From positions 528,706-592,705 of the forward strand of contig JAXHMJ010000002.1 in assembly GCA_034521575.1 (NCBI GenBank): a stretch of DNA of 64,000 nucleotides. Reading direction: 5' to 3'. Below the pieces are notes generated by a model, which was not told where the DNA came from, searched no databases, and saw nothing but the letters and a program-made list of their open reading frames with translations. Positions 1 to 64,000 of the stretch are shown here, piece after piece. Numbering within the stretch: position 1 is the stretch's first letter; each line of letters starts with the position of its first letter. The translations under genes were made by a program, and so were the position numbers. This DNA comes from a candidate division KSB1 bacterium. GTDB lineage: Bacteria; Zhuqueibacterota; Zhuqueibacteria; Residuimicrobiales; Krinioviventaceae.

Positions 1-144
1 GGTTTCAGAATAGTGTAAATCCGCACGCGACACAAGGGATTCAAAATCCACATCCATCAGTGAAACGGGTGCAGATGCGAAGGTGGTCGAAACGATAAAC
101 GCCAAAAAATATATTGCCATCAAATAGGATTGAGTCTTTTGCAT
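1..144 (-). CDS. N-terminus of a secreted GH95-like protein (cut by window edge)
   Basis: Only the first 48 codons are in the window; the reading frame is open to base 1. The start ATG is at 144 and is followed by a Sec-type signal peptide (MQKTQSYLMAIYFLAFIVS, then a small-residue cleavage region ending SA). The mature start, MDVDFESLVSRADLHYSET, resembles the start of the GH95-like protein at 7193-9544 (MDIDWQAFMSRHDMVW), so this is probably a second member of that family. It is the last gene of the left block seen here. The family call rests on about 25 residues and is an inference. The 155 bases between it and the phosphatase gene at 300 hold no recognisable gene or strong hairpin. Confidence 0.5.
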   Translation of the reverse strand, partial: MQKTQSYLMAIYFLAFIVSTTFASAPVSLMDVDFESLVSRADLHYSET

Positions 145-299
145 GATAGTTTTTACCGCCTGTTGTATTTAATAAATTTAAAATCTGCTGCCTCCGGAAT
201 ACTGAATTCAATCAAACCTGTTCTGTTAATCTGTATATTTTTTTGCATACTTTTGATTTTCGGATATCATGTATGGATGTCAATAGTGGACAAAAATCT

Positions 300-1805
300 C
301 TATTCTGCAGTTAATCGTTCTTCATTCAGTACTTCACCATCGACACTGTAATGCCGAAAGATCAAAACCGGCGCTCCATTTTCATACTCTACTATACCGG
401 CAAGAAATCCGCCGATGACATTCAGATACTTGTGTTCAGGATAGCGCTGATCCTCACTCCAGCCGCCGGCGTGTTCATTGCTGGCGGGACCGCAGGAAAA
501 TTCCATCACGCCGGTATCCGCATCGCGGGATGCATACTGCCAATGCCGATCTCCGCACACCACAACCATATTATCCTGGGAACGAAGAAAACGTCGCAGC
601 TCCTGTCCTTCATGAGCAAATGCCTGATTCGAGTGGTTGTCGCGTTTGCTGGTGCGGTCCGGACCTACCACGGGTGTGGGACTGACGAGTACGCGGAACG
701 TCGCATCCGAGGCCTCTACGGTGCGTTTAAACCAGGCTTTTTGTTCTTCTCCCCAGATGGTTTTTTCCGGGCCGTCCGGCATGGTATTGGGACTGCGGTA
801 ATCGCGGCCTTCCACCAGCCATATCTGCAGATCTTTGCCCCAGCGGTAGGTGCGATACGTGATGGAATCCGCCATGGGAAACTGTTCCAAAAACACCTCT
901 TGTCCTTCTTTAAAGGTAAACCGGCCCATGAATTGGGTTTTGAGATTCGGCCAGCAGTCGTTCATCCAAGTATCGTGGTCATCCTTGATAAAATAACTGG
1001 CCACTTGGCGGTGAAATTCAATATTGGTCGGCAGGCTATAGATGCGCGCCCAGTGCCAGCGCGCCAAAGGCAGAGTCTTGGCATAATAGTCATAATAGAC
1101 AATATCACCGGTATGCACAAAAAAGTCAGGCTGCAGTTTCAATATCTGCGGATAAATTTTAAATCCGCCGCCCGGCGCATCTTGATCTTTATATTTTTGT
1201 CCGGTTGAGACCGCAAACACCACTCGATCTGATTCGTCCAGTGGGGGAGCGGTGATAAAACGACCGTTGATCGTTTCACCGGCTTTACCCTTTAAAGATT
1301 TGCATTCTGTTTTGAGTGCATAGGAGGTATTGGGCTGCAAATCAGTCAAAACAAACTGCCGGGTGTAATCTTTCAGGGGGGACACCGCCTGCCAGGCAGT
1401 CATTTGCCATTTCTGTTCCTGTTTCGGCTTGTACAGGACCCGGACTTTGCCGGTTGCCCCCGGCACGGCTCCTTCTATTGTATCCACATCATAGCCATCG
1501 GGATACTGAACGAGCGGCTGCCAGTCCGGTCGGCTGCGTACGCCGTCTGTTGCCATGCACTGTTCACGCGTAAATAGTTTTCCAGTCTTTGGCTGGATGT
1601 AATATACATCGGGGACAGGAGCATCCAGGCCGACAGGCTTTTCATGCTCAGTCAAACGCGTCCATACAATCGCGCGTGTATCAGATACCTCTCCGATACG
1701 TATGCCGGTTGCCTGGAACGGTACGGCAGCCAAAGCGCTGTATGAACAACTGAAAACCGTTAAACACAAAATCAAACCTCTTATCCATTTTTCCATTGCC
1801 TTCAT
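300..1805 (-). CDS. PhoD-like metallophosphatase, secreted
   Basis: The protein has 501 residues with a Sec signal peptide (about 1-27, ending SYSALAA). A fibronectin-like N-terminal domain follows (IWTRLTEHE, then LTDLQPNTSYALK), and then a calcineurin-like phosphoesterase domain of the PhoD family. Metal-binding blocks are visible: VHTGDIVYYDYY, YFIKDDHDTWMNDCWPN and VVCGDRHWQYASRD. PhoD enzymes are exported phosphodiesterases or phosphomonoesterases that use Ca and Fe. The start has a GGAGA ribosome site nine bases upstream. Its place at the end of a sulfatase and glycosidase run suggests action on a substituted glycan, although ordinary phosphate scavenging is equally possible. A second PhoD-like gene lies at 36269-37858. 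Confidence 0.85.
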   Translation of the reverse strand: MKAMEKWIRGLILCLTVFSCSYSALAAVPFQATGIRIGEVSDTRAIVWTRLTEHEKPVGLDAPVPDVYYIQPKTGKLFTREQCMATDGVRSRPDWQPLVQYPDGYDVDTIEGAVPGATGKVRVLYKPKQEQKWQMTAWQAVSPLKDYTRQFVLTDLQPNTSYALKTECKSLKGKAGETINGRFITAPPLDESDRVVFAVSTGQKYKDQDAPGGGFKIYPQILKLQPDFFVHTGDIVYYDYYAKTLPLARWHWARIYSLPTNIEFHRQVASYFIKDDHDTWMNDCWPNLKTQFMGRFTFKEGQEVFLEQFPMADSITYRTYRWGKDLQIWLVEGRDYRSPNTMPDGPEKTIWGEEQKAWFKRTVEASDATFRVLVSPTPVVGPDRTSKRDNHSNQAFAHEGQELRRFLRSQDNMVVVCGDRHWQYASRDADTGVMEFSCGPASNEHAGGWSEDQRYPEHKYLNVIGGFLAGIVEYENGAPVLIFRHYSVDGEVLNEERLTAE

Positions 1806-1868
1806 AATCAGTTCTCCAAAGTATTAAACACTACACCTGATTTATTACATTATTTATCAACACATTAT

Positions 1869-3239
1869 TTATATACGATGCGCCAGAGGATCGTTCTGTT
1901 TTTTTATCCAAATAGTCAAGTGCTTACGCAATTCGAGCATTGGTTTCTGATATTCCGTATATCCTGCCAGATTATTCAATTCAAACGGATCGTTTTGCAA
2001 GTCATAAAACTCTTCAGCCGGGCGCTTTTGGTATTTTTCAACCAGTTTGGCGACCTGTGGATTGGTTTCAGCCAGTTTTTTCCATTCTGCCCAGCACTGA
2101 TCCGCATCAATTCCGGAACAGCATTCACATCCCTCGGTAATTTTGTTTGTAAACAGGTTATCCGGCTGCAAATTTCGAATGTATTTGTAGCGTATTGAAC
2201 GGACCGACCGAATGGGGTATATGCCGCCGGATGTCACACCCTGGTGCGTATGGGCTCCATAGACAAATTCATGGTGTACGTTGGTTTCTCCATTTAAAAC
2301 CGGCAAAAAACTGCGGCCGTCCAGTTCCTGCGGTTCTCTGCCGCCGGCTGATTCGATCAAGGTCGGCAGCACATCGGCAAAACTCACCAGCGCTTTTGAG
2401 ACGGTAGCCGATTCAACGCGGGCCGGCCATTTAACCACAAACGGCACATTCAGTCCGGCATCATACAGGGTCCATTTGGCAAACGGCAATCCGGGGCCGT
2501 TATCGCTGGTATAAATGCACATCGTATCATTCTCCAATCCCGTCTCTCTGATGAGCTCGATATAGTCCCCGAGTTCAGCATCCATGTTTTGGACATTGGC
2601 ATAATAGGCCGCCACCAGTTGGCGCGTTTTGGGTCCGTCTACTATATAAGGAGCCAGCTGCAGTTCATCCGGGTCTATGCCTCCGGTTCTCACTGATTTT
2701 GGAAAGTATGGGGCATGCGGATCCCGGGTTGCCATGATCAGACAAAACGGTTGATTATGAGATTTTTGAAGAAATTCCTGTGCCTGATCTATGTGAATGC
2801 AAGTGAACGGAAAAACGGATTTTGGCTGAATGTCAAATTTACCGGCCAGTACAACTTTATATCCGAGCTCTGACAAATAATGCGGCAGACTTTTTACATT
2901 ATTTTGTGCACTACCGCCGGTCATATAAAGGCCGTGCCGATGCGGATGCAATCCTGTATATAATGTAGCTCTGGACGGCGGTCCCATTGCATCTAAAGTA
3001 AACATGTTGTAAAAACACATACCTTCCGCTGCCAAACGGTCAATGTGCGGCGTCTGCGCCGTAATATTTCCATAACAGCTGGTATCAAAAATACCGTGAT
3101 CATCCGATAGAAACAAGAATATATTCGGTTTATTTACAGCATTCGATTTTCTGCATCCGCCGGTCAATCCGAGTCCAATACCCAATGCCGTGAGACTGCT
3201 TTGTTTAATAAATTGCCGTCGTGTTGAACAGATCTTCAT
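1869..3239 (-). CDS. S1-family sulfatase homologue with Gly at the formylglycine position
   Basis: This 456-residue alkaline-phosphatase-fold protein has a Tat-type signal (TRRQFIK) followed by a lipobox (LTGGC), so it is a predicted lipoprotein. Metal-site and fold motifs are present: FLFLSDDHG near the N-terminus and YTSDNGPGLPFAKWTLY. The catalytic signature C-x-P-x-R, however, reads AMGPPSRATLYTG, with Gly86 (codon at 2982-2984, gga on the minus strand) where Cys or Ser is needed to form formylglycine. The homologue at 54705-56084 is alike along its length and reads AMCSPARAMLYTG. This protein therefore probably has no normal sulfatase activity, and a binding role or a different hydrolase chemistry is possible. 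The start is supported by AAGGG upstream. Confidence 0.85.
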   Translation of the reverse strand: MKICSTRRQFIKQSSLTALGIGLGLTGGCRKSNAVNKPNIFLFLSDDHGIFDTSCYGNITAQTPHIDRLAAEGMCFYNMFTLDAMGPPSRATLYTGLHPHRHGLYMTGGSAQNNVKSLPHYLSELGYKVVLAGKFDIQPKSVFPFTCIHIDQAQEFLQKSHNQPFCLIMATRDPHAPYFPKSVRTGGIDPDELQLAPYIVDGPKTRQLVAAYYANVQNMDAELGDYIELIRETGLENDTMCIYTSDNGPGLPFAKWTLYDAGLNVPFVVKWPARVESATVSKALVSFADVLPTLIESAGGREPQELDGRSFLPVLNGETNVHHEFVYGAHTHQGVTSGGIYPIRSVRSIRYKYIRNLQPDNLFTNKITEGCECCSGIDADQCWAEWKKLAETNPQVAKLVEKYQKRPAEEFYDLQNDPFELNNLAGYTEYQKPMLELRKHLTIWIKKQNDPLAHRI

Positions 3240-3304
3240 CCTGTTTTTCCCTTTTTTTCTAAAACATCTAATTCATGTCCTCTTGAATCCCGAGAACAAG
3301 CGGA

Positions 3305-5552
3305 CTATTCTGACTCCCATATTGATTCCAATTCGTGCACCTGAAACCGGTTAAAAACGGCCTTTTTACCACGCACTTTTACAGCCAGTTTTTTTGATGT
3401 TGACTGATAACCGACAGGACAGGAATAGAGTCCGTGCTTTCCGAAAAACACCTCCACCAGTGTATGGTCAACAAGCACCCGAAGTTCAAGTTGCTTTGTT
3501 CCCGGAATCCTCATTTCATTCAGAGACAGACCATCATTTGTGACATTAATGACCAGGGCGGCACCGCGTACAGTCAGTTCAAGCTGTTCTGCATGCGACA
3601 GATCAGCCTGTATGTCAATATCATAGAGTCCGCCTTTGATCCCTTCCAGCGGATTCGGAGACTGTGTGTAAAGAGTCAATCCGTTCAATGAATGTGTATT
3701 TGTATAAAGATTGGCAATTTCCCTGACCGGCAGTCTGCAGAGCCGCAGACCAATCGGCGTCGATCGTAATTTCAATTCGGCAGCCATAGACAGCTGATTA
3801 CCCTTGCGGACCCAGGCGACCTGAATCCGTCGCGGCTGTCCGCTGTATCCCTTCGGTGTGTTGTTAAACGTTTGGGCGGCATACAAAACAGGTCTTGCAG
3901 ACATGTTCTGTCTGTAAAACATCGGGAGCTTTGCATCCGTTTGCGGCTTGAATACCTTGCCGTTAAATGTACCGATATGATAATCACCTTTTGAACCGTG
4001 CAGAATCCAGCGGATTCGATCCGGATCTCCGTCTATAGCCAGCGGAAACAGTTCGGGACATTCTCTGAGGTCGTTAACGCGGCTCTGTTCGGTCCAGTCT
4101 CTGAGGTTGTTTGAAGTGAATATTGTATGCCCGTTTTCCTGCCTGCGCTGATAAAGCACCATAACCCCAATGTCCATCCTTCGCGTCGGGATCGGGATCC
4201 ATGCCCCGGGTCGGGGAGTACCAGAATGTTTTGGGATCGCGGTTGTTGCAGGAGCCTTTTGCATAAATTTCATCTTGACCGATGACCGGATTGCCGTCAT
4301 ATTTGGTAAAAGTCCTGCCGCTGTCCGTGCTGTAGGCCAGGCACTGCATCTGAATTTTGTCTTTGCCGCCCAATCCGAGAGATGCCGTATAGGCGGCAAT
4401 CAACGGCGGAACCTCTCCTTGCTGCCAGCCCGAGGTGTTCATCACATCCAGGGCAGCAGAGCCGGAATGCATGGAGCCCATATCATCATGGAACAGTGCG
4501 ATCGGCCGTTCCTGCCAGTGTATCAAATCCGTACTGACATAATGTGCCCAGGAACAGGCGGTAATATTATACTTGTACTGGTGAAACAAATGGTAGGTGC
4601 CGTTCATATACACCAGACCGTTCGGATCATTCAGCAGTCCTAGCCGCGGATGGACATGCAAAGCTGGTAGCGTTTCAGATGAAATGCGTCCCGGGATGTC
4701 ACTCTGAACCAGTATTTGAGCAGAGGCTTTTCCAGGTTTAGGTCCGGAAAAGCTGTGAAAGCGTACGTTTAACTGTTCATCCTGATACCCGGTCAGATCA
4801 TATACCGGCAGATACCCGGCGAGCGGGATGGAACCGAAGGCGAGCGGCAGATCGGTTGTCAATTTATGCTGCCCGGCAATTTTCAAGGTCACGGACTGTA
4901 GCGGTGTACCGGCCAGAGGACCGACCGGCAGTAACAGAAAATCACCATCTATACGGATTTGAACAGAGTCCGGCAGCCAGCTGAAAGCGGATTGAATGAT
5001 CTTTGAATCTTTTGGGGGTGTTTTATCTGTGGCAACAATCCTGACACTGTCCAGAAAACCATTGGTATGATCATCCTTTACTGTAATCTTTGCTTTTTTG
5101 CCATTCAGAGGCCGGAGATCAAACCAGTAGGTTGCCGGCTTTTGCCCCTTTTTTTTAAAGCCCGAGCCCGGCTCCGGTGAACAAGATCGCACGCATGTTT
5201 AACTCACGATCAAGCGCACCGCACACCGGGTGGGATGATAAACCCCGGAACAGGTGACCCGTAAATAATCCGTAGTCAAAACAAATCCCGGTGAAATCAT
5301 CTCGCCGGTCTGGAATTGCTGCTGATTATCAGTAGGAACGGCCGCCCGCTGGCGCATCTCCGGATTGGGTGTCTGGGTGCCAAAGGCATAACCGCGCACC
5401 GTCCAGTCTTTTGGATGTGGATCAGCCGGCCAATCCAAAAAGAGTCTGTCCCGGGCTTGACTCATAGACGGCAAGATTCCGTTGATAAATAAAGTACACC
5501 ATAAAAGTCCGAAAAACATTTTCGATTTTTTTATTTTTAATTGACCTACCAT
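3305..5552 (-). pseudogene. GH32 fructan hydrolase (levanase/inulinase type), broken by a stop and a frameshift
   Basis: Three pieces together make one GH32 protein. The first (5199-5552) has a signal peptide and the N-terminal beta domain seen in secreted levanases (DWTVRGYAFGTQ, SPGFVLTTDYLRV). An in-frame TAA at 5199-5201 then interrupts it, and the same frame continues at 5192 with the rest of that domain and the five-blade propeller. That section contains NDPNG, with the nucleophile Asp near base 4628, and NRDPKTFWY. At 4165-4168, a run of four C on the plus strand, the frame shifts; removing one base restores HWVMVLYQRRQ. The last piece carries the acid/base motif ECPELFPL and the C-terminal sandwich (DHTLVEVFFG). 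All catalytic motifs survive, so the damage is recent or a sequence error. GH32 enzymes cut beta-fructans or sucrose, which is unlike the rest of this sulfate-rich locus. Confidence 0.8.
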
Positions 5553-7027
5553 GCCCAGGTCTCCCGAATGCGGTTTTCCAGTTTCCCGCGTATCGCGGCA
5601 AACTCCTTGTTGTCCGCCACATTTTTCCGCTCGATCCAGCCGCCGTTCATGTGATACAGCTCAGGCGGACGGTTTTCATTTAAAATGAGTTTCCAATCGC
5701 GCGTGCGCGCCATGGCACAGCGCTGTTTCGGTCTGGATACCAGATTCTGTACCCGCGAATGAAACGGATCCTCCTCTTTGGGCGGAATAAACGGCTCCGG
5801 ATCTTCGAAATAATTCGGCGGCAGTTCACTATAGGCCGTGGATGCAAATATGGTATATTCCGGCTCCTCGCGCGGTTCACCTGTTAAAAACGGTTTCAGC
5901 GAGCGTCCCGACAGATTTTCATCAGGCGCGCCGCCGGCCAAATCCACCAGCGTGGGAAAGATATCCACGCCCTGAGCCAGATTCGGCACCCGCAACCCGC
6001 TTTCGATATATCCGGGTGCGTACCAGATCATGGGCACGTGCAGCAGTGCGTCATACAGGTATTCACCTTTACGAACCATGCGGTGCTGGCCCATAAAATC
6101 TCCGTGATCCGAGGTAAACACCACAATAGTATTATCCATCAATCCCTGCTCTTTTAAAGCCTCGATGACGCGTCCCACCTGATGGTCCACACCCCATTCC
6201 ACGGATGCATGATAATAACGCATGGTTTCCGTGAGATCCGAATCCCTGATGCGGTCAAAATGCATGGCGCGGGCATGTTCAGCCAGACGTTCACTCAGAT
6301 TTTCCGGCGGCACATATTCAGGCAGCTGAATATCGCGTGAACAGTATTTGCTGACATATTCAGACGGCGCAAAATATGCCGGATGCGGATCGAAATAGCT
6401 GATGTGCAGAAAAAACGGCTGATCAGATTTGCATTGTTTGATAAACTCGATACTATCCCGGGTGTTCCTGGGGGCATTGCACTCCTCAGTCGGCCACAAC
6501 ATGTCACTGTGCCACCAGGGCGGTACATATTTATTATACCGGCGGAAGGACTCGCGTTTGCGTTCGATCCAGGTGTCCAGACTGTTGATCAAAGAATCGG
6601 TCAGAGTATGATTTTTACCGATCCATCCGATTTTGTAGCCATGATCATGGAAATGCTGCAGCAGGGATCCGTCAATTTTATCGATAAATTTGGCCGGTTT
6701 GTTGGTCAATGTGCCGTGTTGATGCGGATATTGGCCGCTGAATATGGAAATCCTGGACGGGACGCAAACCGGTCCGTTGGCAAAGGCGTTTTCAAACAGG
6801 ATACCGTCTTTGGCCAGCTGATCCAGATTGGGGGTGCGGGCGTTGGGATTGCCCATACAGCCCATGGCATCGCCGCGCATTTGATCACATATAATAAATA
6901 CCACATTGGGACGTTGTGATGAATTTTCTCTGGCGACTGCAGGTAAAGCGCTTATGATTCCCGCAGCTGCGGCCGCGCCTGTTGTTTTGATAAAATTGCG
7001 TCTTGTCAGATTGGATTTTTCTGTCAT
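5546..7027 (-). CDS. S1-family sulfatase, Tat-exported
   Basis: The protein has 493 residues. It starts with a Tat signal (TRRNFIKTTGAAAAAG), and the formylglycine signature GPVCVPSRISIFSG is intact with Cys88. Other S1 landmarks are FIICDQMRGDAMG (metal Asp), KIGWIGKNH and VVFTSDHGDFMGQHRM. The DQMRGD start and the SDHGD site place it with choline-sulfatase or phosphonate-hydrolase-like members of S1, and the protein at 56164-57647 is its close homologue (both contain RRYNKYVPP or RRYNAYVPP, WHSDM and YYASVEWGVDHQVGRV-like blocks). The AAGGAG ribosome site lies six bases before the ATG. Its 3' end overlaps the start of the broken GH32 gene by seven bases, which indicates co-transcription. 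Confidence 0.93.
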   Translation of the reverse strand: MTEKSNLTRRNFIKTTGAAAAAGIISALPAVARENSSQRPNVVFIICDQMRGDAMGCMGNPNARTPNLDQLAKDGILFENAFANGPVCVPSRISIFSGQYPHQHGTLTNKPAKFIDKIDGSLLQHFHDHGYKIGWIGKNHTLTDSLINSLDTWIERKRESFRRYNKYVPPWWHSDMLWPTEECNAPRNTRDSIEFIKQCKSDQPFFLHISYFDPHPAYFAPSEYVSKYCSRDIQLPEYVPPENLSERLAEHARAMHFDRIRDSDLTETMRYYHASVEWGVDHQVGRVIEALKEQGLMDNTIVVFTSDHGDFMGQHRMVRKGEYLYDALLHVPMIWYAPGYIESGLRVPNLAQGVDIFPTLVDLAGGAPDENLSGRSLKPFLTGEPREEPEYTIFASTAYSELPPNYFEDPEPFIPPKEEDPFHSRVQNLVSRPKQRCAMARTRDWKLILNENRPPELYHMNGGWIERKNVADNKEFAAIRGKLENRIRETWAW

Positions 7028-7192
7028 GGGTACTCCTTTATCAAATTTGAAAAAGAATTCAATTATTAATAATATCTATGCAGTTTACATTTTGATATTT
7101 AGAAAAAGCTGCGAAAAGTCCACCGGCAATTGTCCTGCTGCCTTTAAAATTCTGTCCTGGTAATAAATCGTTTCTATGCATAATCCGTCTCT

Positions 7193-9544
7193 TTATTTCA
7201 ATCCGTATCCGTTGTGTTGCGACGGTTCAGCCGGAACCGGCTGAATTTTGACATCCGGACGGGTTCCGGGTTGATATATTAAAACGTTTTCTCCCTGTTT
7301 CAAGTCAATTTCATAAACATCCTGTGATACCCGCTTTACATAAAATGTTCGCGATCCTTTTACTTTGATACCATCGCTGATATTCGGGGCAATTCTGCAG
7401 GGTTCACCGGCCAGACTTTTAATGCATATCCATCGGGTTCTGCCGTCGCTACGTTCAGCACTGACCAGAAAAGCGCCCTGAGCTCGTAAATTATGAAACA
7501 CCACATTTTCCCAGGCTGCAGGAACGGCCGGAAAAATGCGGATTTTATCTCCCCAGCTTTGCAGGAGCATATCGTGCACACACTGGGCCGCCGACAGAGG
7601 CGATTCAAGTGTGGGACCGTTGCTGTAGCGCACCGGTTCGCCGTACAGACTGTTGCTGAACACATCGGGATACTCGATATAACCGTTCAGATACTCTAAT
7701 GCCTTTTCTCCGTCGCCCAGTGAAGCATACATAGAAGACGCGCCTGTAAAACTATATGCAGATATATCTCCCCATTCGCCGGTCTTTTTGAACAGGTTTT
7801 CATTATACGACATCCAGTGTTGTACGGATTTTAACAGCAAATCGCGGGTATTCGGCTGCTCGGCATTGACCAGATATAGAGGATAAAACATGAGCAGATG
7901 CGAGTAATGGCGGTGCGGTTTGTCATAGGGAACACCGGCGCCGATCATAAAGCCGTTTTCATTCATCGAAAAATCGATCAGATTTTCCAGCACATTTTTC
8001 CATTCCGGGATTAACGGATCATAGATCTGCAAACGGTCTGCAGATTTCAATAATGTTTCGCAGCCCCAGCGCAGCAGAGCCAGATCGTAATTGCAGTCCG
8101 GCGCCATGCCATATTCAGGTGATTTGGACGGTGGCAGGTGCAGAGTGCCGTTTCGTTCCTCCAGATGGTGGATCATCCAGTTGACGCTGCGTTTCAACAG
8201 GGGATACAGTTTATGCCGCAGCAGCTCTTTATCCATCGTATAACGATAATGCAGCCACACATTGTGCAGTGTCCAGACCAGGTTGCCAAGTGTGGTAGAA
8301 CTGGAACGGTTGTCCACATTCCACCATTGCTCCATATCAATGCCGGTGTTCAGGGGAACCACGGCCGAATCATCCTGCCAGTCCTCCGGATGCACATTCT
8401 TGATCAAATTCTGCCGATATTTCCACAGATTATTAATCAGGGATTCTCCTGTACTGATGCGGTTGGCCGGAAAGGACGGCCAGTAACACAACTGGATATT
8501 CAGATTCCAGGTGATGAATGGCCATTTTGTGGGCACAGCCCAGAGTCCCGGCGTGTCCATCACCGGATAATCAGGACGCGAAGCTGAACCCAGCTTGTAC
8601 ACTTGCGTCCAGTAATCGGTCTCAATCCGGGTGTCGGATAATGACACAAAACTGAGGGAATAATAATCGTGCCACCAATTGTAATGCTTTTGTTTCCACG
8701 TCCGGCGATCCGCAATTGTCAAAATTTCTTCGATTTCGTCAATGGCGTCCGTGTCTGCTGTCTGCACCTGTTTAGGCCAGCATTTGGCAATACTGGCCAG
8801 ATGGATTTGTGTGTTCCCTTTTCTGACGTCTGTCCAGGCCGTGGCGTGCTGTCCGCCGTGTTTCAGATTTTGCAGGCAAACCTGTATATCTCCATGAGAT
8901 TTCAAAACAGGATCGGGATTTCGGTCAAAAACTTTTGTTGGATAGTGGGAATGATACTTTTCACGCGAATTGGATAAATTCTTTTTAGAATCAGCAAATC
9001 CGCGCCGCGTCGGCCAGGCATTAGAAGGTTCCCAGGTCCAGGTGCATGATTCATCACCGGTTGTGGTCAATTCAGTGTACAGAATCATGTCATTTGTATG
9101 CGTAAAATGAGTGATATTGATCCGGCCTTTTGTGGTGGTAATCGTACCGGTCAATTGCGCATTGTACACATCCAGCCGCCAGTCGCAGCCGGTAATTTGT
9201 CCTTTGGGCTCAAAATAAAATGATCCGATCTGCAGCCGGGCGCGTGTATAACCGGAATGACCCTGAGTAAACGGCCGGTGCTCCTGTACATCGCTGCGAA
9301 ACACCTGCATTTTGAATCGATTTTTTCCTCCATCTTTGTAAATCATAGACCCGATGAGACCGTTGCCGAACCAGGGTGCCTGCTTCCAGTTGACCGGAAG
9401 TTTTTTCCAGACCATGTCATGGCGCGACATGAATGCCTGCCAATCGATATCCATGTCAACACGAGTTAATCCCGGACTGACATTCAAAAGTAAAATAAAT
9501 ACGATCAATATTTTTATAATTGCCGCACGATGGACTGTTTTCAT
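7193..9544 (-). CDS. GH95-like secreted glycosidase
   Basis: The protein has 783 residues with a Sec signal peptide (about 1-28). The N-terminal beta-sandwich begins with APWFGNGLIGSMIYKDG, which matches the GNG-x-GAM block that opens GH95 proteins. The central alpha/alpha barrel has ITWNLNIQLCYWPSF, the counterpart of the LNINTQMNYWPA block of GH95, followed by WMIHHLEERNGTLHLPPSKSPEYG and RPHRHYSHLLMFYPLY-like segments. GH95 enzymes are alpha-L-fucosidases or alpha-L-galactosidases acting by inversion. The match is recognisable but loose, so the sugar is not certain. The start is supported by GAGGAAGC just upstream. It lies between a sulfatase and a glycosidase remnant. Confidence 0.7.
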   Translation of the reverse strand: MKTVHRAAIIKILIVFILLLNVSPGLTRVDMDIDWQAFMSRHDMVWKKLPVNWKQAPWFGNGLIGSMIYKDGGKNRFKMQVFRSDVQEHRPFTQGHSGYTRARLQIGSFYFEPKGQITGCDWRLDVYNAQLTGTITTTKGRINITHFTHTNDMILYTELTTTGDESCTWTWEPSNAWPTRRGFADSKKNLSNSREKYHSHYPTKVFDRNPDPVLKSHGDIQVCLQNLKHGGQHATAWTDVRKGNTQIHLASIAKCWPKQVQTADTDAIDEIEEILTIADRRTWKQKHYNWWHDYYSLSFVSLSDTRIETDYWTQVYKLGSASRPDYPVMDTPGLWAVPTKWPFITWNLNIQLCYWPSFPANRISTGESLINNLWKYRQNLIKNVHPEDWQDDSAVVPLNTGIDMEQWWNVDNRSSSTTLGNLVWTLHNVWLHYRYTMDKELLRHKLYPLLKRSVNWMIHHLEERNGTLHLPPSKSPEYGMAPDCNYDLALLRWGCETLLKSADRLQIYDPLIPEWKNVLENLIDFSMNENGFMIGAGVPYDKPHRHYSHLLMFYPLYLVNAEQPNTRDLLLKSVQHWMSYNENLFKKTGEWGDISAYSFTGASSMYASLGDGEKALEYLNGYIEYPDVFSNSLYGEPVRYSNGPTLESPLSAAQCVHDMLLQSWGDKIRIFPAVPAAWENVVFHNLRAQGAFLVSAERSDGRTRWICIKSLAGEPCRIAPNISDGIKVKGSRTFYVKRVSQDVYEIDLKQGENVLIYQPGTRPDVKIQPVPAEPSQHNGYGLK

Positions 9545-9556
9545 GCTTCCTCATTA

Positions 9557-10325
9557 TCAGATATATTTATTTGACACTTTTTTATCAATAATCACCAGCG
9601 GATAATCCGTAAGCGGAAGTTCTGTGAAAAGAACAGAATCGGCCGTTTTTTTATAGTTTATATCATAGAGTCCCGGTGAGCATATCCACCAATTCCGGCT
9701 CTTTGATCGTTGTATGCAGTTTCAGATTAATTTTTGCCGGACTGATAATCTCCTGCATGCGCCAGGGCAGCCAATAAACGACAGCCTGTCCGCTTTTTCC
9801 TTCTATGCTGAACAATTCAACAGGAGTGGGCGCTTTGGCGTTGGCATAGGGAACGCCGAAACTCTCCGGATACTCTCCTCGAATTCCGTAAAAAAAGCCG
9901 GTGTCAATGACCTGAATATTGGATTCAAGATCATGAGTCTGATTCAAATCCTGGTTAAACAGACAGGTTACATGTTGAAGGGCCCGAAAAGCAGGTTTGG
10001 GTTCCAGGGTCGGGAACCGCAGCAGTTCTTTGGCATTGATTCGTTCATCTTCCGGTGGTTCTCGTAATATGAAATAGATCGATACCGGCATATCCTGATA
10101 TAAATCCACCATAAACCGCCGCAGCAGCCATTTGGCCTGAATATATTCACACCAGGGTCCGCGTCCCTGCCAGCTCGCACTATTGGCAGCCGAAGGATAA
10201 CCGCACTCGCCCTGCCATAGCTCGATCGAATGTAATAAACAGCTTCATTCCTCGTTCTCTCAGTCCTTGTACAACAGAGTCCAGGCTGGTCCACTTGTAA
10301 TAGCCCTGCTCCGGTTCAAGCGCAT
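9557..10325 (-). pseudogene. Remnant of a GH39-like or related TIM-barrel glycosidase
   Basis: Three reading frames each hold part of one protein. Near 10310-10240 the translation reads GYALEPEQGYYKWTSLDS and then VVQGLRERGMKLFITF, the first strand and helix of a TIM barrel. A different frame then gives IELWQGECGYPSAANSASW and WLLRRFMVDLYQDMPVSIYF (about 10235-10060), continuing to ELVDMLTG near 9670. A third frame supplies the C-terminus (GLYDINYKKTADSVLF, then TELPLTDYPLVIIDKKVSN), ending at the stop at 9557. No signal peptide or upstream domain is found before 10325, and too few residues separate the first two blocks for a whole barrel. The gene is therefore truncated at its 5' end, probably internally deleted, and frameshifted. 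The family assignment is tentative. Confidence 0.6.
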
Positions 10326-10460
10326 ATCCGTTGATTTAAAAAGTTGGATTACTACCAGTCTATGCATAATTTTTGCAGTTTATTCAATGCTGATACTGCT
10401 GTAATTCATCCTTTTTATCAATAATTTTTTTGATTTCATTTTTTAAAGGACTTGAAGGTT

Positions 10461-13322
10461 TTATATATCAGGCTCATACTGAAACTGATATCTGCCTGAA
10501 CCAACTGAAAATTCAATATAATCTCCATTTAATTTACCATGATAGATACCCTCAGTTCCGGGTATAAACTTTTCTTGTTCCCAAATAATTTTATCATTTT
10601 CTTTGATCTGATAATCAGAAAAATGGAATCGCGGTACACAAATAGTTGCAGAACTGTTTGCTGGTATTTGAACCTTTAAAGTAAATCTATTCTCATCTCT
10701 CTTCCAATCAGAGACAATCCTTCCTCGGACACTTTTTGCTGATGCATTTGCAGAAATCATATTTTTAACAGCAGAAGGTCTTATTACAATATTTTTATAT
10801 CCAATGGCAGTTTCGTCGTTTAGCGGTGATTTTATTCCTGCCAGATCTTGCAAAAAGAATTCGTCAATTACTCCCCACATTGCATGGGCATGATCGCCTT
10901 TGTGTCCTGTCCAGTGCTGCCACAATGTTGTTGCGCCATTTTCCAGCATGTATCCCCATCCAGGAAATGATTTCTGTGTGGCCACCTTATAGAGCACATC
11001 GGAATATTTATATTTCGGCAGCACATCCACCATGGCTTTGCTTCCCAGAATTCCGGTGAAAAGATGGTAATTGTGTGTTTTACTGATGTCATTTATGACA
11101 TGATTCAAGACAGTCTGCCGGTATTCTATCGGCACTAGTCCCATTTGTAAAGGGATTAAATTTATTGCTTGTAGAGGGAAAAACCCTGGGGCAGGTGTTC
11201 CACCTCTATAGATCTTACGTTCCGGATCAAAATATTTATCATTAAAGGCGGATTTAATTTTTTCGGCCAACTCTGCATATCTCAGGCTTTCAGCTTTTTT
11301 TCCCAAAACACCCGCAATCTGACTCTGAATATGAATGCAACGAAAGTAATAAGCCGATTCAGCCAAGTTTGCTGTCCATAAAGGTTTTCCCTGATCTATA
11401 TATTCCCCTTGTGGAGATATTCCCGGCGCATTATGATCCCCTATTTTACCTTTAATAAGGTAGTTTCTGGAAATTGATGTCAAGTAATCACAATATCGCT
11501 TTATGCCTTTATAATGGTCAGCCAGGATTCGTTCATCGTCAAAATATTGATATGTCGCCCATGCAACAATTGGATAAGCCGCTCCCCAAGCTGCGGTTGT
11601 TGCTCTAAGCGGTTTCTCTTTTACAATTTTATGATAATGCGGGGCTACATTTGGTACGACCCCTGATTTAAACATACTTTGTGCATCCGCAACATCAGTC
11701 AACCACTTTGTCCAGAATGCGGCCATGTCAAAATTTTGGACAGCCGCTCCAAAAAACAGATGCGCATCTCCGGTCCAGGCGTACTTTTCATCATTTGTAT
11801 TGCCGCCAGGCAATCCCTGAAAAATCGTCTTGAATGTTCCCACACTCATTCTATGAATATCATTTAATATTTTTGTAGAACATTCAAAATATCCGGTTTG
11901 TTCTATTGAAGAATGTATGATGCAGCCTTTAACACTTAAAAAATCCAATGCGTTCGGGTGGTCTGTTTCAATTTGCAAGTATCGAAAACCATTATAATAA
12001 AACTTTGGCTCATAAACTTCAATACCATCACCTCGTAATATATACTGACTCTGACATTCCCGAAAACATTTTCGTGAAAAATTCAAAGTCAGGTTTTTAT
12101 TTAATGGTTGAGGAAATTTACTGTTTCCCAATGTTTCCGAACCGCGAATTTTCAACCGGACCCCGCTTTCTCCTTGGACAGCCACACGGAACCATCCGCC
12201 AAAAACATGACCAAAATCATAGACAAAGATATTCTTCTGTGGATGTGTTTTTTTAATGGGTTTTAATACATCCATTACCTTCATCGGAGGACATAATTGA
12301 GCTGACAATTGGGCTTTCACTTTTTTTATCAGGACAGGCTCCCATTTCTTTTCAAAGTGGGGAGTGTTCCAACCGGGTTGTTCCAGTCGGGCATCATAAT
12401 CTTCCCCACCAAAAAAATTATTATACGTAAGCGGACTTGAAGAGGTCTTCCAGGTCTCATCCGTAATTATTCTTTGCACCTCTCCTGATGATAAAATCAC
12501 ATCCAGCTGTAAAATGGCCGTTGGTCTGTCAAACGGACCGATAGCTTTCGCCTTTTGATAAAACCGGCTGCTATCACTTACACTATAGGCTCCCCAGCCT
12601 TCTCCAAGCCATAGTCCAATAGCGTTATTACCGCTTTTCAGGTAATTAGTGACATCATGCGTCATGTATAACACTCGGCGTTCGTGTTGACTAGGTCCAG
12701 GCTCCATAACAAAATCACCGACTCTTTTGCCGTTTAAATAGAGCTCGTAATTTCCAATTCCAGAGACATAAACGAAAGCCTTTTTAACTTTTTTTAAAGT
12801 GAATTCTTTCCGTAAAAGTGGCGAACGATCTTTAGTATCGGTTGAAGCAATCCAGTTGGCCTTCCAATCGGATTGTTCCAGTAATCCCATATGAAAAGAA
12901 GCAACCTTGCTCCATGGACTTGTATGTCCTTCATCATCCCAAACCCGGACGCGCCAGTAGTAAGTTGTTCCGCTTTTTAATGCTTTACCTTTATAGGTAA
13001 TATTTATTGATTTTTGAGAATGAACTTTTCCGCTATTCCAGACAAAGAGCTCATGTGAATTTGAAAAATTATTCTGTTTTGATACCTGGATTTCAAATGC
13101 GGATTGCATAAAGCCCCGTTTCGGACTTTTAATGATCCATGAAAAGCGTGGTTCCGGAGTATCGATTCCCAGCGGTTCATCGAAATATTCACATCTAAGA
13201 TCGATAACATACGTGCTTCCAGTATCACCGTAAACAGAGCCTGTTAGAAAAGCCAGAGAGAAAAAGATCAATACGTTTTTAAGAACCAGAGTTGATATTT
13301 TACTAATTACATGCAAATTCAT
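10461..13322 (-). CDS. GH78 alpha-L-rhamnosidase
   Basis: The 953-residue protein has a Sec signal peptide and the full GH78 order of domains. The N-terminal fibronectin-like domain opens with LRCEYFDEPLGIDTPEPRFS, followed by the carbohydrate-binding sandwich (VSGIGNYELYLNGKRVGD) and the second sandwich. The alpha/alpha toroid carries GLPGGNTNDEKYAWTGDAH, where the acidic catalytic residues lie, and GWGYMLENGATTLWQHW. A C-terminal sandwich ends the protein. GH78 enzymes release terminal alpha-L-rhamnose by inversion, which is needed for ulvan, rhamnogalacturonan and similar glycans. The gene is intact although both neighbours carry frameshifts. Its bases look more AT-rich than the flanking genes, which may reflect separate acquisition. 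Confidence 0.95.
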   Translation of the reverse strand: MNLHVISKISTLVLKNVLIFFSLAFLTGSVYGDTGSTYVIDLRCEYFDEPLGIDTPEPRFSWIIKSPKRGFMQSAFEIQVSKQNNFSNSHELFVWNSGKVHSQKSINITYKGKALKSGTTYYWRVRVWDDEGHTSPWSKVASFHMGLLEQSDWKANWIASTDTKDRSPLLRKEFTLKKVKKAFVYVSGIGNYELYLNGKRVGDFVMEPGPSQHERRVLYMTHDVTNYLKSGNNAIGLWLGEGWGAYSVSDSSRFYQKAKAIGPFDRPTAILQLDVILSSGEVQRIITDETWKTSSSPLTYNNFFGGEDYDARLEQPGWNTPHFEKKWEPVLIKKVKAQLSAQLCPPMKVMDVLKPIKKTHPQKNIFVYDFGHVFGGWFRVAVQGESGVRLKIRGSETLGNSKFPQPLNKNLTLNFSRKCFRECQSQYILRGDGIEVYEPKFYYNGFRYLQIETDHPNALDFLSVKGCIIHSSIEQTGYFECSTKILNDIHRMSVGTFKTIFQGLPGGNTNDEKYAWTGDAHLFFGAAVQNFDMAAFWTKWLTDVADAQSMFKSGVVPNVAPHYHKIVKEKPLRATTAAWGAAYPIVAWATYQYFDDERILADHYKGIKRYCDYLTSISRNYLIKGKIGDHNAPGISPQGEYIDQGKPLWTANLAESAYYFRCIHIQSQIAGVLGKKAESLRYAELAEKIKSAFNDKYFDPERKIYRGGTPAPGFFPLQAINLIPLQMGLVPIEYRQTVLNHVINDISKTHNYHLFTGILGSKAMVDVLPKYKYSDVLYKVATQKSFPGWGYMLENGATTLWQHWTGHKGDHAHAMWGVIDEFFLQDLAGIKSPLNDETAIGYKNIVIRPSAVKNMISANASAKSVRGRIVSDWKRDENRFTLKVQIPANSSATICVPRFHFSDYQIKENDKIIWEQEKFIPGTEGIYHGKLNGDYIEFSVGSGRYQFQYEPDI

Positions 13323-13349
13323 TATTCAACCTTTCTAATAAAGTGATGC

Positions 13350-14793
13350 CTAGTAATCATCATACGGCAAATCAAAATCAATCCACGCACAAAACCGCCG
13401 TAGACGTTCAGGCAAAGCCTTCATCTTTTGCATCATTTTTTGCCGGTACTCATCCGCTTCTGTTCCGGTCATCTGCGGTGCGGGCAGGTTTCGTAAAATA
13501 TTAATAAACCGCTTTCTGGCAGTAATCACCTTCGGATCATTGGAATGGGTCACCTCTTTATAGTCTTCACCGTTGCGGCTGTCTCCGCAGTAATAAAAAT
13601 AGCCAAACTCATCCGGACTGTTATATTCCAGCAGCCATCGTTTGTCACGCAGGACACGTTTATCGGAAAGAAAACTGAAACACCAATCCCGCACCGGCCC
13701 CGGCTCTCCTTTGACAATATGGGCAAAACTGTGACCGTCAATCACCCGATCAGTCGGGAGGGAAGCGCCGGTGAAATCCGCAATCGTGGGCATGACATCC
13801 GACAAATCCAGCAATTCATCGCTGACCACACCGTTTTGCAATAGTCTCGGCGCATTCACAATCATGGGAACGCGTGCACCCAGCTCGGTCGGTGTATACT
13901 TGCCATTATATTTTGTGCCATTATCACCTGTGAATAGAATGATAGTATTGTCACGCAGTCCGGATTCATCCAAAGCCTGAATTAGACGTCCGATCATTTT
14001 GTCCATATATTCAACATTTGCCGCGAGCCGTTCAGGGGCAGGTGCGTTCTGAATATCTGGCTGATCCGGTGTGGGATCCCAGGGCAAGTGAGTCAGACAC
14101 ATGGGATAATAAACCAGAAACGGCTGGTCTCCGCCGTTTTTCATAAAATCAATAATAAAATCCGTATACATATCCGGACCGTAATCATCCGGCTCTGTCT
14201 GCAGCTGTTTTCCGTTTTGTAAAATACCGGGATAATGGAATCTCGAAGGTTTCCCTGGTTTTTCCAGTCCACCTGAATACTCGATAGAATCCGGTATCTC
14301 GTTCATCCAGATACAATACTTGTCAAATCCCGTATCATAAACCAGGGTCGGAAGTTGCCCCGGCAGCTGCCATTTACCGGCGACCGCTGTGTGGTAGCCC
14401 TGTTCCTGGAACGATATCCGCAAATGTAATATGATAATCACCGATTTGTGCCTTTTCCGAATCCCCGGCTCCACCTACGCGATAGCGGTTATCGGTCCAA
14501 CCGTTTCTGAATCCGTATTGACCGGTCATCAGCATCACTCGAGTGGGACTGCACACTGGTGCGGCGTAACAGGTACGGAAGCGGATACCGGTCTCTGCCA
14601 GGTTGTCCAGATTCGGTGTTTGATGGTGCGGATGTCCATAACAACCCAGTTCTTTGGCACCCAGATCATCCGCCATAATCAAGAGAATATTCGGGGGATG
14701 TTTTTTTCGGCCGCAGGCGCTGAGCGGCAGGAACATGGATGCTGTTCCTATTCCCATGAAACGGATAAATTGACGTCTGGATGATGGATTCAC
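13350..14793 (-). CDS. S1-family sulfatase lipoprotein (one frameshift)
   Basis: A Tat signal (SSRRQFIRFMG) and lipobox (LSAC) lead into ILLIMADDLGAKELGCYG and the intact signature APVCSPTRVMLMTG (Cys81). After HITFADI the frame shifts near base 14413; dropping one base gives FQEQGYHTAVAGKWQLPGQ and the rest of the fold, including ILFTGDNGTKYNGKYTPTE. The two parts together have normal S1 length. The start is GTG at 14793, overlapping the stop of the preceding gene as GTGA and preceded by GAGGAGAT, which points to translational coupling. It resembles the sulfatases at 20834-22163 and 41746-43045 (shared GQYxFRN and AGKWQ or SGKWQ segments). The frameshift may be a sequence error. Confidence 0.85.
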
Positions 14794-16504
14794 TTTAAAT
14801 CTCCTCTAGTCAGAATTGTCGATTTTGTTTTTGTTTTCATATAGTTGATATCGCCATCGATCGCAGGCCAGGTATCAAAGTGCCGCTGCACAGGTACACC
14901 GTTTATTCGGGTAATCACCCAGCGGTCGTGTGCCGACTGACAAATCATACCCAATCCTAATTTCATCCGGATATTGAAATTCAGTGTATAATTGCTTTCT
15001 TTCCGGATTGGCTGAATTGAGGGCATTCAGCAGCTTTTGTGCATCTTTTCCATGATGGATGTAAAAAATGCCCAAATCCGGTTTGAGAATAGACCGCCAG
15101 CAGGCGATTTGCAGCAATCCGGTAAATACTCCAGTTTTCATCGGTTTCCACGGGATGATAGGCGTTCGGAACCTGCACCGGTCCCGCCGTGCACGCAAAT
15201 CGTTTATAGACACCTGTGTTGTTCCAGTCCAACATCTGCTGGCCGGGTCCTGACATGTGAAAGGTTTGCTCCAGCGTCTTTGCATTGTCATCCAGCAGCA
15301 AAGTAATGGGTTTGGCCACGATCAGAGAGCGTTTGCCCTGATTGGCGCCGCCGGCTGACAGCAAATAATGAGGATCGCCGGAATAAATCTCGGGACAGGA
15401 ATTGGTTCCGTGTCCGATTTTGACGAAATAGGGGAGAGGTTTGCTCAATGTCCAGTCTATAACCTTGTCCGGGGGGCGATACGGCAGCATGGCCGCCCAT
15501 AATGCATGATGTTGTCCGCGTTCAATTTGTAAATCCAGTGTATCTGTATAAAAACTTGTCCAGACCTTCATCATGGCGGTATGATAATCCACTTTCAGGC
15601 CTGTGCGAAAATCTGTCCGGAACAACCGGCGATACGGCGGAAAATGTTTGAATTTAAAACTGCCCAGCGCATAATACCAGTTTGCCAGGTCAAGCAGTTT
15701 GCGCGCCAGTTTCTGAACCTCACCTGAAGCAAAGGCTTCAAGGTTCAGCAACGCGCAGAATGTATAGCCCAAATAAGGATCGGAATTGTATTCATAAAAT
15801 CCACATTCTTTAATTTCCCGTAAATAATTGACCAACCCTTTCTTCACGCCGTTCTCTTTGTTGTTGTATTCGCGCTGCTTGTAGCCGTGATTCCACATCC
15901 ATTGGTTTACAAGATATCTTGAACTCCCTGTCATAAGAATATGATTTTCCGAATCCTGTATCCATGTAAAAGGAACATTACGGCTGAAGCCATTTCCTTT
16001 TATAGTCAGGATATGATCGATAAGGTGCTTTCGGGTTTGAGGGTACAGACGATCAGGCTTTTCATCAAATAAATACAACAGGGGTGTAAATCCCGCGGTG
16101 TTGAAATTGTAGCCGCCTTTGGGATTCAACAACCAGCGTGACCCGGATACCCCGGTGGCCTGTTGCCGCATCAGATACTGATTGATTTCATCGATGCGGA
16201 TGCCGAGCAACAGATTGCTCAGCACAATTCGAGGGACTTTGACATCCACTTTTTCACCGTCCTGCCACTCGAACAAGTCGAAATCCGTCCAATAGTGAAA
16301 CAGCTGCTGCTGTAATGCCGAGTTTGGTCTGGGGACATAGGTGCGCTTGTCCGGGATCTCTATATTGCCTTTGTTAATAGGATGCCTGTTACTCTGATTT
16401 AGGAATAAGGTGAAAATGAAAAATATCGCCAGCAACACAAGGGGAACGGCGGCAAGACCTCGCAAAATATTCTTTTGAATACGTTTCAATCTTTGATGCT
16501 CCAT
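14790..16504 (-). CDS. Membrane-anchored protein of unknown function, toroid-like (two frameshifts)
   Basis: I do not recognise a named family. The N-terminus has one hydrophobic anchor (about residues 15-37, VPLVLLAIFFIFTLFL). A helix-rich central part follows, with LNPKGGYNFNTAGFTPLLYL, WIQDSENHILMTGSSRYLV and DPYLGYTFCALLNLEAF, and then a strand-rich C-terminal part. That order resembles alpha-toroid plus beta-sandwich polysaccharide lyases or hydrolases. At the A6 run 15063-15068 the frame shifts and continues as IFYIHHGKDAQKLLNALNSA. A second shift near 14930-14960 leads to DRWVITRINGVPVQRHFD and the stop at 14790. The start overlaps the DUF1961 gene upstream by 19 bases and the stop overlaps the next sulfatase, so it sits inside a tight operon. 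It is a candidate new carbohydrate-active enzyme. Confidence 0.6.
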
Positions 16505-17298
16505 ACTTTGAAATCCCGATAGCGGAAATGCGACCAGCGCATTTGACGGAATCCGATTTTGCCGTTCCGAAGCATCGGACCCGCGATTTGTCCATCATCG
16601 GTCCAGTCGATGATGCATCTGTGATCCACGTACATGACAATATGTCCGCCGTCCTTTATTAATTTCATATGATGAATACGTTTAGAGGCTGTCGGGATGC
16701 CTTCATAGCCGATTTGAGCCAGATGAAAGCCGCTGTTTTTGCGCAGATGCGATCTGCGGCGGTCGGGATTGTGCGGCGCATTGGCATAATAGGAGATATG
16801 GTAATTATTGATCCGGCCGTTGATATAGGATTTGAATCGGCCCTGGCGTTCCGGCAATGCCGGATTAAAGATGCTCCGGCTGTTGACACCCTGTGCCGCA
16901 AAAAACACAATGCATAATCCGGCTTTGGGTTTTATATTTTGGGCCTGCCACTCGGCGATAAAACGATCCGGAAAATCCATGGGACACCAGAATACATGAT
17001 GACCGGGAGTAGAAATCCATTGAATCCAATGCCAGTCGTGCGCATGCATGTGCATCCAACTGTCTTTGAATTCTAATTGTCCTGGACCTTCCATGACCCA
17101 GTCTGCCATCAGAACAGAGTCAGACATCGGGTTTTTATACAATAGGTCGCCTTTGGCCTGTTCAAATGGATCAACAGCGCCTGGATCAATAAGGGGATCA
17201 ATCTGTTCCGATTTTTCGCCTCCAGTGCAGGCAATTAGAAAAAGCAAAAGTGGTAAAAATCCGGCAGCTCTGCGAAAAGTCCTGCATGTTGAGTTCAT
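16486..17298 (-). CDS. DUF1961 (YesU-like) lipoprotein
   Basis: Start ATG 17298 is chosen over the ATG 18 bases upstream because AAGGATC lies at the right distance and the signal then starts MNSTCRTFRRAAGF. The lipobox LIAC makes it a lipoprotein. The body is a beta-jelly-roll of the DUF1961/YesU type: NPMSDSVLMADWVMEGPG, DFPDRFIAEWQAQN, NNYHISYYANAP and GKIGFRQMRWSHFRYRDF. YesU lies in the rhamnogalacturonan operon of Bacillus subtilis; its biochemical role is not settled, and a lectin-like or lyase-like role is usually assumed. The gene at 57758-58480 is a clear paralogue, so each large block carries one copy. It overlaps the unknown membrane-anchored gene downstream by 19 bases. Confidence 0.85.
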   Translation of the reverse strand: MNSTCRTFRRAAGFLPLLLFLIACTGGEKSEQIDPLIDPGAVDPFEQAKGDLLYKNPMSDSVLMADWVMEGPGQLEFKDSWMHMHAHDWHWIQWISTPGHHVFWCPMDFPDRFIAEWQAQNIKPKAGLCIVFFAAQGVNSRSIFNPALPERQGRFKSYINGRINNYHISYYANAPHNPDRRRSHLRKNSGFHLAQIGYEGIPTASKRIHHMKLIKDGGHIVMYVDHRCIIDWTDDGQIAGPMLRNGKIGFRQMRWSHFRYRDFKVWSIKD

Positions 17299-17344
17299 TA
17301 TTGATCCTTTAATCATATTAAATTATTAACCATCCGGGACAGCC

Positions 17345-18560
17345 TTATAAGGAGCAATAGTCATCAGCCATTTTTCTTAAAAACTGATCATCCACTTCAA
17401 GCCCGAAACCCGGTTTGGGTTGCATGGTAATCAGGCCGTGTTTTTGAAATGTCGATTTTGAAATGATGGCTTTTAAAAACACCTCACTTTCCTGGGGTTT
17501 TTCAATCGCTTCCACCCACGAAGCGCCTACACCTATGGCAATCTGCTGCCAGGCACTGCAGCCGGGACCGATCAGACTTGCATCGCCAATCATAATGCCA
17601 TGGCCCCATTGTTTGATTTGTTCAGTGACCTGTATCATGTGTCGAATACTGCCGAGTCCTGCAGGATGCATGTTATAATATCTCCCCATATCGGGGATCA
17701 GACTCTCCAGTGCAAGCCATGAAGTCCGGGTTGGCCGGTCCGGAACCAGTGCGAGACCGTCTACTTTTTCCTGCAGCTCAACCCATTGCCGGTTTATCAA
17801 TTCAGCCGGGTCCTCACAGGCATCCAAACCGTGATCATATAACGATCTCAAGATTACAGCCAGATCATCCAGCGAGTCAAAGGATGTATAACCCCGGTTG
17901 ACATCACCGAGAATAAAAGCGTCAGGACCCATCACTTTCCGAACCTGCTCAACGACCTGCTGGTCCAGGTTGCTGATCACCGAATAACTTGACCTTTATA
18001 TGACTGGTAAAGCCTTGCTCTTTGGCCAGTTGCGCTTGCTCTGCCGCTTTTTTTGGATTATCCTCCAGTATGGTAAACAAACCGGAGACCGGCTCATCAC
18101 CGGTCAAACCCAGATACTCGTTTGCTGATATGCCCTCAGTACGCGCTGCGAGATCGATCAACGCCAGTTCCGTGAATTCCAGCTGACGTTTGTCCCATGC
18201 ACTGTCCATGCGCCGCTGTTCCAAAATGGCAAAGGCCTCATCAAGGGATGCTCCTTTCAGATCCAGCAAAAAGTGACCCCATTCGCAAATATCAAGATCA
18301 GGGTTGTTTTTATCCGCAATTGTTTCAGACCAGCCGGCATGGCCGTCTCCTGACAGCTTTAAAAATGCATGCTGACGGTTCTGCCATGTACTGTGACTGA
18401 AATGGCGGGCTTTTTCCACATCCACACGGTATAATTCAATAGTATCGATCTGCAATGTCCTGTTTTCTGCTTGTTCGCAACTCGAAAGAACAAACAATAA
18501 GAAAACCAGGAAGCAAATCAAGTCGCTCAATGTCCGGGACCGCTGTTTTCGTTTTTTCAT
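17345..18560 (-). CDS. Enolase-superfamily (mandelate racemase/muconate lactonizing-like) lipoprotein (one frameshift)
   Basis: Start ATG 18560 is used because AGGA precedes it and it opens a signal sequence (MKKRKQRSRTLSDLICFLVF) ending in the lipobox LSSC. The N-terminal capping domain follows, and then the barrel. The strand with the catalytic lysines reads HIKVKLFGD, the first metal ligand lies in FILGDVNRGYTSFDS, and the second is probably in DACEDPAE. Near 17972-17985 the frame shifts; joining LFG to ISNLDQQVVEQVRKV restores the protein. Members of this superfamily abstract a proton next to a carboxylate, for example in sugar-acid dehydration, and are normally cytoplasmic. An exported, lipid-anchored member is unusual. 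It lies between a GH127 gene and a DUF1961 gene. Confidence 0.75.
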
Positions 18561-18652
18561 GATCATTCCTAAGAATTTTCTGTCATCATCAGATATCCGA
18601 TTTATCATACAAAAAGGTCGGCTCATATATAACATGAACATCGAATAATTTA

Positions 18653-20794
18653 TTAGTCACCGATTCGTTCGAGCATAAACTCATTTGGATCAGGAATATC
18701 CTGCCAATACCGGGCATCCTGCTTTTTTGATATCACCGGCAGACAGGTTATTCGGAGATGCGCCGCTCCCATGGGTATCATGTCTATCCACTCGGTTTTT
18801 TCATCAGAGTGTACAGGTCCCTGACGCAGGGGATCAACAGTATGTTTGACAGACGCCTTCCAGCCGGGGATTTTTCGGGCCGGAATTTTCAGGGTAACAG
18901 GTACGGATTTTTCATCCCAGGGCTGATCAGGGATTTGCTCTTTGATATGGATACGAATATCTTTATCGATGACCAGACCGTAATTCCAGTCAGATGCCGG
19001 TAAAAGTTCCCATTTATTATCACTCCATCCGGACGCACCGGACATTTTATTAATCCAATTCCCTTGGATGCGCACCGAATAACTCAGAGGACCCCGATTG
19101 ACGGTTACACTTTTTGTTCGCGGCCAGTGAGTCAGTGTGACTTTGGGTTTGAACTCTAACATAATTTCATCATCGTCACGCCATTGCCTTTCAATCTTGA
19201 TAAATCGTCCCGGTTCATCTTTGATCAATTTCTGTTCATTGTTAATCACGAGAATTAATCGATCCGCCCATAACGGAATCCTCAGATAAAGAGGGAAATG
19301 GACTGCTTTTTCCAAATCAAATTTGAACAGAATTTGATCCGAAAAGGGAAAAGCCGTGCGGCTGATAACCTGGATATCGGCACCCGATTCACCGACTTTG
19401 GCATTAACTTTGTTCGGTCCGTATAACCAAGCGATCAATCCGTTATCCGCTGATGCCTTCCACATATTTTTGACAAACCACGGCCAGCCCATGCCCGTAT
19501 TATGCAGGCAGCATCGATGGGTATTGGCTGCAAAGACAGACGTTCCGTGAAAGGGTTTTCTCTGTCTGTTCTGTTTCTGGTAATCCATATCACGTACGGA
19601 ATAGGCCATATTGGCAGCTGTAAAATAGCGCACCGCTTTCAAGTCCGGAGTATGACAAGCCGGGAGCCAGTTAAACGTAAGATCTTCGATTTTATCCGCA
19701 TATTCAATATTCCCGGTCAGGTCACCGAGGATATAAAAGCTTTTATTACCTTCCACAATGCCGCAGGATTCAAATCCCTGTCTGGGGTCGATTCTACCGA
19801 TTCTGATACGTTCATCCGCGGCAAAAGCGCCGCGCGGCATTTGGCCCCAGGTCTGCATCATCTGATCATAAAAATAGCGGCTTTGATTCAGATAATACTC
19901 ATCACCTGTCAATGTATACAATTGTGCCGGATAGCGGAACCGTTGCATAAAATGAACATTGTGATGATCCAGCCACTGGCTGAGCGGTGGCTGGATTTTT
20001 TGGTAAATTTTCAGAGTCAAATCCAAAAGCCATTCATCTTTTGTACGAGCATAGAGCCAATAGATTTGCGGTATAAAATCACCCGCACGTGCCAATTGGA
20101 CACGCTGTTTTGAACTGAAATGTTTATCAAGATATTGACTGTTTTTTTCAAAATTCCACGAAAATCGGGAAAGAAACAATTCCTCAGGCAAATCAGCACA
20201 ATACCGGAAAAAGCCGGTCAGCATCGGTATAACCCGCTCATCCTTTGTCACTTCATAATGACTGATCAACACATCATTCATTACCATATGCGGCCACAAA
20301 TCCGTCATCGAGTCACTCACAGCTTCTGAAACAATCAGTTTGTTCGTCTCAGAGCCGTAATAGCCGTCGTTCTGCTGAGAATTGATGACCGCTTCAATCC
20401 ATTTATCAGCAACTGAATCAATCCGTGAATTTTCGGTCAACACCGAAAGATCATAGAATCCGCGAAGCCAGTACGGCGCTTCCTCCCAGCCGCGTTCATC
20501 GCCGCCGAGCCATCCGCTGTTTTCCTGCAGATAGGGGCTGATTTCATAAAGGTAGCCTGTATATCCTTCTGTCATTAAGTCGAGCTGTGTTTTCAGCCAT
20601 CCTCCGGCGTGAACACTGCCGACAGGCAGATTTAACAGAAAACAGGGCCTGAGCGGCCTGGGCATGGAAATATATGATTGATTTATTTCTGTAATATCAG
20701 GTTTGTCAACAATATCAAAAAAAGGCTTTTCTCTCTTGAAGTTTATTATAATAACTATACTTGAAAGAATATATATAATTTCCCGATATTGCAT
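18653..20794 (-). CDS. GH127-family (DUF1680) beta-L-arabinofuranosidase-like enzyme
   Basis: The protein has 713 residues with an N-terminal hydrophobic segment that is probably a signal anchor (about residues 5-19). The toroid opens with SVHAGGWLKTQLDLMTEGYT and GWLGGDERGWEEAPYWLRGF, typical of GH127/GH146. The zinc-thiolate site of this family is visible: Glu342 and Cys344 in FESCG, and Cys428-Cys429 in HRCCLHN, matching the E-x-C and CC residues known from HypBA1. The enzyme is therefore predicted to be active on a beta-L-arabinofuranose or similar terminal sugar. The start has only a weak ribosome site. It lies between a sulfatase and the enolase-superfamily lipoprotein. Confidence 0.88.
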   Translation of the reverse strand: MQYREIIYILSSIVIIINFKREKPFFDIVDKPDITEINQSYISMPRPLRPCFLLNLPVGSVHAGGWLKTQLDLMTEGYTGYLYEISPYLQENSGWLGGDERGWEEAPYWLRGFYDLSVLTENSRIDSVADKWIEAVINSQQNDGYYGSETNKLIVSEAVSDSMTDLWPHMVMNDVLISHYEVTKDERVIPMLTGFFRYCADLPEELFLSRFSWNFEKNSQYLDKHFSSKQRVQLARAGDFIPQIYWLYARTKDEWLLDLTLKIYQKIQPPLSQWLDHHNVHFMQRFRYPAQLYTLTGDEYYLNQSRYFYDQMMQTWGQMPRGAFAADERIRIGRIDPRQGFESCGIVEGNKSFYILGDLTGNIEYADKIEDLTFNWLPACHTPDLKAVRYFTAANMAYSVRDMDYQKQNRQRKPFHGTSVFAANTHRCCLHNTGMGWPWFVKNMWKASADNGLIAWLYGPNKVNAKVGESGADIQVISRTAFPFSDQILFKFDLEKAVHFPLYLRIPLWADRLILVINNEQKLIKDEPGRFIKIERQWRDDDEIMLEFKPKVTLTHWPRTKSVTVNRGPLSYSVRIQGNWINKMSGASGWSDNKWELLPASDWNYGLVIDKDIRIHIKEQIPDQPWDEKSVPVTLKIPARKIPGWKASVKHTVDPLRQGPVHSDEKTEWIDMIPMGAAHLRITCLPVISKKQDARYWQDIPDPNEFMLERIGD

Positions 20795-20833
20795 AAAATA
20801 TTTATCCCGTTAAAGTAAATTCCAGGTTTTTTT

Positions 20834-22163
20834 CTAATACTCTACATGTTGATAAGATGCGAGAGCCTTTTGCAATTTCTGTCTTGCTGAGGTTGCTTTT
20901 GGTGTCTGATTATTTTTTGAAACAGGATGACTTTCCAATGGATCGTTTTTAATATCAAACAACTGTCCGCTATCATAAAGTTTCCAACGTTGATCACGAG
21001 CAAAGCGAATTTCTTTATTCGAATAACCCGATTTTTTTGGATTAAAACTGCAGAATACCCATTCACGTGGATTTTCTTGTTTACCTAAAAGCTGTGGAAA
21101 AAAACTGACCCCGTCGATGGGAATGACGGTGGACAGCGGAATATCGCCTAATTCAGCCACGGTCGGAAGAAAATCTGTAAAGTCGACAAGATCGTTACTG
21201 ATCATACCCTCTGGAGTATGGCCTTTCCAATTTGCAATAAGAGGCACACGTGTTCCTGCATCTGTTGTTTGCCCCTTACCACCTCGAATCGAAACCTTGC
21301 CGAGTTTTGAAACAATTTGTTCATGCGTTCCGTTATCAGTTGTGAATAAAATCAATGTATTCTCACGGATACCAAGTGTGTCTAATTTATCAACAATGCA
21401 TCCGACAATTTTATCCACATAAGCAACCATATCGGCAAAGTTCTGATTTGAGCTCCTTTCAGAAGCGCCAGTGTTCTCTGAATTTATAAGACTATCAGGT
21501 GTAGGCCGAAATGGACGATGAGGCAAAACCATGGGATAATAGACAAAAAATGGATCATTGCGGTGTTTTGTTATAAAACGTGTGGCAAATTCACAAAACA
21601 CATCCGGACCATATTTGTTCTCCAGATTTTTTAATTTTTTGCCATTTTGATAGATAGTCGGATTTGCGTAGCGTGATCCTTTTATTGCGGCAAATCCAGA
21701 ACCAATATTCCAAAAACAATATTCATCAAAACCTGCCTTTTGCGGAGCATTTAAATCACCTTTAAGCTGCCATTTACCTGAAAGACATGTGGCATAACCT
21801 CCTTTTTTCATGACATCTCCAAAAGTCCTTTGGTGCAGATCAAGAGTGCCCCAGCCTGTATAATTTCTGAAATTATATTGTCCGGTCATGATCTGTACCC
21901 TCGAAGGTGTACACAACGGCTGGGAATAACAATGCATGAACTGAATTCCGGTTCCTGCAAGTTTGTTCCAATTCCGGGGTCGAATAAGATGTGCTACCAT
22001 AACAGCTTAAACATTCATACCCCATATCATCGGCCATGATTAAAATGATATTGGGCTTGCTTTTTTGTAATGTTTGACCTTTAGTCAAAGATAAACAAAC
22101 AAATGGAATGATTCCGGTCGCTATTTTTATAAAATGGCGACGTGAAGTGTTTTTTTCACTCAT
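20834..22163 (-). CDS. S1-family sulfatase (one frameshift)
   Basis: Start ATG 22163 follows GAGGATC and opens a Tat signal (TSRRHFIKIATG). The first part reads IILIMADDMGYECLSCYG and STSYSTP. At the CCGGGG stretch 21974-21979 the frame shifts, and removing one base gives TPNWNKLAGTGIQFMHCYS. The signature QPLCTPSRVQIMTG is intact. Later landmarks are YATCLSGKWQLKGDL, FFVYYPMVLPHRPF and ILFTTDNGTHEQ. It is most like the sulfatases at 41746-43045 and 13350-14793. It is the first enzyme gene after the receptor, surface-protein and PorV-like genes of the left block. The frameshift in a short G run suggests a sequence error rather than loss of function. Confidence 0.86.
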
Positions 22164-22261
22164 CTTGATCCTCAATTGCAATAAAAATTAAAAAATAATA
22201 TCTTGCTTTATCATGTTCAGCAACCTGACTGACAGTTCAATAATATTCCTTTAATATCGAA

Positions 22262-23260
22262 TCATAGCGCAAACGTAAACGACAGCCGATTCACAGCATC
22301 AAACACCTGCATATCTGAATACGAGTAACTGAGTTCGAATAGTTTACCACCGATTTCGGGCCGGATCCCGAATCCGGCTGAAAAACCGGCAAGATCCCGG
22401 TTGAACTCATAACCGGCGCGCAGCGCCAACACCCCTATCAGTGTGTATTCACTACCAATGTTCACGCGTTCGGTATAATTATTCGGATGCAAAAATTCAA
22501 CAGAAATCAAAAACGGATCACCCTGGTAATCCGGACTGATCACCTGCAAGACATCTATGCCCATACCCACCATAAACACCATGGGCATCTGTACACTGAT
22601 CTCTTCATATTTTACATCGGTGGAAAAATTTCGGATCGCCATCGCAAAACGAAAACGTTTGAAATCTGTTTGATATTTAATACCGAAATTAAAGATCACC
22701 TTGTCCACAGAATTTTCGACCGTGCCGTTGTCCAGCCTGGAATCTCCCAGATTCTGACCGACATACTGCACCAGTCCTCCCATGGAGAATTGTGTGCTGA
22801 TGCGCCTGGCATAGGCCAGGCCGAGTGCGTATGCACCGATATCCAGATTTCCGGTCAACCGGTAGCCCTGGGGATCGGACAAGGACACGAGTTCCACGCC
22901 CTGGATATCGCCGTAATCCACGGATAAAAAACTGATTCCAAACGTTCCCAGAGTACCGAAATTGCGGGCCAAACCTCCGGCCAGATAGTTGATATCTGCA
23001 ATCCATTGTGTTTGCGATAAAAATGCACTCAGACCGGCATCCGGTATCTCGGCCAGTCCGGCTGGATTGTAAAACATACTCTCTACATCATTACACACTG
23101 CCGTATACGCATTGCCCATTGCAGCCGCTTTTGGCGAAACACCCACTTTGAGGAATCCCATGGTGCTCTGGGCGACTTTTTTTATTCCGACCTGGGCATG
23201 AACGGAAAACAGACCGAAACAAAATATGATGATTATAGATCTTTTTACCAGTTTTTTCAT
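22262..23260 (-). CDS. PorV/UPF0164-family outer-membrane barrel (copy 1)
   Basis: The 332-residue protein has a Sec signal peptide (about 1-22, ending VHAQ), followed by VGIKKVAQSTMGFLKVGVSP and KAAAMGNAYTAVCNDVESMF, then YNPAGLAE. This is the opening of the PorV/PorQ/UPF0164 family, whose members are FadL-like beta barrels. The C-terminus VNRLSFTFAL ends in alternating aromatic residues typical of outer-membrane insertion. PorV in Bacteroidetes is part of the T9SS attachment complex that handles proteins with C-terminal sorting domains. Its neighbour 34 bases upstream encodes a protein with such a tail, so the pair may work together. A paralogue lies at 58539-59542. The start has GGGAGA upstream. 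Confidence 0.85.
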   Translation of the reverse strand: MKKLVKRSIIIIFCFGLFSVHAQVGIKKVAQSTMGFLKVGVSPKAAAMGNAYTAVCNDVESMFYNPAGLAEIPDAGLSAFLSQTQWIADINYLAGGLARNFGTLGTFGISFLSVDYGDIQGVELVSLSDPQGYRLTGNLDIGAYALGLAYARRISTQFSMGGLVQYVGQNLGDSRLDNGTVENSVDKVIFNFGIKYQTDFKRFRFAMAIRNFSTDVKYEEISVQMPMVFMVGMGIDVLQVISPDYQGDPFLISVEFLHPNNYTERVNIGSEYTLIGVLALRAGYEFNRDLAGFSAGFGIRPEIGGKLFELSYSYSDMQVFDAVNRLSFTFAL

Positions 23261-23294
23261 TTTACCAGTCTCCCTTTAGCTTTCGTTTGCGCAA

Positions 23295-25457
23295 TTATCG
23301 AGCGACCACGAATTTACGAAACGCCACTTCACCATCCTTTTTCTCAAACGTGGCGATATATACCCCGCTGGAGATCACCTGTTGATAATCCGTAAGCATA
23401 TCCCAATAGGCCGAACCAATTTCCAAAGGACTGTCGTGTACAAACGAATAGACCTTGTCGCCGTCTTCGGTATAAATCGTGATCTCACAAAAAGCCGGCA
23501 GGTTGAAAAATACAATGCCGCGATAGTCCGTCCATCCCTGGGCAATCACCCGGGGGTCATTGATATTGTAAGGGTTCGGCGCAATCACAATATCTTTCAA
23601 TGTCTCTGTGCCGCCGCGCATGGGTTTGACAGAAACCGGCGTCGGTAACAAGGATCGGCCGCTCCAAAGCATTTTACCGCGCTGTTCGGGCAGGGCGTTC
23701 ATGTTGTTTTCCGAGATTCTTATTCCGGATTGAATATAGTAATAATAAGAAGCACCAAATTGAACATCATCATCCTCGTAGGTATGTTCCAGTCGTTGTA
23801 ATTCATCCGGTGTGAGGGAGGCGATGACATCAAAAGACGCTGTGTCCATATTGGATTTGCGGCGCAGAATTCGGTAGCCGGAAAAATTCGACAACGCTTC
23901 AGCTTCAGGACAACTCCAGGTCAGTTTGGTATAGCCGCCGAACGGCTTGACCTGCATATTCGGAGCCGGTGGGGCAGAGGGGACTTTCCAGTCGTGCTCA
24001 AAATTCCAGCGCGCCCGGTACATGGCGTTATGCACCGAATCAATACTTGTGCTCAGCCACAAGTCTTTATTGAGGTCCATTGGTGTGGCGCCTTCCGGAA
24101 AGGCAAAGTTGTCCGGGAAAAAACCTGTCTCCGGATCTGGCAAGCCTTGCGGCGGTTCCAGTGTCTGATCCAGCATTTTCCTGCCGATCTCGGTTGCTTT
24201 TTGCACTGAAAGTCCTGATTCTCCGACCACATACACATAGCGGATCTGTTCACCTGGCGCCCATTCATCATAGGGCCCTATGGCCGCGTACACATGGTTG
24301 CCGGAATGAAAAGAAACCATCTGGGAAAATGCCTGAAAATCAGGGTTTCCAAATTCATCATTGTTAATATGATGATGCGTTCCTGCGGGCGAATCCGGCT
24401 TTGGATGTCGGTCTGATTCAGCGCCGTAAAACGTCTCAAACGTTCGCTCATCCGGATGAGAGTAATCACCGCTGCCGCCGCCGATGGTTTTCGCAACGAA
24501 TGTCGTAATCGGCTGAACCGGATCATCCACATCCTGCGCCGGATTTGAATACGGTTCTTTCGAAACATGCAGAAATCCCCAAAACGGCGCTCCGGGCTGA
24601 ATGAGCCGGTTTTCCTGACCAAAGCAGGGATTGCCCATGGTATCACCGCTCTGCTTGGGATCATCAGCATGGTAGTAATAATAGACCCGCTGACTGTCAG
24701 CCAACATGGCGCCGTAATAATGCCACCATAAATAATGTTCGGGACTCAATCCTTCAGGTTCCGGAACGGTTCCCCAGGCACGCGATGCTTCATCCCAGGC
24801 CTGCGAAAGAACAACGTTCTTGAATGTCTGTTCTTCAGCATAGCTCACCTGATGTGTGACATTGGTGAACGTCCAGTCTGCGACAATATAATCGTCATGA
24901 TTCTGATTATGAAACGCAAACACCTTGCGCTCTGCACGTACGCCATTGGGATAATCGAATGTGCTGGTCACAATCTGGTCACTGTTGCCGATCATTTCAT
25001 CAGGATTGACCTCACCCAATACACTGGAACCAACATGCTCATCATTGACAAGATTTTCTGGGTAACCATAGCGCACATAACTTTTGAGCGGTTCTACCAT
25101 ATTGGGGCGGGTATCGATTTCTGCGATAACCGGCGCCCAAACACTTTGAGGGTAAACCTCTCCGTCGGGAGGTATGTAATCATACATATGGATGGATACA
25201 TCTTTTGCTCCTCCTGACAACAGATGCCGATGCTGTCCGAAAGCGTAGACATTAAATTCTGCCGGAAACCAGCCGCTGCTGACGGCTCCCATGGTATTTC
25301 CCGGTACATTAACCACAGCCCAGATTCGACCCGTTTTCATCAGTTCGGTCTGACTATCCTGGGCGTGGACGGGGGAAACAAACAGCGCTGACGCTAAATT
25401 GAAACACAGCATCCACAAAAAGATAAACCGTGTTATCTGTATAAAATTATATCGCAT
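23295..25457 (-). CDS. T9SS-tailed surface protein paired with the TonB-dependent receptor (copy 1)
   Basis: Start ATG 25457 is chosen because AAGGAG precedes it and the signal peptide then begins MRYNFIQITRFIFLWMLCFN and ends VHAQ. The product has 720 residues. A large N-terminal domain of unknown family (TGRIWAVVNVPGN, SGWFPAEFNVYAFGQ, VFAFHNQNHDDYIVADWTF) is followed by a fibronectin-III-like domain (TKLTWSCPEAEALSNFSGYR) and a C-terminal sorting-type domain (IAPNPYNINDPRVIAQGW, SSGVYIATFEKKDGEVAFRK, ending FVVAR). A paralogue with the same layout lies at 59564-61724, again between a TonB-dependent receptor and a PorV-like gene. The position is where SusD would sit in a Bacteroidetes locus, so a glycan-binding partner of the receptor is a reasonable inference. 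Confidence 0.75.
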   Translation of the reverse strand: MRYNFIQITRFIFLWMLCFNLASALFVSPVHAQDSQTELMKTGRIWAVVNVPGNTMGAVSSGWFPAEFNVYAFGQHRHLLSGGAKDVSIHMYDYIPPDGEVYPQSVWAPVIAEIDTRPNMVEPLKSYVRYGYPENLVNDEHVGSSVLGEVNPDEMIGNSDQIVTSTFDYPNGVRAERKVFAFHNQNHDDYIVADWTFTNVTHQVSYAEEQTFKNVVLSQAWDEASRAWGTVPEPEGLSPEHYLWWHYYGAMLADSQRVYYYYHADDPKQSGDTMGNPCFGQENRLIQPGAPFWGFLHVSKEPYSNPAQDVDDPVQPITTFVAKTIGGGSGDYSHPDERTFETFYGAESDRHPKPDSPAGTHHHINNDEFGNPDFQAFSQMVSFHSGNHVYAAIGPYDEWAPGEQIRYVYVVGESGLSVQKATEIGRKMLDQTLEPPQGLPDPETGFFPDNFAFPEGATPMDLNKDLWLSTSIDSVHNAMYRARWNFEHDWKVPSAPPAPNMQVKPFGGYTKLTWSCPEAEALSNFSGYRILRRKSNMDTASFDVIASLTPDELQRLEHTYEDDDVQFGASYYYYIQSGIRISENNMNALPEQRGKMLWSGRSLLPTPVSVKPMRGGTETLKDIVIAPNPYNINDPRVIAQGWTDYRGIVFFNLPAFCEITIYTEDGDKVYSFVHDSPLEIGSAYWDMLTDYQQVISSGVYIATFEKKDGEVAFRKFVVAR

Positions 25458-25531
25458 TTTTATCTCCTTCATTATCGCTTTACAATACGGCCTCATCATT
25501 CCTTTCAAAGCGGTTATTAAAATCATATGCT

Positions 25532-28500
25532 TTAGAATCGCAAAGACAGGCCGAACCAGATATCACGCGGTTGATCAAACAGCCACAGACTGTTATTCGG
25601 ATCATTAATGTACGGCTTTTCATCCGAGCGAAGTTCACCCGGTTTGTCCTTTCCGGGTTCATACAATCCGGGATTGGCAACTCGTAATCCGTCGAAATCG
25701 GAGGAATTATAAATGGGCAGTTTCAGAGAAGAAAAATAAGCCTGTTGATCACCGCTGCCGTCAAAACAGAATCCACGATTCATAATCATATGCTTGTTGT
25801 TAAATAGATTGGTGACATTGATATAGGCCTCCAGATGCAGTCCGGATATTTCAAATTCTTTTCCCAGTTTGGCATCCACTTTGTGGTAATCCGGCCACTG
25901 CAAATTATCCTGCAGGTGCAGTTTACCCAGCGGATTCCAGGTAAAATATCCGCCGGCGCGCCACATGGGCATCACACTGATCAGCCATCCGCCCAGCGGG
26001 TGCAGTCCCAGAATCCTCAGACCAAACCGTTCGGGCACATGAAAGGTGACATTGGCTCTGAAACTCGGACGCGGCAGCAGGGTGCTTTCCTGCCCCTGGT
26101 AGAGTCCGAATTGCTCTTCTTTTGAAGGATCTTGATAAAACGCTTTTCGTCCAACATGACCTGATTTTTTGTACAGAAAATCAAAATTGGCCCATCCGGT
26201 AATCCAGCGCCCGTAATTCTTGGTCACACTGATTTCAGCGCCCAGTATATCTTCATAATTATTATTGAGATAACTGTCATACATCACAGAACCGGTCTCA
26301 TTTTCATAATGAACGCTGCCGTGTTCGCCGGTCACATCTTTATAATAACCGCTGATACGGATTAAAAACTGGTCGAGTAAATTATATTCCATTCCGGTTT
26401 CATAGGAAATCGTGCGCGGCGGGGCCAGATTGGGATTGCCCAGTTCCTGAACGCCCCATTTCATGGGCCGGGCTCTGACAATATATTGTTCATGCCAGGG
26501 GATCAGGGAGCGAAAATGCCCGTAATTGAAATAATATTTGGAACGCTCAGTCACCGGAAATGACAGTCCAAGACGCGGACTCAGAGTAAAATGTGTTCTC
26601 ACCGGCTGCATGATTCCCAGCGAATCCCAGACCTCGAATTCATTCAGTCCGTAATCCTCAATCGTACTTTCAGCATGAATACCGAAAATATCAGCGCTGA
26701 ACGGATCACCCTGCGGCCATTTACCGCCGGGATCGTAATAATCACAGCGAAGACCGATGTTGGCCACCACACCTTCATAAGTGATCTGATCCTGTACATA
26801 TACGGCGGCGGAAAAGGGTTTTTTGCTCCATTTAAATACATTGTGTCCGCCGAAATTATTGTGGACATATGATTGAACCCGGTGCTCAAAATTTGTCGTG
26901 ATATTAGCGTCAATACCGGCTTTGACCAAATGGTGATAAGTCAATTGACTGTTGATATCGAATTTCAAACGTATGGTCTGCACCTGGGTGCTGTCAAACC
27001 AGGCGGGTGATTTTCTGGAAAACCGACGGTCCGTAGTGCCGAACGGCTGGTTCCATTGATTGTGTGCAAAATCATCCACAATGTCCGAACCCGCACTGTA
27101 ATAATAGGGCATTTCATTGACTTTGATCGGACCAAATTCAGCAACCGGCTCTGAACTGCGTTTGCTGTAGTTTTCATGGAATTCGTCTACACTTATTCTT
27201 AAAAAGTCATCCAGGTCAATATACTCGGCCCATGTCGGATAGGCTTCAGTTTTATGCGACTCTCCGCTGATGGAAAAGTTCCAGAATGTTTTCGGATTCA
27301 CTGTTTTGGTCAATTTCAGACCCAAAAGAGAAGTATAATTGTCCATGGGGCTGAAATAGCCGGGCATGAAAATATACATTTCGTTGCCCGCGGTCACATT
27401 CGTGATATTATTCAAGGGTATGGCGTTGCCGATGACACCCGATTGCCGCCAGTTGCTGGTTGATCCGTAAAACATGCCGTACTGTTCGCTGTACAACCCG
27501 TTCAGCGTCAGTTTCAGGCTTTTAGATAGATTGGACTGGATGGTCAAAGTCGAAACGTTTTTATTGATACTGGGACGACTGTTGGGTTGGGTATAATAGG
27601 ATTCATTTGAATTGTGTGACAGATAAAAGGTGGCGTCTCCCAGATACTTGCCGATAACCGGGATCGGACCGCCGAACCCAAAATCGATATTATAGTCGGA
27701 ATGACTGCCTTCCGGTTCATGTGTATGGTCTTTAAATTTCTGCTGCAACTCCTCCGGCACCGCATATCCCAGTTCTGCCAGTTTTTCAAATGGCGGTTCG
27801 GTTGTGTGCATCCATGCGTTCCACAGATACAGATCCAGCGGCGCAGCCTGTTCCGCTTCAGATTTGCCCATATTGTAAAGCTGTGCCAGCTTATTCCAGC
27901 CGACAAAGGTGGCGTTTTGTGCCAATACGTATGGATTATCCGCCCAGGCTTGATCGGTTCCGATAAAAGCGATTTGTGGATCCACTCTGGGTCTCAGCAG
28001 AAAATTATAAGGATCATACAGTGATTTTCCAAACCGTTTCATATGCGGAACATTCATCGACGCATCAAGACGACCGCTGTAACGCTTTCTGTCACCTTTT
28101 TTCGTGGTAATTTCCAGCATGCCGGAGCGGAAATTGCCATATTCCGCATTATAGCCTCCCTTGATCACCGAAACCTGTTCAACAGCGCTAAGCGGGATGG
28201 AGGCTTTAGGGGTTCCCATGCGTTCATTGACAAATGTGAATCCGTCCACCATGGTTCCGGTTTGGTCCGCGGACCCGCCGCGAATCGATAGATCACCGGA
28301 GACACCCGCCTGTTTTGTGACAAAATCCTGCAGCTGCCGCACTGCCGGTGCTTCAGTAATCTGTTCATTGGTCACCACTTCCTGGCTGTATGATATCTCT
28401 GTGTGCATAATATCTCGTTCGGCAGATACAACCACCTGCTCGCCCTGTATCACCGTTGGTTTCAGGGCGAAATTGAGTGTGGTATTGCGCCCCATGGAAA

Positions 28501-28798
28501 CCAAAACATCGGTTTTAACCAGCTTGGCATATCCGATCATGGATGCCGAAATCTCATAAACTCCAACCGGGACATTGAGGATCACATAGCGTCCCTGAAG
28601 ATCAGTGGCTGCTCCCAGACGCGTACCTGACACCACCACATTCACACCAGGCAGGGTTTCATTGGTTTCCGCATCCCGAACGATACCGACAATTTTTCCG
28701 GTTGTGGCTGCAAATAAACCAGCCTGAAAACAGATGCTCAAAGCGATGACAAGAACCGAAAACAATACATAAGGTCTGTTACTTGTCTTGTATCCCAT
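25532..28798 (-). CDS. TonB-dependent outer-membrane receptor with carboxypeptidase-regulatory-like domain (copy 1)
   Basis: Start ATG 28798 is preferred to the one 21 bases upstream because GGAGGAG lies just before it. The 1088-residue product has a signal peptide, then a carboxypeptidase-D regulatory-like domain (about 32-112: GKIVGIVRDAETNETLPGVN, VPVGVYEISASMIGY). The plug domain follows (VVVSAERD, DLSIRGGSADQTGTMVDGF, VSVIKGGYNAEYGNFRSG), then a long beta barrel ending DIWFGLSLRF. This is the SusC-like layout, which imports oligosaccharides with TonB energy. No SusD is encoded nearby; the next two genes are a T9SS-tailed surface protein and a PorV-like barrel. The paralogue at the right edge of the window has the same neighbours. 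Confidence 0.93.
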   Translation of the reverse strand: MGYKTSNRPYVLFSVLVIALSICFQAGLFAATTGKIVGIVRDAETNETLPGVNVVVSGTRLGAATDLQGRYVILNVPVGVYEISASMIGYAKLVKTDVLVSMGRNTTLNFALKPTVIQGEQVVVSAERDIMHTEISYSQEVVTNEQITEAPAVRQLQDFVTKQAGVSGDLSIRGGSADQTGTMVDGFTFVNERMGTPKASIPLSAVEQVSVIKGGYNAEYGNFRSGMLEITTKKGDRKRYSGRLDASMNVPHMKRFGKSLYDPYNFLLRPRVDPQIAFIGTDQAWADNPYVLAQNATFVGWNKLAQLYNMGKSEAEQAAPLDLYLWNAWMHTTEPPFEKLAELGYAVPEELQQKFKDHTHEPEGSHSDYNIDFGFGGPIPVIGKYLGDATFYLSHNSNESYYTQPNSRPSINKNVSTLTIQSNLSKSLKLTLNGLYSEQYGMFYGSTSNWRQSGVIGNAIPLNNITNVTAGNEMYIFMPGYFSPMDNYTSLLGLKLTKTVNPKTFWNFSISGESHKTEAYPTWAEYIDLDDFLRISVDEFHENYSKRSSEPVAEFGPIKVNEMPYYYSAGSDIVDDFAHNQWNQPFGTTDRRFSRKSPAWFDSTQVQTIRLKFDINSQLTYHHLVKAGIDANITTNFEHRVQSYVHNNFGGHNVFKWSKKPFSAAVYVQDQITYEGVVANIGLRCDYYDPGGKWPQGDPFSADIFGIHAESTIEDYGLNEFEVWDSLGIMQPVRTHFTLSPRLGLSFPVTERSKYYFNYGHFRSLIPWHEQYIVRARPMKWGVQELGNPNLAPPRTISYETGMEYNLLDQFLIRISGYYKDVTGEHGSVHYENETGSVMYDSYLNNNYEDILGAEISVTKNYGRWITGWANFDFLYKKSGHVGRKAFYQDPSKEEQFGLYQGQESTLLPRPSFRANVTFHVPERFGLRILGLHPLGGWLISVMPMWRAGGYFTWNPLGKLHLQDNLQWPDYHKVDAKLGKEFEISGLHLEAYINVTNLFNNKHMIMNRGFCFDGSGDQQAYFSSLKLPIYNSSDFDGLRVANPGLYEPGKDKPGELRSDEKPYINDPNNSLWLFDQPRDIWFGLSLRF

Positions 28799-28947
28799 TG
28801 TACTCCTCCATGTGTGCACATGATTTTGTCATGAGCTGCCATCCATTGCATTAAGAAAAATTAAGTTTAAAAAATAAATCAGATGGCGTTCACAATAAAT
28901 CGTGGAAATCAGCTTGATTGACGATAATTCTATCCTGCTTTTGCATC

Positions 28948-28983
28948 AAACAGCAGCCAGTCCTATGGACTGGTCTGCTGTTT
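28948..28983 (-). terminator. Strong hairpin between lyase-like gene and receptor 1
   Basis: A 16-base arm (28948-28963) pairs with 28967-28983 around a three-base loop, with one unpaired base in the right arm. It lies between the stop of the beta-helix gene and the start of TonB-dependent receptor 1. No clear run of U follows on the minus strand, so it may be a partial terminator or an RNA-stability hairpin that sets the ratio of the two genes rather than a simple stop. Confidence 0.6.
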
Positions 28984-28999
28984 ATGCCCTGTGACATCA

Positions 29000-29012
29000 A
29001 CCGGCATCCGGT
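29000..29012. promoter_or_regulatory. Palindrome ACCGGCATCCGGT upstream of receptor 1
   Basis: The two five-base arms ACCGG and CCGGT are separated by three bases. The site is in the 240-base gap before the receptor gene. It shares the AACCG half-site with the palindromes in the divergent region at 30588-30640, so it is a possible operator for the regulator encoded at 30698. This is inference from sequence similarity only. Confidence 0.3.
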
Positions 29013-29039
29013 CAATGTAATTAATCCTGCTTGTTGTTT

Positions 29040-30437
29040 TTACTTTATGAGCAGCATCTTCTTTTCAGCCACCTGTGAACCAGCGGAAATCCGGTAAACA
29101 TAAATCCCGGAGGGCAAATCAGAAGCATTAAACTGAATCGAATGGCTGCCCGCATTCAATGACTCATCAACAAGTGTAGAGACAATCTGACCCAAAGTAT
29201 TGTGTACCGTTAATGTGGTCCATCCGCTCTCGGACAGGTTGAACTCGATGGTTGTTGCGGGATTGAACGGGTTCGGATAATTCTGTTTCAGGGTAAAGCC
29301 GTTTGGTGTTGATACCGGTTCGGATGCAACAGCCGTTGCTGTCGGGTCCCAGCGTACATCACCCAGGGCTGTGCCGTCATCCGCTTCACCCAAAGCCGGT
29401 GAATCTTCCGCGAGCGTGAAGTCAGCGTCCGGCCCTGGATCCAATGCCAACGGCGCGTTGGCGAATTTCGGGTCCACATCCCACCAGTTGTTTTTGGCGT
29501 CTGTGCTGTCCGCAATATTAATGGCATCCGTCATGTAAAACAGATTGTACTCGACCATCGTGTTTTCATTATCACGGATTTGAATCGGATCTTTTACATT
29601 GTCGCCGCCTGGTTCTGCGCCCAAATCGCCGACGATTTTGGCGAAAATATTATTCTTGATCGTGATGCTGTTGGGGTCTTCAACAGAATAGCGTAATTGC
29701 ATGGCTCTGTCACCCAGCGCATAAAAAGTATTGTGCAGAATATGAATCTCGGGATTGCTGCCGTTGCCCCGATCCTCCGCACGAATCGATTTGCGGTCGC
29801 TTTGCCAGAATGTATTGTTTTCAACCCAGAGAAAATTGAGAATGGCATTTTTCGTGGTCATTGCTTTGGGCGCTTTGTAAAAGAGAGAATTGGTGACGAT
29901 GCAGGAATCAATTCCGACAAAAGCACTGGCGTGATCACCGCTTTCACCATGTACAACACGACCCCACGGCCAGAACAAATGATGAATAAAACAGTCATCA
30001 ATGGTGAATTTATCAATCATCTGAAGCGTGGTCTCCCAACTGATGTTAAACAATGCAGCAAGCGCTTTATATTGACTGGTATCGGCCATGCCGCAGTCAA
30101 ATTCCAGACCCTGAACGGTGAAATCGCAATCGGACAATTCAAATCCAAAAGTTTCTGCCGCAATGTTACCTCCGCTTGGGAAGGCGGGAAATGAAATCAC
30201 CGGACGCGTGCTGTATCCGTCTTCCGCCTTGATGGTCAATTCGATGCCGTCGACAGCAATCGGCAGAACCGTCTGATCGGTTTCACGGTACTCGCCGCCG
30301 TCCTGCAGCACCAATACATCGCCGTTATTCGCAGCTGCTATAGCGGCGCTCAGTGTCGCGTCACCCGGTTCGACCTGAACCTCTGCGGAAAACAAAGCAA
30401 ATGGAACCAGCAACAGAACAAAAAACCAATTTCTCAT
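29040..30437 (-). CDS. Right-handed beta-helix (polysaccharide lyase-like) protein with T9SS sorting tail
   Basis: The 465-residue protein has a signal peptide (about 1-18). A parallel beta-helix follows, starting VEPGDATLSAAIAAANNGDV as in chondroitinase-B-like (PL6-type) and related proteins, with repeats such as FLWVENNTFWQSDRKSIRAE, HILHNTFYALGDRAMQL and SITIKNNIFAKIVGD. The tail begins KQNYPNPFNPATTIEFNLS and ends EKKMLLIK, a standard type A T9SS C-terminal domain, so the protein is predicted to be secreted to or held on the cell surface. It is the only enzyme-like protein in the window with this tail. The start is preceded by AGGAGG. It is divergent from the regulator gene and lies first in the left block, before receptor 1. 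Confidence 0.8.
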   Translation of the reverse strand: MRNWFFVLLLVPFALFSAEVQVEPGDATLSAAIAAANNGDVLVLQDGGEYRETDQTVLPIAVDGIELTIKAEDGYSTRPVISFPAFPSGGNIAAETFGFELSDCDFTVQGLEFDCGMADTSQYKALAALFNISWETTLQMIDKFTIDDCFIHHLFWPWGRVVHGESGDHASAFVGIDSCIVTNSLFYKAPKAMTTKNAILNFLWVENNTFWQSDRKSIRAEDRGNGSNPEIHILHNTFYALGDRAMQLRYSVEDPNSITIKNNIFAKIVGDLGAEPGGDNVKDPIQIRDNENTMVEYNLFYMTDAINIADSTDAKNNWWDVDPKFANAPLALDPGPDADFTLAEDSPALGEADDGTALGDVRWDPTATAVASEPVSTPNGFTLKQNYPNPFNPATTIEFNLSESGWTTLTVHNTLGQIVSTLVDESLNAGSHSIQFNASDLPSGIYVYRISAGSQVAEKKMLLIK

Positions 30438-30587
30438 GTGAACCTCCTGTTGAAATGATTATAATTTAGAATTAAAGGTCAAACCCTTGTCAAGAACTGC
30501 ACCTCCTGTGAAAGATTTACGGGTAATTTGAACTGCCCTATAATTAATGGATTTAAATGCTGAAACCAAGTAATAAACTGTTAAATC

Positions 30588-30604
30588 AACCGTTTAAAAC
30601 GGTT
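30588..30604. promoter_or_regulatory. Perfect 8-1-8 palindrome in the divergent promoter region
   Basis: AACCGTTT, one A, then AAACGGTT form a perfect inverted repeat. It lies in the 260-base gap between the beta-helix gene (minus) and the regulator gene (plus), where promoters for both directions must be. The size and symmetry fit an operator for a dimeric winged-helix regulator. The rest of this gap is AT-rich and holds no gene. Confidence 0.45.
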
Positions 30605-30632
30605 AAAAAGTGATTTTGAACACCTGTTTTTA

Positions 30633-30640
30633 AACCGGTT
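30633..30640. promoter_or_regulatory. Second AACCGGTT palindrome in the divergent region
   Basis: This eight-base perfect palindrome is 28 bases from the longer palindrome at 30588-30604 and shares its AACCG half-site. About 58 bases separate it from the regulator start. It may be a second operator half; alone it would be too short to be significant. Confidence 0.3.
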
Positions 30641-30697
30641 CATTTTTTATCTTGCGTATCCAAGTCGTTACCATTATATTTTAAGGACAAGTTAAGC

Positions 30698-31957
30698 TTG
30701 GAAATATGGACTATGCTCGATAAAAACGCCAAACAAGATATTTTAAAAAAAATCCTGTCCAGCGCCGATTTTGAACATTCTGAGAAACATCAGAAACTGT
30801 TAACATATCTGTTTAATGCGTCTATCAAAGGCGAAATCCCTCACGAGCACTCTATTGCTTTTGATGTGTTTAACAAAGACGGGAAATTCAATACAAATGA
30901 AGACACCACCGTCCGCGTTAATGTCTATCACCTGCGCAAAAAACTGGCAAAGTATTATCAAAATGAAGGAAAACATGACAAGATTCGGGTTAAAATACCT
31001 ACCGGACATTATTCGCTAAAATTCATCCGTTATGCAAAAACCAGACGATTTTCCAAAACACATGTGCTTCAAATCATTGCCGGGCTGGCCGTTCTGATTA
31101 TCATACTCCTGGCCGTCTCCAGCCTTTATTTGTACAATCAAAACCGAATATTAATCAATCAGGTCAAGCCGTTTCCGCAAAAACTGGATCACTATCCCAT
31201 ATGGTCCAATTTTCTAGACTCTTCCTTTCCAACTTTGATTGCTTTGGCAGAAATCTTTCATTTCAAAAAATATGATCCTGTACTGGACACCTGGGTACTC
31301 AGCCGTTTGGGATCTGTTGAAAATGAGACTGATTTGCAGCAACTTGAGGAGCAGTATCCATCGCTTCAGTTCGACTTGTGTCCAGCCGGTGCACCTGGCC
31401 GTTTTACGATGAACAGTATCGGCCCGCTGGTTTACGTTCAGCCCTTGTTCACACAGTCCGGTAAAAATTTCAGATTACAGCGTTCCCAGGCCATCACACC
31501 GGGAGACCTCAAGAAAAACAATATCATTTATCTGGGATACTATCAATCTTTGGGTGTTTTCAAGGATGTGACCCAAAAGTTGAGTTTTTATTTTGATATG
31601 GATCAAAAACTGGCAATCGCCAAAATGGGCAGCGGAGATTCAACGTTGATTTTCAAACACGCCGGCTCGTTCAAAGAACATCACAATGATTACAGTATTG
31701 TCTATCATCTGCCGGGGCCGAATGCCAACAGTGTGCTCATTATCTCGAGTTTCACATCCACCGGAACCATGGGCGTGGCCAAATATCTCACCAATCCCGC
31801 CCAGTTACTGGAATTGAAAACCATGTTTATCGAAAAGTACAATCATATGCCCGATTATTTCGAACTTGTTTTTCAGGTGAGCGGCTATTATCGAACCGAT
31901 TTTAATGCGCAAATCAAAGCCTACCGCCGAATTGATCCGGATATTGATTTGTGGTAG
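30698..31957 (+). CDS. Membrane-spanning putative transcriptional regulator (cytoplasmic winged-helix-like, periplasmic sensor)
   Basis: This is the only supported plus-strand gene. Residues about 10-110 form a domain known from many Acidobacteria-type regulators; its key part is AFDVFNKDGKFNTNED, VRVNVYHLRKKLAKYYQ and VKIPTGHYSLKF. One membrane helix follows (about 123-146, VLQIIAGLAVLIIILLAVSS). The C-terminal 270 residues would be periplasmic and include NNIIYLGYYQSLGVF, VLIISSFTSTGTMGVAKYL and YFELVFQVSG. That layout is like ToxR/CadC one-component sensors. The coordinates begin at TTG 30698, which has AAGGA upstream; ATG 30713 is the alternative. It stands between the two catabolic blocks, facing away from the left one, so it is the best candidate for their control. 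The function is inferred. Confidence 0.7.
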   Translation: MEIWTMLDKNAKQDILKKILSSADFEHSEKHQKLLTYLFNASIKGEIPHEHSIAFDVFNKDGKFNTNEDTTVRVNVYHLRKKLAKYYQNEGKHDKIRVKIPTGHYSLKFIRYAKTRRFSKTHVLQIIAGLAVLIIILLAVSSLYLYNQNRILINQVKPFPQKLDHYPIWSNFLDSSFPTLIALAEIFHFKKYDPVLDTWVLSRLGSVENETDLQQLEEQYPSLQFDLCPAGAPGRFTMNSIGPLVYVQPLFTQSGKNFRLQRSQAITPGDLKKNNIIYLGYYQSLGVFKDVTQKLSFYFDMDQKLAIAKMGSGDSTLIFKHAGSFKEHHNDYSIVYHLPGPNANSVLIISSFTSTGTMGVAKYLTNPAQLLELKTMFIEKYNHMPDYFELVFQVSGYYRTDFNAQIKAYRRIDPDIDLW

Positions 31958-32083
31958 TACCTCGGTGTACTGCATGGTTTTCTTGAAATAATTATCTTTC
32001 TCCCAAAAAGAGGGGGATTTGAAATGATGTTTTTATATTTGTCATTTCTATAGAGCCACAAATGAGATGAAAAGTCGATAATA

Positions 32084-32485
32084 TCAATAGGTGACTGTCA
32101 AATCTATACTGCCTGCCTTGCCGCTGACATTGTCTTTATATCCCTCGGTCACAATCTCTTTGCCGCCCTTGTCAATAGCGTTAATGTCGAGATGATACAC
32201 TGCTGCCGATGCATTATAGGGAACCGGTTCCCTGGCGGTCCATACGTTTTGATCCAATGATTCGCGGGGCTGCAAGTAAAACGGCTGGGTGTCGTATTCA
32301 TGGCCGCGCACGACCAGGTATACTTTATCCAGATCGGATGGTTTGCCGGTGAACTCGACTGCAACTGTGACGGAATCACCGATCGAAACGGTATCCGGGG
32401 TGGTGGTGGCCTGAACCAGCTCCGGCTGTCCGGCGAATGCAAAAACACTCGTGAACAGTAATAAAGACATGACGATAGATTTCAT
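32084..32485 (-). CDS. Small secreted Ig-like protein of unknown function
   Basis: The 133-residue product has a clear signal peptide (MKSIVMSLLLFTSVFAFAG). The rest is predicted as one beta-sandwich: PDTVSIGDSVTVAVEFTGK, VYLVVRGHEYDTQPFYLQP and ASAAVYHLDINAID resemble surface Ig-like or stalk domains. No catalytic motif is seen. AGAGGA precedes the start. It is the last gene of the right block and converges with the regulator gene. It might be a glycan-binding or adaptor protein, but that is a guess. The 174-base gap to the GH2 gene holds nothing I recognise. Confidence 0.65.
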   Translation of the reverse strand: MKSIVMSLLLFTSVFAFAGQPELVQATTTPDTVSIGDSVTVAVEFTGKPSDLDKVYLVVRGHEYDTQPFYLQPRESLDQNVWTAREPVPYNASAAVYHLDINAIDKGGKEIVTEGYKDNVSGKAGSIDLTVTY

Positions 32486-32659
32486 AGCTGCTTTTCCTCT
32501 TTTCGTTAATTAAAATAATAATAGTTGTGATCAGAATTTATGATTTACGAGTCCAAAACCGTCCATACCGCTAAGAAAGGCTGCAAAAAACGCTTGTCAC
32601 AATCCGATATAAAGAAAGGAAATCATCGTCTCAGCAGTCCTTTGAGAGTTACCTGACAC

Positions 32660-34564
32660 CTATTGATGATAAATAACGTTCGGTGCAGTAAATATGGCCT
32701 CCAGTCTATCACGGTCGAATTTTAATTTACGGTCATAGGTGTAGATACCGTTGACCTCTCCTTCTATATCATAGAGCTGAGTGTAGCAAAAACCGGATAT
32801 ATATGGATTTTCAAGCAGCGCCATTGTCTGCTCCATTAACAGATCAAGGAACAACGTTTTTGTGGGTTTTTTTGACGTTTGAAACCATCGTCCCTGTCTT
32901 TTTCGTTTTTCGACTTCGTTATAGGTTCCTTTACCAAAGCCCCAGTACCGGGGATCAGAAGGGATTTTTGCTTCCTCGTCCCAGAAAATTCCACCGTATT
33001 CAGCGACAATAAAAGGCTGACCTTCGTAAGGAACTGAATATTGATCCCGCGTTTGCACGCCCTCGTACCTGCCGTATTGCAGTGAATGATAATCTTTACG
33101 CAGTGTATCCGGATGCTGCTGATAAGTATGACTGGAATAGATGTCTGTATCCACATGCGCAAAGCCGCTGGCATCGTGAACAGGCCGGGTCAAATCCAAA
33201 AGCCTGGTCAAATCGACCGTGGATTGAACCGCGCGGCGGTGGGCTTCCGGATGCTTTTGGGCTTCTTTGCTTGTTTCATTAAATGGCGTCCAGAACAAAA
33301 TGGAAGGGTGGTTGAAATCCCGCATTACCGCCTCACGCCATTCCCGCTGATGATTCTGGATAGCCTGAGATTGTCCGAAATCCATACCTTTGTCATAGAA
33401 TTCACCTGCAGTCAAATATCCGAGTTTATCGGCCCAGTAATGAAAGCGTTCTTCAAACACTTTTTGATGCAGACGTGCGCCGTTAAATCCAACAGCCAGG
33501 GCCCGTTCGATATCCTGGCGCAGGTCGTTATCGCTTGGCGCTGTCCATATGCCATCCGGATAAAAGCCCTGATCCAGAACAAAACGCAGGAAAAAGGGCT
33601 CATTGTTCAAAAACAGTCTGTTGCCTTCAGTATGAAATTTACGCAGTCCGGCATAGCTTTGCACCTCGTCAATGATTTTGTTTTTTTCGATCAATTTAAA
33701 CGAAATATCATATAAATGGGGATGATCAGGACTCCAGACCTGCGGATTGTCCAGGATCAACGAAAACGGGACACCGCTCTCCGCCCGGCTTGTGGTTTGA
33801 GCGGCCATCTTTCCGTTTTCCGTATGGAGGGTGGTTTCAAGTTCAAGGTTGCGATTATTTTTGTCGAAAATCGGCTGAAACACAAACCGGGATTGGTCCA
33901 AATCCGGGAAAATGAACACCCTGGAAATAAAATTCTGACTTTTGGCCTCCAGCCAAACGGTTTGCCAGATCCCGGTGGTGCGGTTATATTTGCCGCTCCA
34001 TTCTCTATCCGGTTCAGGGAGTTTTGATTGTTTTCCCACAGGCTGTATTCCGGAACGAACATGATCAGTGGCACAGACAACAATTTCGTTTGTGCCCTCT
34101 ATCATGGCATCTGTGATTTCAAATTCAAAGGAAACTGCACCGCCATAATGTCGCCCAACCGGCTTTTGATTGACCCAGGCGCGGCACTCATAATCCACGC
34201 CTCCGAAATGCAGAAATATCCGCTTTTCCTGCCATTCTTCCGGTATAGTTATGGAACGGTGATACCAAACCGCCGGAATTATATCCGTGTACTCGATACC
34301 CGAGAGTCTGCTTTCCGGACAAAACGGCACGGTTATGGTTTTTTGAAAAACGGATGGATGGCGCTGCCATTCTTCTTCAATCCCAACCTCATCAAAATCG
34401 AATGCAAAATTCCATTGACCGTTTAAATTCAGCCATGCACTCCGCTTAAATTGCGGTTTGGGGTGTTCCGGGCGGGGAACGGGAGCATCGGCATTGGCAG
34501 CAAAAATATAAATGAGAATTATGCCAATACTCGTGATCCAACTCTGTCTGTAAAATTTAGTCAT
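32660..34564 (-). CDS. GH2-family glycosidase
   Basis: The protein has 634 residues with a Sec signal peptide (about 1-26). The sugar-binding jelly roll starts AWLNLNGQWNFAFDF and includes WYHRSITIPEEWQEKRIFLH. An Ig-like domain follows, then the TIM barrel. The acid/base glutamate is expected in ILFWTPFNETS and the nucleophile in FIVAEYGGIFWDE; both are present. GH2 covers beta-galactosidases, beta-glucuronidases, beta-mannosidases and others, and the sequence alone does not decide which. The product is shorter than classic LacZ because it lacks the extra C-terminal domain. It lies between a sulfatase and the small secreted protein. Confidence 0.88.
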   Translation of the reverse strand: MTKFYRQSWITSIGIILIYIFAANADAPVPRPEHPKPQFKRSAWLNLNGQWNFAFDFDEVGIEEEWQRHPSVFQKTITVPFCPESRLSGIEYTDIIPAVWYHRSITIPEEWQEKRIFLHFGGVDYECRAWVNQKPVGRHYGGAVSFEFEITDAMIEGTNEIVVCATDHVRSGIQPVGKQSKLPEPDREWSGKYNRTTGIWQTVWLEAKSQNFISRVFIFPDLDQSRFVFQPIFDKNNRNLELETTLHTENGKMAAQTTSRAESGVPFSLILDNPQVWSPDHPHLYDISFKLIEKNKIIDEVQSYAGLRKFHTEGNRLFLNNEPFFLRFVLDQGFYPDGIWTAPSDNDLRQDIERALAVGFNGARLHQKVFEERFHYWADKLGYLTAGEFYDKGMDFGQSQAIQNHQREWREAVMRDFNHPSILFWTPFNETSKEAQKHPEAHRRAVQSTVDLTRLLDLTRPVHDASGFAHVDTDIYSSHTYQQHPDTLRKDYHSLQYGRYEGVQTRDQYSVPYEGQPFIVAEYGGIFWDEEAKIPSDPRYWGFGKGTYNEVEKRKRQGRWFQTSKKPTKTLFLDLLMEQTMALLENPYISGFCYTQLYDIEGEVNGIYTYDRKLKFDRDRLEAIFTAPNVIYHQ

Positions 34565-34646
34565 ACCTGTCTCTTGTTTTTAGTCGTGATTAAAGGTCAT
34601 TTATAAGATTTATTAAAATTGCGTTATACTGTGATCATCCTGTTAA

Positions 34647-36242
34647 TTATTGATACTCTGGATTGTATTCACCTCTTTCCTTGAATCCCGAAAAATTGCG
34701 CATGCGCCCGAACCGGGGATAACTTTCGAAAATATCGCCATTGCCATGCAGGCGCGGGTCGCCCTGTTTGGTCAGGGCTTTGTCCAGCCGTGTTCGCAAA
34801 CCTTGTTTCACGGATTGAAATTCAGGTTCATCTGCCAGATTGACAATACAGGCAGGATCATTGACGATATCATACAGCTCTTCCTCGGGGCGTTTTTCGC
34901 AGGCGAGTTCAAACGAATGCGCCACACCGGGATCATATTGATGCTCAATGATAAAATCTTTACTGGGTGAAGCATCAATATCATTATATCCACTTCCGAT
35001 TGGCTTTAAATCGGGTGTGTTAATATCAAGCTGGACATCTTCCGGCGGTGGATTCCCGGCCGGATGGCGCTCGGGCTTGAAATTATGAATGTACAAATAT
35101 TGATGCGTTCGAATTGAGCGGCAGGGATAGCCCAGATTATCCGGTCGCGCATGAGTGTGTCGTTCCCTGCCGGTCAGTACATGATCGCGCTCCGGATTAA
35201 TCAACCCCTGTTTGTGGGAGGTCAAAATATTCAGCAAAGAAGATCCGGTCATCTCTTTGGGAGCCGTGAGTCCGGCGATTTCCAGAAATGTGGGAGCAAA
35301 ATCAATGAAACTGACCATATCTTTGATCCTGCGTCCGGCCGGAATCTGTCCGGGCCAGCAGATTGCCAGCGGCATACGCGTGCCGTATTCGTACATGTTG
35401 GCTTTGGCGCGCGGAAACGGCATACCGTTGTCACTGGTCACTACGATCAGGGTATTTTCCAGTTCACCGCGGGATTCGAGGAGATCAATCATTTTGCCGA
35501 GATGTTGATCAAACCAGTCGATTTCCACAGCATAATCCAGAATATCGCTTTTGATATAATCATGATCCGGAAAAAACGGCGGTAATTTGACATCTTTCAG
35601 CTTTTTACCGGTTTCCAGTCCTGAGCCCGGTTCATATTCACGATGCGGTTCTTTGCATCCGAACCAGAAAAAGAAGGGAGAGTTTTGTGGCTTTTCTGAT
35701 AAATATTCTTTAAAATTTTTTGCATAATCAAAGTCCTTGATGCCGCTAAACGGCGGCTCCAGGCGGTGTTCATTATATTCCGGTCCGACCGGATTGCGTG
35801 ACCATCCGGCATCCTCCCAGTTGCCCGGGGCCCAGGGTTTGCCGGTGTAGCCGATAAAATATCCGTCCTCTTCCAGGAGATTTGTGAATACCGTGAATTT
35901 TCTGGGAAAGTAACTGCCGTGTGTGCCGGCTTCCTCAAGCTGCCAGATATTGCGTCCGGTTAAAATGGCGGCGCGGGAAGGGCTGCACTGCGGAGCGGCG
36001 CAAAATGCGTTTTCAAACAGGGTGCCCTGCCGGGCCACGCGGTCAAAGTTGGGCGTATTGACAATCCGGCTGCCGTTTGCGCCGGTATGCGCCCACGATT
36101 GATCGTCGGATATGGCAAACAGAATATTGGGACGTTTTAATGGTTTTGCATTGCTTTTACCGAGCAGCGACAGGACGCCGGACACGCCCAGAGTGAGTCC
36201 CGTCAAATGTTTCATAAAACATCGTCGATTTTGATGTTGCAT
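34647..36242 (-). CDS. S1-family sulfatase (sulfamidase/N-sulfoglucosamine sulfohydrolase-like)
   Basis: The protein has 531 residues. The start with GGAGGA upstream gives a Tat-like signal (NRRCFMKHLTG). The signature APQCSPSRAAILTGRN is intact with Cys86, and the metal site IVVTSDNGMPFPRAKANMYE is present. FAISDDQSW and GYFIGYTGKPWAPGNW are typical of the heparan N-sulfatase-like branch of S1. The C-terminal part (EELYDIVNDPACIVNLADE) is standard for the fold. It lies immediately upstream of the GH2 gene and downstream of a PhoD-like gene. The precise sulfate ester or sulfamate is not decided by the sequence. Confidence 0.92.
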   Translation of the reverse strand: MQHQNRRCFMKHLTGLTLGVSGVLSLLGKSNAKPLKRPNILFAISDDQSWAHTGANGSRIVNTPNFDRVARQGTLFENAFCAAPQCSPSRAAILTGRNIWQLEEAGTHGSYFPRKFTVFTNLLEEDGYFIGYTGKPWAPGNWEDAGWSRNPVGPEYNEHRLEPPFSGIKDFDYAKNFKEYLSEKPQNSPFFFWFGCKEPHREYEPGSGLETGKKLKDVKLPPFFPDHDYIKSDILDYAVEIDWFDQHLGKMIDLLESRGELENTLIVVTSDNGMPFPRAKANMYEYGTRMPLAICWPGQIPAGRRIKDMVSFIDFAPTFLEIAGLTAPKEMTGSSLLNILTSHKQGLINPERDHVLTGRERHTHARPDNLGYPCRSIRTHQYLYIHNFKPERHPAGNPPPEDVQLDINTPDLKPIGSGYNDIDASPSKDFIIEHQYDPGVAHSFELACEKRPEEELYDIVNDPACIVNLADEPEFQSVKQGLRTRLDKALTKQGDPRLHGNGDIFESYPRFGRMRNFSGFKERGEYNPEYQ

Positions 36243-36268
36243 TTTTTTCCTCCGGAGATGGTATCCTT

Positions 36269-37858
36269 TTATTTTTGAAAAGAAAGTTGACTCTTTTTAA
36301 CGGTGATTTTATGCACGAGCTCATTGTCAATGCTGTATACGCTATAAGCGACGACGGGATCGTCTTTTGTGGTGTCAAAATTCAACCGGCCGAAAGAGGA
36401 TTTGTCATTATATCCGAACAGTGAAGCCGGTAACACATCATGGGTATGGATATTGCTGATTTTCGAGCTTTCAAATTCATAAAAATCATATCCATCCGGC
36501 CGTTCAATTTTCCAGGCATCGGAACGGTGCCGGTCCGCTGACAACAGAATAACTCCATCGATTTTCTGATTTTCGATGAACGAATAAATGTCTTCCCGTT
36601 CCTGCGGAAATCCATCCCAGGTGTCCACTTTGCCCGGTTTGGCGCCTTGGGCCCAGGGAACCGGGGAACAAATAACTTTAAATGTGGCCTTGGAGGATGC
36701 AAGCTGCTGAAACAGCCATTGTTTCTGTGCTTCACCCAGCATGGACGGGGGAGAGGGATGCTCGACTTTGGGGTTCATGCGATAGTACCGACCGTCCAGC
36801 ATGATAAAATCAACATCACCGATTGAAAAATCAAACCAGCAGCCCGGCTGTGGTTTACCGCCGCCGTAATACGGATTGATCCAGTTGTTTTTAAAGGTAT
36901 TCCAGACCGGTCGTTTCCAGGATGGTGTATCGATTTCCGGCCCGCCGAATCCGTCATTATCAGTGAAATCATGATCGTCCCAGATAGCAAAAATGCTTGA
37001 CGAACTGACAAAGGAGCGATATTCCGGCCGCGATTGCCGGCGGTAATAGCAGTACTGCTGTACTTGCGGTATTTTCGGGTGATCGATATAAACATTATCG
37101 CCCAGGAGCAGAAATGCGATGAGATCTTTTGATGCTATGGTGTTCCACATACGTTCATAAGGCGGTGTATAACCGGCGCCGCCTCCGAATCCGATGCTGA
37201 ATTGTGCCGGATATCCCTCGGCCGGAAATGTACGAAACGTATAGCGCTCCTCACGCAAATGGCCGCCAATGGAAAGTTGATAATGATAGGTTTGATCCGG
37301 CAAAAGGGTGTTGACTGACAGAATTGCCGTATAATCATGATCAGGGTTTGTTTTAACCACCGGTGAATGAATGACGTTACCCTGATGATCCGATACAGTT
37401 ACTTGAACCGGTACCTGCCTAAATGTTCTCACCCAGAATGAAGCACTGCGGTCCGTGACGTTTCCCAGCATGGGACCGTGAACGAGTTCAATATCACGCT
37501 CTTTGATCATACGTTTAAAATCCGGATGCTTGTGCAGGCTTTTAAAAAGGTCACGCGGACCGGCTAAAAAGCGTCCAAAGGGCAGTCCATGGTTGAGGGC
37601 CTGCTGCACATAAAACACGGCCGAATCCGGTTTGTTCATCACCGAATAGCACAGGGCCAGTCCGTACATGGATTCCAGATCACCGGCATGTGTTTGAAGA
37701 TAACTTTGGAAATAATCCTGGGCGCTGGGCGTATCCCCGTTTACAACGTCTGCAATCACATTCCGGTTTTGTTTTTTATATTGCGGGATCTCCAGTTGCG
37801 CATATAAATCAAAAGTGCTTGAAAACAAAATAATGAATAACAGGTATAGTCTAAACAT
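36269..37858 (-). CDS. PhoD-like metallophosphatase with N-terminal repeat-like region
   Basis: The protein has 529 residues with a signal peptide (about 1-20). Residues about 40-125 are helical and TPR-like (DYFQSYLQTHAGDLESMYGL, ALCYSVMNKPDSAVFYVQQ). The PhoD fibronectin-like domain comes next (VHGPMLGNVTDRSASFWVRT), and then the phosphoesterase core with FLLLGDNVYID, FAIWDDHDFTDND and VILLSADRHRSDAW. Compared with the PhoD-like protein at 300-1805 it has the extra N-terminal region and a different core, so the two are not recent duplicates. AGAGGAG precedes the start. It lies between GH92 and a sulfatase, 12 bases from the former. Confidence 0.85.
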   Translation of the reverse strand: MFRLYLLFIILFSSTFDLYAQLEIPQYKKQNRNVIADVVNGDTPSAQDYFQSYLQTHAGDLESMYGLALCYSVMNKPDSAVFYVQQALNHGLPFGRFLAGPRDLFKSLHKHPDFKRMIKERDIELVHGPMLGNVTDRSASFWVRTFRQVPVQVTVSDHQGNVIHSPVVKTNPDHDYTAILSVNTLLPDQTYHYQLSIGGHLREERYTFRTFPAEGYPAQFSIGFGGGAGYTPPYERMWNTIASKDLIAFLLLGDNVYIDHPKIPQVQQYCYYRRQSRPEYRSFVSSSSIFAIWDDHDFTDNDGFGGPEIDTPSWKRPVWNTFKNNWINPYYGGGKPQPGCWFDFSIGDVDFIMLDGRYYRMNPKVEHPSPPSMLGEAQKQWLFQQLASSKATFKVICSPVPWAQGAKPGKVDTWDGFPQEREDIYSFIENQKIDGVILLSADRHRSDAWKIERPDGYDFYEFESSKISNIHTHDVLPASLFGYNDKSSFGRLNFDTTKDDPVVAYSVYSIDNELVHKITVKKSQLSFQK

Positions 37859-37870
37859 ATGCTCCTCTTT

Positions 37871-40270
37871 TTACTGTTCTGTTTCATCTGACATGGACGG
37901 CGGTGCGTTGTCAAGACCGCTGCCCCAGTTTGTATTGGGCTCGGCTCCCAGGGTTAATTCCAATTCACCGCCCTTGACCAGATCTTTATGATAAAACCAG
38001 GGTTTGTTCAGGGACTGGTCGTTCAATTCTGCGGATTGAATGTACAGGTTTTCTCTGCTGTTATTTTTTGTTCTTATCACAAATGTTTTTCCCGGATAAT
38101 AGCGTTCATCAAGATGGATGGTGATTTGGTCAAAGATGGGGCTGCCGATTTCATAAACCGGCTCACGTGCCGCGCCGCCGCGCATTTCAAACAAACCGAT
38201 TTTCATCAACACATTTAATGCTCCCATCAATCCCTGATCCTCATCACCGCTGTACCCCTTTTGCGGTGTTACATCACTGTACACGCGGTCAATGACCTGC
38301 CGGGACCAGTACTGCGTCAGCCACGGAGCCCCGGAATAATTGAAAAGAAAGGCCAGCTGCATGGACGGCTGATTGCCGTAATTGATATAGCGTCGTCGGT
38401 TCCTTGTTGTTTCTTCTTTATCGCGGGTTTTAACGGATACAAAATTATGCTGTGTGTCTTTTTCAAAGGCGGTATTGAGTTTGTCCGTAAACGCTTCCCG
38501 GGTATCCATCAGTTTAATCAGGCCTTTGACATCATGCGGCACAAAATACGTGAATTGTGCGGCCGTGGCTTCAACCCAGCCGTCATCATATTGTAACGGA
38601 TCGAACGGAATCAGCCAGGAGCCGTCCCGGTTTTTCGGCCGCATCCAGTCGGTATAAGGATCGTATAGATGTTTATAATGTTCCGCCCGTTTTTGAAACA
38701 GGGCTGCATCATCCTCTTTACCCAGCTCGGCTGCCAATTGTGACAGGGTCCAGTCCTGATAGGCATATTCCAGTGTCTGTCCGGCGCCGTCCTGGTGAAA
38801 TCCCCAGCGCTGTTCATTTAGGGGATAGGGGACATAGCCTTTTTCGATATAGTCCTCTATACCACCGCCGATAAATGTATCATGTTCATAACCGACTTTG
38901 CTCATCAAGCCGCCCGGTAAATGGTTTTTACGCAATCCTTCATAGGCGGTTTTGATGTCAAAGCCGCGGATCCCTTTCATCCAGGCGCTGACAAAAAACG
39001 GGGTGGACGAGGCGCCGGTCATCACATAGGTGTAATTGCCGCCGGAAGGACCGCGCGGTATCAATCCGCCGTCTTTGTACATCATGAGCATGGAATTGCA
39101 AAATTCTTCCGTTACGCGAGGATAAACCAGATGCCATAATGTATTCAGAGTCCATTGAGCGCCCCAGAATGAATCCGAATTGTAATGATTGAATTTCGGC
39201 TCGCCGTTCTCATCCAGCGGGATCTGGCGGATTCTTTGTTCCGGTCCGGTCATGTCACTGTATTTGCCGTTCACGTCGCTGATGATGCGCCGGCCCTGCA
39301 GGGCATGCCAGAGATCGGTGTAAAATCGCGTTTGCTGTTTGTGGCTGCTGCCTTGAATCTCGATTTTGCTCAGCCAGCGGTTCCATTCATCACGCGATTC
39401 CTGCCTTACCTGGTCAAAGTCCCAGTGCGGCAGTTCACTATTCAGATTCAAACGCGCCTGTTCGATACTGACATAAGAAATGCCGACCTTGACCAACAGG
39501 GGTTTGTTCAGAATTCCAAATTGAACCAAAGCTCCGCAGCTGTCGCCTGATACATCCTGTATATTTGTATACCACGTGTCACGCTGCCAGGCGTCCAGGG
39601 ATTTTATCGGTTGATTGAACTGCATGACAAAATAAACAGGACAGGATTTGGGACGGCGTATGGTTGGACCATTGACGGTATATCCTTCCAGTTCTGTGTC
39701 ACTGATCCTGATAGCCTGGCCGTCAATCATTTCTGCCGGACCCAGCTGGCGGCCGAGATTGAGGATGACTTTGGCCGGTTTGTCCTTTGGAAAGGTATAA
39801 CGATGCATTCCCACACGGGTTGTTGATGTCAATTCCGCTTTGATATTGTAATCGGACAGATGCACCAGATGATAACCCGGCGTCGCTTTCTCCCGCTCAT
39901 GTGCAAAGGATGAACCATAGACTTGCGGTCCCTGACGCGGGTCTACATCGCCCACAACCGGTAGTACGGAAATTCCTGCCAGCTGCCACGCATGGATATG
40001 ACTGAATCCTTTAATATGGTCGACATTATACCGATATCCGCTACCCCAGGCGCCCTCAACCAGATTATCCGGGCTGAGATTGACCATGCCAAAGGGGCGG
40101 CAGGCGGATGAGAAAAAGAACCAGCGGGAATTGGCTGAATCCACAAACGGATCAACCAGATCGACCGGGTCTTTTGCCGATAAAGGGTTCATGCCCAAAA
40201 TATACAGAATTGCTATACACAAAATAAAGGTATAGTGTAGACTAGAATGGTGATTCATTTTCAATACCAT
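37871..40270 (-). CDS. GH92-family exo-alpha-mannosidase-like enzyme
   Basis: Start ATG 40270 is used because AGAGGA lies seven bases upstream; ATG codons 24 bases before and 12 bases after are less well placed. The signal peptide ends at NPLSA. The N-terminal sandwich opens VDLVDPFVDSANSRWFFFSS and GYRYNVDHIKGFSHIHAW, and the toroid contains GGLMSKVGYEHDTFIGGGIE, NYGNQPSMQLAFLFNYSGAP and GYSGDEDQGLMGA. These are standard GH92 blocks. GH92 enzymes are Ca-dependent inverting alpha-mannosidases. The first 24 bases overlap the end of the sulfatase region upstream only if the earlier ATG is used. The gene fits removal of mannose branches from a complex glycan or glycoprotein. Confidence 0.92.
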   Translation of the reverse strand: MVLKMNHHSSLHYTFILCIAILYILGMNPLSAKDPVDLVDPFVDSANSRWFFFSSACRPFGMVNLSPDNLVEGAWGSGYRYNVDHIKGFSHIHAWQLAGISVLPVVGDVDPRQGPQVYGSSFAHEREKATPGYHLVHLSDYNIKAELTSTTRVGMHRYTFPKDKPAKVILNLGRQLGPAEMIDGQAIRISDTELEGYTVNGPTIRRPKSCPVYFVMQFNQPIKSLDAWQRDTWYTNIQDVSGDSCGALVQFGILNKPLLVKVGISYVSIEQARLNLNSELPHWDFDQVRQESRDEWNRWLSKIEIQGSSHKQQTRFYTDLWHALQGRRIISDVNGKYSDMTGPEQRIRQIPLDENGEPKFNHYNSDSFWGAQWTLNTLWHLVYPRVTEEFCNSMLMMYKDGGLIPRGPSGGNYTYVMTGASSTPFFVSAWMKGIRGFDIKTAYEGLRKNHLPGGLMSKVGYEHDTFIGGGIEDYIEKGYVPYPLNEQRWGFHQDGAGQTLEYAYQDWTLSQLAAELGKEDDAALFQKRAEHYKHLYDPYTDWMRPKNRDGSWLIPFDPLQYDDGWVEATAAQFTYFVPHDVKGLIKLMDTREAFTDKLNTAFEKDTQHNFVSVKTRDKEETTRNRRRYINYGNQPSMQLAFLFNYSGAPWLTQYWSRQVIDRVYSDVTPQKGYSGDEDQGLMGALNVLMKIGLFEMRGGAAREPVYEIGSPIFDQITIHLDERYYPGKTFVIRTKNNSRENLYIQSAELNDQSLNKPWFYHKDLVKGGELELTLGAEPNTNWGSGLDNAPPSMSDETEQ

Positions 40271-40286
40271 TGTTTTCCTCTTTGAT

Positions 40287-41744
40287 TCATCCAAATTTTT
40301 TCAACACCTCGGCATCTACCGATTGTAAATAATTCATTAATTTTTCTTCAAGCTCGCGGGTTTTTTCCGGCATGGAATCGGACAGGTCCTGGTTTTCACT
40401 CAGATCATTGTCCAAATCAAATAACAGAACCCGTTTTCCCTTTTTCCAAAAGGGCGTATCCTGGTAATGTCCCTTCATGTTCCAAAATTTAATCAACTTG
40501 TAGCGGCCGTCCCGGATGGCGGTATGCAAATAATAATCCGCAAAACGGTGAAACACCAGGCCATGGGTACGTTCCAGTTCGCCCTTGCCTTTGTTATCCA
40601 GCAATGATTTAAAGGAAACACCGTCCAGATCATCCGGCAGTTTTTTTCGATATCCGGCCAGCTCAGCGATGGTCGGCAGAATATCATATCCTACCACCGG
40701 TTCGCTGCTGAAAGAGCCTTGTGCAATGCCGGGACCTTTGACAATGAACGGCACCCGGATGCCGCCTTCAAACAATGTCCATTTGCCGCTGCGCAAGGGG
40801 AAATTTTCACTGGGCACATTGACATCGTCATGATGCGACAGTTTGTTGACAGCTGTGGGCGGAAACCAGCCTACAGCACCGTTATCGGCCATATAGATGA
40901 TATAGGTATTGTCGGTAATGCCCAGTTCTTCCACTTTTTTCAGGAGATGACCGACGCCCGTATCCAGATCTTCGGTCATGGCGGCAAACGGGATATTGCG
41001 GTGGCGGTTGCCGAGGGGGCGATCCGCATTTTTTATCAGAGTTTCTTCTTTGCATTGCATGGCCACATGCACCGCATAATGGGACAGCTGCAGATAAAAG
41101 GGCCGATTTTCCCGCACCTGGCGTTCCATAAAATCATTGGCGCGTGTGGTGATTGTGTCGATGCGTTTGGGATCATTCAGGGTCCAGTATTGCACCCATT
41201 TTTTCCATTTGGTTTCTTTCGTATAAGGAGATCCGATACTGCCGTGCGTGTTGCGGGTATTGCCGTCGCTGTCGTCATAGCCGATATCCTGCGGCACCAG
41301 CTCAGTGCGGTGGTCCCATTTGCCGAAATGAGCGGCCCGGTAACGGGAATCAATGGATTTCAAAAGACGGGGGATGGTTAACCGGTCATTTCCCGGTGGA
41401 TAGTTTTTGGCAAACCTCTCGTCATCACCCTGGCGCACCGGTGTGTGTCCGAACTGCAGACTGCGGCGGGTGGGGCAGCACAAGGCGGAAGGACTATAGC
41501 CATTGGAAAAACGCATGCCCTGTTGAGCCAGTTTTTTGATATTGGGGGTCATATAATAATCACTGACCGCATCCGGGCGTATCGGATGCATGCGCGCAGA
41601 GGTTCCGGTCCAGCCCTGATCGTCTGTTAAAATAAAGATAAAATTCGGGGACTGTTTGCCGGATTTGGACAGCAGGGATGGAGCTGCGATGAATGCTGCC
41701 GCAGCGCCGGTCATGTTTTTCAGGAATTGACGTCTTGTATTCAT
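40287..41744 (-). CDS. S1-family sulfatase, Tat-exported
   Basis: The protein has 485 residues. The Tat signal is NTRRQFLKNMTGAAAAF. The signature region reads ALCCPTRRSLQFG, with Cys89 as the formylglycine residue followed by Cys90-Pro-Thr-Arg. Metal-site blocks are FIFILTDDQGWTG and IIYMADNGAVGWFPP, and WTLFEGGIRVPFIVKGPG is typical of arylsulfatase A-like members. It is the last of five sulfatase genes in a row, only one base after the stop of the preceding one, so translation is coupled. AGGAGC precedes the start. Confidence 0.93.
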   Translation of the reverse strand: MNTRRQFLKNMTGAAAAFIAAPSLLSKSGKQSPNFIFILTDDQGWTGTSARMHPIRPDAVSDYYMTPNIKKLAQQGMRFSNGYSPSALCCPTRRSLQFGHTPVRQGDDERFAKNYPPGNDRLTIPRLLKSIDSRYRAAHFGKWDHRTELVPQDIGYDDSDGNTRNTHGSIGSPYTKETKWKKWVQYWTLNDPKRIDTITTRANDFMERQVRENRPFYLQLSHYAVHVAMQCKEETLIKNADRPLGNRHRNIPFAAMTEDLDTGVGHLLKKVEELGITDNTYIIYMADNGAVGWFPPTAVNKLSHHDDVNVPSENFPLRSGKWTLFEGGIRVPFIVKGPGIAQGSFSSEPVVGYDILPTIAELAGYRKKLPDDLDGVSFKSLLDNKGKGELERTHGLVFHRFADYYLHTAIRDGRYKLIKFWNMKGHYQDTPFWKKGKRVLLFDLDNDLSENQDLSDSMPEKTRELEEKLMNYLQSVDAEVLKKFG

Positions 41745-41745
41745 A

Positions 41746-43045
41746 TCATTTTGCTCCTTTCATAGTTTTCAGGACGTTTTTGAATGTATCGATGGTTCGT
41801 TTTGTCGCTGTATCCAGATCCTCATAATTCTTGTGGTTTTCTTCGAGAGGATCATTTTTGATATTAAATATCCGACCGTCGCCGTAAAGCTTCCACGTTT
41901 TGTTGTGTACGAATCTAGCCGGTTTCCATCGCGACCAGCGGGGTTCATAATGGCAGAACACCCACTCCCGGGTTTCACAGGGTTTTCCCAAAAGCTGTGG
42001 CAGAAAACTCAGGCCGTCCAGCGGCAAATCCGCAGGCGGCTCAATACCCGCTGCTTCGGCAAAGGTCACGAAAAAATCAGTAAAATCAATCAGATTTTCA
42101 TTGACTTGATTCGGAGCGATCACGTTGTGCCAGTTTATAACCAGAGGTACATGCGTGCCATAGACGGTTGGATTGCCTTTATCGCCGCGTATGCTCTTGT
42201 CCGGCATACGGCTCGTCACGGTGTTTTTGGTGCCATTGTCACCGGTGAACACAATCAGGGTGTTTTCCCGCAGGTTTAAGCGATCCAATGTTTCGACAAT
42301 ACGTCCGACCAGACTATCGGTGTATTCGACGAAATATTTAAAATGAGAGGGATCGTCCGAATTCTTTTCCGTATCGGTCGGATTCTGCTGCGGCGTGGGT
42401 ACGAATGGATTATGGGTCAATGCCATGGGATAATAGACGAAAAACGGATCGGATTGATGTCGTGTGATGAAATCCGTAATATAGTCTGTAAACACATCCG
42501 GACCGAACTCTCCCTGGAGCTTCTCGTGCAATACCCCGTTTTCGATGATCGTTGGATCCCAATAGCGCGATCCTTTGTGTTGAACCTGCCAGAGACAGTG
42601 TTCGTCAAAACCCGCATCTTTTGGCAATGTTCCCTCTCCCCGATATTTTGTGTCCTCTATTTTGCCGGCGACGCTGCCATTTGCCGGCAACACAGGTTTT
42701 GTATCCGGCCTGCTGAAACAGGTGACCGAATGTGAATTCTCCCGGCGGCAGCGAACCGAATTCCGTATAATTGCGGAAATTGTACTGTCCCGTCATCACC
42801 TGCACCCGCGTCGGGGTGCATAGCGGTGTCGAATGAGCATGTTCAAAGCGCACCCCGGTTTCTGCAAGTTGATCAATATGTGGAGTTTGATAAGATATAC
42901 TGCCATTGCAGCTCAGGGATTCGTATCCAAAATCATCCACCATGATAAAAACAATATTGGGGCGTTGAGTAGTTGCACATTGTGAGAGCAGCAGTGTTGA
43001 TACAGCAGCTGCGCTGCTCATTTTTAAAAATTGTCTTCGATGCAT
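41746..43045 (-). CDS. S1-family sulfatase lipoprotein (one frameshift)
   Basis: The Tat signal MHRRQFLKMSS leads to a lipobox (LSQC). The signature TPLCTPTRVQVMTG is intact (Cys76). After CVAGKWQ the frame shifts near base 42676; deleting one base gives LAGKIEDTKYRGEGTLPKD and then AGFDEHCLWQ, which matches the paralogue at 20834-22163 (AGFDEYCFWN). Later blocks are FFVYYPMALTHNPF, IVFTGDNGTKNTVTSRMPD and NEN-type dimer contacts. AAGGAG lies just before the start. It is the fourth of the five tandem sulfatases. The lesion is a single base and may be a sequence error. Confidence 0.86.
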
Positions 43046-43058
43046 GTTACTCCTTTTT

Positions 43059-44529
43059 CTATCGGGTTACACTTTTTCCTTGTTGCTTGTAGGTTTGCAA
43101 AAGTTGTTTCATTTGTTTGACAATATCCGGGTATTCATCATACAAATTCCGGGTTTCGGACGGATCATTTACAATATTGAACAGTTTACCGCTGTTTTCT
43201 TCGCGTTTGCTTTTGGCCTGCAGTTCAGGCGAGTAGCGTGTTGAAATGCCGCCGTAACCGGAACCAATGATGAGTTTCCATTGTCCCTTGATGATAACAT
43301 CTTTGCCGATGACAGTCGCCTCGCGCAGGGGCTTTGGATAACTCTTGTCCAACAGCACCGGAAGAATATTATAGCTGTCCTCACCGGCATCCGGGGGCAG
43401 GGTATCACCGGCAACAGCAGCGAACGTAGCCAGCATATCCGTAAAACAGATGACTTCATCCGTCGTCTTTCCAGCCGGGATATGTCCGGGCCAGCGGGCG
43501 ATGAACGGCATGCGGTGTCCTCCTTCAAAATCATCCGCTTTCATGCCGCGTAAAAAAGACGTTGATTGGTGATCGTACTTTTTTTCGTCCTGTTTGTACC
43601 AAACCGGACCGTTGTCGCTGACAAAAAATACCAGCGTATTGTCAGTCAATCCAAGGTCATCGATGGCCTTGAGCACTTTGCCCACGTTATCATCCACCTG
43701 TGCGGTAAAATCGCCGTACATTCCCGCCCTGCTCTGTCCCTGGAACGATTCGGAAGGCAGCCAGGGCGTATGCGGAGCTGCTAAAGCCAGATACAGGAAA
43801 AACGGCCGGTCTTTTTTCTGTTTATGCAAAAACTCGATGGATTTTTGTGTGAATTTCGGCAACACTTCCTCATGCTTGAAATCAGGGGCGATTTTGCCGG
43901 CCCGCCAGAATTCACCCTGGATCGGGGTAACGCCTTCTGTATAATGGGCAGCAATGCTGTCCGTGGGTGCCTGCACCACTTTGTTGTCCTGAATATAATA
44001 ATAAGGCGGAATGTCCAGTGAAGCGTGCATGCCGAAAAAATTCGTCAAATCCAAGGTCGTAGGGGCCGCCGTTCAACGGTTCATCATAATTGAAATTCTC
44101 AATGTTTTCAAATCCGAGATGCCATTTGCCGATGCAGGCAGTGCGATAGTCGTTTTTCTTGAGTATGGATGCAAGGGTCATTCGGCCCGGTTCTATGAGC
44201 GCAGGAGGACTGTAGCCTTGAATTTCCTTTTCCGATCGAAACGGATATCGTCCGGTGAGCAGTCCATAGCGTGCCGGAATGCACAACGATGCCGGTGAAT
44301 GCGCCCGGGTGAATTTGATACCCTGTTCAGCCAGACGGTCAATGTGAGGTGTGGGGATTTTTGAATCGGGATTATAACATCCGGGATCACCATAGCCCAT
44401 ATCATCCGCCATGATAAAAACGATATTCGGTTGTTTGACCGATTGTTTTTTTGTGCATCCGACTGCCAGCAGAGATGCGCTGAAAAGACCGGCTTTTTTA
44501 ATAAATTCACGTCTGTCAACTCGTTTCAT
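43059..44529 (-). CDS. S1-family sulfatase lipoprotein (one frameshift in an A6 run)
   Basis: Start ATG 44529 follows GGGAGAT and gives a Tat signal (DRREFIKKAG) with lipobox (LAVGC). The signature ASLCIPARYGLLTGRYPFRS is intact (Cys83), and NDYRTACIGKWHLGFE follows. At the A6 run 44035-44040 the frame shifts; with five bases the protein continues GFDEFFGMHASLDIPPYYY. The rest of the fold has LYLALAAPHTPWLP, VFFVSDNGPVWYK and FEGGHRMPFIARWPG. This layout is typical of arylsulfatase A or N-acetylgalactosamine-6-sulfatase-like members. It is the third of the five tandem sulfatases. The homopolymer position makes a sequencing indel likely. Confidence 0.87.
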
Positions 44530-44561
44530 GATATCTCCCTGTTTTATTATCATTCAACTTT

Positions 44562-46151
44562 TCACGGCATGGATGTGACACTGTCTTTGACAGATTTGTA
44601 CCATCTCCGCCAACGTTTCTTCATCTCTTTGAGCTCATCGGGTCGCATTTGAGCCAGATCGATTGTTTCATTTCGATCCGATTCAATATGATAGAGTTCC
44701 CATTCTTTGTTATAAAAAACGGCTTTGGTATCTCCCTCACGCATGCCACCGCCTTGTTTCCATTTCCAGTACAGCGGTTTTTCTCGATCAAGGGGACAAT
44801 TTTGAAAGGCGGGTTTCAGGCTTGAACCCTGCATGGGAGTGATCCTGGTTCCTTTAAAGGTATCAGGATACTTTGCTCCGGTTATTTCGACCAGTGTTGG
44901 CATTATATCGATAAAATGCACGGGTTCCCTGTAAAATCCGCCTTTTCTGATGTGACCCGGCCAGTGGGCGATCAACGGTGTGCAGATGCCGCCTTCATGT
45001 GTGTAAGTTTTCCAGAATCGCAAGGGAGTATTCTGCACTATGGCCCAGTCCTGTCCGACGGATTCGTAACTGCCTACTGTTCCAAAATCGTTAATGTCTT
45101 TTGATACTCCGGGAATATTCAGCTCTTCAGCACAGGCGCCGTTATCGGAAGCAAAGATAACCAGTGTATTCAGAAGTTTGCCCTGTTTGTCAAGTTTGTC
45201 AAGCATACGACCGATGTTTTGATCAACCCGGTCCATCATCGCCGCGTAAATCTGCATGCGCTTTATTTCCTTTTGACGCTCCAGTCCCTTTACCTCATTC
45301 CATAATTTGGGAAATGGTGAATCAGGCAGCGGAGTTTTCTGCGGATCAATCAGGTTCATGTCGATCTGGCGTTGATAGCGTGCCTTTTGAATGGCCTGGT
45401 AACCGGAATCATAAACACCCTCGTATTTTTCAATATCCTCGGGCCATGCATGCAGCGGATAATGCGGCGCTGTGTATGAGAGATATAAAAAGAATGGTTT
45501 TTCCTGCGTTTCAGGTTCCTCCAGCCAGGTTAGGGCTTTGTCCGTGAATGCATCGGTCGTGTAAAAATTATTGTCATCGGGAGTATAGGGGTAATAGTGT
45601 CTTTCATCATCACACCAGTGCCGGACTCTTTTCCGAGCGGGTTCAGGTTCTCCGGGACGTTTTTCACCCGGATTCCAGAAATTGCAGCAGCCGTCACGCA
45701 GTCCGTAATAATGATCAAATCCTCTGTTGTACAAATTCTCATCACCATGATGTTTGCCGGAAGCCAGGGTCCTGTATCCGGCAGTTTTCAAAACCTCTCC
45801 CAGGGTAACCGCATTTTTGATCTCGGCATGCGTTTCATCCATACCGCATTGCTGGGCGTAAACACCGGTGAGCAGACAAGCACGCGAAGGAAAACATTTG
45901 GCCGTATTGTATGCCTGCGTGAAACGTAGGCCGCCTTCTGCAAGCTTGTCGATATGGGGTGTTTTGATTTCACTGCCGTAACAGCTCAAATCCGACCAGC
46001 CCATATCATCGACGAGAATGAATAGAATATTCGGACGATCCTCAGCGTTTTTATCATTGGCTATCGAACGATTTAGAGTCAATGCCGTGGCTGCAATTGT
46101 TCCTTTGGCGGCTTGTTTCAGAAATGTTCGCCGGTTGTATGTCTTTGACAT
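44562..46151 (-). CDS. S1-family arylsulfatase, Tat-exported
   Basis: The protein has 529 residues. The Tat signal is NRRTFLKQAAKGTIAATALT. The signature TAKCFPSRACLLTGVYAQQ is intact (Cys86), and ILFILVDDMGWSDLSCYGSE, YLSYTAPHYPLHAWPEDIEK and VIFASDNGACAEE complete the active site. The larger insert around MNLIDPQKTPLPDSPFPKLW, and WAIVQNTPLRFWKTYTHEGG, are typical of the branch annotated as arylsulfatase A in marine bacteria. AGAGGC lies before the start. It is second in the five-gene tandem. Confidence 0.94.
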   Translation of the reverse strand: MSKTYNRRTFLKQAAKGTIAATALTLNRSIANDKNAEDRPNILFILVDDMGWSDLSCYGSEIKTPHIDKLAEGGLRFTQAYNTAKCFPSRACLLTGVYAQQCGMDETHAEIKNAVTLGEVLKTAGYRTLASGKHHGDENLYNRGFDHYYGLRDGCCNFWNPGEKRPGEPEPARKRVRHWCDDERHYYPYTPDDNNFYTTDAFTDKALTWLEEPETQEKPFFLYLSYTAPHYPLHAWPEDIEKYEGVYDSGYQAIQKARYQRQIDMNLIDPQKTPLPDSPFPKLWNEVKGLERQKEIKRMQIYAAMMDRVDQNIGRMLDKLDKQGKLLNTLVIFASDNGACAEELNIPGVSKDINDFGTVGSYESVGQDWAIVQNTPLRFWKTYTHEGGICTPLIAHWPGHIRKGGFYREPVHFIDIMPTLVEITGAKYPDTFKGTRITPMQGSSLKPAFQNCPLDREKPLYWKWKQGGGMREGDTKAVFYNKEWELYHIESDRNETIDLAQMRPDELKEMKKRWRRWYKSVKDSVTSMP

Positions 46152-46166
46152 GTTTGCCTCTTTAAT

Positions 46167-47495
46167 TTATTGTTCACTAACGGATTCCGCCCATTGCTGA
46201 TGCAGGCTTTTAAGCATTTCCGCTTTTTCCGGATATTCGTTGATATAATTATATTGTTCGGAGATATCCCGGTCCAGATTGGCCAGGAACAGCTCCTGAT
46301 CAAAAACCAGTTTCCAGACACCTTTGCGCACAGCCCAGCGCGGTCCGAGCATCCAGTGCATGACGTTATGAGGCGATTTTGCGTTTTTATCATTAATCAT
46401 TGGTACAAGACTTTTTCCGTCAACCTTCCAATCCGGCGTTCCGATTCCGGCATAATCCGCCAGAGTGGGCAGCCAGTCAATGCTGCAGGCGAGTTGATCC
46501 CGCACACTGTTTTTCGGAATATGGCCGGGCCAGGATATGATACATGGTACCCGCAGTCCGCCTTCCCACATGGTTTTTTTATGGCCCCGATAGGGTCCGG
46601 CGCTGCCGCCGCCGCCGAATGCCCGTTCTTCAACGGAATGTCCATGATCGCTCATGAACAGAACAAGGGTATCCTCAAACAGGTTTTGCTCTTTTAAAAC
46701 CTGCAGGATTTGGCCGATGCGGTCGTCGATCATACTGACAAATGCTGCATAGCGTTTGCGTTGGGGATCATTGATATGATCATACATATCGACGTATTTT
46801 CGCTCTGCCTGCATGGGATAGTGAGGCACATTAAAGGGTACATACAGGAAGAACGGATGCACCCGGTTTTCCTTGATAAATCGAGTCGCTTCGCGGACGC
46901 AGATATCCGGGAAATAGGTGCCGTTTTCCCAGATTTCTGTTTCGTCCCGCCACAGATCATGTCGATTGGGTCCGCGCCAGTAATAAAAATGTGAATAATT
47001 GTCAATACAGCCCTCTCTATGACCCAGGAATTCATCAAATCCCTGTTCATTGGGACCCAAAGGCAGGGCGGTTCCCAGATGCCATTTACCAAATATGCCG
47101 GTCCGGTAACCGTGTTCTTTGAACAGTTCCGCCATAGTGATTTGTTTTGAAGGCATGCCGTCACCGCCGATGGCATTTCCGGGCAGCTGTGCCCGCTGCG
47201 GAAAACGTCCGGTTAAGAGTGCTGCGCGGGAGGGGGAGCAGATAGAAGAGGCAACATAAAACTGGGAAAACCTCGTGCCCCGTTCAGCTAACGCATCCAG
47301 ATGCGGTGTGATCAGGTCGCTTGCACCATAGCAATTCACATCGACACTGCCCTGATCATCGGTTAAAAAGATAACAATATTCGGTTTTCGGTTTTGACCT
47401 GCAGAAAGGTTTTTTGATGCACTGAAAATTGCGCTGCCTGCTGCAAGCGAGATAAAACTGTTTTTGATAAATCGTCGGCGGGTAACTGAATTCAT
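46167..47495 (-). CDS. S1-family sulfatase, Tat-exported
   Basis: The protein has 442 residues. The Tat signal is VTRRRFIKNSFISLAAGSA. The signature SSICSPSRAALLTGRFPQRA is intact (Cys86). Metal-site blocks are IVIFLTDDQGSVDVNCYG and VLFMSDHGHSVEERAFGGGG; the SDHGHS form differs from the SDNG of its neighbours, as in the group that includes some N-acetylgalactosamine or galactose-6-sulfate sulfatases. FGKWHLGTALPLGPNEQGFD is intact. It is the first of the five tandem sulfatases, directly after the GH2-like gene. AGAGGA precedes the start. Confidence 0.93.
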   Translation of the reverse strand: MNSVTRRRFIKNSFISLAAGSAIFSASKNLSAGQNRKPNIVIFLTDDQGSVDVNCYGASDLITPHLDALAERGTRFSQFYVASSICSPSRAALLTGRFPQRAQLPGNAIGGDGMPSKQITMAELFKEHGYRTGIFGKWHLGTALPLGPNEQGFDEFLGHREGCIDNYSHFYYWRGPNRHDLWRDETEIWENGTYFPDICVREATRFIKENRVHPFFLYVPFNVPHYPMQAERKYVDMYDHINDPQRKRYAAFVSMIDDRIGQILQVLKEQNLFEDTLVLFMSDHGHSVEERAFGGGGSAGPYRGHKKTMWEGGLRVPCIISWPGHIPKNSVRDQLACSIDWLPTLADYAGIGTPDWKVDGKSLVPMINDKNAKSPHNVMHWMLGPRWAVRKGVWKLVFDQELFLANLDRDISEQYNYINEYPEKAEMLKSLHQQWAESVSEQ

Positions 47496-47509
47496 CCTGT
47501 TTTCCTCTG

Positions 47510-50500
47510 TTATTCTTGTTTTGTTATCACAATATATTCAATACTGCAAAATCCGTTATATTGAAGTTCTTCAAGATTGAAGCTATTCAGTTCAACTTTG
47601 GTTCGTCCTTTAGGAAGCTGAATGGATTTATAGGTGGTTTGATAGATTACTTTATTTTCCTTGTTTTTAAGCACAATGCTCAAATCCGCTGAAACCGCTT
47701 TCCCCACATTCATAATCACCGGCTTGAGGGTGTCGTCCGGTCCGTAAACAATATCGACATTATCGCTGCCTGCCAGTACATCCTGAAATGCCATACGGTT
47801 GATGTAAAAAGATAACTTGGCATGACCGTAAAAATCAATGAGCGGTTTCCAATAGGTGGCCGTGTTGGGGCCGCCGTGCAGACAACACCATGAAAAACCG
47901 TCATATCCCAGCAGCCGTTCTTTGCGCATGGATTCATAGGCGCTGAATGCCTGCCAGGCCTGACTTTCCTGCCATTCGTCAAATTCCAGTCTGCGTCCAA
48001 TGCTTCCGATATCATACCACCATTCATAAGAATGTATGTGATAGGAGGGCTTGCCTTTACGCAGCGACCAGTTGGGTTGTCCGATGGATTCCTGATGTTC
48101 GAAATCAAAATAAGCGCGCTCCGTGCTGTTTAAAAAAATTTTCTGAACAGGCGGAGGCCATTTACGCAGCAGAGACCATTCATTTCCCTTTCCTGTAATT
48201 TGGCTCATATTGCCTCGAGTTATACCCGGAGCGGTGAATGCTGTGCAAGCTTGAATCGACCGCCCCTGTTTGTCCCGGGTGCCCGTGTCATTGCCATAGG
48301 GAAAGTCTTCCGTCATATTGGCCGAGGGGGCGATTAAACGGCTTGGATCAACTGGATAGAGGGTGTCATAAACGCGCGTGAAATAGTCATTGACTTTTTC
48401 CACATCATGACCTGCAAATCCATGAAGATGGTTGCTCACTTCCCATATCGCAATGGACGGATGATTGTAAACCTGACGCATGTACTGTGGATATCCTTCA
48501 AGATCAATCCCGAATGAAGAGCCGTCTGTCGCCGTGCGCACCCAGGCGGTTGTCGGCCAGATGAATATGAGACCCAGCTGATCTCCGATTTCGGCCAAAC
48601 GGGGATCATTGATATTCCGGGCTGCATGCATCCAGGCGTGCACATGTATGCGCATCATATTGCCGCCCATGGCTTTGATCATTAATGCTTCGCGAACCAG
48701 CCAATCAAGAGGTGCACAACGATTCCAGGCAGCCACTTTGTCAAGAGGGGCGCGATATCCCATGATCTGGGCGCCGCGCAGAATTTCGTCGTTGCCGTTA
48801 ATCTGCAAGTTGCCGTTTTTCTGGGTGATGGTGCGCAGCCCCGTGGTTACGATATAATCATCAATGGGGGTACCTTGTTGATTCTGAAGAATCACATGGA
48901 CTTTGTACAGATTCGGATTTTGTACAGACCACAGACGCGGGTTTTTAATCAGAGATGCCAGTGTGACTGATTTTTCTTCCCATGGCAAAAGAGTAATCGA
49001 TTGCTGCGTTTCACCGCTCCACTCACCGGTTTTCTGAGGAAACCAGGGCTTGAATTGGACTTTAATGCTGCCGGTAAACGCCTGCCGGCTGCTGTTCTCC
49101 AGACTGATGCGTGTATTTGCATGCACCGGATTGTCTATGCCCGTTGTATGTACAAACACATCATTTATATGTTTTTTTGACAATAGATCAACATGCATAC
49201 GGCCGGCGAACCAGCCTATATTGAAATCATAAGGTGTATGTCCCATAGGACGCTGCACAGCAAAGGCCGGAACCCGTACGGCAATCAGATTCTCGCTGTG
49301 TTTCTCAAGATAAGGTGTCACATCTATGGCTTGTGGACGCCGATTGCGAACATTTTTGACAATATGGCCGTTCACCCAGATCTCACCGCCCGGATCAAGA
49401 GATTCACTATTCAGCACGGCGCGTTCAAAGTCCCCGATCTCTATAGTCTTCCGCAGATATAAATCTTGTCCGGCATACCGCTCTCCGCCGTGAACGTGCG
49501 GTAGCTGTGTAGATTTCCAGGCGCTGTCGTTATATTCAGCCGTTTGCCAGCCTTTGATATCCGTCGGTACCGAAAAATCCTGATCAAGAAATGTTTTTAT
49601 GGAAAAAGGTCGTCTGTTCTCATACGTTTTCTGAGCATCTGATGCCATGGGTAATGCTGCAAGGTCCTTGTCCAGAACGTTTGGACTTTGTTTGATTTTC
49701 GTGGGCCTAAAAGATTCATGCAACATGTCATATCCAACACCCCAAAGATCATCCAGAAAAGCTCCCTTCTGCATATCGATCTGTATTGTATTTACGAAAT
49801 CTGTTTCAATCATGAGCGGAACATAGTCAGCAATTAATTCATCATTGATATACAGATTGTATCGATGTGCGTTATGCAGATCAACCTCCGCCTTGAATGT
49901 ATACCATGTGTCGGGATCATAAACCGCATCGGTAATTTTCTTTTGACGGTCTGTATGGTAAATATGACCGCTTTGATCAAATCCGAACGAGCATACGGTT
50001 TGTTCTTCTTGTTTTAAATTAATGGTAACTAAAGACAGAGCGTTGGGTTTGACGCGAAACCTGATGAAAAATCGCCATGTTTGGGTCCCCAGAGGTATAG
50101 ATAGTTCTTTGTATGTATCCTTTATTCGTAAAAGACTGTCAATGACAATTCCGGATTTTCCCCGCCATTGGCCAAGCTGTTCCTGTTCCTTTTGGCGCTG
50201 TCCGGATTTATAACCCAGCCATTTCCATTTCTGTAAATTGACCCGTTGTCTGATGACGGGCTGCGGCTGTGGTTTTAATCCGGAAATCGCACCTTGAATC
50301 TTTGAATCATTTATGACCTGTTTGTCCAAATCCGGATCATTAAAAAACTGTTTGGCAAATTCAGAATAAAATCGCAGATAATCCACCCTCTGGTCTGTAT
50401 TAAAGAACTCTGTTTTACCTTTAAAATCCGTAATACCATTAGCCCGTTTTTCGTTTGAGAAATAGCGGATTTCAAAAGTATGTGACAATGTATCAGGTGA

Positions 50501-50587
50501 TTTATAAGCGCATACAGGAGTATGATTAAAAATCATTATTAATAGAAAAAGAAAGGCTAATTTATGAGACATTAATTGAAATGACAT
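47510..50587 (-). CDS. GH2-like protein with laminin-G-like N-terminal region and altered acid/base site
   Basis: The protein has 1025 residues with a signal peptide (about 1-28). Residues about 150-300 look like a laminin-G/concanavalin fold (TWRFFIRFRVKPNALSLVTI, YNLYINDELIADYVPLM). A GH2 sugar-binding domain follows (about 340-480), then an Ig-like domain (GLRTITQKNGNLQINGNDEI) and a TIM barrel (MIKAMGGNMMRIHVHAWMHA). Where GH2 enzymes have the acid/base N-E pair, this one reads IAIWEVSNHLHG, with His720. A nucleophile may lie in AYFDFEHQESIGQPNW. It may therefore use another acid, act as a lyase-like or binding protein, or be a sister family. It lies between a heparinase-like lyase and five sulfatases. 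Confidence 0.75.
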   Translation of the reverse strand: MSFQLMSHKLAFLFLLIMIFNHTPVCAYKSPDTLSHTFEIRYFSNEKRANGITDFKGKTEFFNTDQRVDYLRFYSEFAKQFFNDPDLDKQVINDSKIQGAISGLKPQPQPVIRQRVNLQKWKWLGYKSGQRQKEQEQLGQWRGKSGIVIDSLLRIKDTYKELSIPLGTQTWRFFIRFRVKPNALSLVTINLKQEEQTVCSFGFDQSGHIYHTDRQKKITDAVYDPDTWYTFKAEVDLHNAHRYNLYINDELIADYVPLMIETDFVNTIQIDMQKGAFLDDLWGVGYDMLHESFRPTKIKQSPNVLDKDLAALPMASDAQKTYENRRPFSIKTFLDQDFSVPTDIKGWQTAEYNDSAWKSTQLPHVHGGERYAGQDLYLRKTIEIGDFERAVLNSESLDPGGEIWVNGHIVKNVRNRRPQAIDVTPYLEKHSENLIAVRVPAFAVQRPMGHTPYDFNIGWFAGRMHVDLLSKKHINDVFVHTTGIDNPVHANTRISLENSSRQAFTGSIKVQFKPWFPQKTGEWSGETQQSITLLPWEEKSVTLASLIKNPRLWSVQNPNLYKVHVILQNQQGTPIDDYIVTTGLRTITQKNGNLQINGNDEILRGAQIMGYRAPLDKVAAWNRCAPLDWLVREALMIKAMGGNMMRIHVHAWMHAARNINDPRLAEIGDQLGLIFIWPTTAWVRTATDGSSFGIDLEGYPQYMRQVYNHPSIAIWEVSNHLHGFAGHDVEKVNDYFTRVYDTLYPVDPSRLIAPSANMTEDFPYGNDTGTRDKQGRSIQACTAFTAPGITRGNMSQITGKGNEWSLLRKWPPPVQKIFLNSTERAYFDFEHQESIGQPNWSLRKGKPSYHIHSYEWWYDIGSIGRRLEFDEWQESQAWQAFSAYESMRKERLLGYDGFSWCCLHGGPNTATYWKPLIDFYGHAKLSFYINRMAFQDVLAGSDNVDIVYGPDDTLKPVIMNVGKAVSADLSIVLKNKENKVIYQTTYKSIQLPKGRTKVELNSFNLEELQYNGFCSIEYIVITKQE

Positions 50588-50617
50588 GACCTGCCTGCAA
50601 AATCAAGAGTTGAATGA

Positions 50618-53218
50618 TTAATTGGTATTTTGTTCTATCTTGAGCATATATTCAGCGGCCTTGGGAAGCTGATCCGATGTGCATTGGATTCGAGGTGTAT
50701 CGTTAATAAATTCAACCATAACGGTTTGCGCATTATTTCCGGCATGAATGACCTTACCTTGCATTTTTAGATATGAATTATAGGACAGTCCGGTCCGTTG
50801 CGCGATATTGGTAATTTGCAAAAATGGTTTTTCATCTCTTTTCAAACCGGCCTGAATGGTCCAGTTATTAATTTGAAACGACTGATTGCTTTTGTGCAAA
50901 TATGTATCCAGCGATTTATGTTTATCTGATATCTGAATAATGGCAAGATATCGCATCGTCTCTGTTTTTTCGTTTGTTTCAGCTGAAACATGATATTGAT
51001 CTGCATGCGTGATGAGATGACCCTGATCATCCCGGCTTTGTTTCCAGTTTACCGGTTTTGGGTTAAAATCTGTATGAATCGACAGATTCAAAGGTACCGA
51101 ACCCAGTACTTTTGCTTTTGCATGACCGTATTCATTGGCTGATGTCAAAATGTCTTGAGAATGTTTCAATATGTCGTTCGAACTGTGTAGATGCCATTGC
51201 CAGTGTGCGTGATGATCCGCCTCTAACACATCATAAATGACGACAATATCCGGTCGTAAAAATACAATGTGACGGCGAAACCGGGTCAGTCCGGTACCTT
51301 GATATGCATTTGAAGCATCGCCGACGGCGTAACTCATATGGGTTTGATTTAAAAACCGGGGTATCCAGCCAAAGCTGTCGCCGCTGCGGGGCTGTCCCTG
51401 ACCGTTGATGGTTACACTGTTTTTGGCGAGCGTTTGCCGGTACCAATCAACCGTATGCGGATCCCCCATGGTGATGTAATAACCACTGCTGTAGAACATG
51501 GGTTTTCCGCCGTATAGCAAATTGAAAGCATTCTGATCGGCATGCATGTGTCCGTGCGTTTGTGCATAGGGACTTGAACGGAGGGTGACCATACAGTTGT
51601 CCGGCACAGAAGCGATATCATGATGCATGGCCACCACACCGATATCCGGAAAACAACGGCTTAAAGGCAGAGAGAAATCGTTCACCGGAGGAGGAGGTTC
51701 TTTAGCCGATAAAAGACGATACCAGCGCAGTTCATCATTTCCAAGTAGAGATTGATCTGTATGTTTGAGACATTGCTCAACATACCAGGATGCATAGGAA
51801 TCCCGGAGCTCTCTGCTGAGTATATCTGCAAAAGCGATTGTCTCCAGAGGAGGTGTTTGTATGCGGTCCAGTCCGTCACCGAAACCGGCTGCATAGGAAC
51901 CCGGCGGCCAGGTATAGATCAAAAAATAAGGAATATTGCGGTACCAGGGCATGTCCAGGAAATCAAATCCTGTCAATTGCTGCAGCATTTTCGGTACATG
52001 CACGAGGGTATGATAATTGGTTCTGAAATAATAGTTGCCATTCGCCCAGCCGCCGTCATCACCGCCCAGGGTCGGCACTCGATTCACCCATAATTCATAG
52101 AGGTAAGTTAGCCAGTGTGATATGTCCGGTGTACGTCCCATTTCCCGTATTTCGTCCGGAATATCTTCGCCAGCCAGCGCGATACAGGCATCGAGACACT
52201 GGGCGATAATATGCTGCCAGTTATGTCCGGCAAAAGACCTGGATTCCAGGTTATTGATAAAGCCGTCGATTTCCTGATGCATTCTCAGAATTAATACTTC
52301 CTGGACGAGTTGTTTTTGTTCGCGGGTAAGCAAATCATAACAGGAATCATACACCAGCGCCATCAAATGCAGACAGGCTGCATTGGCAAAGTTATTGACC
52401 TCATGACTGGTGACGCCTTCGGGATTCCAGTGCGCTACATTTATGGCCCGGCGAATCGCTTCCAGACCGTATTCCTCAGAACCGGTTAACACATAAGCTT
52501 TGACCAGCATGTCTGTTTGTTCGTGCACTTTGTAGGCAAGACCTTTACTCGCCCACATGGCGAATTTACGGTTCTGCATATAATTCTCACCGCGCTTTAA
52601 CGGTATGCCGTCGCGTTCCTTCGGGATTGGTGTTCCGATGTATTGCTCCGCTTGTTTGATAATTATGGACGCTTCTTCAGAATCCTGAACCCGGATTCTG
52701 AAATCGGACAGGGCCTCTGCGCTGACGAGTATTCTGGGATGTTTGCTTTTGCAAGCGCTTACAAATTCTTCAATGGAGGGTGTATCATATACAAAAGTCG
52801 AGTCCGATATGATAAAAGAGAAAACATCCGACCAGCTGCCGTCTGATCCGGAATGCATACTTTTATATTGCCAATACCAGGCACCGGAGTCCAATCGGCG
52901 GTGCGGATTGAACATGGCCCAGGACAGGTTGGTTTTGAGCAGAGCCTCTGTAAAGTCGGGATGTTTAGAGAGGCGAACCGAATAACGGACATTATCACTT
53001 TCGTCAGAGGGCCACAACAGTGCCGGCGGATTTGTTTTAGCCTCTGTGCCATTTCGGGGCTGAGCAAGCCGTCGCTGTTTTGGATGAATGGAACTTGATT
53101 GAGGCAATGTTATGATATCGCAACCGGATTGCGCAGATGCGGTGGATGCCAAATTAAAACATACAAATAGGAATATGAATATAGTCAATTCTTTAAAATG
53201 CAATTCGAAAAAGTTCAT
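50618..53218 (-). CDS. Heparinase II/III-like polysaccharide lyase with DUF4962-type N-terminal domain
   Basis: The protein has 866 residues with a signal peptide (about 1-29). The N-terminal part (PRNGTEAKTNPPALLWP, RLDSGAWYWQYKSMHSGSDG) matches the DUF4962 domain that precedes many heparinase II/III-like lyases. An alpha/alpha toroid follows (SFAGHNWQHIIAQCLDACIA), and then the heparinase sandwich with SSPYAQTHGHMHADQNAFNL, YSSGYYITMGDPHTVDWYRQ and FLRPDIVVIYDVLEADHHAHW. His and Tyr residues in these blocks are candidates for catalysis. Such proteins degrade uronic-acid polymers such as heparin, alginate or ulvan by beta-elimination. Its neighbours (PL22-like, GH2-like, sulfatases) suit a sulfated uronate-containing chain. 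AAGGTG precedes the start. Confidence 0.85.
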   Translation of the reverse strand: MNFFELHFKELTIFIFLFVCFNLASTASAQSGCDIITLPQSSSIHPKQRRLAQPRNGTEAKTNPPALLWPSDESDNVRYSVRLSKHPDFTEALLKTNLSWAMFNPHRRLDSGAWYWQYKSMHSGSDGSWSDVFSFIISDSTFVYDTPSIEEFVSACKSKHPRILVSAEALSDFRIRVQDSEEASIIIKQAEQYIGTPIPKERDGIPLKRGENYMQNRKFAMWASKGLAYKVHEQTDMLVKAYVLTGSEEYGLEAIRRAINVAHWNPEGVTSHEVNNFANAACLHLMALVYDSCYDLLTREQKQLVQEVLILRMHQEIDGFINNLESRSFAGHNWQHIIAQCLDACIALAGEDIPDEIREMGRTPDISHWLTYLYELWVNRVPTLGGDDGGWANGNYYFRTNYHTLVHVPKMLQQLTGFDFLDMPWYRNIPYFLIYTWPPGSYAAGFGDGLDRIQTPPLETIAFADILSRELRDSYASWYVEQCLKHTDQSLLGNDELRWYRLLSAKEPPPPVNDFSLPLSRCFPDIGVVAMHHDIASVPDNCMVTLRSSPYAQTHGHMHADQNAFNLLYGGKPMFYSSGYYITMGDPHTVDWYRQTLAKNSVTINGQGQPRSGDSFGWIPRFLNQTHMSYAVGDASNAYQGTGLTRFRRHIVFLRPDIVVIYDVLEADHHAHWQWHLHSSNDILKHSQDILTSANEYGHAKAKVLGSVPLNLSIHTDFNPKPVNWKQSRDDQGHLITHADQYHVSAETNEKTETMRYLAIIQISDKHKSLDTYLHKSNQSFQINNWTIQAGLKRDEKPFLQITNIAQRTGLSYNSYLKMQGKVIHAGNNAQTVMVEFINDTPRIQCTSDQLPKAAEYMLKIEQNTN

Positions 53219-53240
53219 ATTTTCACCTTAAAAAAGGAAA

Positions 53241-53283
53241 CAACAGATCACTTCAAGCTGGTGCAAAGATGAATGATCTGTTG
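53241..53283 (-). terminator. Hairpin with U-rich 3' flank between PL22-like and heparinase-like genes
   Basis: Arms 53241-53250 and 53274-53283 are a perfect ten-base inverted repeat around a 23-base loop. On the minus strand the stem is followed by TTTCCTTTTT, so it looks like a factor-independent terminator or attenuator in the leader of the heparinase-like gene, whose ribosome site is about 15 bases downstream. Confidence 0.5.
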
Positions 53284-53301
53284 CTTTTTATGTGATAATT
53301 T

Positions 53302-54676
53302 TTACGATATGACGTCTGAAATATCAATGAGAAAAACCTGTCGTTTACCTTTTGGCGCGCCGTTGATACATAATGCTTTATAATCCCGACTCCAGGTGGG
53401 ATGCGGGTCCAGTTTGAATTGACTGCCGCCCTCATCCGAATACATTTTTCCTTCATTGCCGACATTGTTGGATATGGTGCACAAAATGTGTTCAGCATCC
53501 TTTTCCAGGTCAATCAAACGGATCGGGATTTCTTTATTATTAACCACATAGGTCTGTTTCATATACGCATCCGTAACCACATATCGTGAATGGGGTTCAA
53601 TGCTGGGGTGACCGCTGCCCATAAATCTGTCTGTGAGCACTTTGAAATCAGAACCATCGTATTTGAACATGGACAGCATCATGTCTTTGTATCCCAGCCA
53701 GGTCGGAATGGTATTCATGATGATATGTTCGCCATCCGGATGCCAGTTGGGATGATTGCCGCCGCCGCCGAGACGGGCTTTTTGATTCCAGTGCTCGCGC
53801 GTTAAACACTGAATAATATCGCTCCCATCTGTATTAAGGGTGAATAGTGAGGCGTGGCGGCCTTCACCGTTGAACAAACACCGGAATACCTGCATAATAC
53901 GTGTGCTTTTGCTATTGTATTTGGTATGGAATGTATAATAGACACCGTCTTTATAAAACTTGCGATCCTCGGGCACAGCATGGTTATAAAAATCATTCAT
54001 GCTGGCCAAAAGACGGGTTTTGTTATGAACCAGGTCCGTTTTCCACAGACCCTGGGAATCCATCTGCTCTTTTTTGAATTGGTTGGGTTCGCCGTCTGGC
54101 GGGTCGGGGACGGCATATCCATATTGAGTAATATTTACATATCGCAAATCCGGGCCGGCTACTGATTTACCGTCCGGCGCCACATCATATTTGGGGCCCG
54201 TAAATGCTTTTGCCGTATTGGTTTCCAGATCCAGACGCACACACACCGGTTTGCCGTCAATAATGTCATTGGTGTATAAATAACGATTGGAGACATTATC
54301 CCATTGCGCATTGGCGCCCATCTGAAACGACCAGGCTTTGGTGGTGTACACTGTTCGAATGGTTCGGTTGTGCAGATCGATAAGGCAAACATCCGCGGTG
54401 TCTCCCCACTGCGGTTTCTTTTTTCTGATACGGAAGTTTGCTGACTACCAGATAACGTTGATTGGGACTCCAGGGACATTCGTCATAAAATGTATGAATA
54501 TAAAAACCGTCATCCGGAGTGACTTTGGTCACCGGCGCCAGTGTTCGGCCTTTTCTATACGTTTTAAAATTCACGGATTTTGTTTTGGATTCCGGCAACT
54601 CGATCGACCAGATATTGTCAGTCATTGCAATCGCAATCAATCCGGCTGAGGTTTTCAAGAATTTTCTTCGTCGCAT
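53302..54676 (-). CDS. PL22-like oligogalacturonate lyase family protein, Tat-exported (one frameshift)
   Basis: The start follows GGAG and encodes a Tat signal (MRRRKFLKTSAG). The product is a beta-propeller of the oligogalacturonate lyase type, with FYDECPWSPNQRYLVVSKLP, ADVCLIDLHNRTIRTVYTT, QWDNVSNRYLYTNDI and GGGGNHPNWHPDGEHIIMN; the His residues of the last block are candidate Mn ligands. At the T6 run 54419-54424 the frame shifts, and adjusting one base joins the two parts (KKPQWGDTADV). PL22 enzymes split unsaturated or saturated digalacturonates and in gamma-proteobacteria are cytoplasmic; an exported form is typical of marine and soil glycan loci. It lies between a sulfatase and the heparinase-like lyase. 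Confidence 0.82.
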
Positions 54677-54704
54677 AATGAACTCCGGTTTGATATTTTC
54701 AGAA

Positions 54705-56084
54705 TTATGAATTGTTTGTCCATTCTACAAGCAGGGGATCCTTCTGTTGGAGCATCCATGCTCGTAATTCTTTTCTGAGCGTTTTTAATTCATGTTGTCG
54801 TTCAGGATCATTGATGATATTACTCTGCTCATAGGGATCATTTTCAAGATCATACAGCTCTTCGGGCGGTCTGTGCTGATAATGGTTCATACGATCTGCA
54901 ATCTCCTGGTCGTTTTCCGCCAGACGCATCCATTCATACCAGGCTTCATCCGCATCAAGTCCGGGACGCGGACTGTGACCCTCTGTGATATTGTTTGTAA
55001 AGGTATGGTTTGGATTCAAATTAAGAATATATTTATATCTCGAGGATCGAACAGAACGGATCGGATACCTGCTGCCTTGCTTTATGCCTTCGTTGGTATG
55101 AGTGCCGTAAACATATTCTCGATGAGTTTTGGTATTACCTTTTAGCACTTTAAGAAAGCTTGAACCGTCCAGATTGCCCGTTACTTTCCCTCCGGCCATC
55201 TCTATAAAAGTGGGAACAACATCTGTGAATTGGCACATGGCATCTGTGACAGTGTTTTTACGGGTTACGCCCGGCCATTTCACGACAAACGGCACGTTCA
55301 ATGCGGCTTCATATAAAGTCCATTTGGCAAAGGGCAGGCCCGGGCCGTTATCACTTGCATAAATGAATACAGTCCTGTCTTCCAGGTTATGCTTTCGCAG
55401 CAGCTCCCGGCACTGTCCGACCTCTTTATCCATATCTTTGACTTTATTATAATAAGCCGCAACCATTTCCCGGGTATGCGGAGCGTTAATCAGATAGGGA
55501 GGTATTTTTATTTTTTCAGGATGATGTCCGCCTTCTGGTGGAGGCTCGGGAAAATAGGGGGCATGCGGATTTTTAGTGGCATAGATCAGGCAAAACGGTT
55601 GATCATGATTTCCGGAAATATATTCCTCTGTTTCTTCTTTCTCAATATATTCAAAGGGGAATACGCTTGCGGGCTCTACATGAATTTTTCCGGCCAGGAT
55701 GACCCGATACCCCAACGTTTTCAGGTAATGCGGTAAACTTTTAATATCCGCATTGGCTTTGCTGTGATTTTGATGCAATCCATTGCGATGCGGGAACAAT
55801 CCTGTGTAAAGCATAGCGCGCGCTGGCGAACACATCGCTTCTGCTGTGAACATGCGCGTGAAGCGCAGTCCCTCGCTGGCAAGTTGATCAATATGAGGTG
55901 TCTGGACCGTATCATTGCCATAGCACCCGGTTTCAAAAAGTCCATGATCATCGGATAAGAATAAAAATATGTTTGGCTTGTTTTTTTCTGATTTTTTACA
56001 ATGTATAGATACGCCGCTTAGACCGACAGCACAACCGAGGGCTGCGTTTTTTATAAATTTTCTACGTGTTGTGCAGACTGACAT
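54705..56084 (-). CDS. S1-family sulfatase, Tat-exported
   Basis: Start ATG 56084 is preferred to the ATG six bases upstream because AGAGGTG is better spaced. The Tat signal is TTRRKFIKNAALG. The signature EAMCSPARAMLYTGLFPHRN is intact (Cys85 from this start). FLFLSDDHGLFETGCYG and FIYASDNGPGLPFAKWTLYE complete the site. The protein is homologous along its whole length to the one at 1869-3239, which has Gly in place of Cys, including the CSGIDADQCW or PGLDADEAW segment and the ending around RKELRAWMLQQKDPL. The pair shows what the catalytic residue should be. The lipobox seen in the other copy is poor here (SIHC). Confidence 0.93.
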   Translation of the reverse strand: MSVCTTRRKFIKNAALGCAVGLSGVSIHCKKSEKNKPNIFLFLSDDHGLFETGCYGNDTVQTPHIDQLASEGLRFTRMFTAEAMCSPARAMLYTGLFPHRNGLHQNHSKANADIKSLPHYLKTLGYRVILAGKIHVEPASVFPFEYIEKEETEEYISGNHDQPFCLIYATKNPHAPYFPEPPPEGGHHPEKIKIPPYLINAPHTREMVAAYYNKVKDMDKEVGQCRELLRKHNLEDRTVFIYASDNGPGLPFAKWTLYEAALNVPFVVKWPGVTRKNTVTDAMCQFTDVVPTFIEMAGGKVTGNLDGSSFLKVLKGNTKTHREYVYGTHTNEGIKQGSRYPIRSVRSSRYKYILNLNPNHTFTNNITEGHSPRPGLDADEAWYEWMRLAENDQEIADRMNHYQHRPPEELYDLENDPYEQSNIINDPERQHELKTLRKELRAWMLQQKDPLLVEWTNNS

Positions 56085-56163
56085 GATCACCTCTAATTTT
56101 TCATTATTTATCGATATTATAATTCATAAAAAAACAAAATAAAACTGTATCAAAATTAATGTT

Positions 56164-57647
56164 TTAGCGCCAATCCCAGTTGTTTTTAATCCGTTGTTCA
56201 AGGGTTTTGCGGACTTTGGTATATTCCGGACTTTTAGCCAGATTTTCAGTCTCTAAATATCCGCTGTTCATGTTGTACAATTCCGGGGGTTGACTTTCAT
56301 TCAGGATCAATTTCCAGTCTCTCGTCCGAGCCATAGCTGTTCGTTGATCAGCCTTCCATGTGCGGCGATAAATCCTTGTATGAAAGGGATCACCGCTCTC
56401 GAGGTCAATCCGTGGCTCTGGATTTTGAAAATAATCGTCTTTTAGATCACTGTAAGCTGCTGATGCATAGATTGTATATTCAGGTTCCTCTTTGGATTTT
56501 CCCTGCAAAAAGGGCACAAGGGAGCGTCCCGGCATATTCGGATTGGTTTTATTATCAATCAAATCCAGAAATGTGGGAAAGATATCCACACCCTGAACAA
56601 GATTTGCAACCCGCTGCCCCTGTTTTATTAAACCAGGGGCATGCCATATGAGCGGTGCATGCAGTAAAGCATCATATAAAAACATGCCTTTACGCACCAT
56701 GCGGAAATCTCCCATAAAGTCACCATGATCGGACATGAACAACACAATGGTATTGTCTTCGAGTCCGGTATCCCGTAGCGTTTTTAATACCCTCCCGACT
56801 TGATAATCTACGCCCCATTCCACCGAGGCGTAATAGTAGCGCAGGGTCTCGGTTAAATCCGAATCTGTAAGCTGATCGTAATGCAAAGCTTTGGCGTAAT
56901 CGTTTAACCGGGCGCTTGGTTTTGGTAACACAGAAGGCGGTAGGTGTATGTCCTGCGAGCAGTATCGGCTGGTATAGGCCGAGGGTGCAAAATAGGGGGG
57001 ATGTGGATCAAAATAACTGATATGCAGAAAAAACGGCTCATCTTTTTTTTGTCTGATAAACTCGATACTTTTTTGTGTGGTTATCGTGCCATGCAGCTTC
57101 TCTTCTTCCAAATACATGTCACTGTGCCAACAAGGCGGAACATAGGCATTGTAGCGCCGGAACGATTCTCTGGCGCGTTCGTTCCATACATCCAGTTCTC
57201 GTAAGCAATGATCCTGAAAGGTATGGTTTTTACCAATCCAGCCGAGCTTGTAACCACGTTCACGAAAGAATCCGAGCAATGATCCCTTGATTGCACTGAT
57301 TCTTTCTCCCGGATTTATTGGTTAATTTCCCATGTTGATGCGGATGCAAACCGCTGAACAGAGTGACACGCGCGGGCTGGCATACCGGATTATTGGAAAA
57401 ATAGTTTTCAAAAAGAACACCGTTTGATGCCATGCGGTCCAGATTGGGTGTGTGTGCATTTCGATTATTCATACAGCTCATAGCATCTCCGCGCATCTGA
57501 TCACAGATAATAAAAACCACATTGGGCGGTTGGGATGACTTGGCATTAATCAAACCGGGGGCAGCAACCGTAGTCAGTAAACTGGCCGCAGCTTTTTTGG
57601 GTGTTTTTTAAAAAATCCCGGCGTGTTAAAGGTTTAGTATGGTTCAT
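56164..57647 (-). CDS. S1-family sulfatase, Tat-exported (two frameshifts)
   Basis: The true start is ATG 57647, opening a Tat signal (LTRRDFLKNT). At the T6 run 57593-57598 the frame shifts and the signal continues KKAAASLLTTVAAPGLINAK into PNVVFIICDQMRGDAMSCM. The signature NPVCQPARVTLFSGLHPHQH is intact. A second shift near 57303 leads from KLTNKSGR to RISAIKGSLLGFFRERGYKL; the homologue at 5546-7027 reads KIDGSLLQHFHDHGYKIGW at this place, which fixes the join. Later blocks are WHSDMYLEEEK, YYASVEWGVDYQVGRV and VLFMSDHGDFMGDFRM. Both lesions are single bases in short runs, so sequence error is likely. Confidence 0.85.
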
Positions 57648-57674
57648 AATGGATAGCATCCTATATTTTTAATT

Positions 57675-57689
57675 ACCATCAGCGATGGT
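57675..57689. terminator. Small hairpin between DUF1961 gene 2 and sulfatase
   Basis: ACCATC and GATGGT form a perfect six-base stem with a three-base loop, flanked by T-rich sequence on one side and A-rich sequence on the other. It may be a weak terminator or RNA end signal inside the operon. Confidence 0.35.
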
Positions 57690-57757
57690 GCTAAAAATTC
57701 ATGAAAATAATTATCTTATCACCTGAACGCCTTTGTTTCGAGCTGCTTGATATAATG

Positions 57758-58480
57758 TCATTTATTCTTTATTGACCAGACCCTAAAGTTTCTATATCGA
57801 AAATGTGTCCACTGCATTTGCCTGAAACCGATTTTTCCGTCTTTTAAAGGCGGTCCATATTTTCCCTTTGGGTCTTTCCATTCAATAATTTTACGATCAT
57901 CCACATACATCACGATATGCGCGCCGTTTTTCACAAGGCGCATCGTATGAATGTCCGTTGATTCAGTCGGAATGCCTTCTTTTCCCGACTCGACGAGGTG
58001 AAATCCCTTGTTTTTCCGCAGATGTGAATCACCCCGGTCCGGTTTTTTGGGCGTGTTGGCGTAATATGAAATATGGTAGCAGTTCAATGGACCGCGGATG
58101 TAATTTCCGAATGTGCCGTCGCGGGATGGAAGATCGCCTGTGAGAATATCTTCCCCGTTCAGTCCTTTGGCGGCGAAAAAGATGATGCACAACCCCGCAT
58201 CCGGCTCCATGTTTTGCGCCTGCCATTCGGCGATGAAATGATCCGGAAAATTATGCGGACACCAAAAGACGTGATGATAGGATTCATCCGGTGAAAACAT
58301 ATGCATCCAGCCGTCTTTGAACCGCAATTTCCCGGGCCCTTCCATAACCCAGTTTTCAACAAGGGACGGCCGGGATAATGCATTCATATACAACAGTTCT
58401 CCTTTTTCGGCAACTAGCGGATCGGCATGAACAGGTACAGCTGCGAGAAAAACCATGATTAAAAGTTTGAAAATTATCAT
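57758..58480 (-). CDS. DUF1961 (YesU-like) secreted protein (copy 2)
   Basis: The protein has 240 residues with a Sec signal peptide (about 1-19, ending PVHA). The jelly-roll body is clearly like the protein at 16486-17298: NALSRPSLVENWVMEGPG, HNFPDHFIAEWQAQN, NCYHISYYANTPKKPDRG, THFRYRNFRVWS. Unlike that copy it has no lipobox, so it is predicted to be periplasmic or released rather than lipid-anchored. It is the first gene after the PorV-like gene of the right block. The function of the family is not established, and a glycan-binding or lyase role is assumed by its frequent place in uronate and rhamnose loci. Confidence 0.85.
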   Translation of the reverse strand: MIIFKLLIMVFLAAVPVHADPLVAEKGELLYMNALSRPSLVENWVMEGPGKLRFKDGWMHMFSPDESYHHVFWCPHNFPDHFIAEWQAQNMEPDAGLCIIFFAAKGLNGEDILTGDLPSRDGTFGNYIRGPLNCYHISYYANTPKKPDRGDSHLRKNKGFHLVESGKEGIPTESTDIHTMRLVKNGAHIVMYVDDRKIIEWKDPKGKYGPPLKDGKIGFRQMQWTHFRYRNFRVWSIKNK

Positions 58481-58494
58481 CTTTCAGTCCAATT

Positions 58495-58524
58495 GCATCC
58501 GGCCCCGTTTTGGAGACCGGATGC
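58495..58524 (-). terminator. Hairpin between PorV-like gene 2 and DUF1961 gene 2
   Basis: Arms 58495-58502 (GCATCCGG) and 58517-58524 (CCGGATGC) are a perfect eight-base inverted repeat with a 14-base loop that can pair further. There is no U run on the minus strand. It may limit read-through or stabilise the upstream receptor cassette message. Confidence 0.4.
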
Positions 58525-58538
58525 GGTTATAGATACAT

Positions 58539-59542
58539 TTATAGATTAAAATTCAATGAGAAACGGTTGACATTATTAAACATGTCAAAAGTAGAATAAG
58601 AATAATTGATTTCCAGTCCTTTTCCCGCCAGTTCCTGTTTGATTCCAATCCCGGCGCTCAAACCACCCAAATCGCGGTTGAATTCATATCCGGTTCTCAG
58701 TGTCAAGAGTCCCATCAATGAATACTCGGCGCCTATATTAACACGTTCGGTATAATTATTGGGGTGCAGGAATTCGGCGGACACCAGCAGCGGATCACCG
58801 CCGTGTCCCGGTTTGATGACATCCAGCATATCGATACCGATCCCAAACATGAAGATTAATGGCAATTCAGTATCCATTTCTTCGTATTTGACTTGAGTTG
58901 AAAAATTACGAAGCGCCATGGCAAAACGGAACTTTTTAAAGGTCGATAGATACTTGATACCGAAATTAAGAGTCAGTTTTTGCTGGGCATTGGTGACTGT
59001 GCCGTTTGATACATTTGTGTCTCCGAGCTGTTGTCCGACGTACTGAACCAGGCCGCCCATGGAAAATTCCTCACTGATTTGACGCGCATAGGCCAGGCCA
59101 AACGCAAAAGCCCCGACGTCCACATTGCCGGTTTCAACATAACCTTTGGGATCAGATAGAGAGATTAGATCAGCACCCTGGATATCGCCATAGTCCACAG
59201 AGATAACACTGATGCCGACAGTTCCAAAGTTGCCCAAATTCATTGCCGCTGCGCCGGCGGAGTAATTGATATCAGCGATCCACCGGGTTTGCCCCAGGAA
59301 TATATCAAAATTGCTTTCTAAACCGGCCAGTCCGGCGGGATTGTAAAAGATACTTTCTCGCCGTCGCCGATAGAGGTGTAAGCATTGCCCATGCCCGCAG
59401 CTTTGGGGGAAACGCTTACTTTGAGAAAGTTCATGGTAGACTGCCCCAGTTTTTTTATTCCTACCTGCGCCTGTACAGGATTAGATACAAGCAGCGATAA
59501 AATCAGGAGCAATGCAAAACAAGTAAAAATTTTCCGTATCAT
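58539..59542 (-). CDS. PorV/UPF0164-family outer-membrane barrel (copy 2, one frameshift)
   Basis: The start follows GAGGAG and gives a signal peptide ending VQAQ. VGIKKLGQSTMNFLKVSVSP and KAAGMGNAYTSIGDGE match copy 1. Near 59365-59372 the frame shifts, and the protein continues ESIFYNPAGLAGLESNFDIF and then the barrel strands through to VNRFSLNFNL. It is alike to the protein at 22262-23260 along its length (both have SVDYGDIQG, FLHPNNYTERVNIG and RFAMALRNFST-like blocks). It lies just after the T9SS-tailed surface protein of the right block. The frame change is one base and probably an error, since the rest is well conserved. Confidence 0.82.
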
Positions 59543-59563
59543 GTAAATCTCCTCATTGATTCA

Positions 59564-61724
59564 TTATCGAGCCACGACGAATTTGCGAAAGGCCACTTCT
59601 CCGTCAGGCTTGCTGAATGTGGCGATATAAACACCGCTGGAGATGACCTGCTGGCTTTCGGTTAGCATATCCCACCGCAGGGAACCGATTTTAAGCGGAC
59701 TGTCATGCTCAATGGTTTTAATCAGATCACCGTCTTCTGTAAAGATTTTTATGGTGACTGTCGCCGGCAAGTTAAAAAAGATAATACCTCGATAATCCGT
59801 CCAGCCTTGCGCCTGAACTCTGGGGTCATTGACGTTGTATGGATTCGGCGCAATGATAATGTCTGACAGCGTTTCACTGCCGCCGCGGGGCGGCTCGATA
59901 AAACGAGAAGTCGGTAAATAGGATCGACCGCTCCATAGGACAGGCTCACTGTTCTTTGGCGTTGCATTTGGATTGTCATTATCGACTTTTACACCCGCCT
60001 GAATCGTATAGTAATAAGAAGCGCCGAATTGCACTGATGTGTCTTCGTACTGGTGAACAGGCGCTTTCTCTTCCGGTGGTATGTGTTCGATGATTTGAAA
60101 CAATGCCGTATCCAGATTGGATTTTCTACGCATAATGCGATAGCCTGCAAAGTTCGGCATCTCTTCGGCTTCCGGATCGCTCCCATTCAAGTTGAGCCGC
60201 ACCGCCCAATCCTTTTACACTGAGCGAAGGAGGCGGGGGAGCCATAGGGGCCTGCCAGTCATGTTCATAATTGTGTTTGATGCGTGATATTGTCTTATGG
60301 ACAGAGTCTACCACTGTACTCAACCATAAATCCTTGTTGATGTCAGCCTGAGATGCACCTTCCGGAAATTTAAAATTTTCCGGAAGAAATCCGGTGGTCG
60401 GATTCGGCAGATTCGGAGGAGGGTCTAATTCACCCCTAATGAATTTTTTGCCGATTTCTTTCACCCTTGCCAGATCCAGGGAGGCGTGTCCGGCTGCATA
60501 CACATAACGGACACTTTCACCAGGCTCCCAGTCTTTTATGGGACCGATACGAATTCGCGGACGATTGCCACCCTGTCCCGAGGATACATACTGGGAAAAC
60601 GCGCCAAAATCAGCCAGACCGGTTTCATCATTGTTGATTTCATGATGAGTGCCTGAAAGGGCTCCGGGCATGGGATTCTGATCGGCAATTTTTCCCAATG
60701 CGGCATTAACCGTATTCATGTTCGGATCAAAAATATTGTCGCCGCCTGCTCCGCCGATCAAACCTGATTTTGCGACATACGTCGTGATGGGCTGCAAGGG
60801 ATCATTCTCGTCCTGTGCCGGATCGCTGTAGGGTTCTTTGGATACATGCAGGAATGTCCAAAAGGATGCGCCGGGCCGCATGAGCCGGCCTTCCTGATCA
60901 AAGGCCGGGTTGCCCATATTGTCGCCGCCTGAGGTCGGATCATCAGCATGTAAACGGTAATAAACGCGTAAAGAATCATCGGGACGTCCGCCGTAATAGT
61001 GAATCCAGCCCGGACTGTCATCGCCGACATTCTCCGGTTCGGGGTTTTGCCCCCAGGCCAGATCGGGATCTTCCTGTGCCTGACTGAACCATACATCCTC
61101 AAAGGTTTGTTCAGCGACTCCTTCCATTTGATCCGTTATATTGGTAAAGATAAATTCTGTTACAATATAGTTATCATGAAAGGGCTGACTCCAGGCAAAC
61201 ACCTTTCGTTCAGCGCGAATTCCGGTCTCATAGTCGAAAACTGAAGTCAGGACGTGTTCACAGGTTCCGATCATTTTATCAGGCGCGACCTGCCCGCGCT
61301 CCGGTGTTTCTATGGCTTGATTATTGACACTGTTATCCGGCAGACCGTAACGCACATAGCTTTCAAAGGGTTCAACAAGCAGGATATTGCCCAGCTGATC
61401 AGACGGCCCGGCCATAACATATTCGTAGGTTTCACCGGCTGTGTCCATGTAATTTTTATGGATAATACCAATTTCGGATGCGCCGCCGTTTTGTGACCTG
61501 TCATTCTCACCGAACGAAATCACATTAAACTCAGCGGGAAACCAACCGCTTGCTGCAGAGCCCTGAACACCGTCCCCGGCTGTACTGACCACAGCCCAGC
61601 AGCGTCCTGTTTTTATGTTTTTGGTTTCAGATTGCTCGCCGACTACCGAGAAGATTAATCCTGAAAGCAACAGACTTGATATAATAATGACCTTGTATTT
61701 TTTGTGCAGAAATGGAACTCTCAT
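59564..61724 (-). CDS. T9SS-tailed surface protein paired with the TonB-dependent receptor (copy 2, one frameshift)
   Basis: Start ATG 61724 is chosen because AAGGAG precedes it and the signal then begins MRVPFLHKKYKVIIISSLLL. The large N-terminal domain (TGRCWAVVSTAGDGVQGSAA, SGWFPAEFNVISFGEND, VFAWSQPFHDNYIVTEFIF) is homologous to that of copy 1 at 23295-25457. At the C3 run 60182-60184 the frame shifts; with two bases the fibronectin-like domain reads LEWSDPEAEEMPNFAGYRIM, matching LTWSCPEAEALSNFSGYRIL of copy 1. The C-terminal sorting-type domain has IAPNPYNVNDPRVQAQGW and ends AFRKFVVAR. The domain order and neighbours are the same as in copy 1, so the function should be the same, probably glycan capture beside the receptor. 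Confidence 0.75.
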
Positions 61725-61758
61725 TTGGATCTCCTTCGTACAAGTTTTAAAAAATCGA

Positions 61759-64000
61759 TTAGAAATAAACTTCAATGCCGAACCATATATCGCGGGGATT
61801 ATCAAATAACCACAGTTGTGAATTCGGATCATTGATATATGGCTTGTCATTGGAACGAAGATCACCCGGTTTGTCATCTCCTGCTACATAGTAACCATCA
61901 GGACTGTTCTCCCGCAATACATCATATTCCTCTGAATCATACATAGGCAGATGCAGGGACGCGAGATAATCCTGATAGTCCGCGTCGCTGGTAAATGCAT
62001 ATCCGCGGTGAAACAGCGGACGTTTGGCATTAAAAATATTGTTGATATTGAGATAGGCTTCAAAAGATAAAGATCCTATCTTTAGTCGCTTGCTGAACCT
62101 GACATCCATTTCCCAGTAATTCGGCCACTGAAGATTTTTTGATGCAAACAATTCGCCGAGAGGATTCCAGGTGAAATGGCGTCCGGATTGAAACACCGGC
62201 AGCATACTCATTCTTAACTGACCCAGGGGGTGAATACCGATAAGACGGGGACCAAAGTCGGAAGGAGAGTGAACTGACAGATTTGCTCTGAATCCGGGTT
62301 CCGGCAGGAATGTGGATTCCGCGCCCTCGTACAGACTGAATTGTTCATTTTTGGATGGATCCTGATAAAAAGCCTGTTTCCCGGTATATCCGGATTTACG
62401 AAATGTGAAATCAAAATTAGCCCAACCCGTGAACCATCGTCCCACATTTTTTGAGATACTCAATTCAAGGCCCAGGATGTCTTCATAGTTGTTATTGTAA
62501 TATTTGTCGTAATCAACGGATCCGGCTGCATTTTGAATGTTTACTTGTCCCTGTTCGCCGGTTACATCTTTATAAAAGCCGCTTATCCTGATCAGGTATT
62601 GTTCCGCCATTTCATATTCCACACCGGTTTCATAAGAAATCGTGCGCGGCGGGTCCATATTCGGGTCACCGACTTCAATCAGGCCGATGCGCAACGGCCT
62701 GGCTTCAGTGATATACAAATTTTTCCAGGGCACCAGCTGGCGAAAATGACCATAATTGAAATAGAATTTTGATTTATCCGTGACCGGAAAAGACATGCCC
62801 AGTCGCGGACTGAGAATGAATTTGGTTTCAACATCTTTGAGCACACCAAGACTGTCCCAGACATCAAATGCATTGATTTCCCTTTTGGCTTCTTCTTCCG
62901 TATTTGAGCCGTGTGTACCCCACACGTCTTCATCAAACATATTCGCTTCGGGCCATCTGCCGGAAGGATCATAATAGTCCGCCCGCAGTCCGATATTGGT
63001 GACCACACCTTCAAAAGTGATTTGATCCTGAATATAAGCCCCACCGAACAGGGGATTGCGATTCCAGAATAATGTGTGATGTCCGCCGGAATGACCGTAC
63101 CAATGCGAAACCAGCTCGTTTTCAACGTTGGAATATTCCAGTTCAATACCGGTTTTAATGAAATGGTGGGGAGTCAACTGACTTGCCAGATTGAATTTTC
63201 CCCGGAATGTCTGAACATTGGAACTGTCCATCCAGGCTTGGCCGACCTGTGCAAACCGATGATGAGTGACGCCGAACGGTTGTTCATAGTTGCCGCTATA
63301 GTCAAATCCGTCCAATTCATATCTGCCGGTACTGAAATGATACGGCATTTCATTTACCTTGATGGGTCCGAATTCTGCGATGGCGCCCGGTGTTCGGTCA
63401 CTGTATTTTTCAAGAAATTCCTGACCGGTGATATCCCACCATTCGTCAATACTGATTTTATTCGCCCAGGACGGGGTTGCACGATATCGGCGGGATTCCC
63501 GGCTCAGGGTGACATCCCAGAATGTACGGGCGCTGAGTGTCTTTGTGAGTTTTGCACTCACCAGAGTGGTGTATGTTTTCATGGGACTGAAATTGACCGG
63601 TTGATACAAATACTGGGATTCACCCGCTGTATTGTCAATGATATTGTTGACGGGCTGCATTTGCCCCATTCCATCCGGCGCCTGATTGCCTTTTAATGCT
63701 TCGATCATGCCGTCCTGAAACCGGTATAATCCGTTTAACTCCAGTTTTAATGATTTGCTGAGATCGGATTTCAATGTCAACATGGTGGTCGATTCCAGCT
63801 GACTGTCTTTGGTGTTCGGAACTGTATAGTACTTTTGACTGCTGTTATGGGATAAATAAAAAGTAGCATTGCCCAGGGGGTCGCCGATAAACGGTACCGG
63901 ACCGCCGAAACCAAAGTCAATGTTCCAGTCAGAGTGTCCGCCTTCACGCGGATGTGCGTGGTCTGCGAATTTTTTCTTGATTTCGTCAGATACTTCATAG
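61759..64000 (-). CDS. TonB-dependent outer-membrane receptor (copy 2, 5' end outside window)
   Basis: The frame is open from the window edge at 64000 to the stop at 61759, giving about 746 residues of the barrel part. The most upstream residues read DWNIDFGFGGPVPFIGDPLG and FYLSHNSSQKYYTVPNT, matching copy 1 (DYNIDFGFGGPIPVIGKYLG, FYLSHNSNESYYTQPN). Other shared blocks are IKVNEMPYHFSTG, YYDPSGRWPEANMFD, RTISYETGVEYEMAEQYLIR and the ending DIWFGIEVYF. The signal peptide, carboxypeptidase-like and plug domains should lie beyond the window. It heads the right block in the order receptor, surface protein, PorV-like. No frameshift is needed. Confidence 0.92.
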   Translation of the reverse strand, partial: YEVSDEIKKKFADHAHPREGGHSDWNIDFGFGGPVPFIGDPLGNATFYLSHNSSQKYYTVPNTKDSQLESTTMLTLKSDLSKSLKLELNGLYRFQDGMIEALKGNQAPDGMGQMQPVNNIIDNTAGESQYLYQPVNFSPMKTYTTLVSAKLTKTLSARTFWDVTLSRESRRYRATPSWANKISIDEWWDITGQEFLEKYSDRTPGAIAEFGPIKVNEMPYHFSTGRYELDGFDYSGNYEQPFGVTHHRFAQVGQAWMDSSNVQTFRGKFNLASQLTPHHFIKTGIELEYSNVENELVSHWYGHSGGHHTLFWNRNPLFGGAYIQDQITFEGVVTNIGLRADYYDPSGRWPEANMFDEDVWGTHGSNTEEEAKREINAFDVWDSLGVLKDVETKFILSPRLGMSFPVTDKSKFYFNYGHFRQLVPWKNLYITEARPLRIGLIEVGDPNMDPPRTISYETGVEYEMAEQYLIRISGFYKDVTGEQGQVNIQNAAGSVDYDKYYNNNYEDILGLELSISKNVGRWFTGWANFDFTFRKSGYTGKQAFYQDPSKNEQFSLYEGAESTFLPEPGFRANLSVHSPSDFGPRLIGIHPLGQLRMSMLPVFQSGRHFTWNPLGELFASKNLQWPNYWEMDVRFSKRLKIGSLSFEAYLNINNIFNAKRPLFHRGYAFTSDADYQDYLASLHLPMYDSEEYDVLRENSPDGYYVAGDDKPGDLRSNDKPYINDPNSQLWLFDNPRDIWFGIEVYF

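Follow-up and report, generated by a model that had tools for sequence, protein, structure and literature searches.

Formylglycine sulfatases of family S1 carry a catalytic residue, normally a Cys, that is turned into formylglycine. Of 4058 sequences in the SulfAtlas collection, 3202 are given as having Cys for a nucleophile and 857 as having Ser (PMC5066984), and for PVC sulfatases Ser was reported in 5 of 2040 (PMC6388578). As inclusion in SulfAtlas required the conserved Cys/Ser signature (PMC5066984), Gly forms would have been excluded. The members suspected there to be inactive, nine sequences from Lentisphaerae or Planctomycetes, have Ile or Leu in place of Arg55 (PMC5066984). The sulfatase-like domain of YejM/PbgA is non-enzymatic according to some, its activity being disputed (PMC7576196).

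Alkaline phosphatase variants S102G and S102A have no detectable activity and bind phosphate at least 1,000-fold more tightly, with the geometry of the phosphate unchanged (PMC3699461). For choline sulfatase, kcat/KM values of 4.8e3 (wild type), a bound of ~2e-3 (C54A; a drop of about six orders) and 2.6 (H104A) have been reported, together with a mechanism in which sulfate is released by base-catalysed cleavage of the hemiacetal (PMC5870055). The C77S variant of BT1636 was stabilised by 3 degrees by its own substrate (PMC12280919), and titles of PDB entries list sulfatase nucleophile mutants with bound sulfate or substrate (6ptk, C84A with sulfate; 6pt6; 6psm). Our literature search, which was limited to one library, found no paper on a natural sulfatase with Gly in place of the Cys. 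Here we describe a gene of this kind, P0001, in a 64,000-nt stretch of DNA from a candidate division KSB1 bacterium (hereafter, the window).

Results

A sulfatase-fold protein with Gly at the formylglycine position

Translation of P0001 yields 456 aa without stops or frameshifts, containing ...FTLDAMGPPSRATLYTG... The protein matches PF00884 at 8.9e-42 (143.9 bits against a cut-off of 25) and, like its paralogue P0002, also SGSH_C. Its sulfatase signature, AMGPPSRATLYTG, is in register with C-x-P-x-R and reads GPPSR, that is, the signature Arg (R90) is present and the Cys/Ser nucleophile of C/S-x-P/A-x-R is replaced. The first-pass annotation of this DNA had called codon 86 as gga, and both the translation and the window sequence (tcc on the + strand, gga on the − strand) agree with it. 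It had likewise given the homologue P0002 a Cys at this position, which the P0002 signature (...FTAEAMCSPARAMLYTG... / AMCSPARAMLYTG) bears out, the codon being TGT rather than TGC; since GGA and TGT also differ at two bases, the claim of two base changes from a Cys codon holds. The shortest path from TGT to GGA would run via GGT, implying a later silent change of the third base. Gly has no side-chain carbon to oxidise, and P0001 therefore cannot form formylglycine. Provided that the sequence is right, loss of sulfatase catalysis by formylglycine chemistry is close to certain.

Table 1. P0001, its catalytic positions and neighbouring genes, in window coordinates
Feature	Position	Strand	Evidence
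PhoD-like phosphatase family gene, next downstream of P0001	300..1805	−	family match
P0001, sulfatase-fold protein with Gly at the formylglycine position	1869..3239	−	PF00884; uninterrupted 456-aa ORF; model pLDDT 80, pTM 0.84
P0001 codon 255, Lys of the sulfate pocket, kept	2475..2477	−	alignment
P0001 codons 246-247, Asp-Asn of the metal site, kept	2499..2504	−	alignment
P0001 codon 175, second active-site His, kept	2715..2717	−	alignment
P0001 codon 136, GAC (Asp) in place of the GKxH His, second catalytic residue lost	2832..2834	−	His in 94/96 relatives
P0001 codon 134, Lys of GKx[H], kept	2838..2840	−	alignment
P0001 codon 90, AGA, Arg of C-x-P-x-R, kept	2970..2972	−	alignment
P0001 codon 86, GGA (Gly) replacing the Cys normally turned into formylglycine	2982..2984	−	sequence and alignment
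P0001 codons 46-47, Asp-Asp of the metal site, kept	3099..3104	−	alignment
P0001 N-terminal twin-arginine-like leader (TRRQFIK ... GLTGGC)	3150..3239	−	by eye, no signal predictor
GH32-like gene, next upstream of P0001, read in two frames (frameshifted)	3305..5192	−	family match, frameshift call
P0002, closest paralogue (55% identity) with Cys and GKIH, presumably active sister	54705..56084	−	alignment, tree

A second altered catalytic residue in an otherwise retained active site

The earlier description of the gene as otherwise intact, with its metal-site motifs, is supported by the uninterrupted ORF and by the presence of both ligand pairs (Asp46-Asp47 and Asp246-Asn247), together with Arg90, Lys134, His175 and Lys255. 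Within GKx[H], Lys134 is kept and the His is replaced by Asp136, the aligned motif reading GKFD in P0001, GKIH in P0002 and GKFH in a relative from another genome of the phylum (G052). Asp136 had gone unmentioned in the first-pass annotation. In SulfAtlas the GKxH His is only 81% conserved (PMC5066984). Asp occupies this position in six sulfatase rows of the same genome, P0001 included, and as some of these are of the Cys type, Asp alone is no mark of inactivity. Going by motif, C54 and H104 of the Sinorhizobium choline sulfatase would, in our own correspondence, match positions 86 and 136 of P0001. We take the GKxH His to be the base for hemiacetal cleavage; if so, both the nucleophile and the base serving it would have been lost.

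In the AlphaFold2 model of P0001, built from 11 sequences, residue 86 lies at the start of a helix. Its best fold matches in the PDB are human sulfamidase (4miv) and S1_8 lambda-carrageenan sulfatases (query TM 0.70-0.80), and the best PDB sequence matches are 9bes/9bb9 and 4mhx, so that P0001 may be called S1_8-like. The geometry of the pocket is a prediction from sequence. With a catalytic residue lost and the predicted fold retained, the protein fits the description of a pseudoenzyme.

Constraint on P0001 compared with its sister

P0001 and P0002 were placed as sisters in a quick tree (SH-aLRT 99), with end branches of 0.65 and 0.49, respectively. At columns at least 98% conserved in relatives, P0001 departs at one of 24 (C86G) and P0002 at none of 24; at columns at least 95% conserved, the departures are three of 44 (C86G, H136D, P196A) and one of 44. 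Relaxing the cut-off to at least 80% gives 12 of 86 and 8 of 86, a difference that is not significant (Fisher p 0.48). Since these departures are in line with the branch lengths, P0001 is not generally decayed; the alignment thus suggests no general relaxation, with the active site standing out. By a post hoc hand calculation, the chance that at least two of the three departures fall on catalytic columns (8 of the 44) is ~0.08.

Over 452 codons, the two paralogues differ at 185, 97 and 271 first, second and third codon positions, respectively. In a neutral simulation that ignored indels, the share of runs that ended with a stop-free gene was 32.6% at 2% divergence and 5.9% at 5%. As so few stop-free genes survive, only a short neutral past is compatible with P0001. 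Judged by the three departures in 44 columns, P0001 could have evolved neutrally for up to about 0.2 changes per site (hand estimate).

Rarity of Gly among relatives and genomes

Relatives were drawn from 397 Planctomycete genomes of one class, 175 of which had a match at E<=1e-95; of the 96 used, 30 were the top loci, 6 stemmed from the first two genomes and another 60 were taken by place from about 150 listed. Cys is found in all 95 that have the column, the remaining one being a fragment without it, and the GKxH His in 94 of 96, the two exceptions having Asp. Within the genome of P0001 itself, the census at the nucleophile column counted Cys in 55 rows, Gly in 2 and Thr in 1. The row with Thr belongs to a distant member that also lacks the Arg, and one of the Gly entries, P0003, was set by hand, as the profile alignment had slipped the next Cys into the column.

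A strict DNA pattern (G-x-P-[ST]-R-A-[ST]-[LIMF]-x-T-G and near codons) matched twice in 82 genomes of the phylum, both times in the same genome (P0001 and P0003); being narrow, it would miss Gly sulfatases with other flanking residues. Its Cys version matched 14 times in that genome and 118 times elsewhere in the phylum (summed, not each checked). The Gly share of strict-motif sulfatases is hence 2/16 there and 0/118 in the other 81 genomes, with p 0.013 for a hypothesis formed after both cases had been seen. In the 397 Planctomycete genomes the Gly pattern gave five matches, none of which is a sulfatase on reading: translated over 60 codons, each of the five matching frames contains a stop, and one (L154) lies over a SecA-like ORF.

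Close orthologues of P0001 were equally scarce. Among 60 relatives at E<=1e-60 only P0002 and one relative of 37% identity (in G052) were found, at E<=1e-70 across 63 genomes of the class and 82 of the phylum (overlapping sets) only P0002, and a search of genome_contigs yielded just two distant Planctomycete loci. P0001 is thus a singleton, no Gly orthologue having been found in the genomes searched. The first-pass annotation had proposed to see whether Gly forms a conserved clade among homologues; with Gly confined to P0001 and the unrelated P0003, we reject such a clade on the present sample.

The relative in G052 (L046, on contig C633) is the nearest Cys-type sulfatase in the phylum outside the own genome. 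It adjoins ORFs that resemble, by eye, glucosamine-6-phosphate deaminase and N-acetylglucosamine-6-phosphate deacetylase, hinting at a sulfated amino sugar as substrate.

Other atypical sulfatases in the same genome

About 60 sulfatase-domain genes are encoded in the genome. A second Gly sulfatase, P0003 (L025:948-2615; G000:C3:239447-241114, +), had not been noted in the first-pass annotation. It belongs to a different, unrelated subfamily, reads SRGCPTR with the codon GGC, keeps GKWH and adjoins a GH94 gene, an MFS transporter and another sulfatase. All 14 of its relatives read RCCPTR or KCCPTR, a uniformity that is partly by choice, as they were taken from Cys-pattern matches and the own genome. 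Of 126 columns that do not vary among the others, P0003 differs at 14, while its sister differs at 7 of 119 (p 0.17); the branch of P0003 is 1.32. As a single base separates it from Cys, P0003 is more likely than P0001 to reflect an error or a recent loss; given this and its many other changes, it is at most a candidate for a second clean pseudoenzyme.

A further sulfatase ORF (L043:988-2175; G000:C5:1917987-1919174, −), which encodes 396 aa including a Tat-like leader, lacks the whole catalytic C-x-P-x-R segment, apparently through an in-frame deletion. By contrast with the frameshifted genes, the sulfatase at G000:C2:782032-783636 stays in one frame and is interrupted there by the stops TGA and TAG; it is a likelier true pseudogene.

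The genome also encodes a maturase: one anSME exceeds the cut-off (399 bits), and there are matches to PF03781 (FGE family). Maturation of the Cys-type enzymes is thus to be expected, which is of no use to Gly. One FGE-family gene (G000:C5:2588141-2588886) is split across two frames with a stop.

Genomic setting and frameshifts

The window is a polysaccharide-utilisation island with sulfatases, PhoD-like, GH32, GH95, GH78, GH127, GH92 and GH2 genes, as well as a heparinase-like gene, a TonB-type receptor, a PorV-like protein and a Por secretion tail. Probable frameshifts in its genes, several of them sulfatases, lie at window positions 4176, 14413, 17988, 42674, 44038, 54413 and 57314.

Across the genome, a stop or a change of frame interrupts about 18 of the roughly 60 sulfatase genes on our reading, many of the breaks having no run of five equal bases nearby. 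A frameshift-aware coding model called 7 events in the window (about 59 kb coding), in sulfatases and other genes alike, and 58 events (8 at stretch ends) in 325 kb called coding from 20 stretches of 20 kb each, the absolute rate being rough, as the caller also flags stretch ends and overlapping genes. With a similar rate in random stretches, the breaks would seem to belong to the assembly or genome as a whole, be they long-read errors or real, and gene decay specific to sulfatases is not supported. The first-pass annotation had regarded single Gly cases next to pseudogenes as speaking against its proposal: Gly is indeed rare and several neighbouring sulfatases are frameshifted, but so, at a similar rate, are random stretches.

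Discussion

We favour the reading that P0001 is a Tat-type, S1_8-like pseudosulfatase that would bind a sulfated glycan without turnover, and put its probability at roughly one half (0.52). As engineered nucleophile mutants hold their anion or substrate, a sulfated ligand should, by analogy, also be held by a naturally occurring Gly form whose pocket is intact. A Cys-type sulfatase ancestor common to P0001 and P0002 would have been duplicated, after which C86G would have cost P0001 its formylglycine precursor and H136D the GKxH His, with the metal site and the sulfate-holding residues retained. Exported by means of its twin-arginine-like leader, the protein may hold a sulfated glycan uncleaved in the sulfate pocket and might so benefit the cell as a binding or capture protein within a large island for the utilisation of sulfated polysaccharides.

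The main rival to a binding role is recent pseudogenisation: P0001 would be a redundant copy that lost catalysis by chance and whose remainder has not yet decayed, the conserved columns then merely reflecting an active past. Redundancy is plausible with P0002 and some 50 other sulfatases remaining, Gly is absent from all relatives found, and the same genome holds P0003, the segment-less ORF and the many split sulfatase genes. We nevertheless consider this unlikely, if a serious contender: P0001 is uninterrupted throughout, its conserved columns are retained in proportion to branch length, the silent third-base change seems to postdate the change from Cys to Gly, and frameshift calls are about equally common in random stretches and in the window. 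The number of such calls genome-wide could also raise suspicion of a sequencing or assembly error at codon 86, which we judge very improbable, as the faults of this assembly are mainly changes of frame, whereas the Gly codon needs two substitutions within one codon, is accompanied by the alteration of a separate catalytic residue (H136D) and has its pattern at just two places in 82 genomes.

Two further roles would leave P0001 functional. Many sulfatases are oligomers, and P0002 is encoded in the same island with the same type of leader, so P0001 could act as a regulatory or structural partner that modulates or stabilises an active sulfatase such as P0002; the two genes are, however, about 51 kb apart and in separate operons, making this improbable. 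The first-pass annotation had suggested a retained non-sulfatase role, either as a binding protein or as an unrecognised hydrolase. The intact ORF, kept metal residues, constraint and lost nucleophile point to the former. For the latter, a metal-activated water would have to replace formylglycine, and the retained metal ligands, Arg, Lys and His175 would be in keeping with such a route, but the GKxH His is also gone and the nucleophile variants of alkaline phosphatase (PMC3699461) and choline sulfatase (PMC5870055) lose their activity, so that we find continued hydrolysis hardly credible.

A broader and rather doubtful conjecture is that, in sulfatase-rich degraders, duplicated sulfatases repeatedly become tight receptors for sulfated glycans by a one-codon step from Cys to Gly, doing away with the repulsion of bound sulfate by formylglycine; the genome would then hold two independent cases, P0001 and P0003. 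Sulfatase counts serve to infer the degradation of sulfated polysaccharides from genomes, and domain matches alone count genes like P0001 as enzymes. Should P0001 prove to be a binder, nature would have produced its own counterpart of the nucleophile-free mutants that structural studies employ, and the protein would test whether removal of the nucleophile turns an enzyme of the alkaline phosphatase superfamily into a high-affinity anion binder in nature.

Compared with S1 formylglycine sulfatases (S1_8-like: 4miv, 9bb9/9bes), P0001 has the same predicted fold, PF00884 and SGSH_C domains, metal ligands, Arg, Lys and His, and differs by Gly for Cys/Ser and by Asp for the GKxH His of its own clade. 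The laboratory mutants likewise lack the nucleophile and still hold anion or substrate (alkaline phosphatase S102G; sulfatase C-to-A/S in 6ptk, 6pt6 and 6psm), but they are engineered, whereas P0001 is natural, and alkaline phosphatase binds phosphate, not sulfate. YejM/PbgA, a membrane protein, keeps a Thr nucleophile in most members. The putative inactive sulfatases of SulfAtlas resemble P0001 in being natural homologues whose possible inactivity was deduced from the loss of a catalytic residue; in them it is the Arg that was lost, in P0001 the nucleophile, with the Arg retained. P0001 would be a pseudoenzyme in a family where such cases had been suspected for another residue, the Arg.

Follow-up and report, generated by a model that had tools for sequence, protein, structure and literature searches.

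The 64,000-nucleotide stretch of the candidate division KSB1 genome analyzed here (the window) carries two copies of a cassette of three genes, which encode a TonB-dependent receptor (T), a large surface protein with a T9SS tail (S) and an outer-membrane barrel of the PorV/PorQ family (P). We lean, by a small measure, toward the reading that the three products form one uptake module, made up of the receptor, a surface partner delivered by the T9SS and a private PorV/PorQ-family barrel. The computed observations are the gene order and its conservation, the family and fold of P, the T9SS tail of S, the presence of SprA and PorU, the co-divergence of the components and a pectin-related gene neighborhood. 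Numerous little-known bacterial phyla share the trio, in which pectin-degrading genes are often its neighbors and it probably fills the role that SusC/SusD has in gut Bacteroides. No prior description of the cassette was found in the literature searched, a body of work whose coverage leaves out most subscription journals.

In the first copy all three genes are on the minus strand: P, a FadL-like barrel of 332 aa, at 22262..23260, S, a secreted protein of 743 aa, at 23295..25526, and T, a receptor of 1095 aa with a GTG start, at 25532..28819. The gaps are 34 bp between P and S and 5 bp between S and T, and an alternative in-frame ATG for T at 28798 is the boundary given by the initial annotation. 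Upstream of T is a minus-strand gene (29040..30437) for a beta-helix protein with a canonical type A tail (PF18962, 45 bits), and beyond it, divergently on the plus strand, a gene (30698..31957) that had no Pfam match and whose product, as read from its sequence, is likely a membrane-bound winged-helix regulator. A beta-helix gene also precedes T of the second copy (L059:5915-7285; 45% identity to its copy 1 homolog), and homologs of the regulator-like gene lie divergently upstream of that copy (L059:7761-8999; 44%) and of several other cassettes. The proposal of a duplicated three-gene unit was thus correct in that the trio is doubled, but the unit itself is larger, since the regulator-like and beta-helix genes precede T in both copies. 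In a promoter and terminator scan, promoters were at chance level (17 found versus 17.0 expected).

The second cassette is homologous to the first and, as originally described, has an identical gene order; it runs on the minus strand from 58539 to ~1.04 kb beyond the end of the window. Its T occupies 61759..64000 and continues outside the window to ~C2:593743 (L059:2465-5744). S is in two pieces, an N-terminal one (60126..61877, with a probable in-frame start at 61724) that has 49% identity to copy 1 residues 5-538, and a C-terminal one with the FN3 domain and tail (59564..60202) that has 65% identity to residues 533-743. For P (58539..59243; NF033709, 113 bits) the frame is open from 59243, and the N-terminal part, which is not open in that frame, is in another frame up to ~59541, with the frame break near 59340-59370. 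Since the same kind of split affects SprA of this genome and several sulfatase and GH genes in the window, assembly indel errors are a likelier cause of these breaks than decay, and for this reason the view of the copy 2 genes as pseudogenes was judged the less likely one. A third cassette is located elsewhere in the genome at C2:~998960-1005455 (L038).

The barrel of copy 1 passed the NCBIfam model of the PorV/PorQ family (NF033709; 170 bits, cut-off 90) and scored under the equivalog cut-offs of both PorV (NF033710; 60 bits, cut-off 250) and PorQ (NF033711; 91 bits, cut-off 220). A profile search matched it to F. johnsoniae PorV (6h3i, E=8e-19), and the top PDB matches of its AF2 model (pLDDT 90.6) were PorV structures (8gl6_F and 6h3i_F; TM 0.71). 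Across the cassette barrels, the type B barrel model TIGR03519 gave weak matches in 8/50. Family, profile, fold and tail matches support the claim that a dedicated PorV-family barrel stands beside a T9SS-tailed cargo.

The surface protein of copy 1 has a signal peptide, a beta-rich N-terminal domain (about 60-440) and a helical linker (482-510), and the alignments together with the AF2 model (pLDDT 85.9, pTM 0.84) place an FN3 domain (about 520-605) and a PorZ/type-A-like T9SS tail (646-743) in its C-terminal half. The closest of the tail models was that of PorZ, which was matched by 50 of 60 S tails, while TIGR04183 matched 47/60 at E<=0.5 (best 1.3e-7; the copy 2 tail scored 19.7 bits, under the cut-off of 23) and PF18962 matched 2/60. 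Comparison of the S tails with canonical type A tails by hhalign gave 99.1%. A type B tail was entertained on account of weak matches to PF13585 (CHU_C) in 15/60 and was rejected on NCBIfam, whose type B model TIGR04131 matched 0/60. The fibronectin-like domain and the sorting tail of the initial annotation are both present, with the correction that the tail belongs with the type A/PorZ-like tails.

The receptor has the plug domain and beta-barrel of a TonB-dependent receptor, with Pfam matches in copy 1 to CarbopepD_reg_2, Plug (PF07715; 42 bits, cut-off 23.9) and OMP_b-brl_3 (PF14905; 36 bits, cut-off 27). Against the SusC/RagA model TIGR04056 it reached 54.3 bits (cut-off 368), in its N-terminal part only. 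Both SusD models (PF14322 and PF07980) were without a match across the whole genome, so that the reported absence of SusD/RagB from the window extends genome-wide and no SusD lies just outside the window. However, of 38 other genomes with the cassette, 19 gave 1-3 SusD matches above the cut-off; strict mutual exclusion of cassette and SusD was rejected on this basis, and the description of the cassette as standing in place of SusC/SusD was too strict. The likeness to SusC/SusD (RagA/RagB) of the Bacteroidota is that a TonB-dependent receptor gene adjoins a gene for a large surface partner in polysaccharide loci, and the two systems probably do the same job. They differ in that SusD is a helical lipoprotein, whereas S is beta-rich and has a T9SS tail and a signal peptidase I-type signal, and in that T scores below the SusC model and an extra barrel gene is usually found 3' in the cassette.

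The cassette recurs across phyla, and its three families are not scattered. Subfamily A, to which the window belongs, takes in related loci of KSB1, Ignavibacteria, Neomarinimicrobiota and others, and in all 31 testable ones S has T immediately upstream and P immediately downstream, with gaps of ~20 bp. In the more distant subfamily B, 37/39 S genes have T upstream and 28/39 have P downstream; because about a quarter of these S genes have no adjoining P and their neighbors are mixed, P is possibly shared and the substrate not always a glycan. When PorV-family genes were chosen regardless of S, 23/39 were the last gene of a T-S-P set, with varied cargo bodies, and the orders T-P and T-P-S also occurred. 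A PorV-family gene adjoins cassette tails in 111/143 cases versus 16/113 for canonical type A tails (Fisher p=2e-25). Within single genomes, the distances of T, P, tail and cargo body correlate (Spearman 0.62-0.80; 0/1000 permutations), a co-divergence that block duplication could also explain without physical contact.

The window itself has about 10 sulfatases and GH2/32/78/92/95/127 genes. Pectin and galacturonate catabolism genes, among them those for the cytoplasmic UxaC, KDPG aldolase and kinase, are found at nearly all subfamily A loci, with beta-helix lyase-like genes in 30 of 34, GH28 in 26, GH43 in 12, UxaC in 11 and KDPG aldolase in 8. The setting in a glycan locus thus stands for the subfamily of the window but not overall, as other cargo bodies and subfamily B have mixed neighbors. 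Judged from these genes, the substrate of subfamily A is presumably a glycan, which may be a uronate-rich or sulfated polysaccharide here and pectin in most relatives.

The T9SS that such a module would depend on is present, as SprA was found in 40/40 relatives and PorU in 19/20, this genome among them. We propose that T is a TonB-energized importer and that S, after Sec export, would cross the outer membrane through the SprA translocon by means of its type-A/PorZ-like tail and be held beside T, which it would contact. P, reserved for its neighbor S alone, would receive S from SprA and probably keep its tail docked, as PorQ does for PorZ, such that S would be retained rather than released and remain on the surface without a lipid anchor, although PorU might cleave it. 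If S binds glycans, the module would act like SusC/SusD with a capture protein that is not homologous.

Among known systems, PorZ retains its tail and is bound by PorQ, and cognate PorV-like barrels have been proposed to guard a tail against cleavage in the manner of PorQ with PorZ (PMC10202324). The S tails fit the PorZ model best and the score of P is better for the PorQ model than for that of PorV, but P is under both equivalog cut-offs, S has no PorZ propellers, and PorV-family genes of the cassette kind occur in many copies per genome, most adjoining a receptor. According to a published statement, a single PorV serves the type A cargos and cognate barrels exist only for type B cargos. Those barrels, PorP/SprF, serve type B cargos and are a proposed shuttle and anchor (PMC12618676, PMC9143113), and a cognate barrel that decides the destination of the cargo has to date been shown for type B tails alone (PMC12618676). 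Type B pairs (SprB/SprF, PG1035/PorP) share with the cassette a FadL-superfamily barrel gene directly 3' of a T9SS cargo, whereas the cassette has a barrel of the PorV/PorQ family, a type-A/PorZ-like tail and a TonB-dependent receptor as third member.

Three other readings were weighed. S could be an ordinary type A cargo that uses the canonical PorV, undergoes PorU cleavage and becomes attached to LPS, with P a FadL-like porin for small products that is in the operon as part of a nutrient locus. PorU is encoded, as is a separate near-canonical PorV (C1:~175 kb, L172; 247 bits, cut-off 250), many neighboring enzymes have canonical tails without a private barrel, and the P model, of FadL-family fold, also matches FadL/TodX (TM about 0.52). 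We nevertheless regard this reading as unlikely, given that the top fold and profile matches of P are to PorV, that the barrel goes with one tail class far more often than with canonical tails, and that the cargo bodies beside it are many and unrelated, a pattern not accounted for by a substrate-specific porin.

S as an adhesin or structural surface protein, with T as a signaling or anchoring partner, would imply attachment to polymer particles or cells instead of uptake. The FN3 and beta-rich architecture is adhesin-like, subfamily B has no tie to glycan genes, and the Flavobacterium type B cargos with cognate barrels are adhesins (PMC12618676); the pectin catabolism genes around subfamily A and the full receptor architecture of T nevertheless make this reading distinctly improbable. 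An unrecognized polysaccharide lyase or hydrolase at the receptor mouth seems very improbable. In its favor, S has a conserved uncharacterized domain of about 450 residues with D, Y, W and H invariant in the alignment, and GH94 phosphorylases recur in its fold search, with weak likeness (TM 0.22 of full length). Against it, the body of S matched no family of its own in Pfam or NCBIfam, sequence search of the PDB gave only FN3 and titin-like matches, and the mostly beta model has no visible catalytic (alpha/alpha)6 barrel. The check for an unrelated enzyme in the large domain thus found no enzyme family.

Returning to the uptake module, it is possible, though we stop short of calling it probable, that the cassette represents a widespread machine outside the Bacteroidia, in which a T9SS-delivered receptor partner is held by a private PorV/PorQ-family barrel, in parallel to SusC/SusD and in breach of the one-PorV rule for type A tails. 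It offers a proposed route for the capture of pectin and other polymers in uncultured FCB-group phyla that have no or nearly no SusD, and suggests a function for the dozens of genes per genome now annotated only as PorV/PorQ family. It also opens to testing the idea that a type-A-like tail could have a cognate barrel by which the destination of the cargo is set. If true, receptor-linked cassettes would explain a large share of the PorV-family expansion that these phyla show.

In the first cassette copy, all three genes lie on the minus strand and are transcribed in the order TonB-dependent receptor (T; 25532-28819; CarboxypepD_reg, Plug and OMP_b-brl_3 domains), T9SS-tailed surface protein (S; 23295-25526; without a named domain of its own) and barrel (P; 22262-23260); 5 bp separate T from S, and 34 bp separate S from P. 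In a profile search P was placed in the PorV/PorQ family (NF033709, 170 bits), with scores below both the PorV and the PorQ equivalog cut-offs. The second copy, from 58539 on, is homologous to the first, as stated in the initial annotation, with one frame break each in S and P, and its T overruns the window by ~1.04 kb (locus L059). Since SprA of this genome (G000) and several further window genes are split likewise, the breaks point to indel errors of the five-contig assembly. Split genes were seen at window positions 3305-5192, 13350-14793, 17345-18641, 41746-43045, 43059-44553, 53302-54676 and 59340-60202 and at G000:C5:125989-131855; splits in many genes, SprA included, are of the kind expected of uncorrected long-read indels. 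With frame breaks this numerous, ORF-based gene readings of G000 (5.26 Mb; the window is G000:C2:528706-592705) call for care. In sequence, the nearest named relative is a candidate division KSB1 MAG.

The S alignment was searched against 84,980 species, each represented by a single genome. The 77 loci kept came from KSB1, Ignavibacteria/Melioribacteraceae, Neomarinimicrobiota, Kryptoniota, Calditrichota and Latescibacterota, among other groups. Among S proteins close to those of the window (subfamily A), T was directly upstream and P directly downstream in all 31 loci with both flanks available (median gaps 24 bp for T-S and 17 bp for S-P), and among the more distant relatives (subfamily B) the corresponding numbers were 37/39 for T and 28/39 for P. 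This order is not due to chance, and its retention in both subfamilies contradicts the possibility, raised initially, that the three families are usually scattered.

The arrangement extends beyond this S family. There were 26-58 PorV-family matches in each relative genome; G000 had 27, split genes counted. Among 40 loci from five genomes, picked around such matches outside the window's S family, 23 of 39 barrel genes were the end of a T-S-P unit and 29 had a receptor gene at most two genes away; the cargo bodies of these units differ (~650-1300 residues) and the tail class is shared. Of the 15 distinct PorV-family genes of G000 (E<1e-10), nine follow a Plug-domain receptor on the same strand within 8 kb. 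A PorV-family gene adjoins cassette-class tails in 111/143 cases, versus 16/113 for canonical type A tails. Receptor-barrel cassettes of their own, several copies per genome, were also seen for a second family of large cargo proteins (~830-1250 aa), whose tails end in EKIGKFAIIK or a similar sequence (L179, L180, L181, L191, L192 and L198-L200, from genomes G002, G010 and G004). The cassette evolves as a unit, because the four sets of distances (T, P, tail, cargo body) are correlated across 90 complete cassettes and also within genomes (same-genome pairs alone, 0.62-0.80; 0/1000 permutations), although correlated distances alone do not imply physical contact among the proteins.

The secretion machinery is in place: SprA was present in 40/40 relatives, the PorU sortase exceeded its cut-off in 19/20 genomes, G000 included, and G000 has a near-canonical PorV (247 of 250 bits) away from any receptor. 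The C25-type peptidase family is expanded in KSB1-class genomes, and at least ~22 stretches per genome match the T9SS sortase/gingipain-like model, many in frames of 1300-1900 aa. That the cassette stands in place of SusD holds for G000, in which two Pfam models found no SusD across the whole genome, but not for all carriers: 19 of the 38 other genomes with cassettes carry between one and three SusD matches that exceed the cut-off, and the two models passed it in 6/40 and 9/40 relatives, respectively.

In the S model (pLDDT 85.9), a beta-rich N-terminal region leads into a long helix; an FN3 domain comes next, and the tail is Ig-like. The top PDB matches of this model comprised the T9SS cargo PorZ, tail included, proteins with tandem FN3 domains and, recurrently, GH94 phosphorylases; the latter may hint weakly at a carbohydrate-type sandwich, short of a family assignment. 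The 50 top matches listed did not include SusD, a helical lipoprotein, and no lipid anchor is visible on S. The S tail matched the PorZ model in 50/60 members, the type A model in 47/60 and the type B model in 0/60. The P fold resembles F. johnsoniae PorV in a cargo-bound complex (8gl6, TM 0.71), and P scores closer to PorQ than to PorV.

Subfamily A neighbors, counted at 34 loci (single-linkage clusters, one representative annotated per cluster), constitute a pathway for pectin: T9SS-tailed proteins of the beta-helix lyase-like kind (30/34), GH28 (26), GH43 (12), UxaC (11), LacI regulators (11), KDPG aldolase (8) and sugar kinase (7), with GH88 and pectinesterase also common. Subfamily B neighborhoods showed no pectin theme. 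In the window, the cassettes are surrounded by a large sulfated-glycan locus with ~10 sulfatases, GH2, GH32, GH78, GH92, GH95, GH127, a heparinase-II/III-like protein and PhoD phosphatases, two PhoD-like ones lying at 300-1805 and 36269-37858. One DUF1961 protein is downstream of each cassette (16486-17316 and 57758-58480). The duplication takes in more than the three cassette genes: each copy also has a beta-helix protein carrying a canonical type A tail (29040-30437 and L059:5915-7285, 45% identical), flanked by T on one side and a divergent gene on the other. The protein at 29040-30437 has a further near-identical copy (86-94%), in two pieces, beyond copy 2 at L059:12008-13419. The divergent genes (30698-31957 and L059:7761-8999, 44% identical) encode, judging by sequence, a putative membrane-bound winged-helix regulator, homologues of which were found upstream of other cassettes. 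Members of this family (~410 residues, no Pfam match), oriented divergently from cassettes, also occur at L039:15599-16825, L099:4618-5832 and L201:11844-13000.

According to published work, type A tails all pass through one PorV and type B tails through cognate PorP/SprF barrels, which are encoded directly downstream and also set the final cargo location (PMC12618676); type B cargos are anchored by PorP-like barrels (PMC9143113). A review reports that the PorZ tail is retained, bound to PorQ, and suggests that tails are shielded from cleavage by cognate PorV-like barrels (PMC10202324). The cassette fits this suggestion because it combines a type A/PorZ-like tail, a downstream PorQ-leaning P and no visible lipid anchor on S. 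We propose, based on family, fold and linkage, that P picks up S from SprA; we further infer that P may keep S beside T and that S, by capture and contact with T, could offer substrate to the receptor. Compatible with an anchoring role are fusions of a PorV-family barrel to an OmpA-like peptidoglycan-binding domain beside a tailed protein: one was demonstrated at L178:6776-8620 (614 aa), and a putative one, judged by length and tail neighbor, lies at L188:6207-8108. The T9SS-tailed protein adjoining the fusion in L178 and L188 is ~970 aa long. Another putative fusion lies at G000:C2:736646-737557, judged, as at L188, by length (612-633 aa).

The T-S-P cassette is thus real and widespread, and apparently undescribed in the literature searched; it is best regarded as a variant of two known arrangements, the TonB receptor-partner pair and the T9SS cargo-barrel pair.
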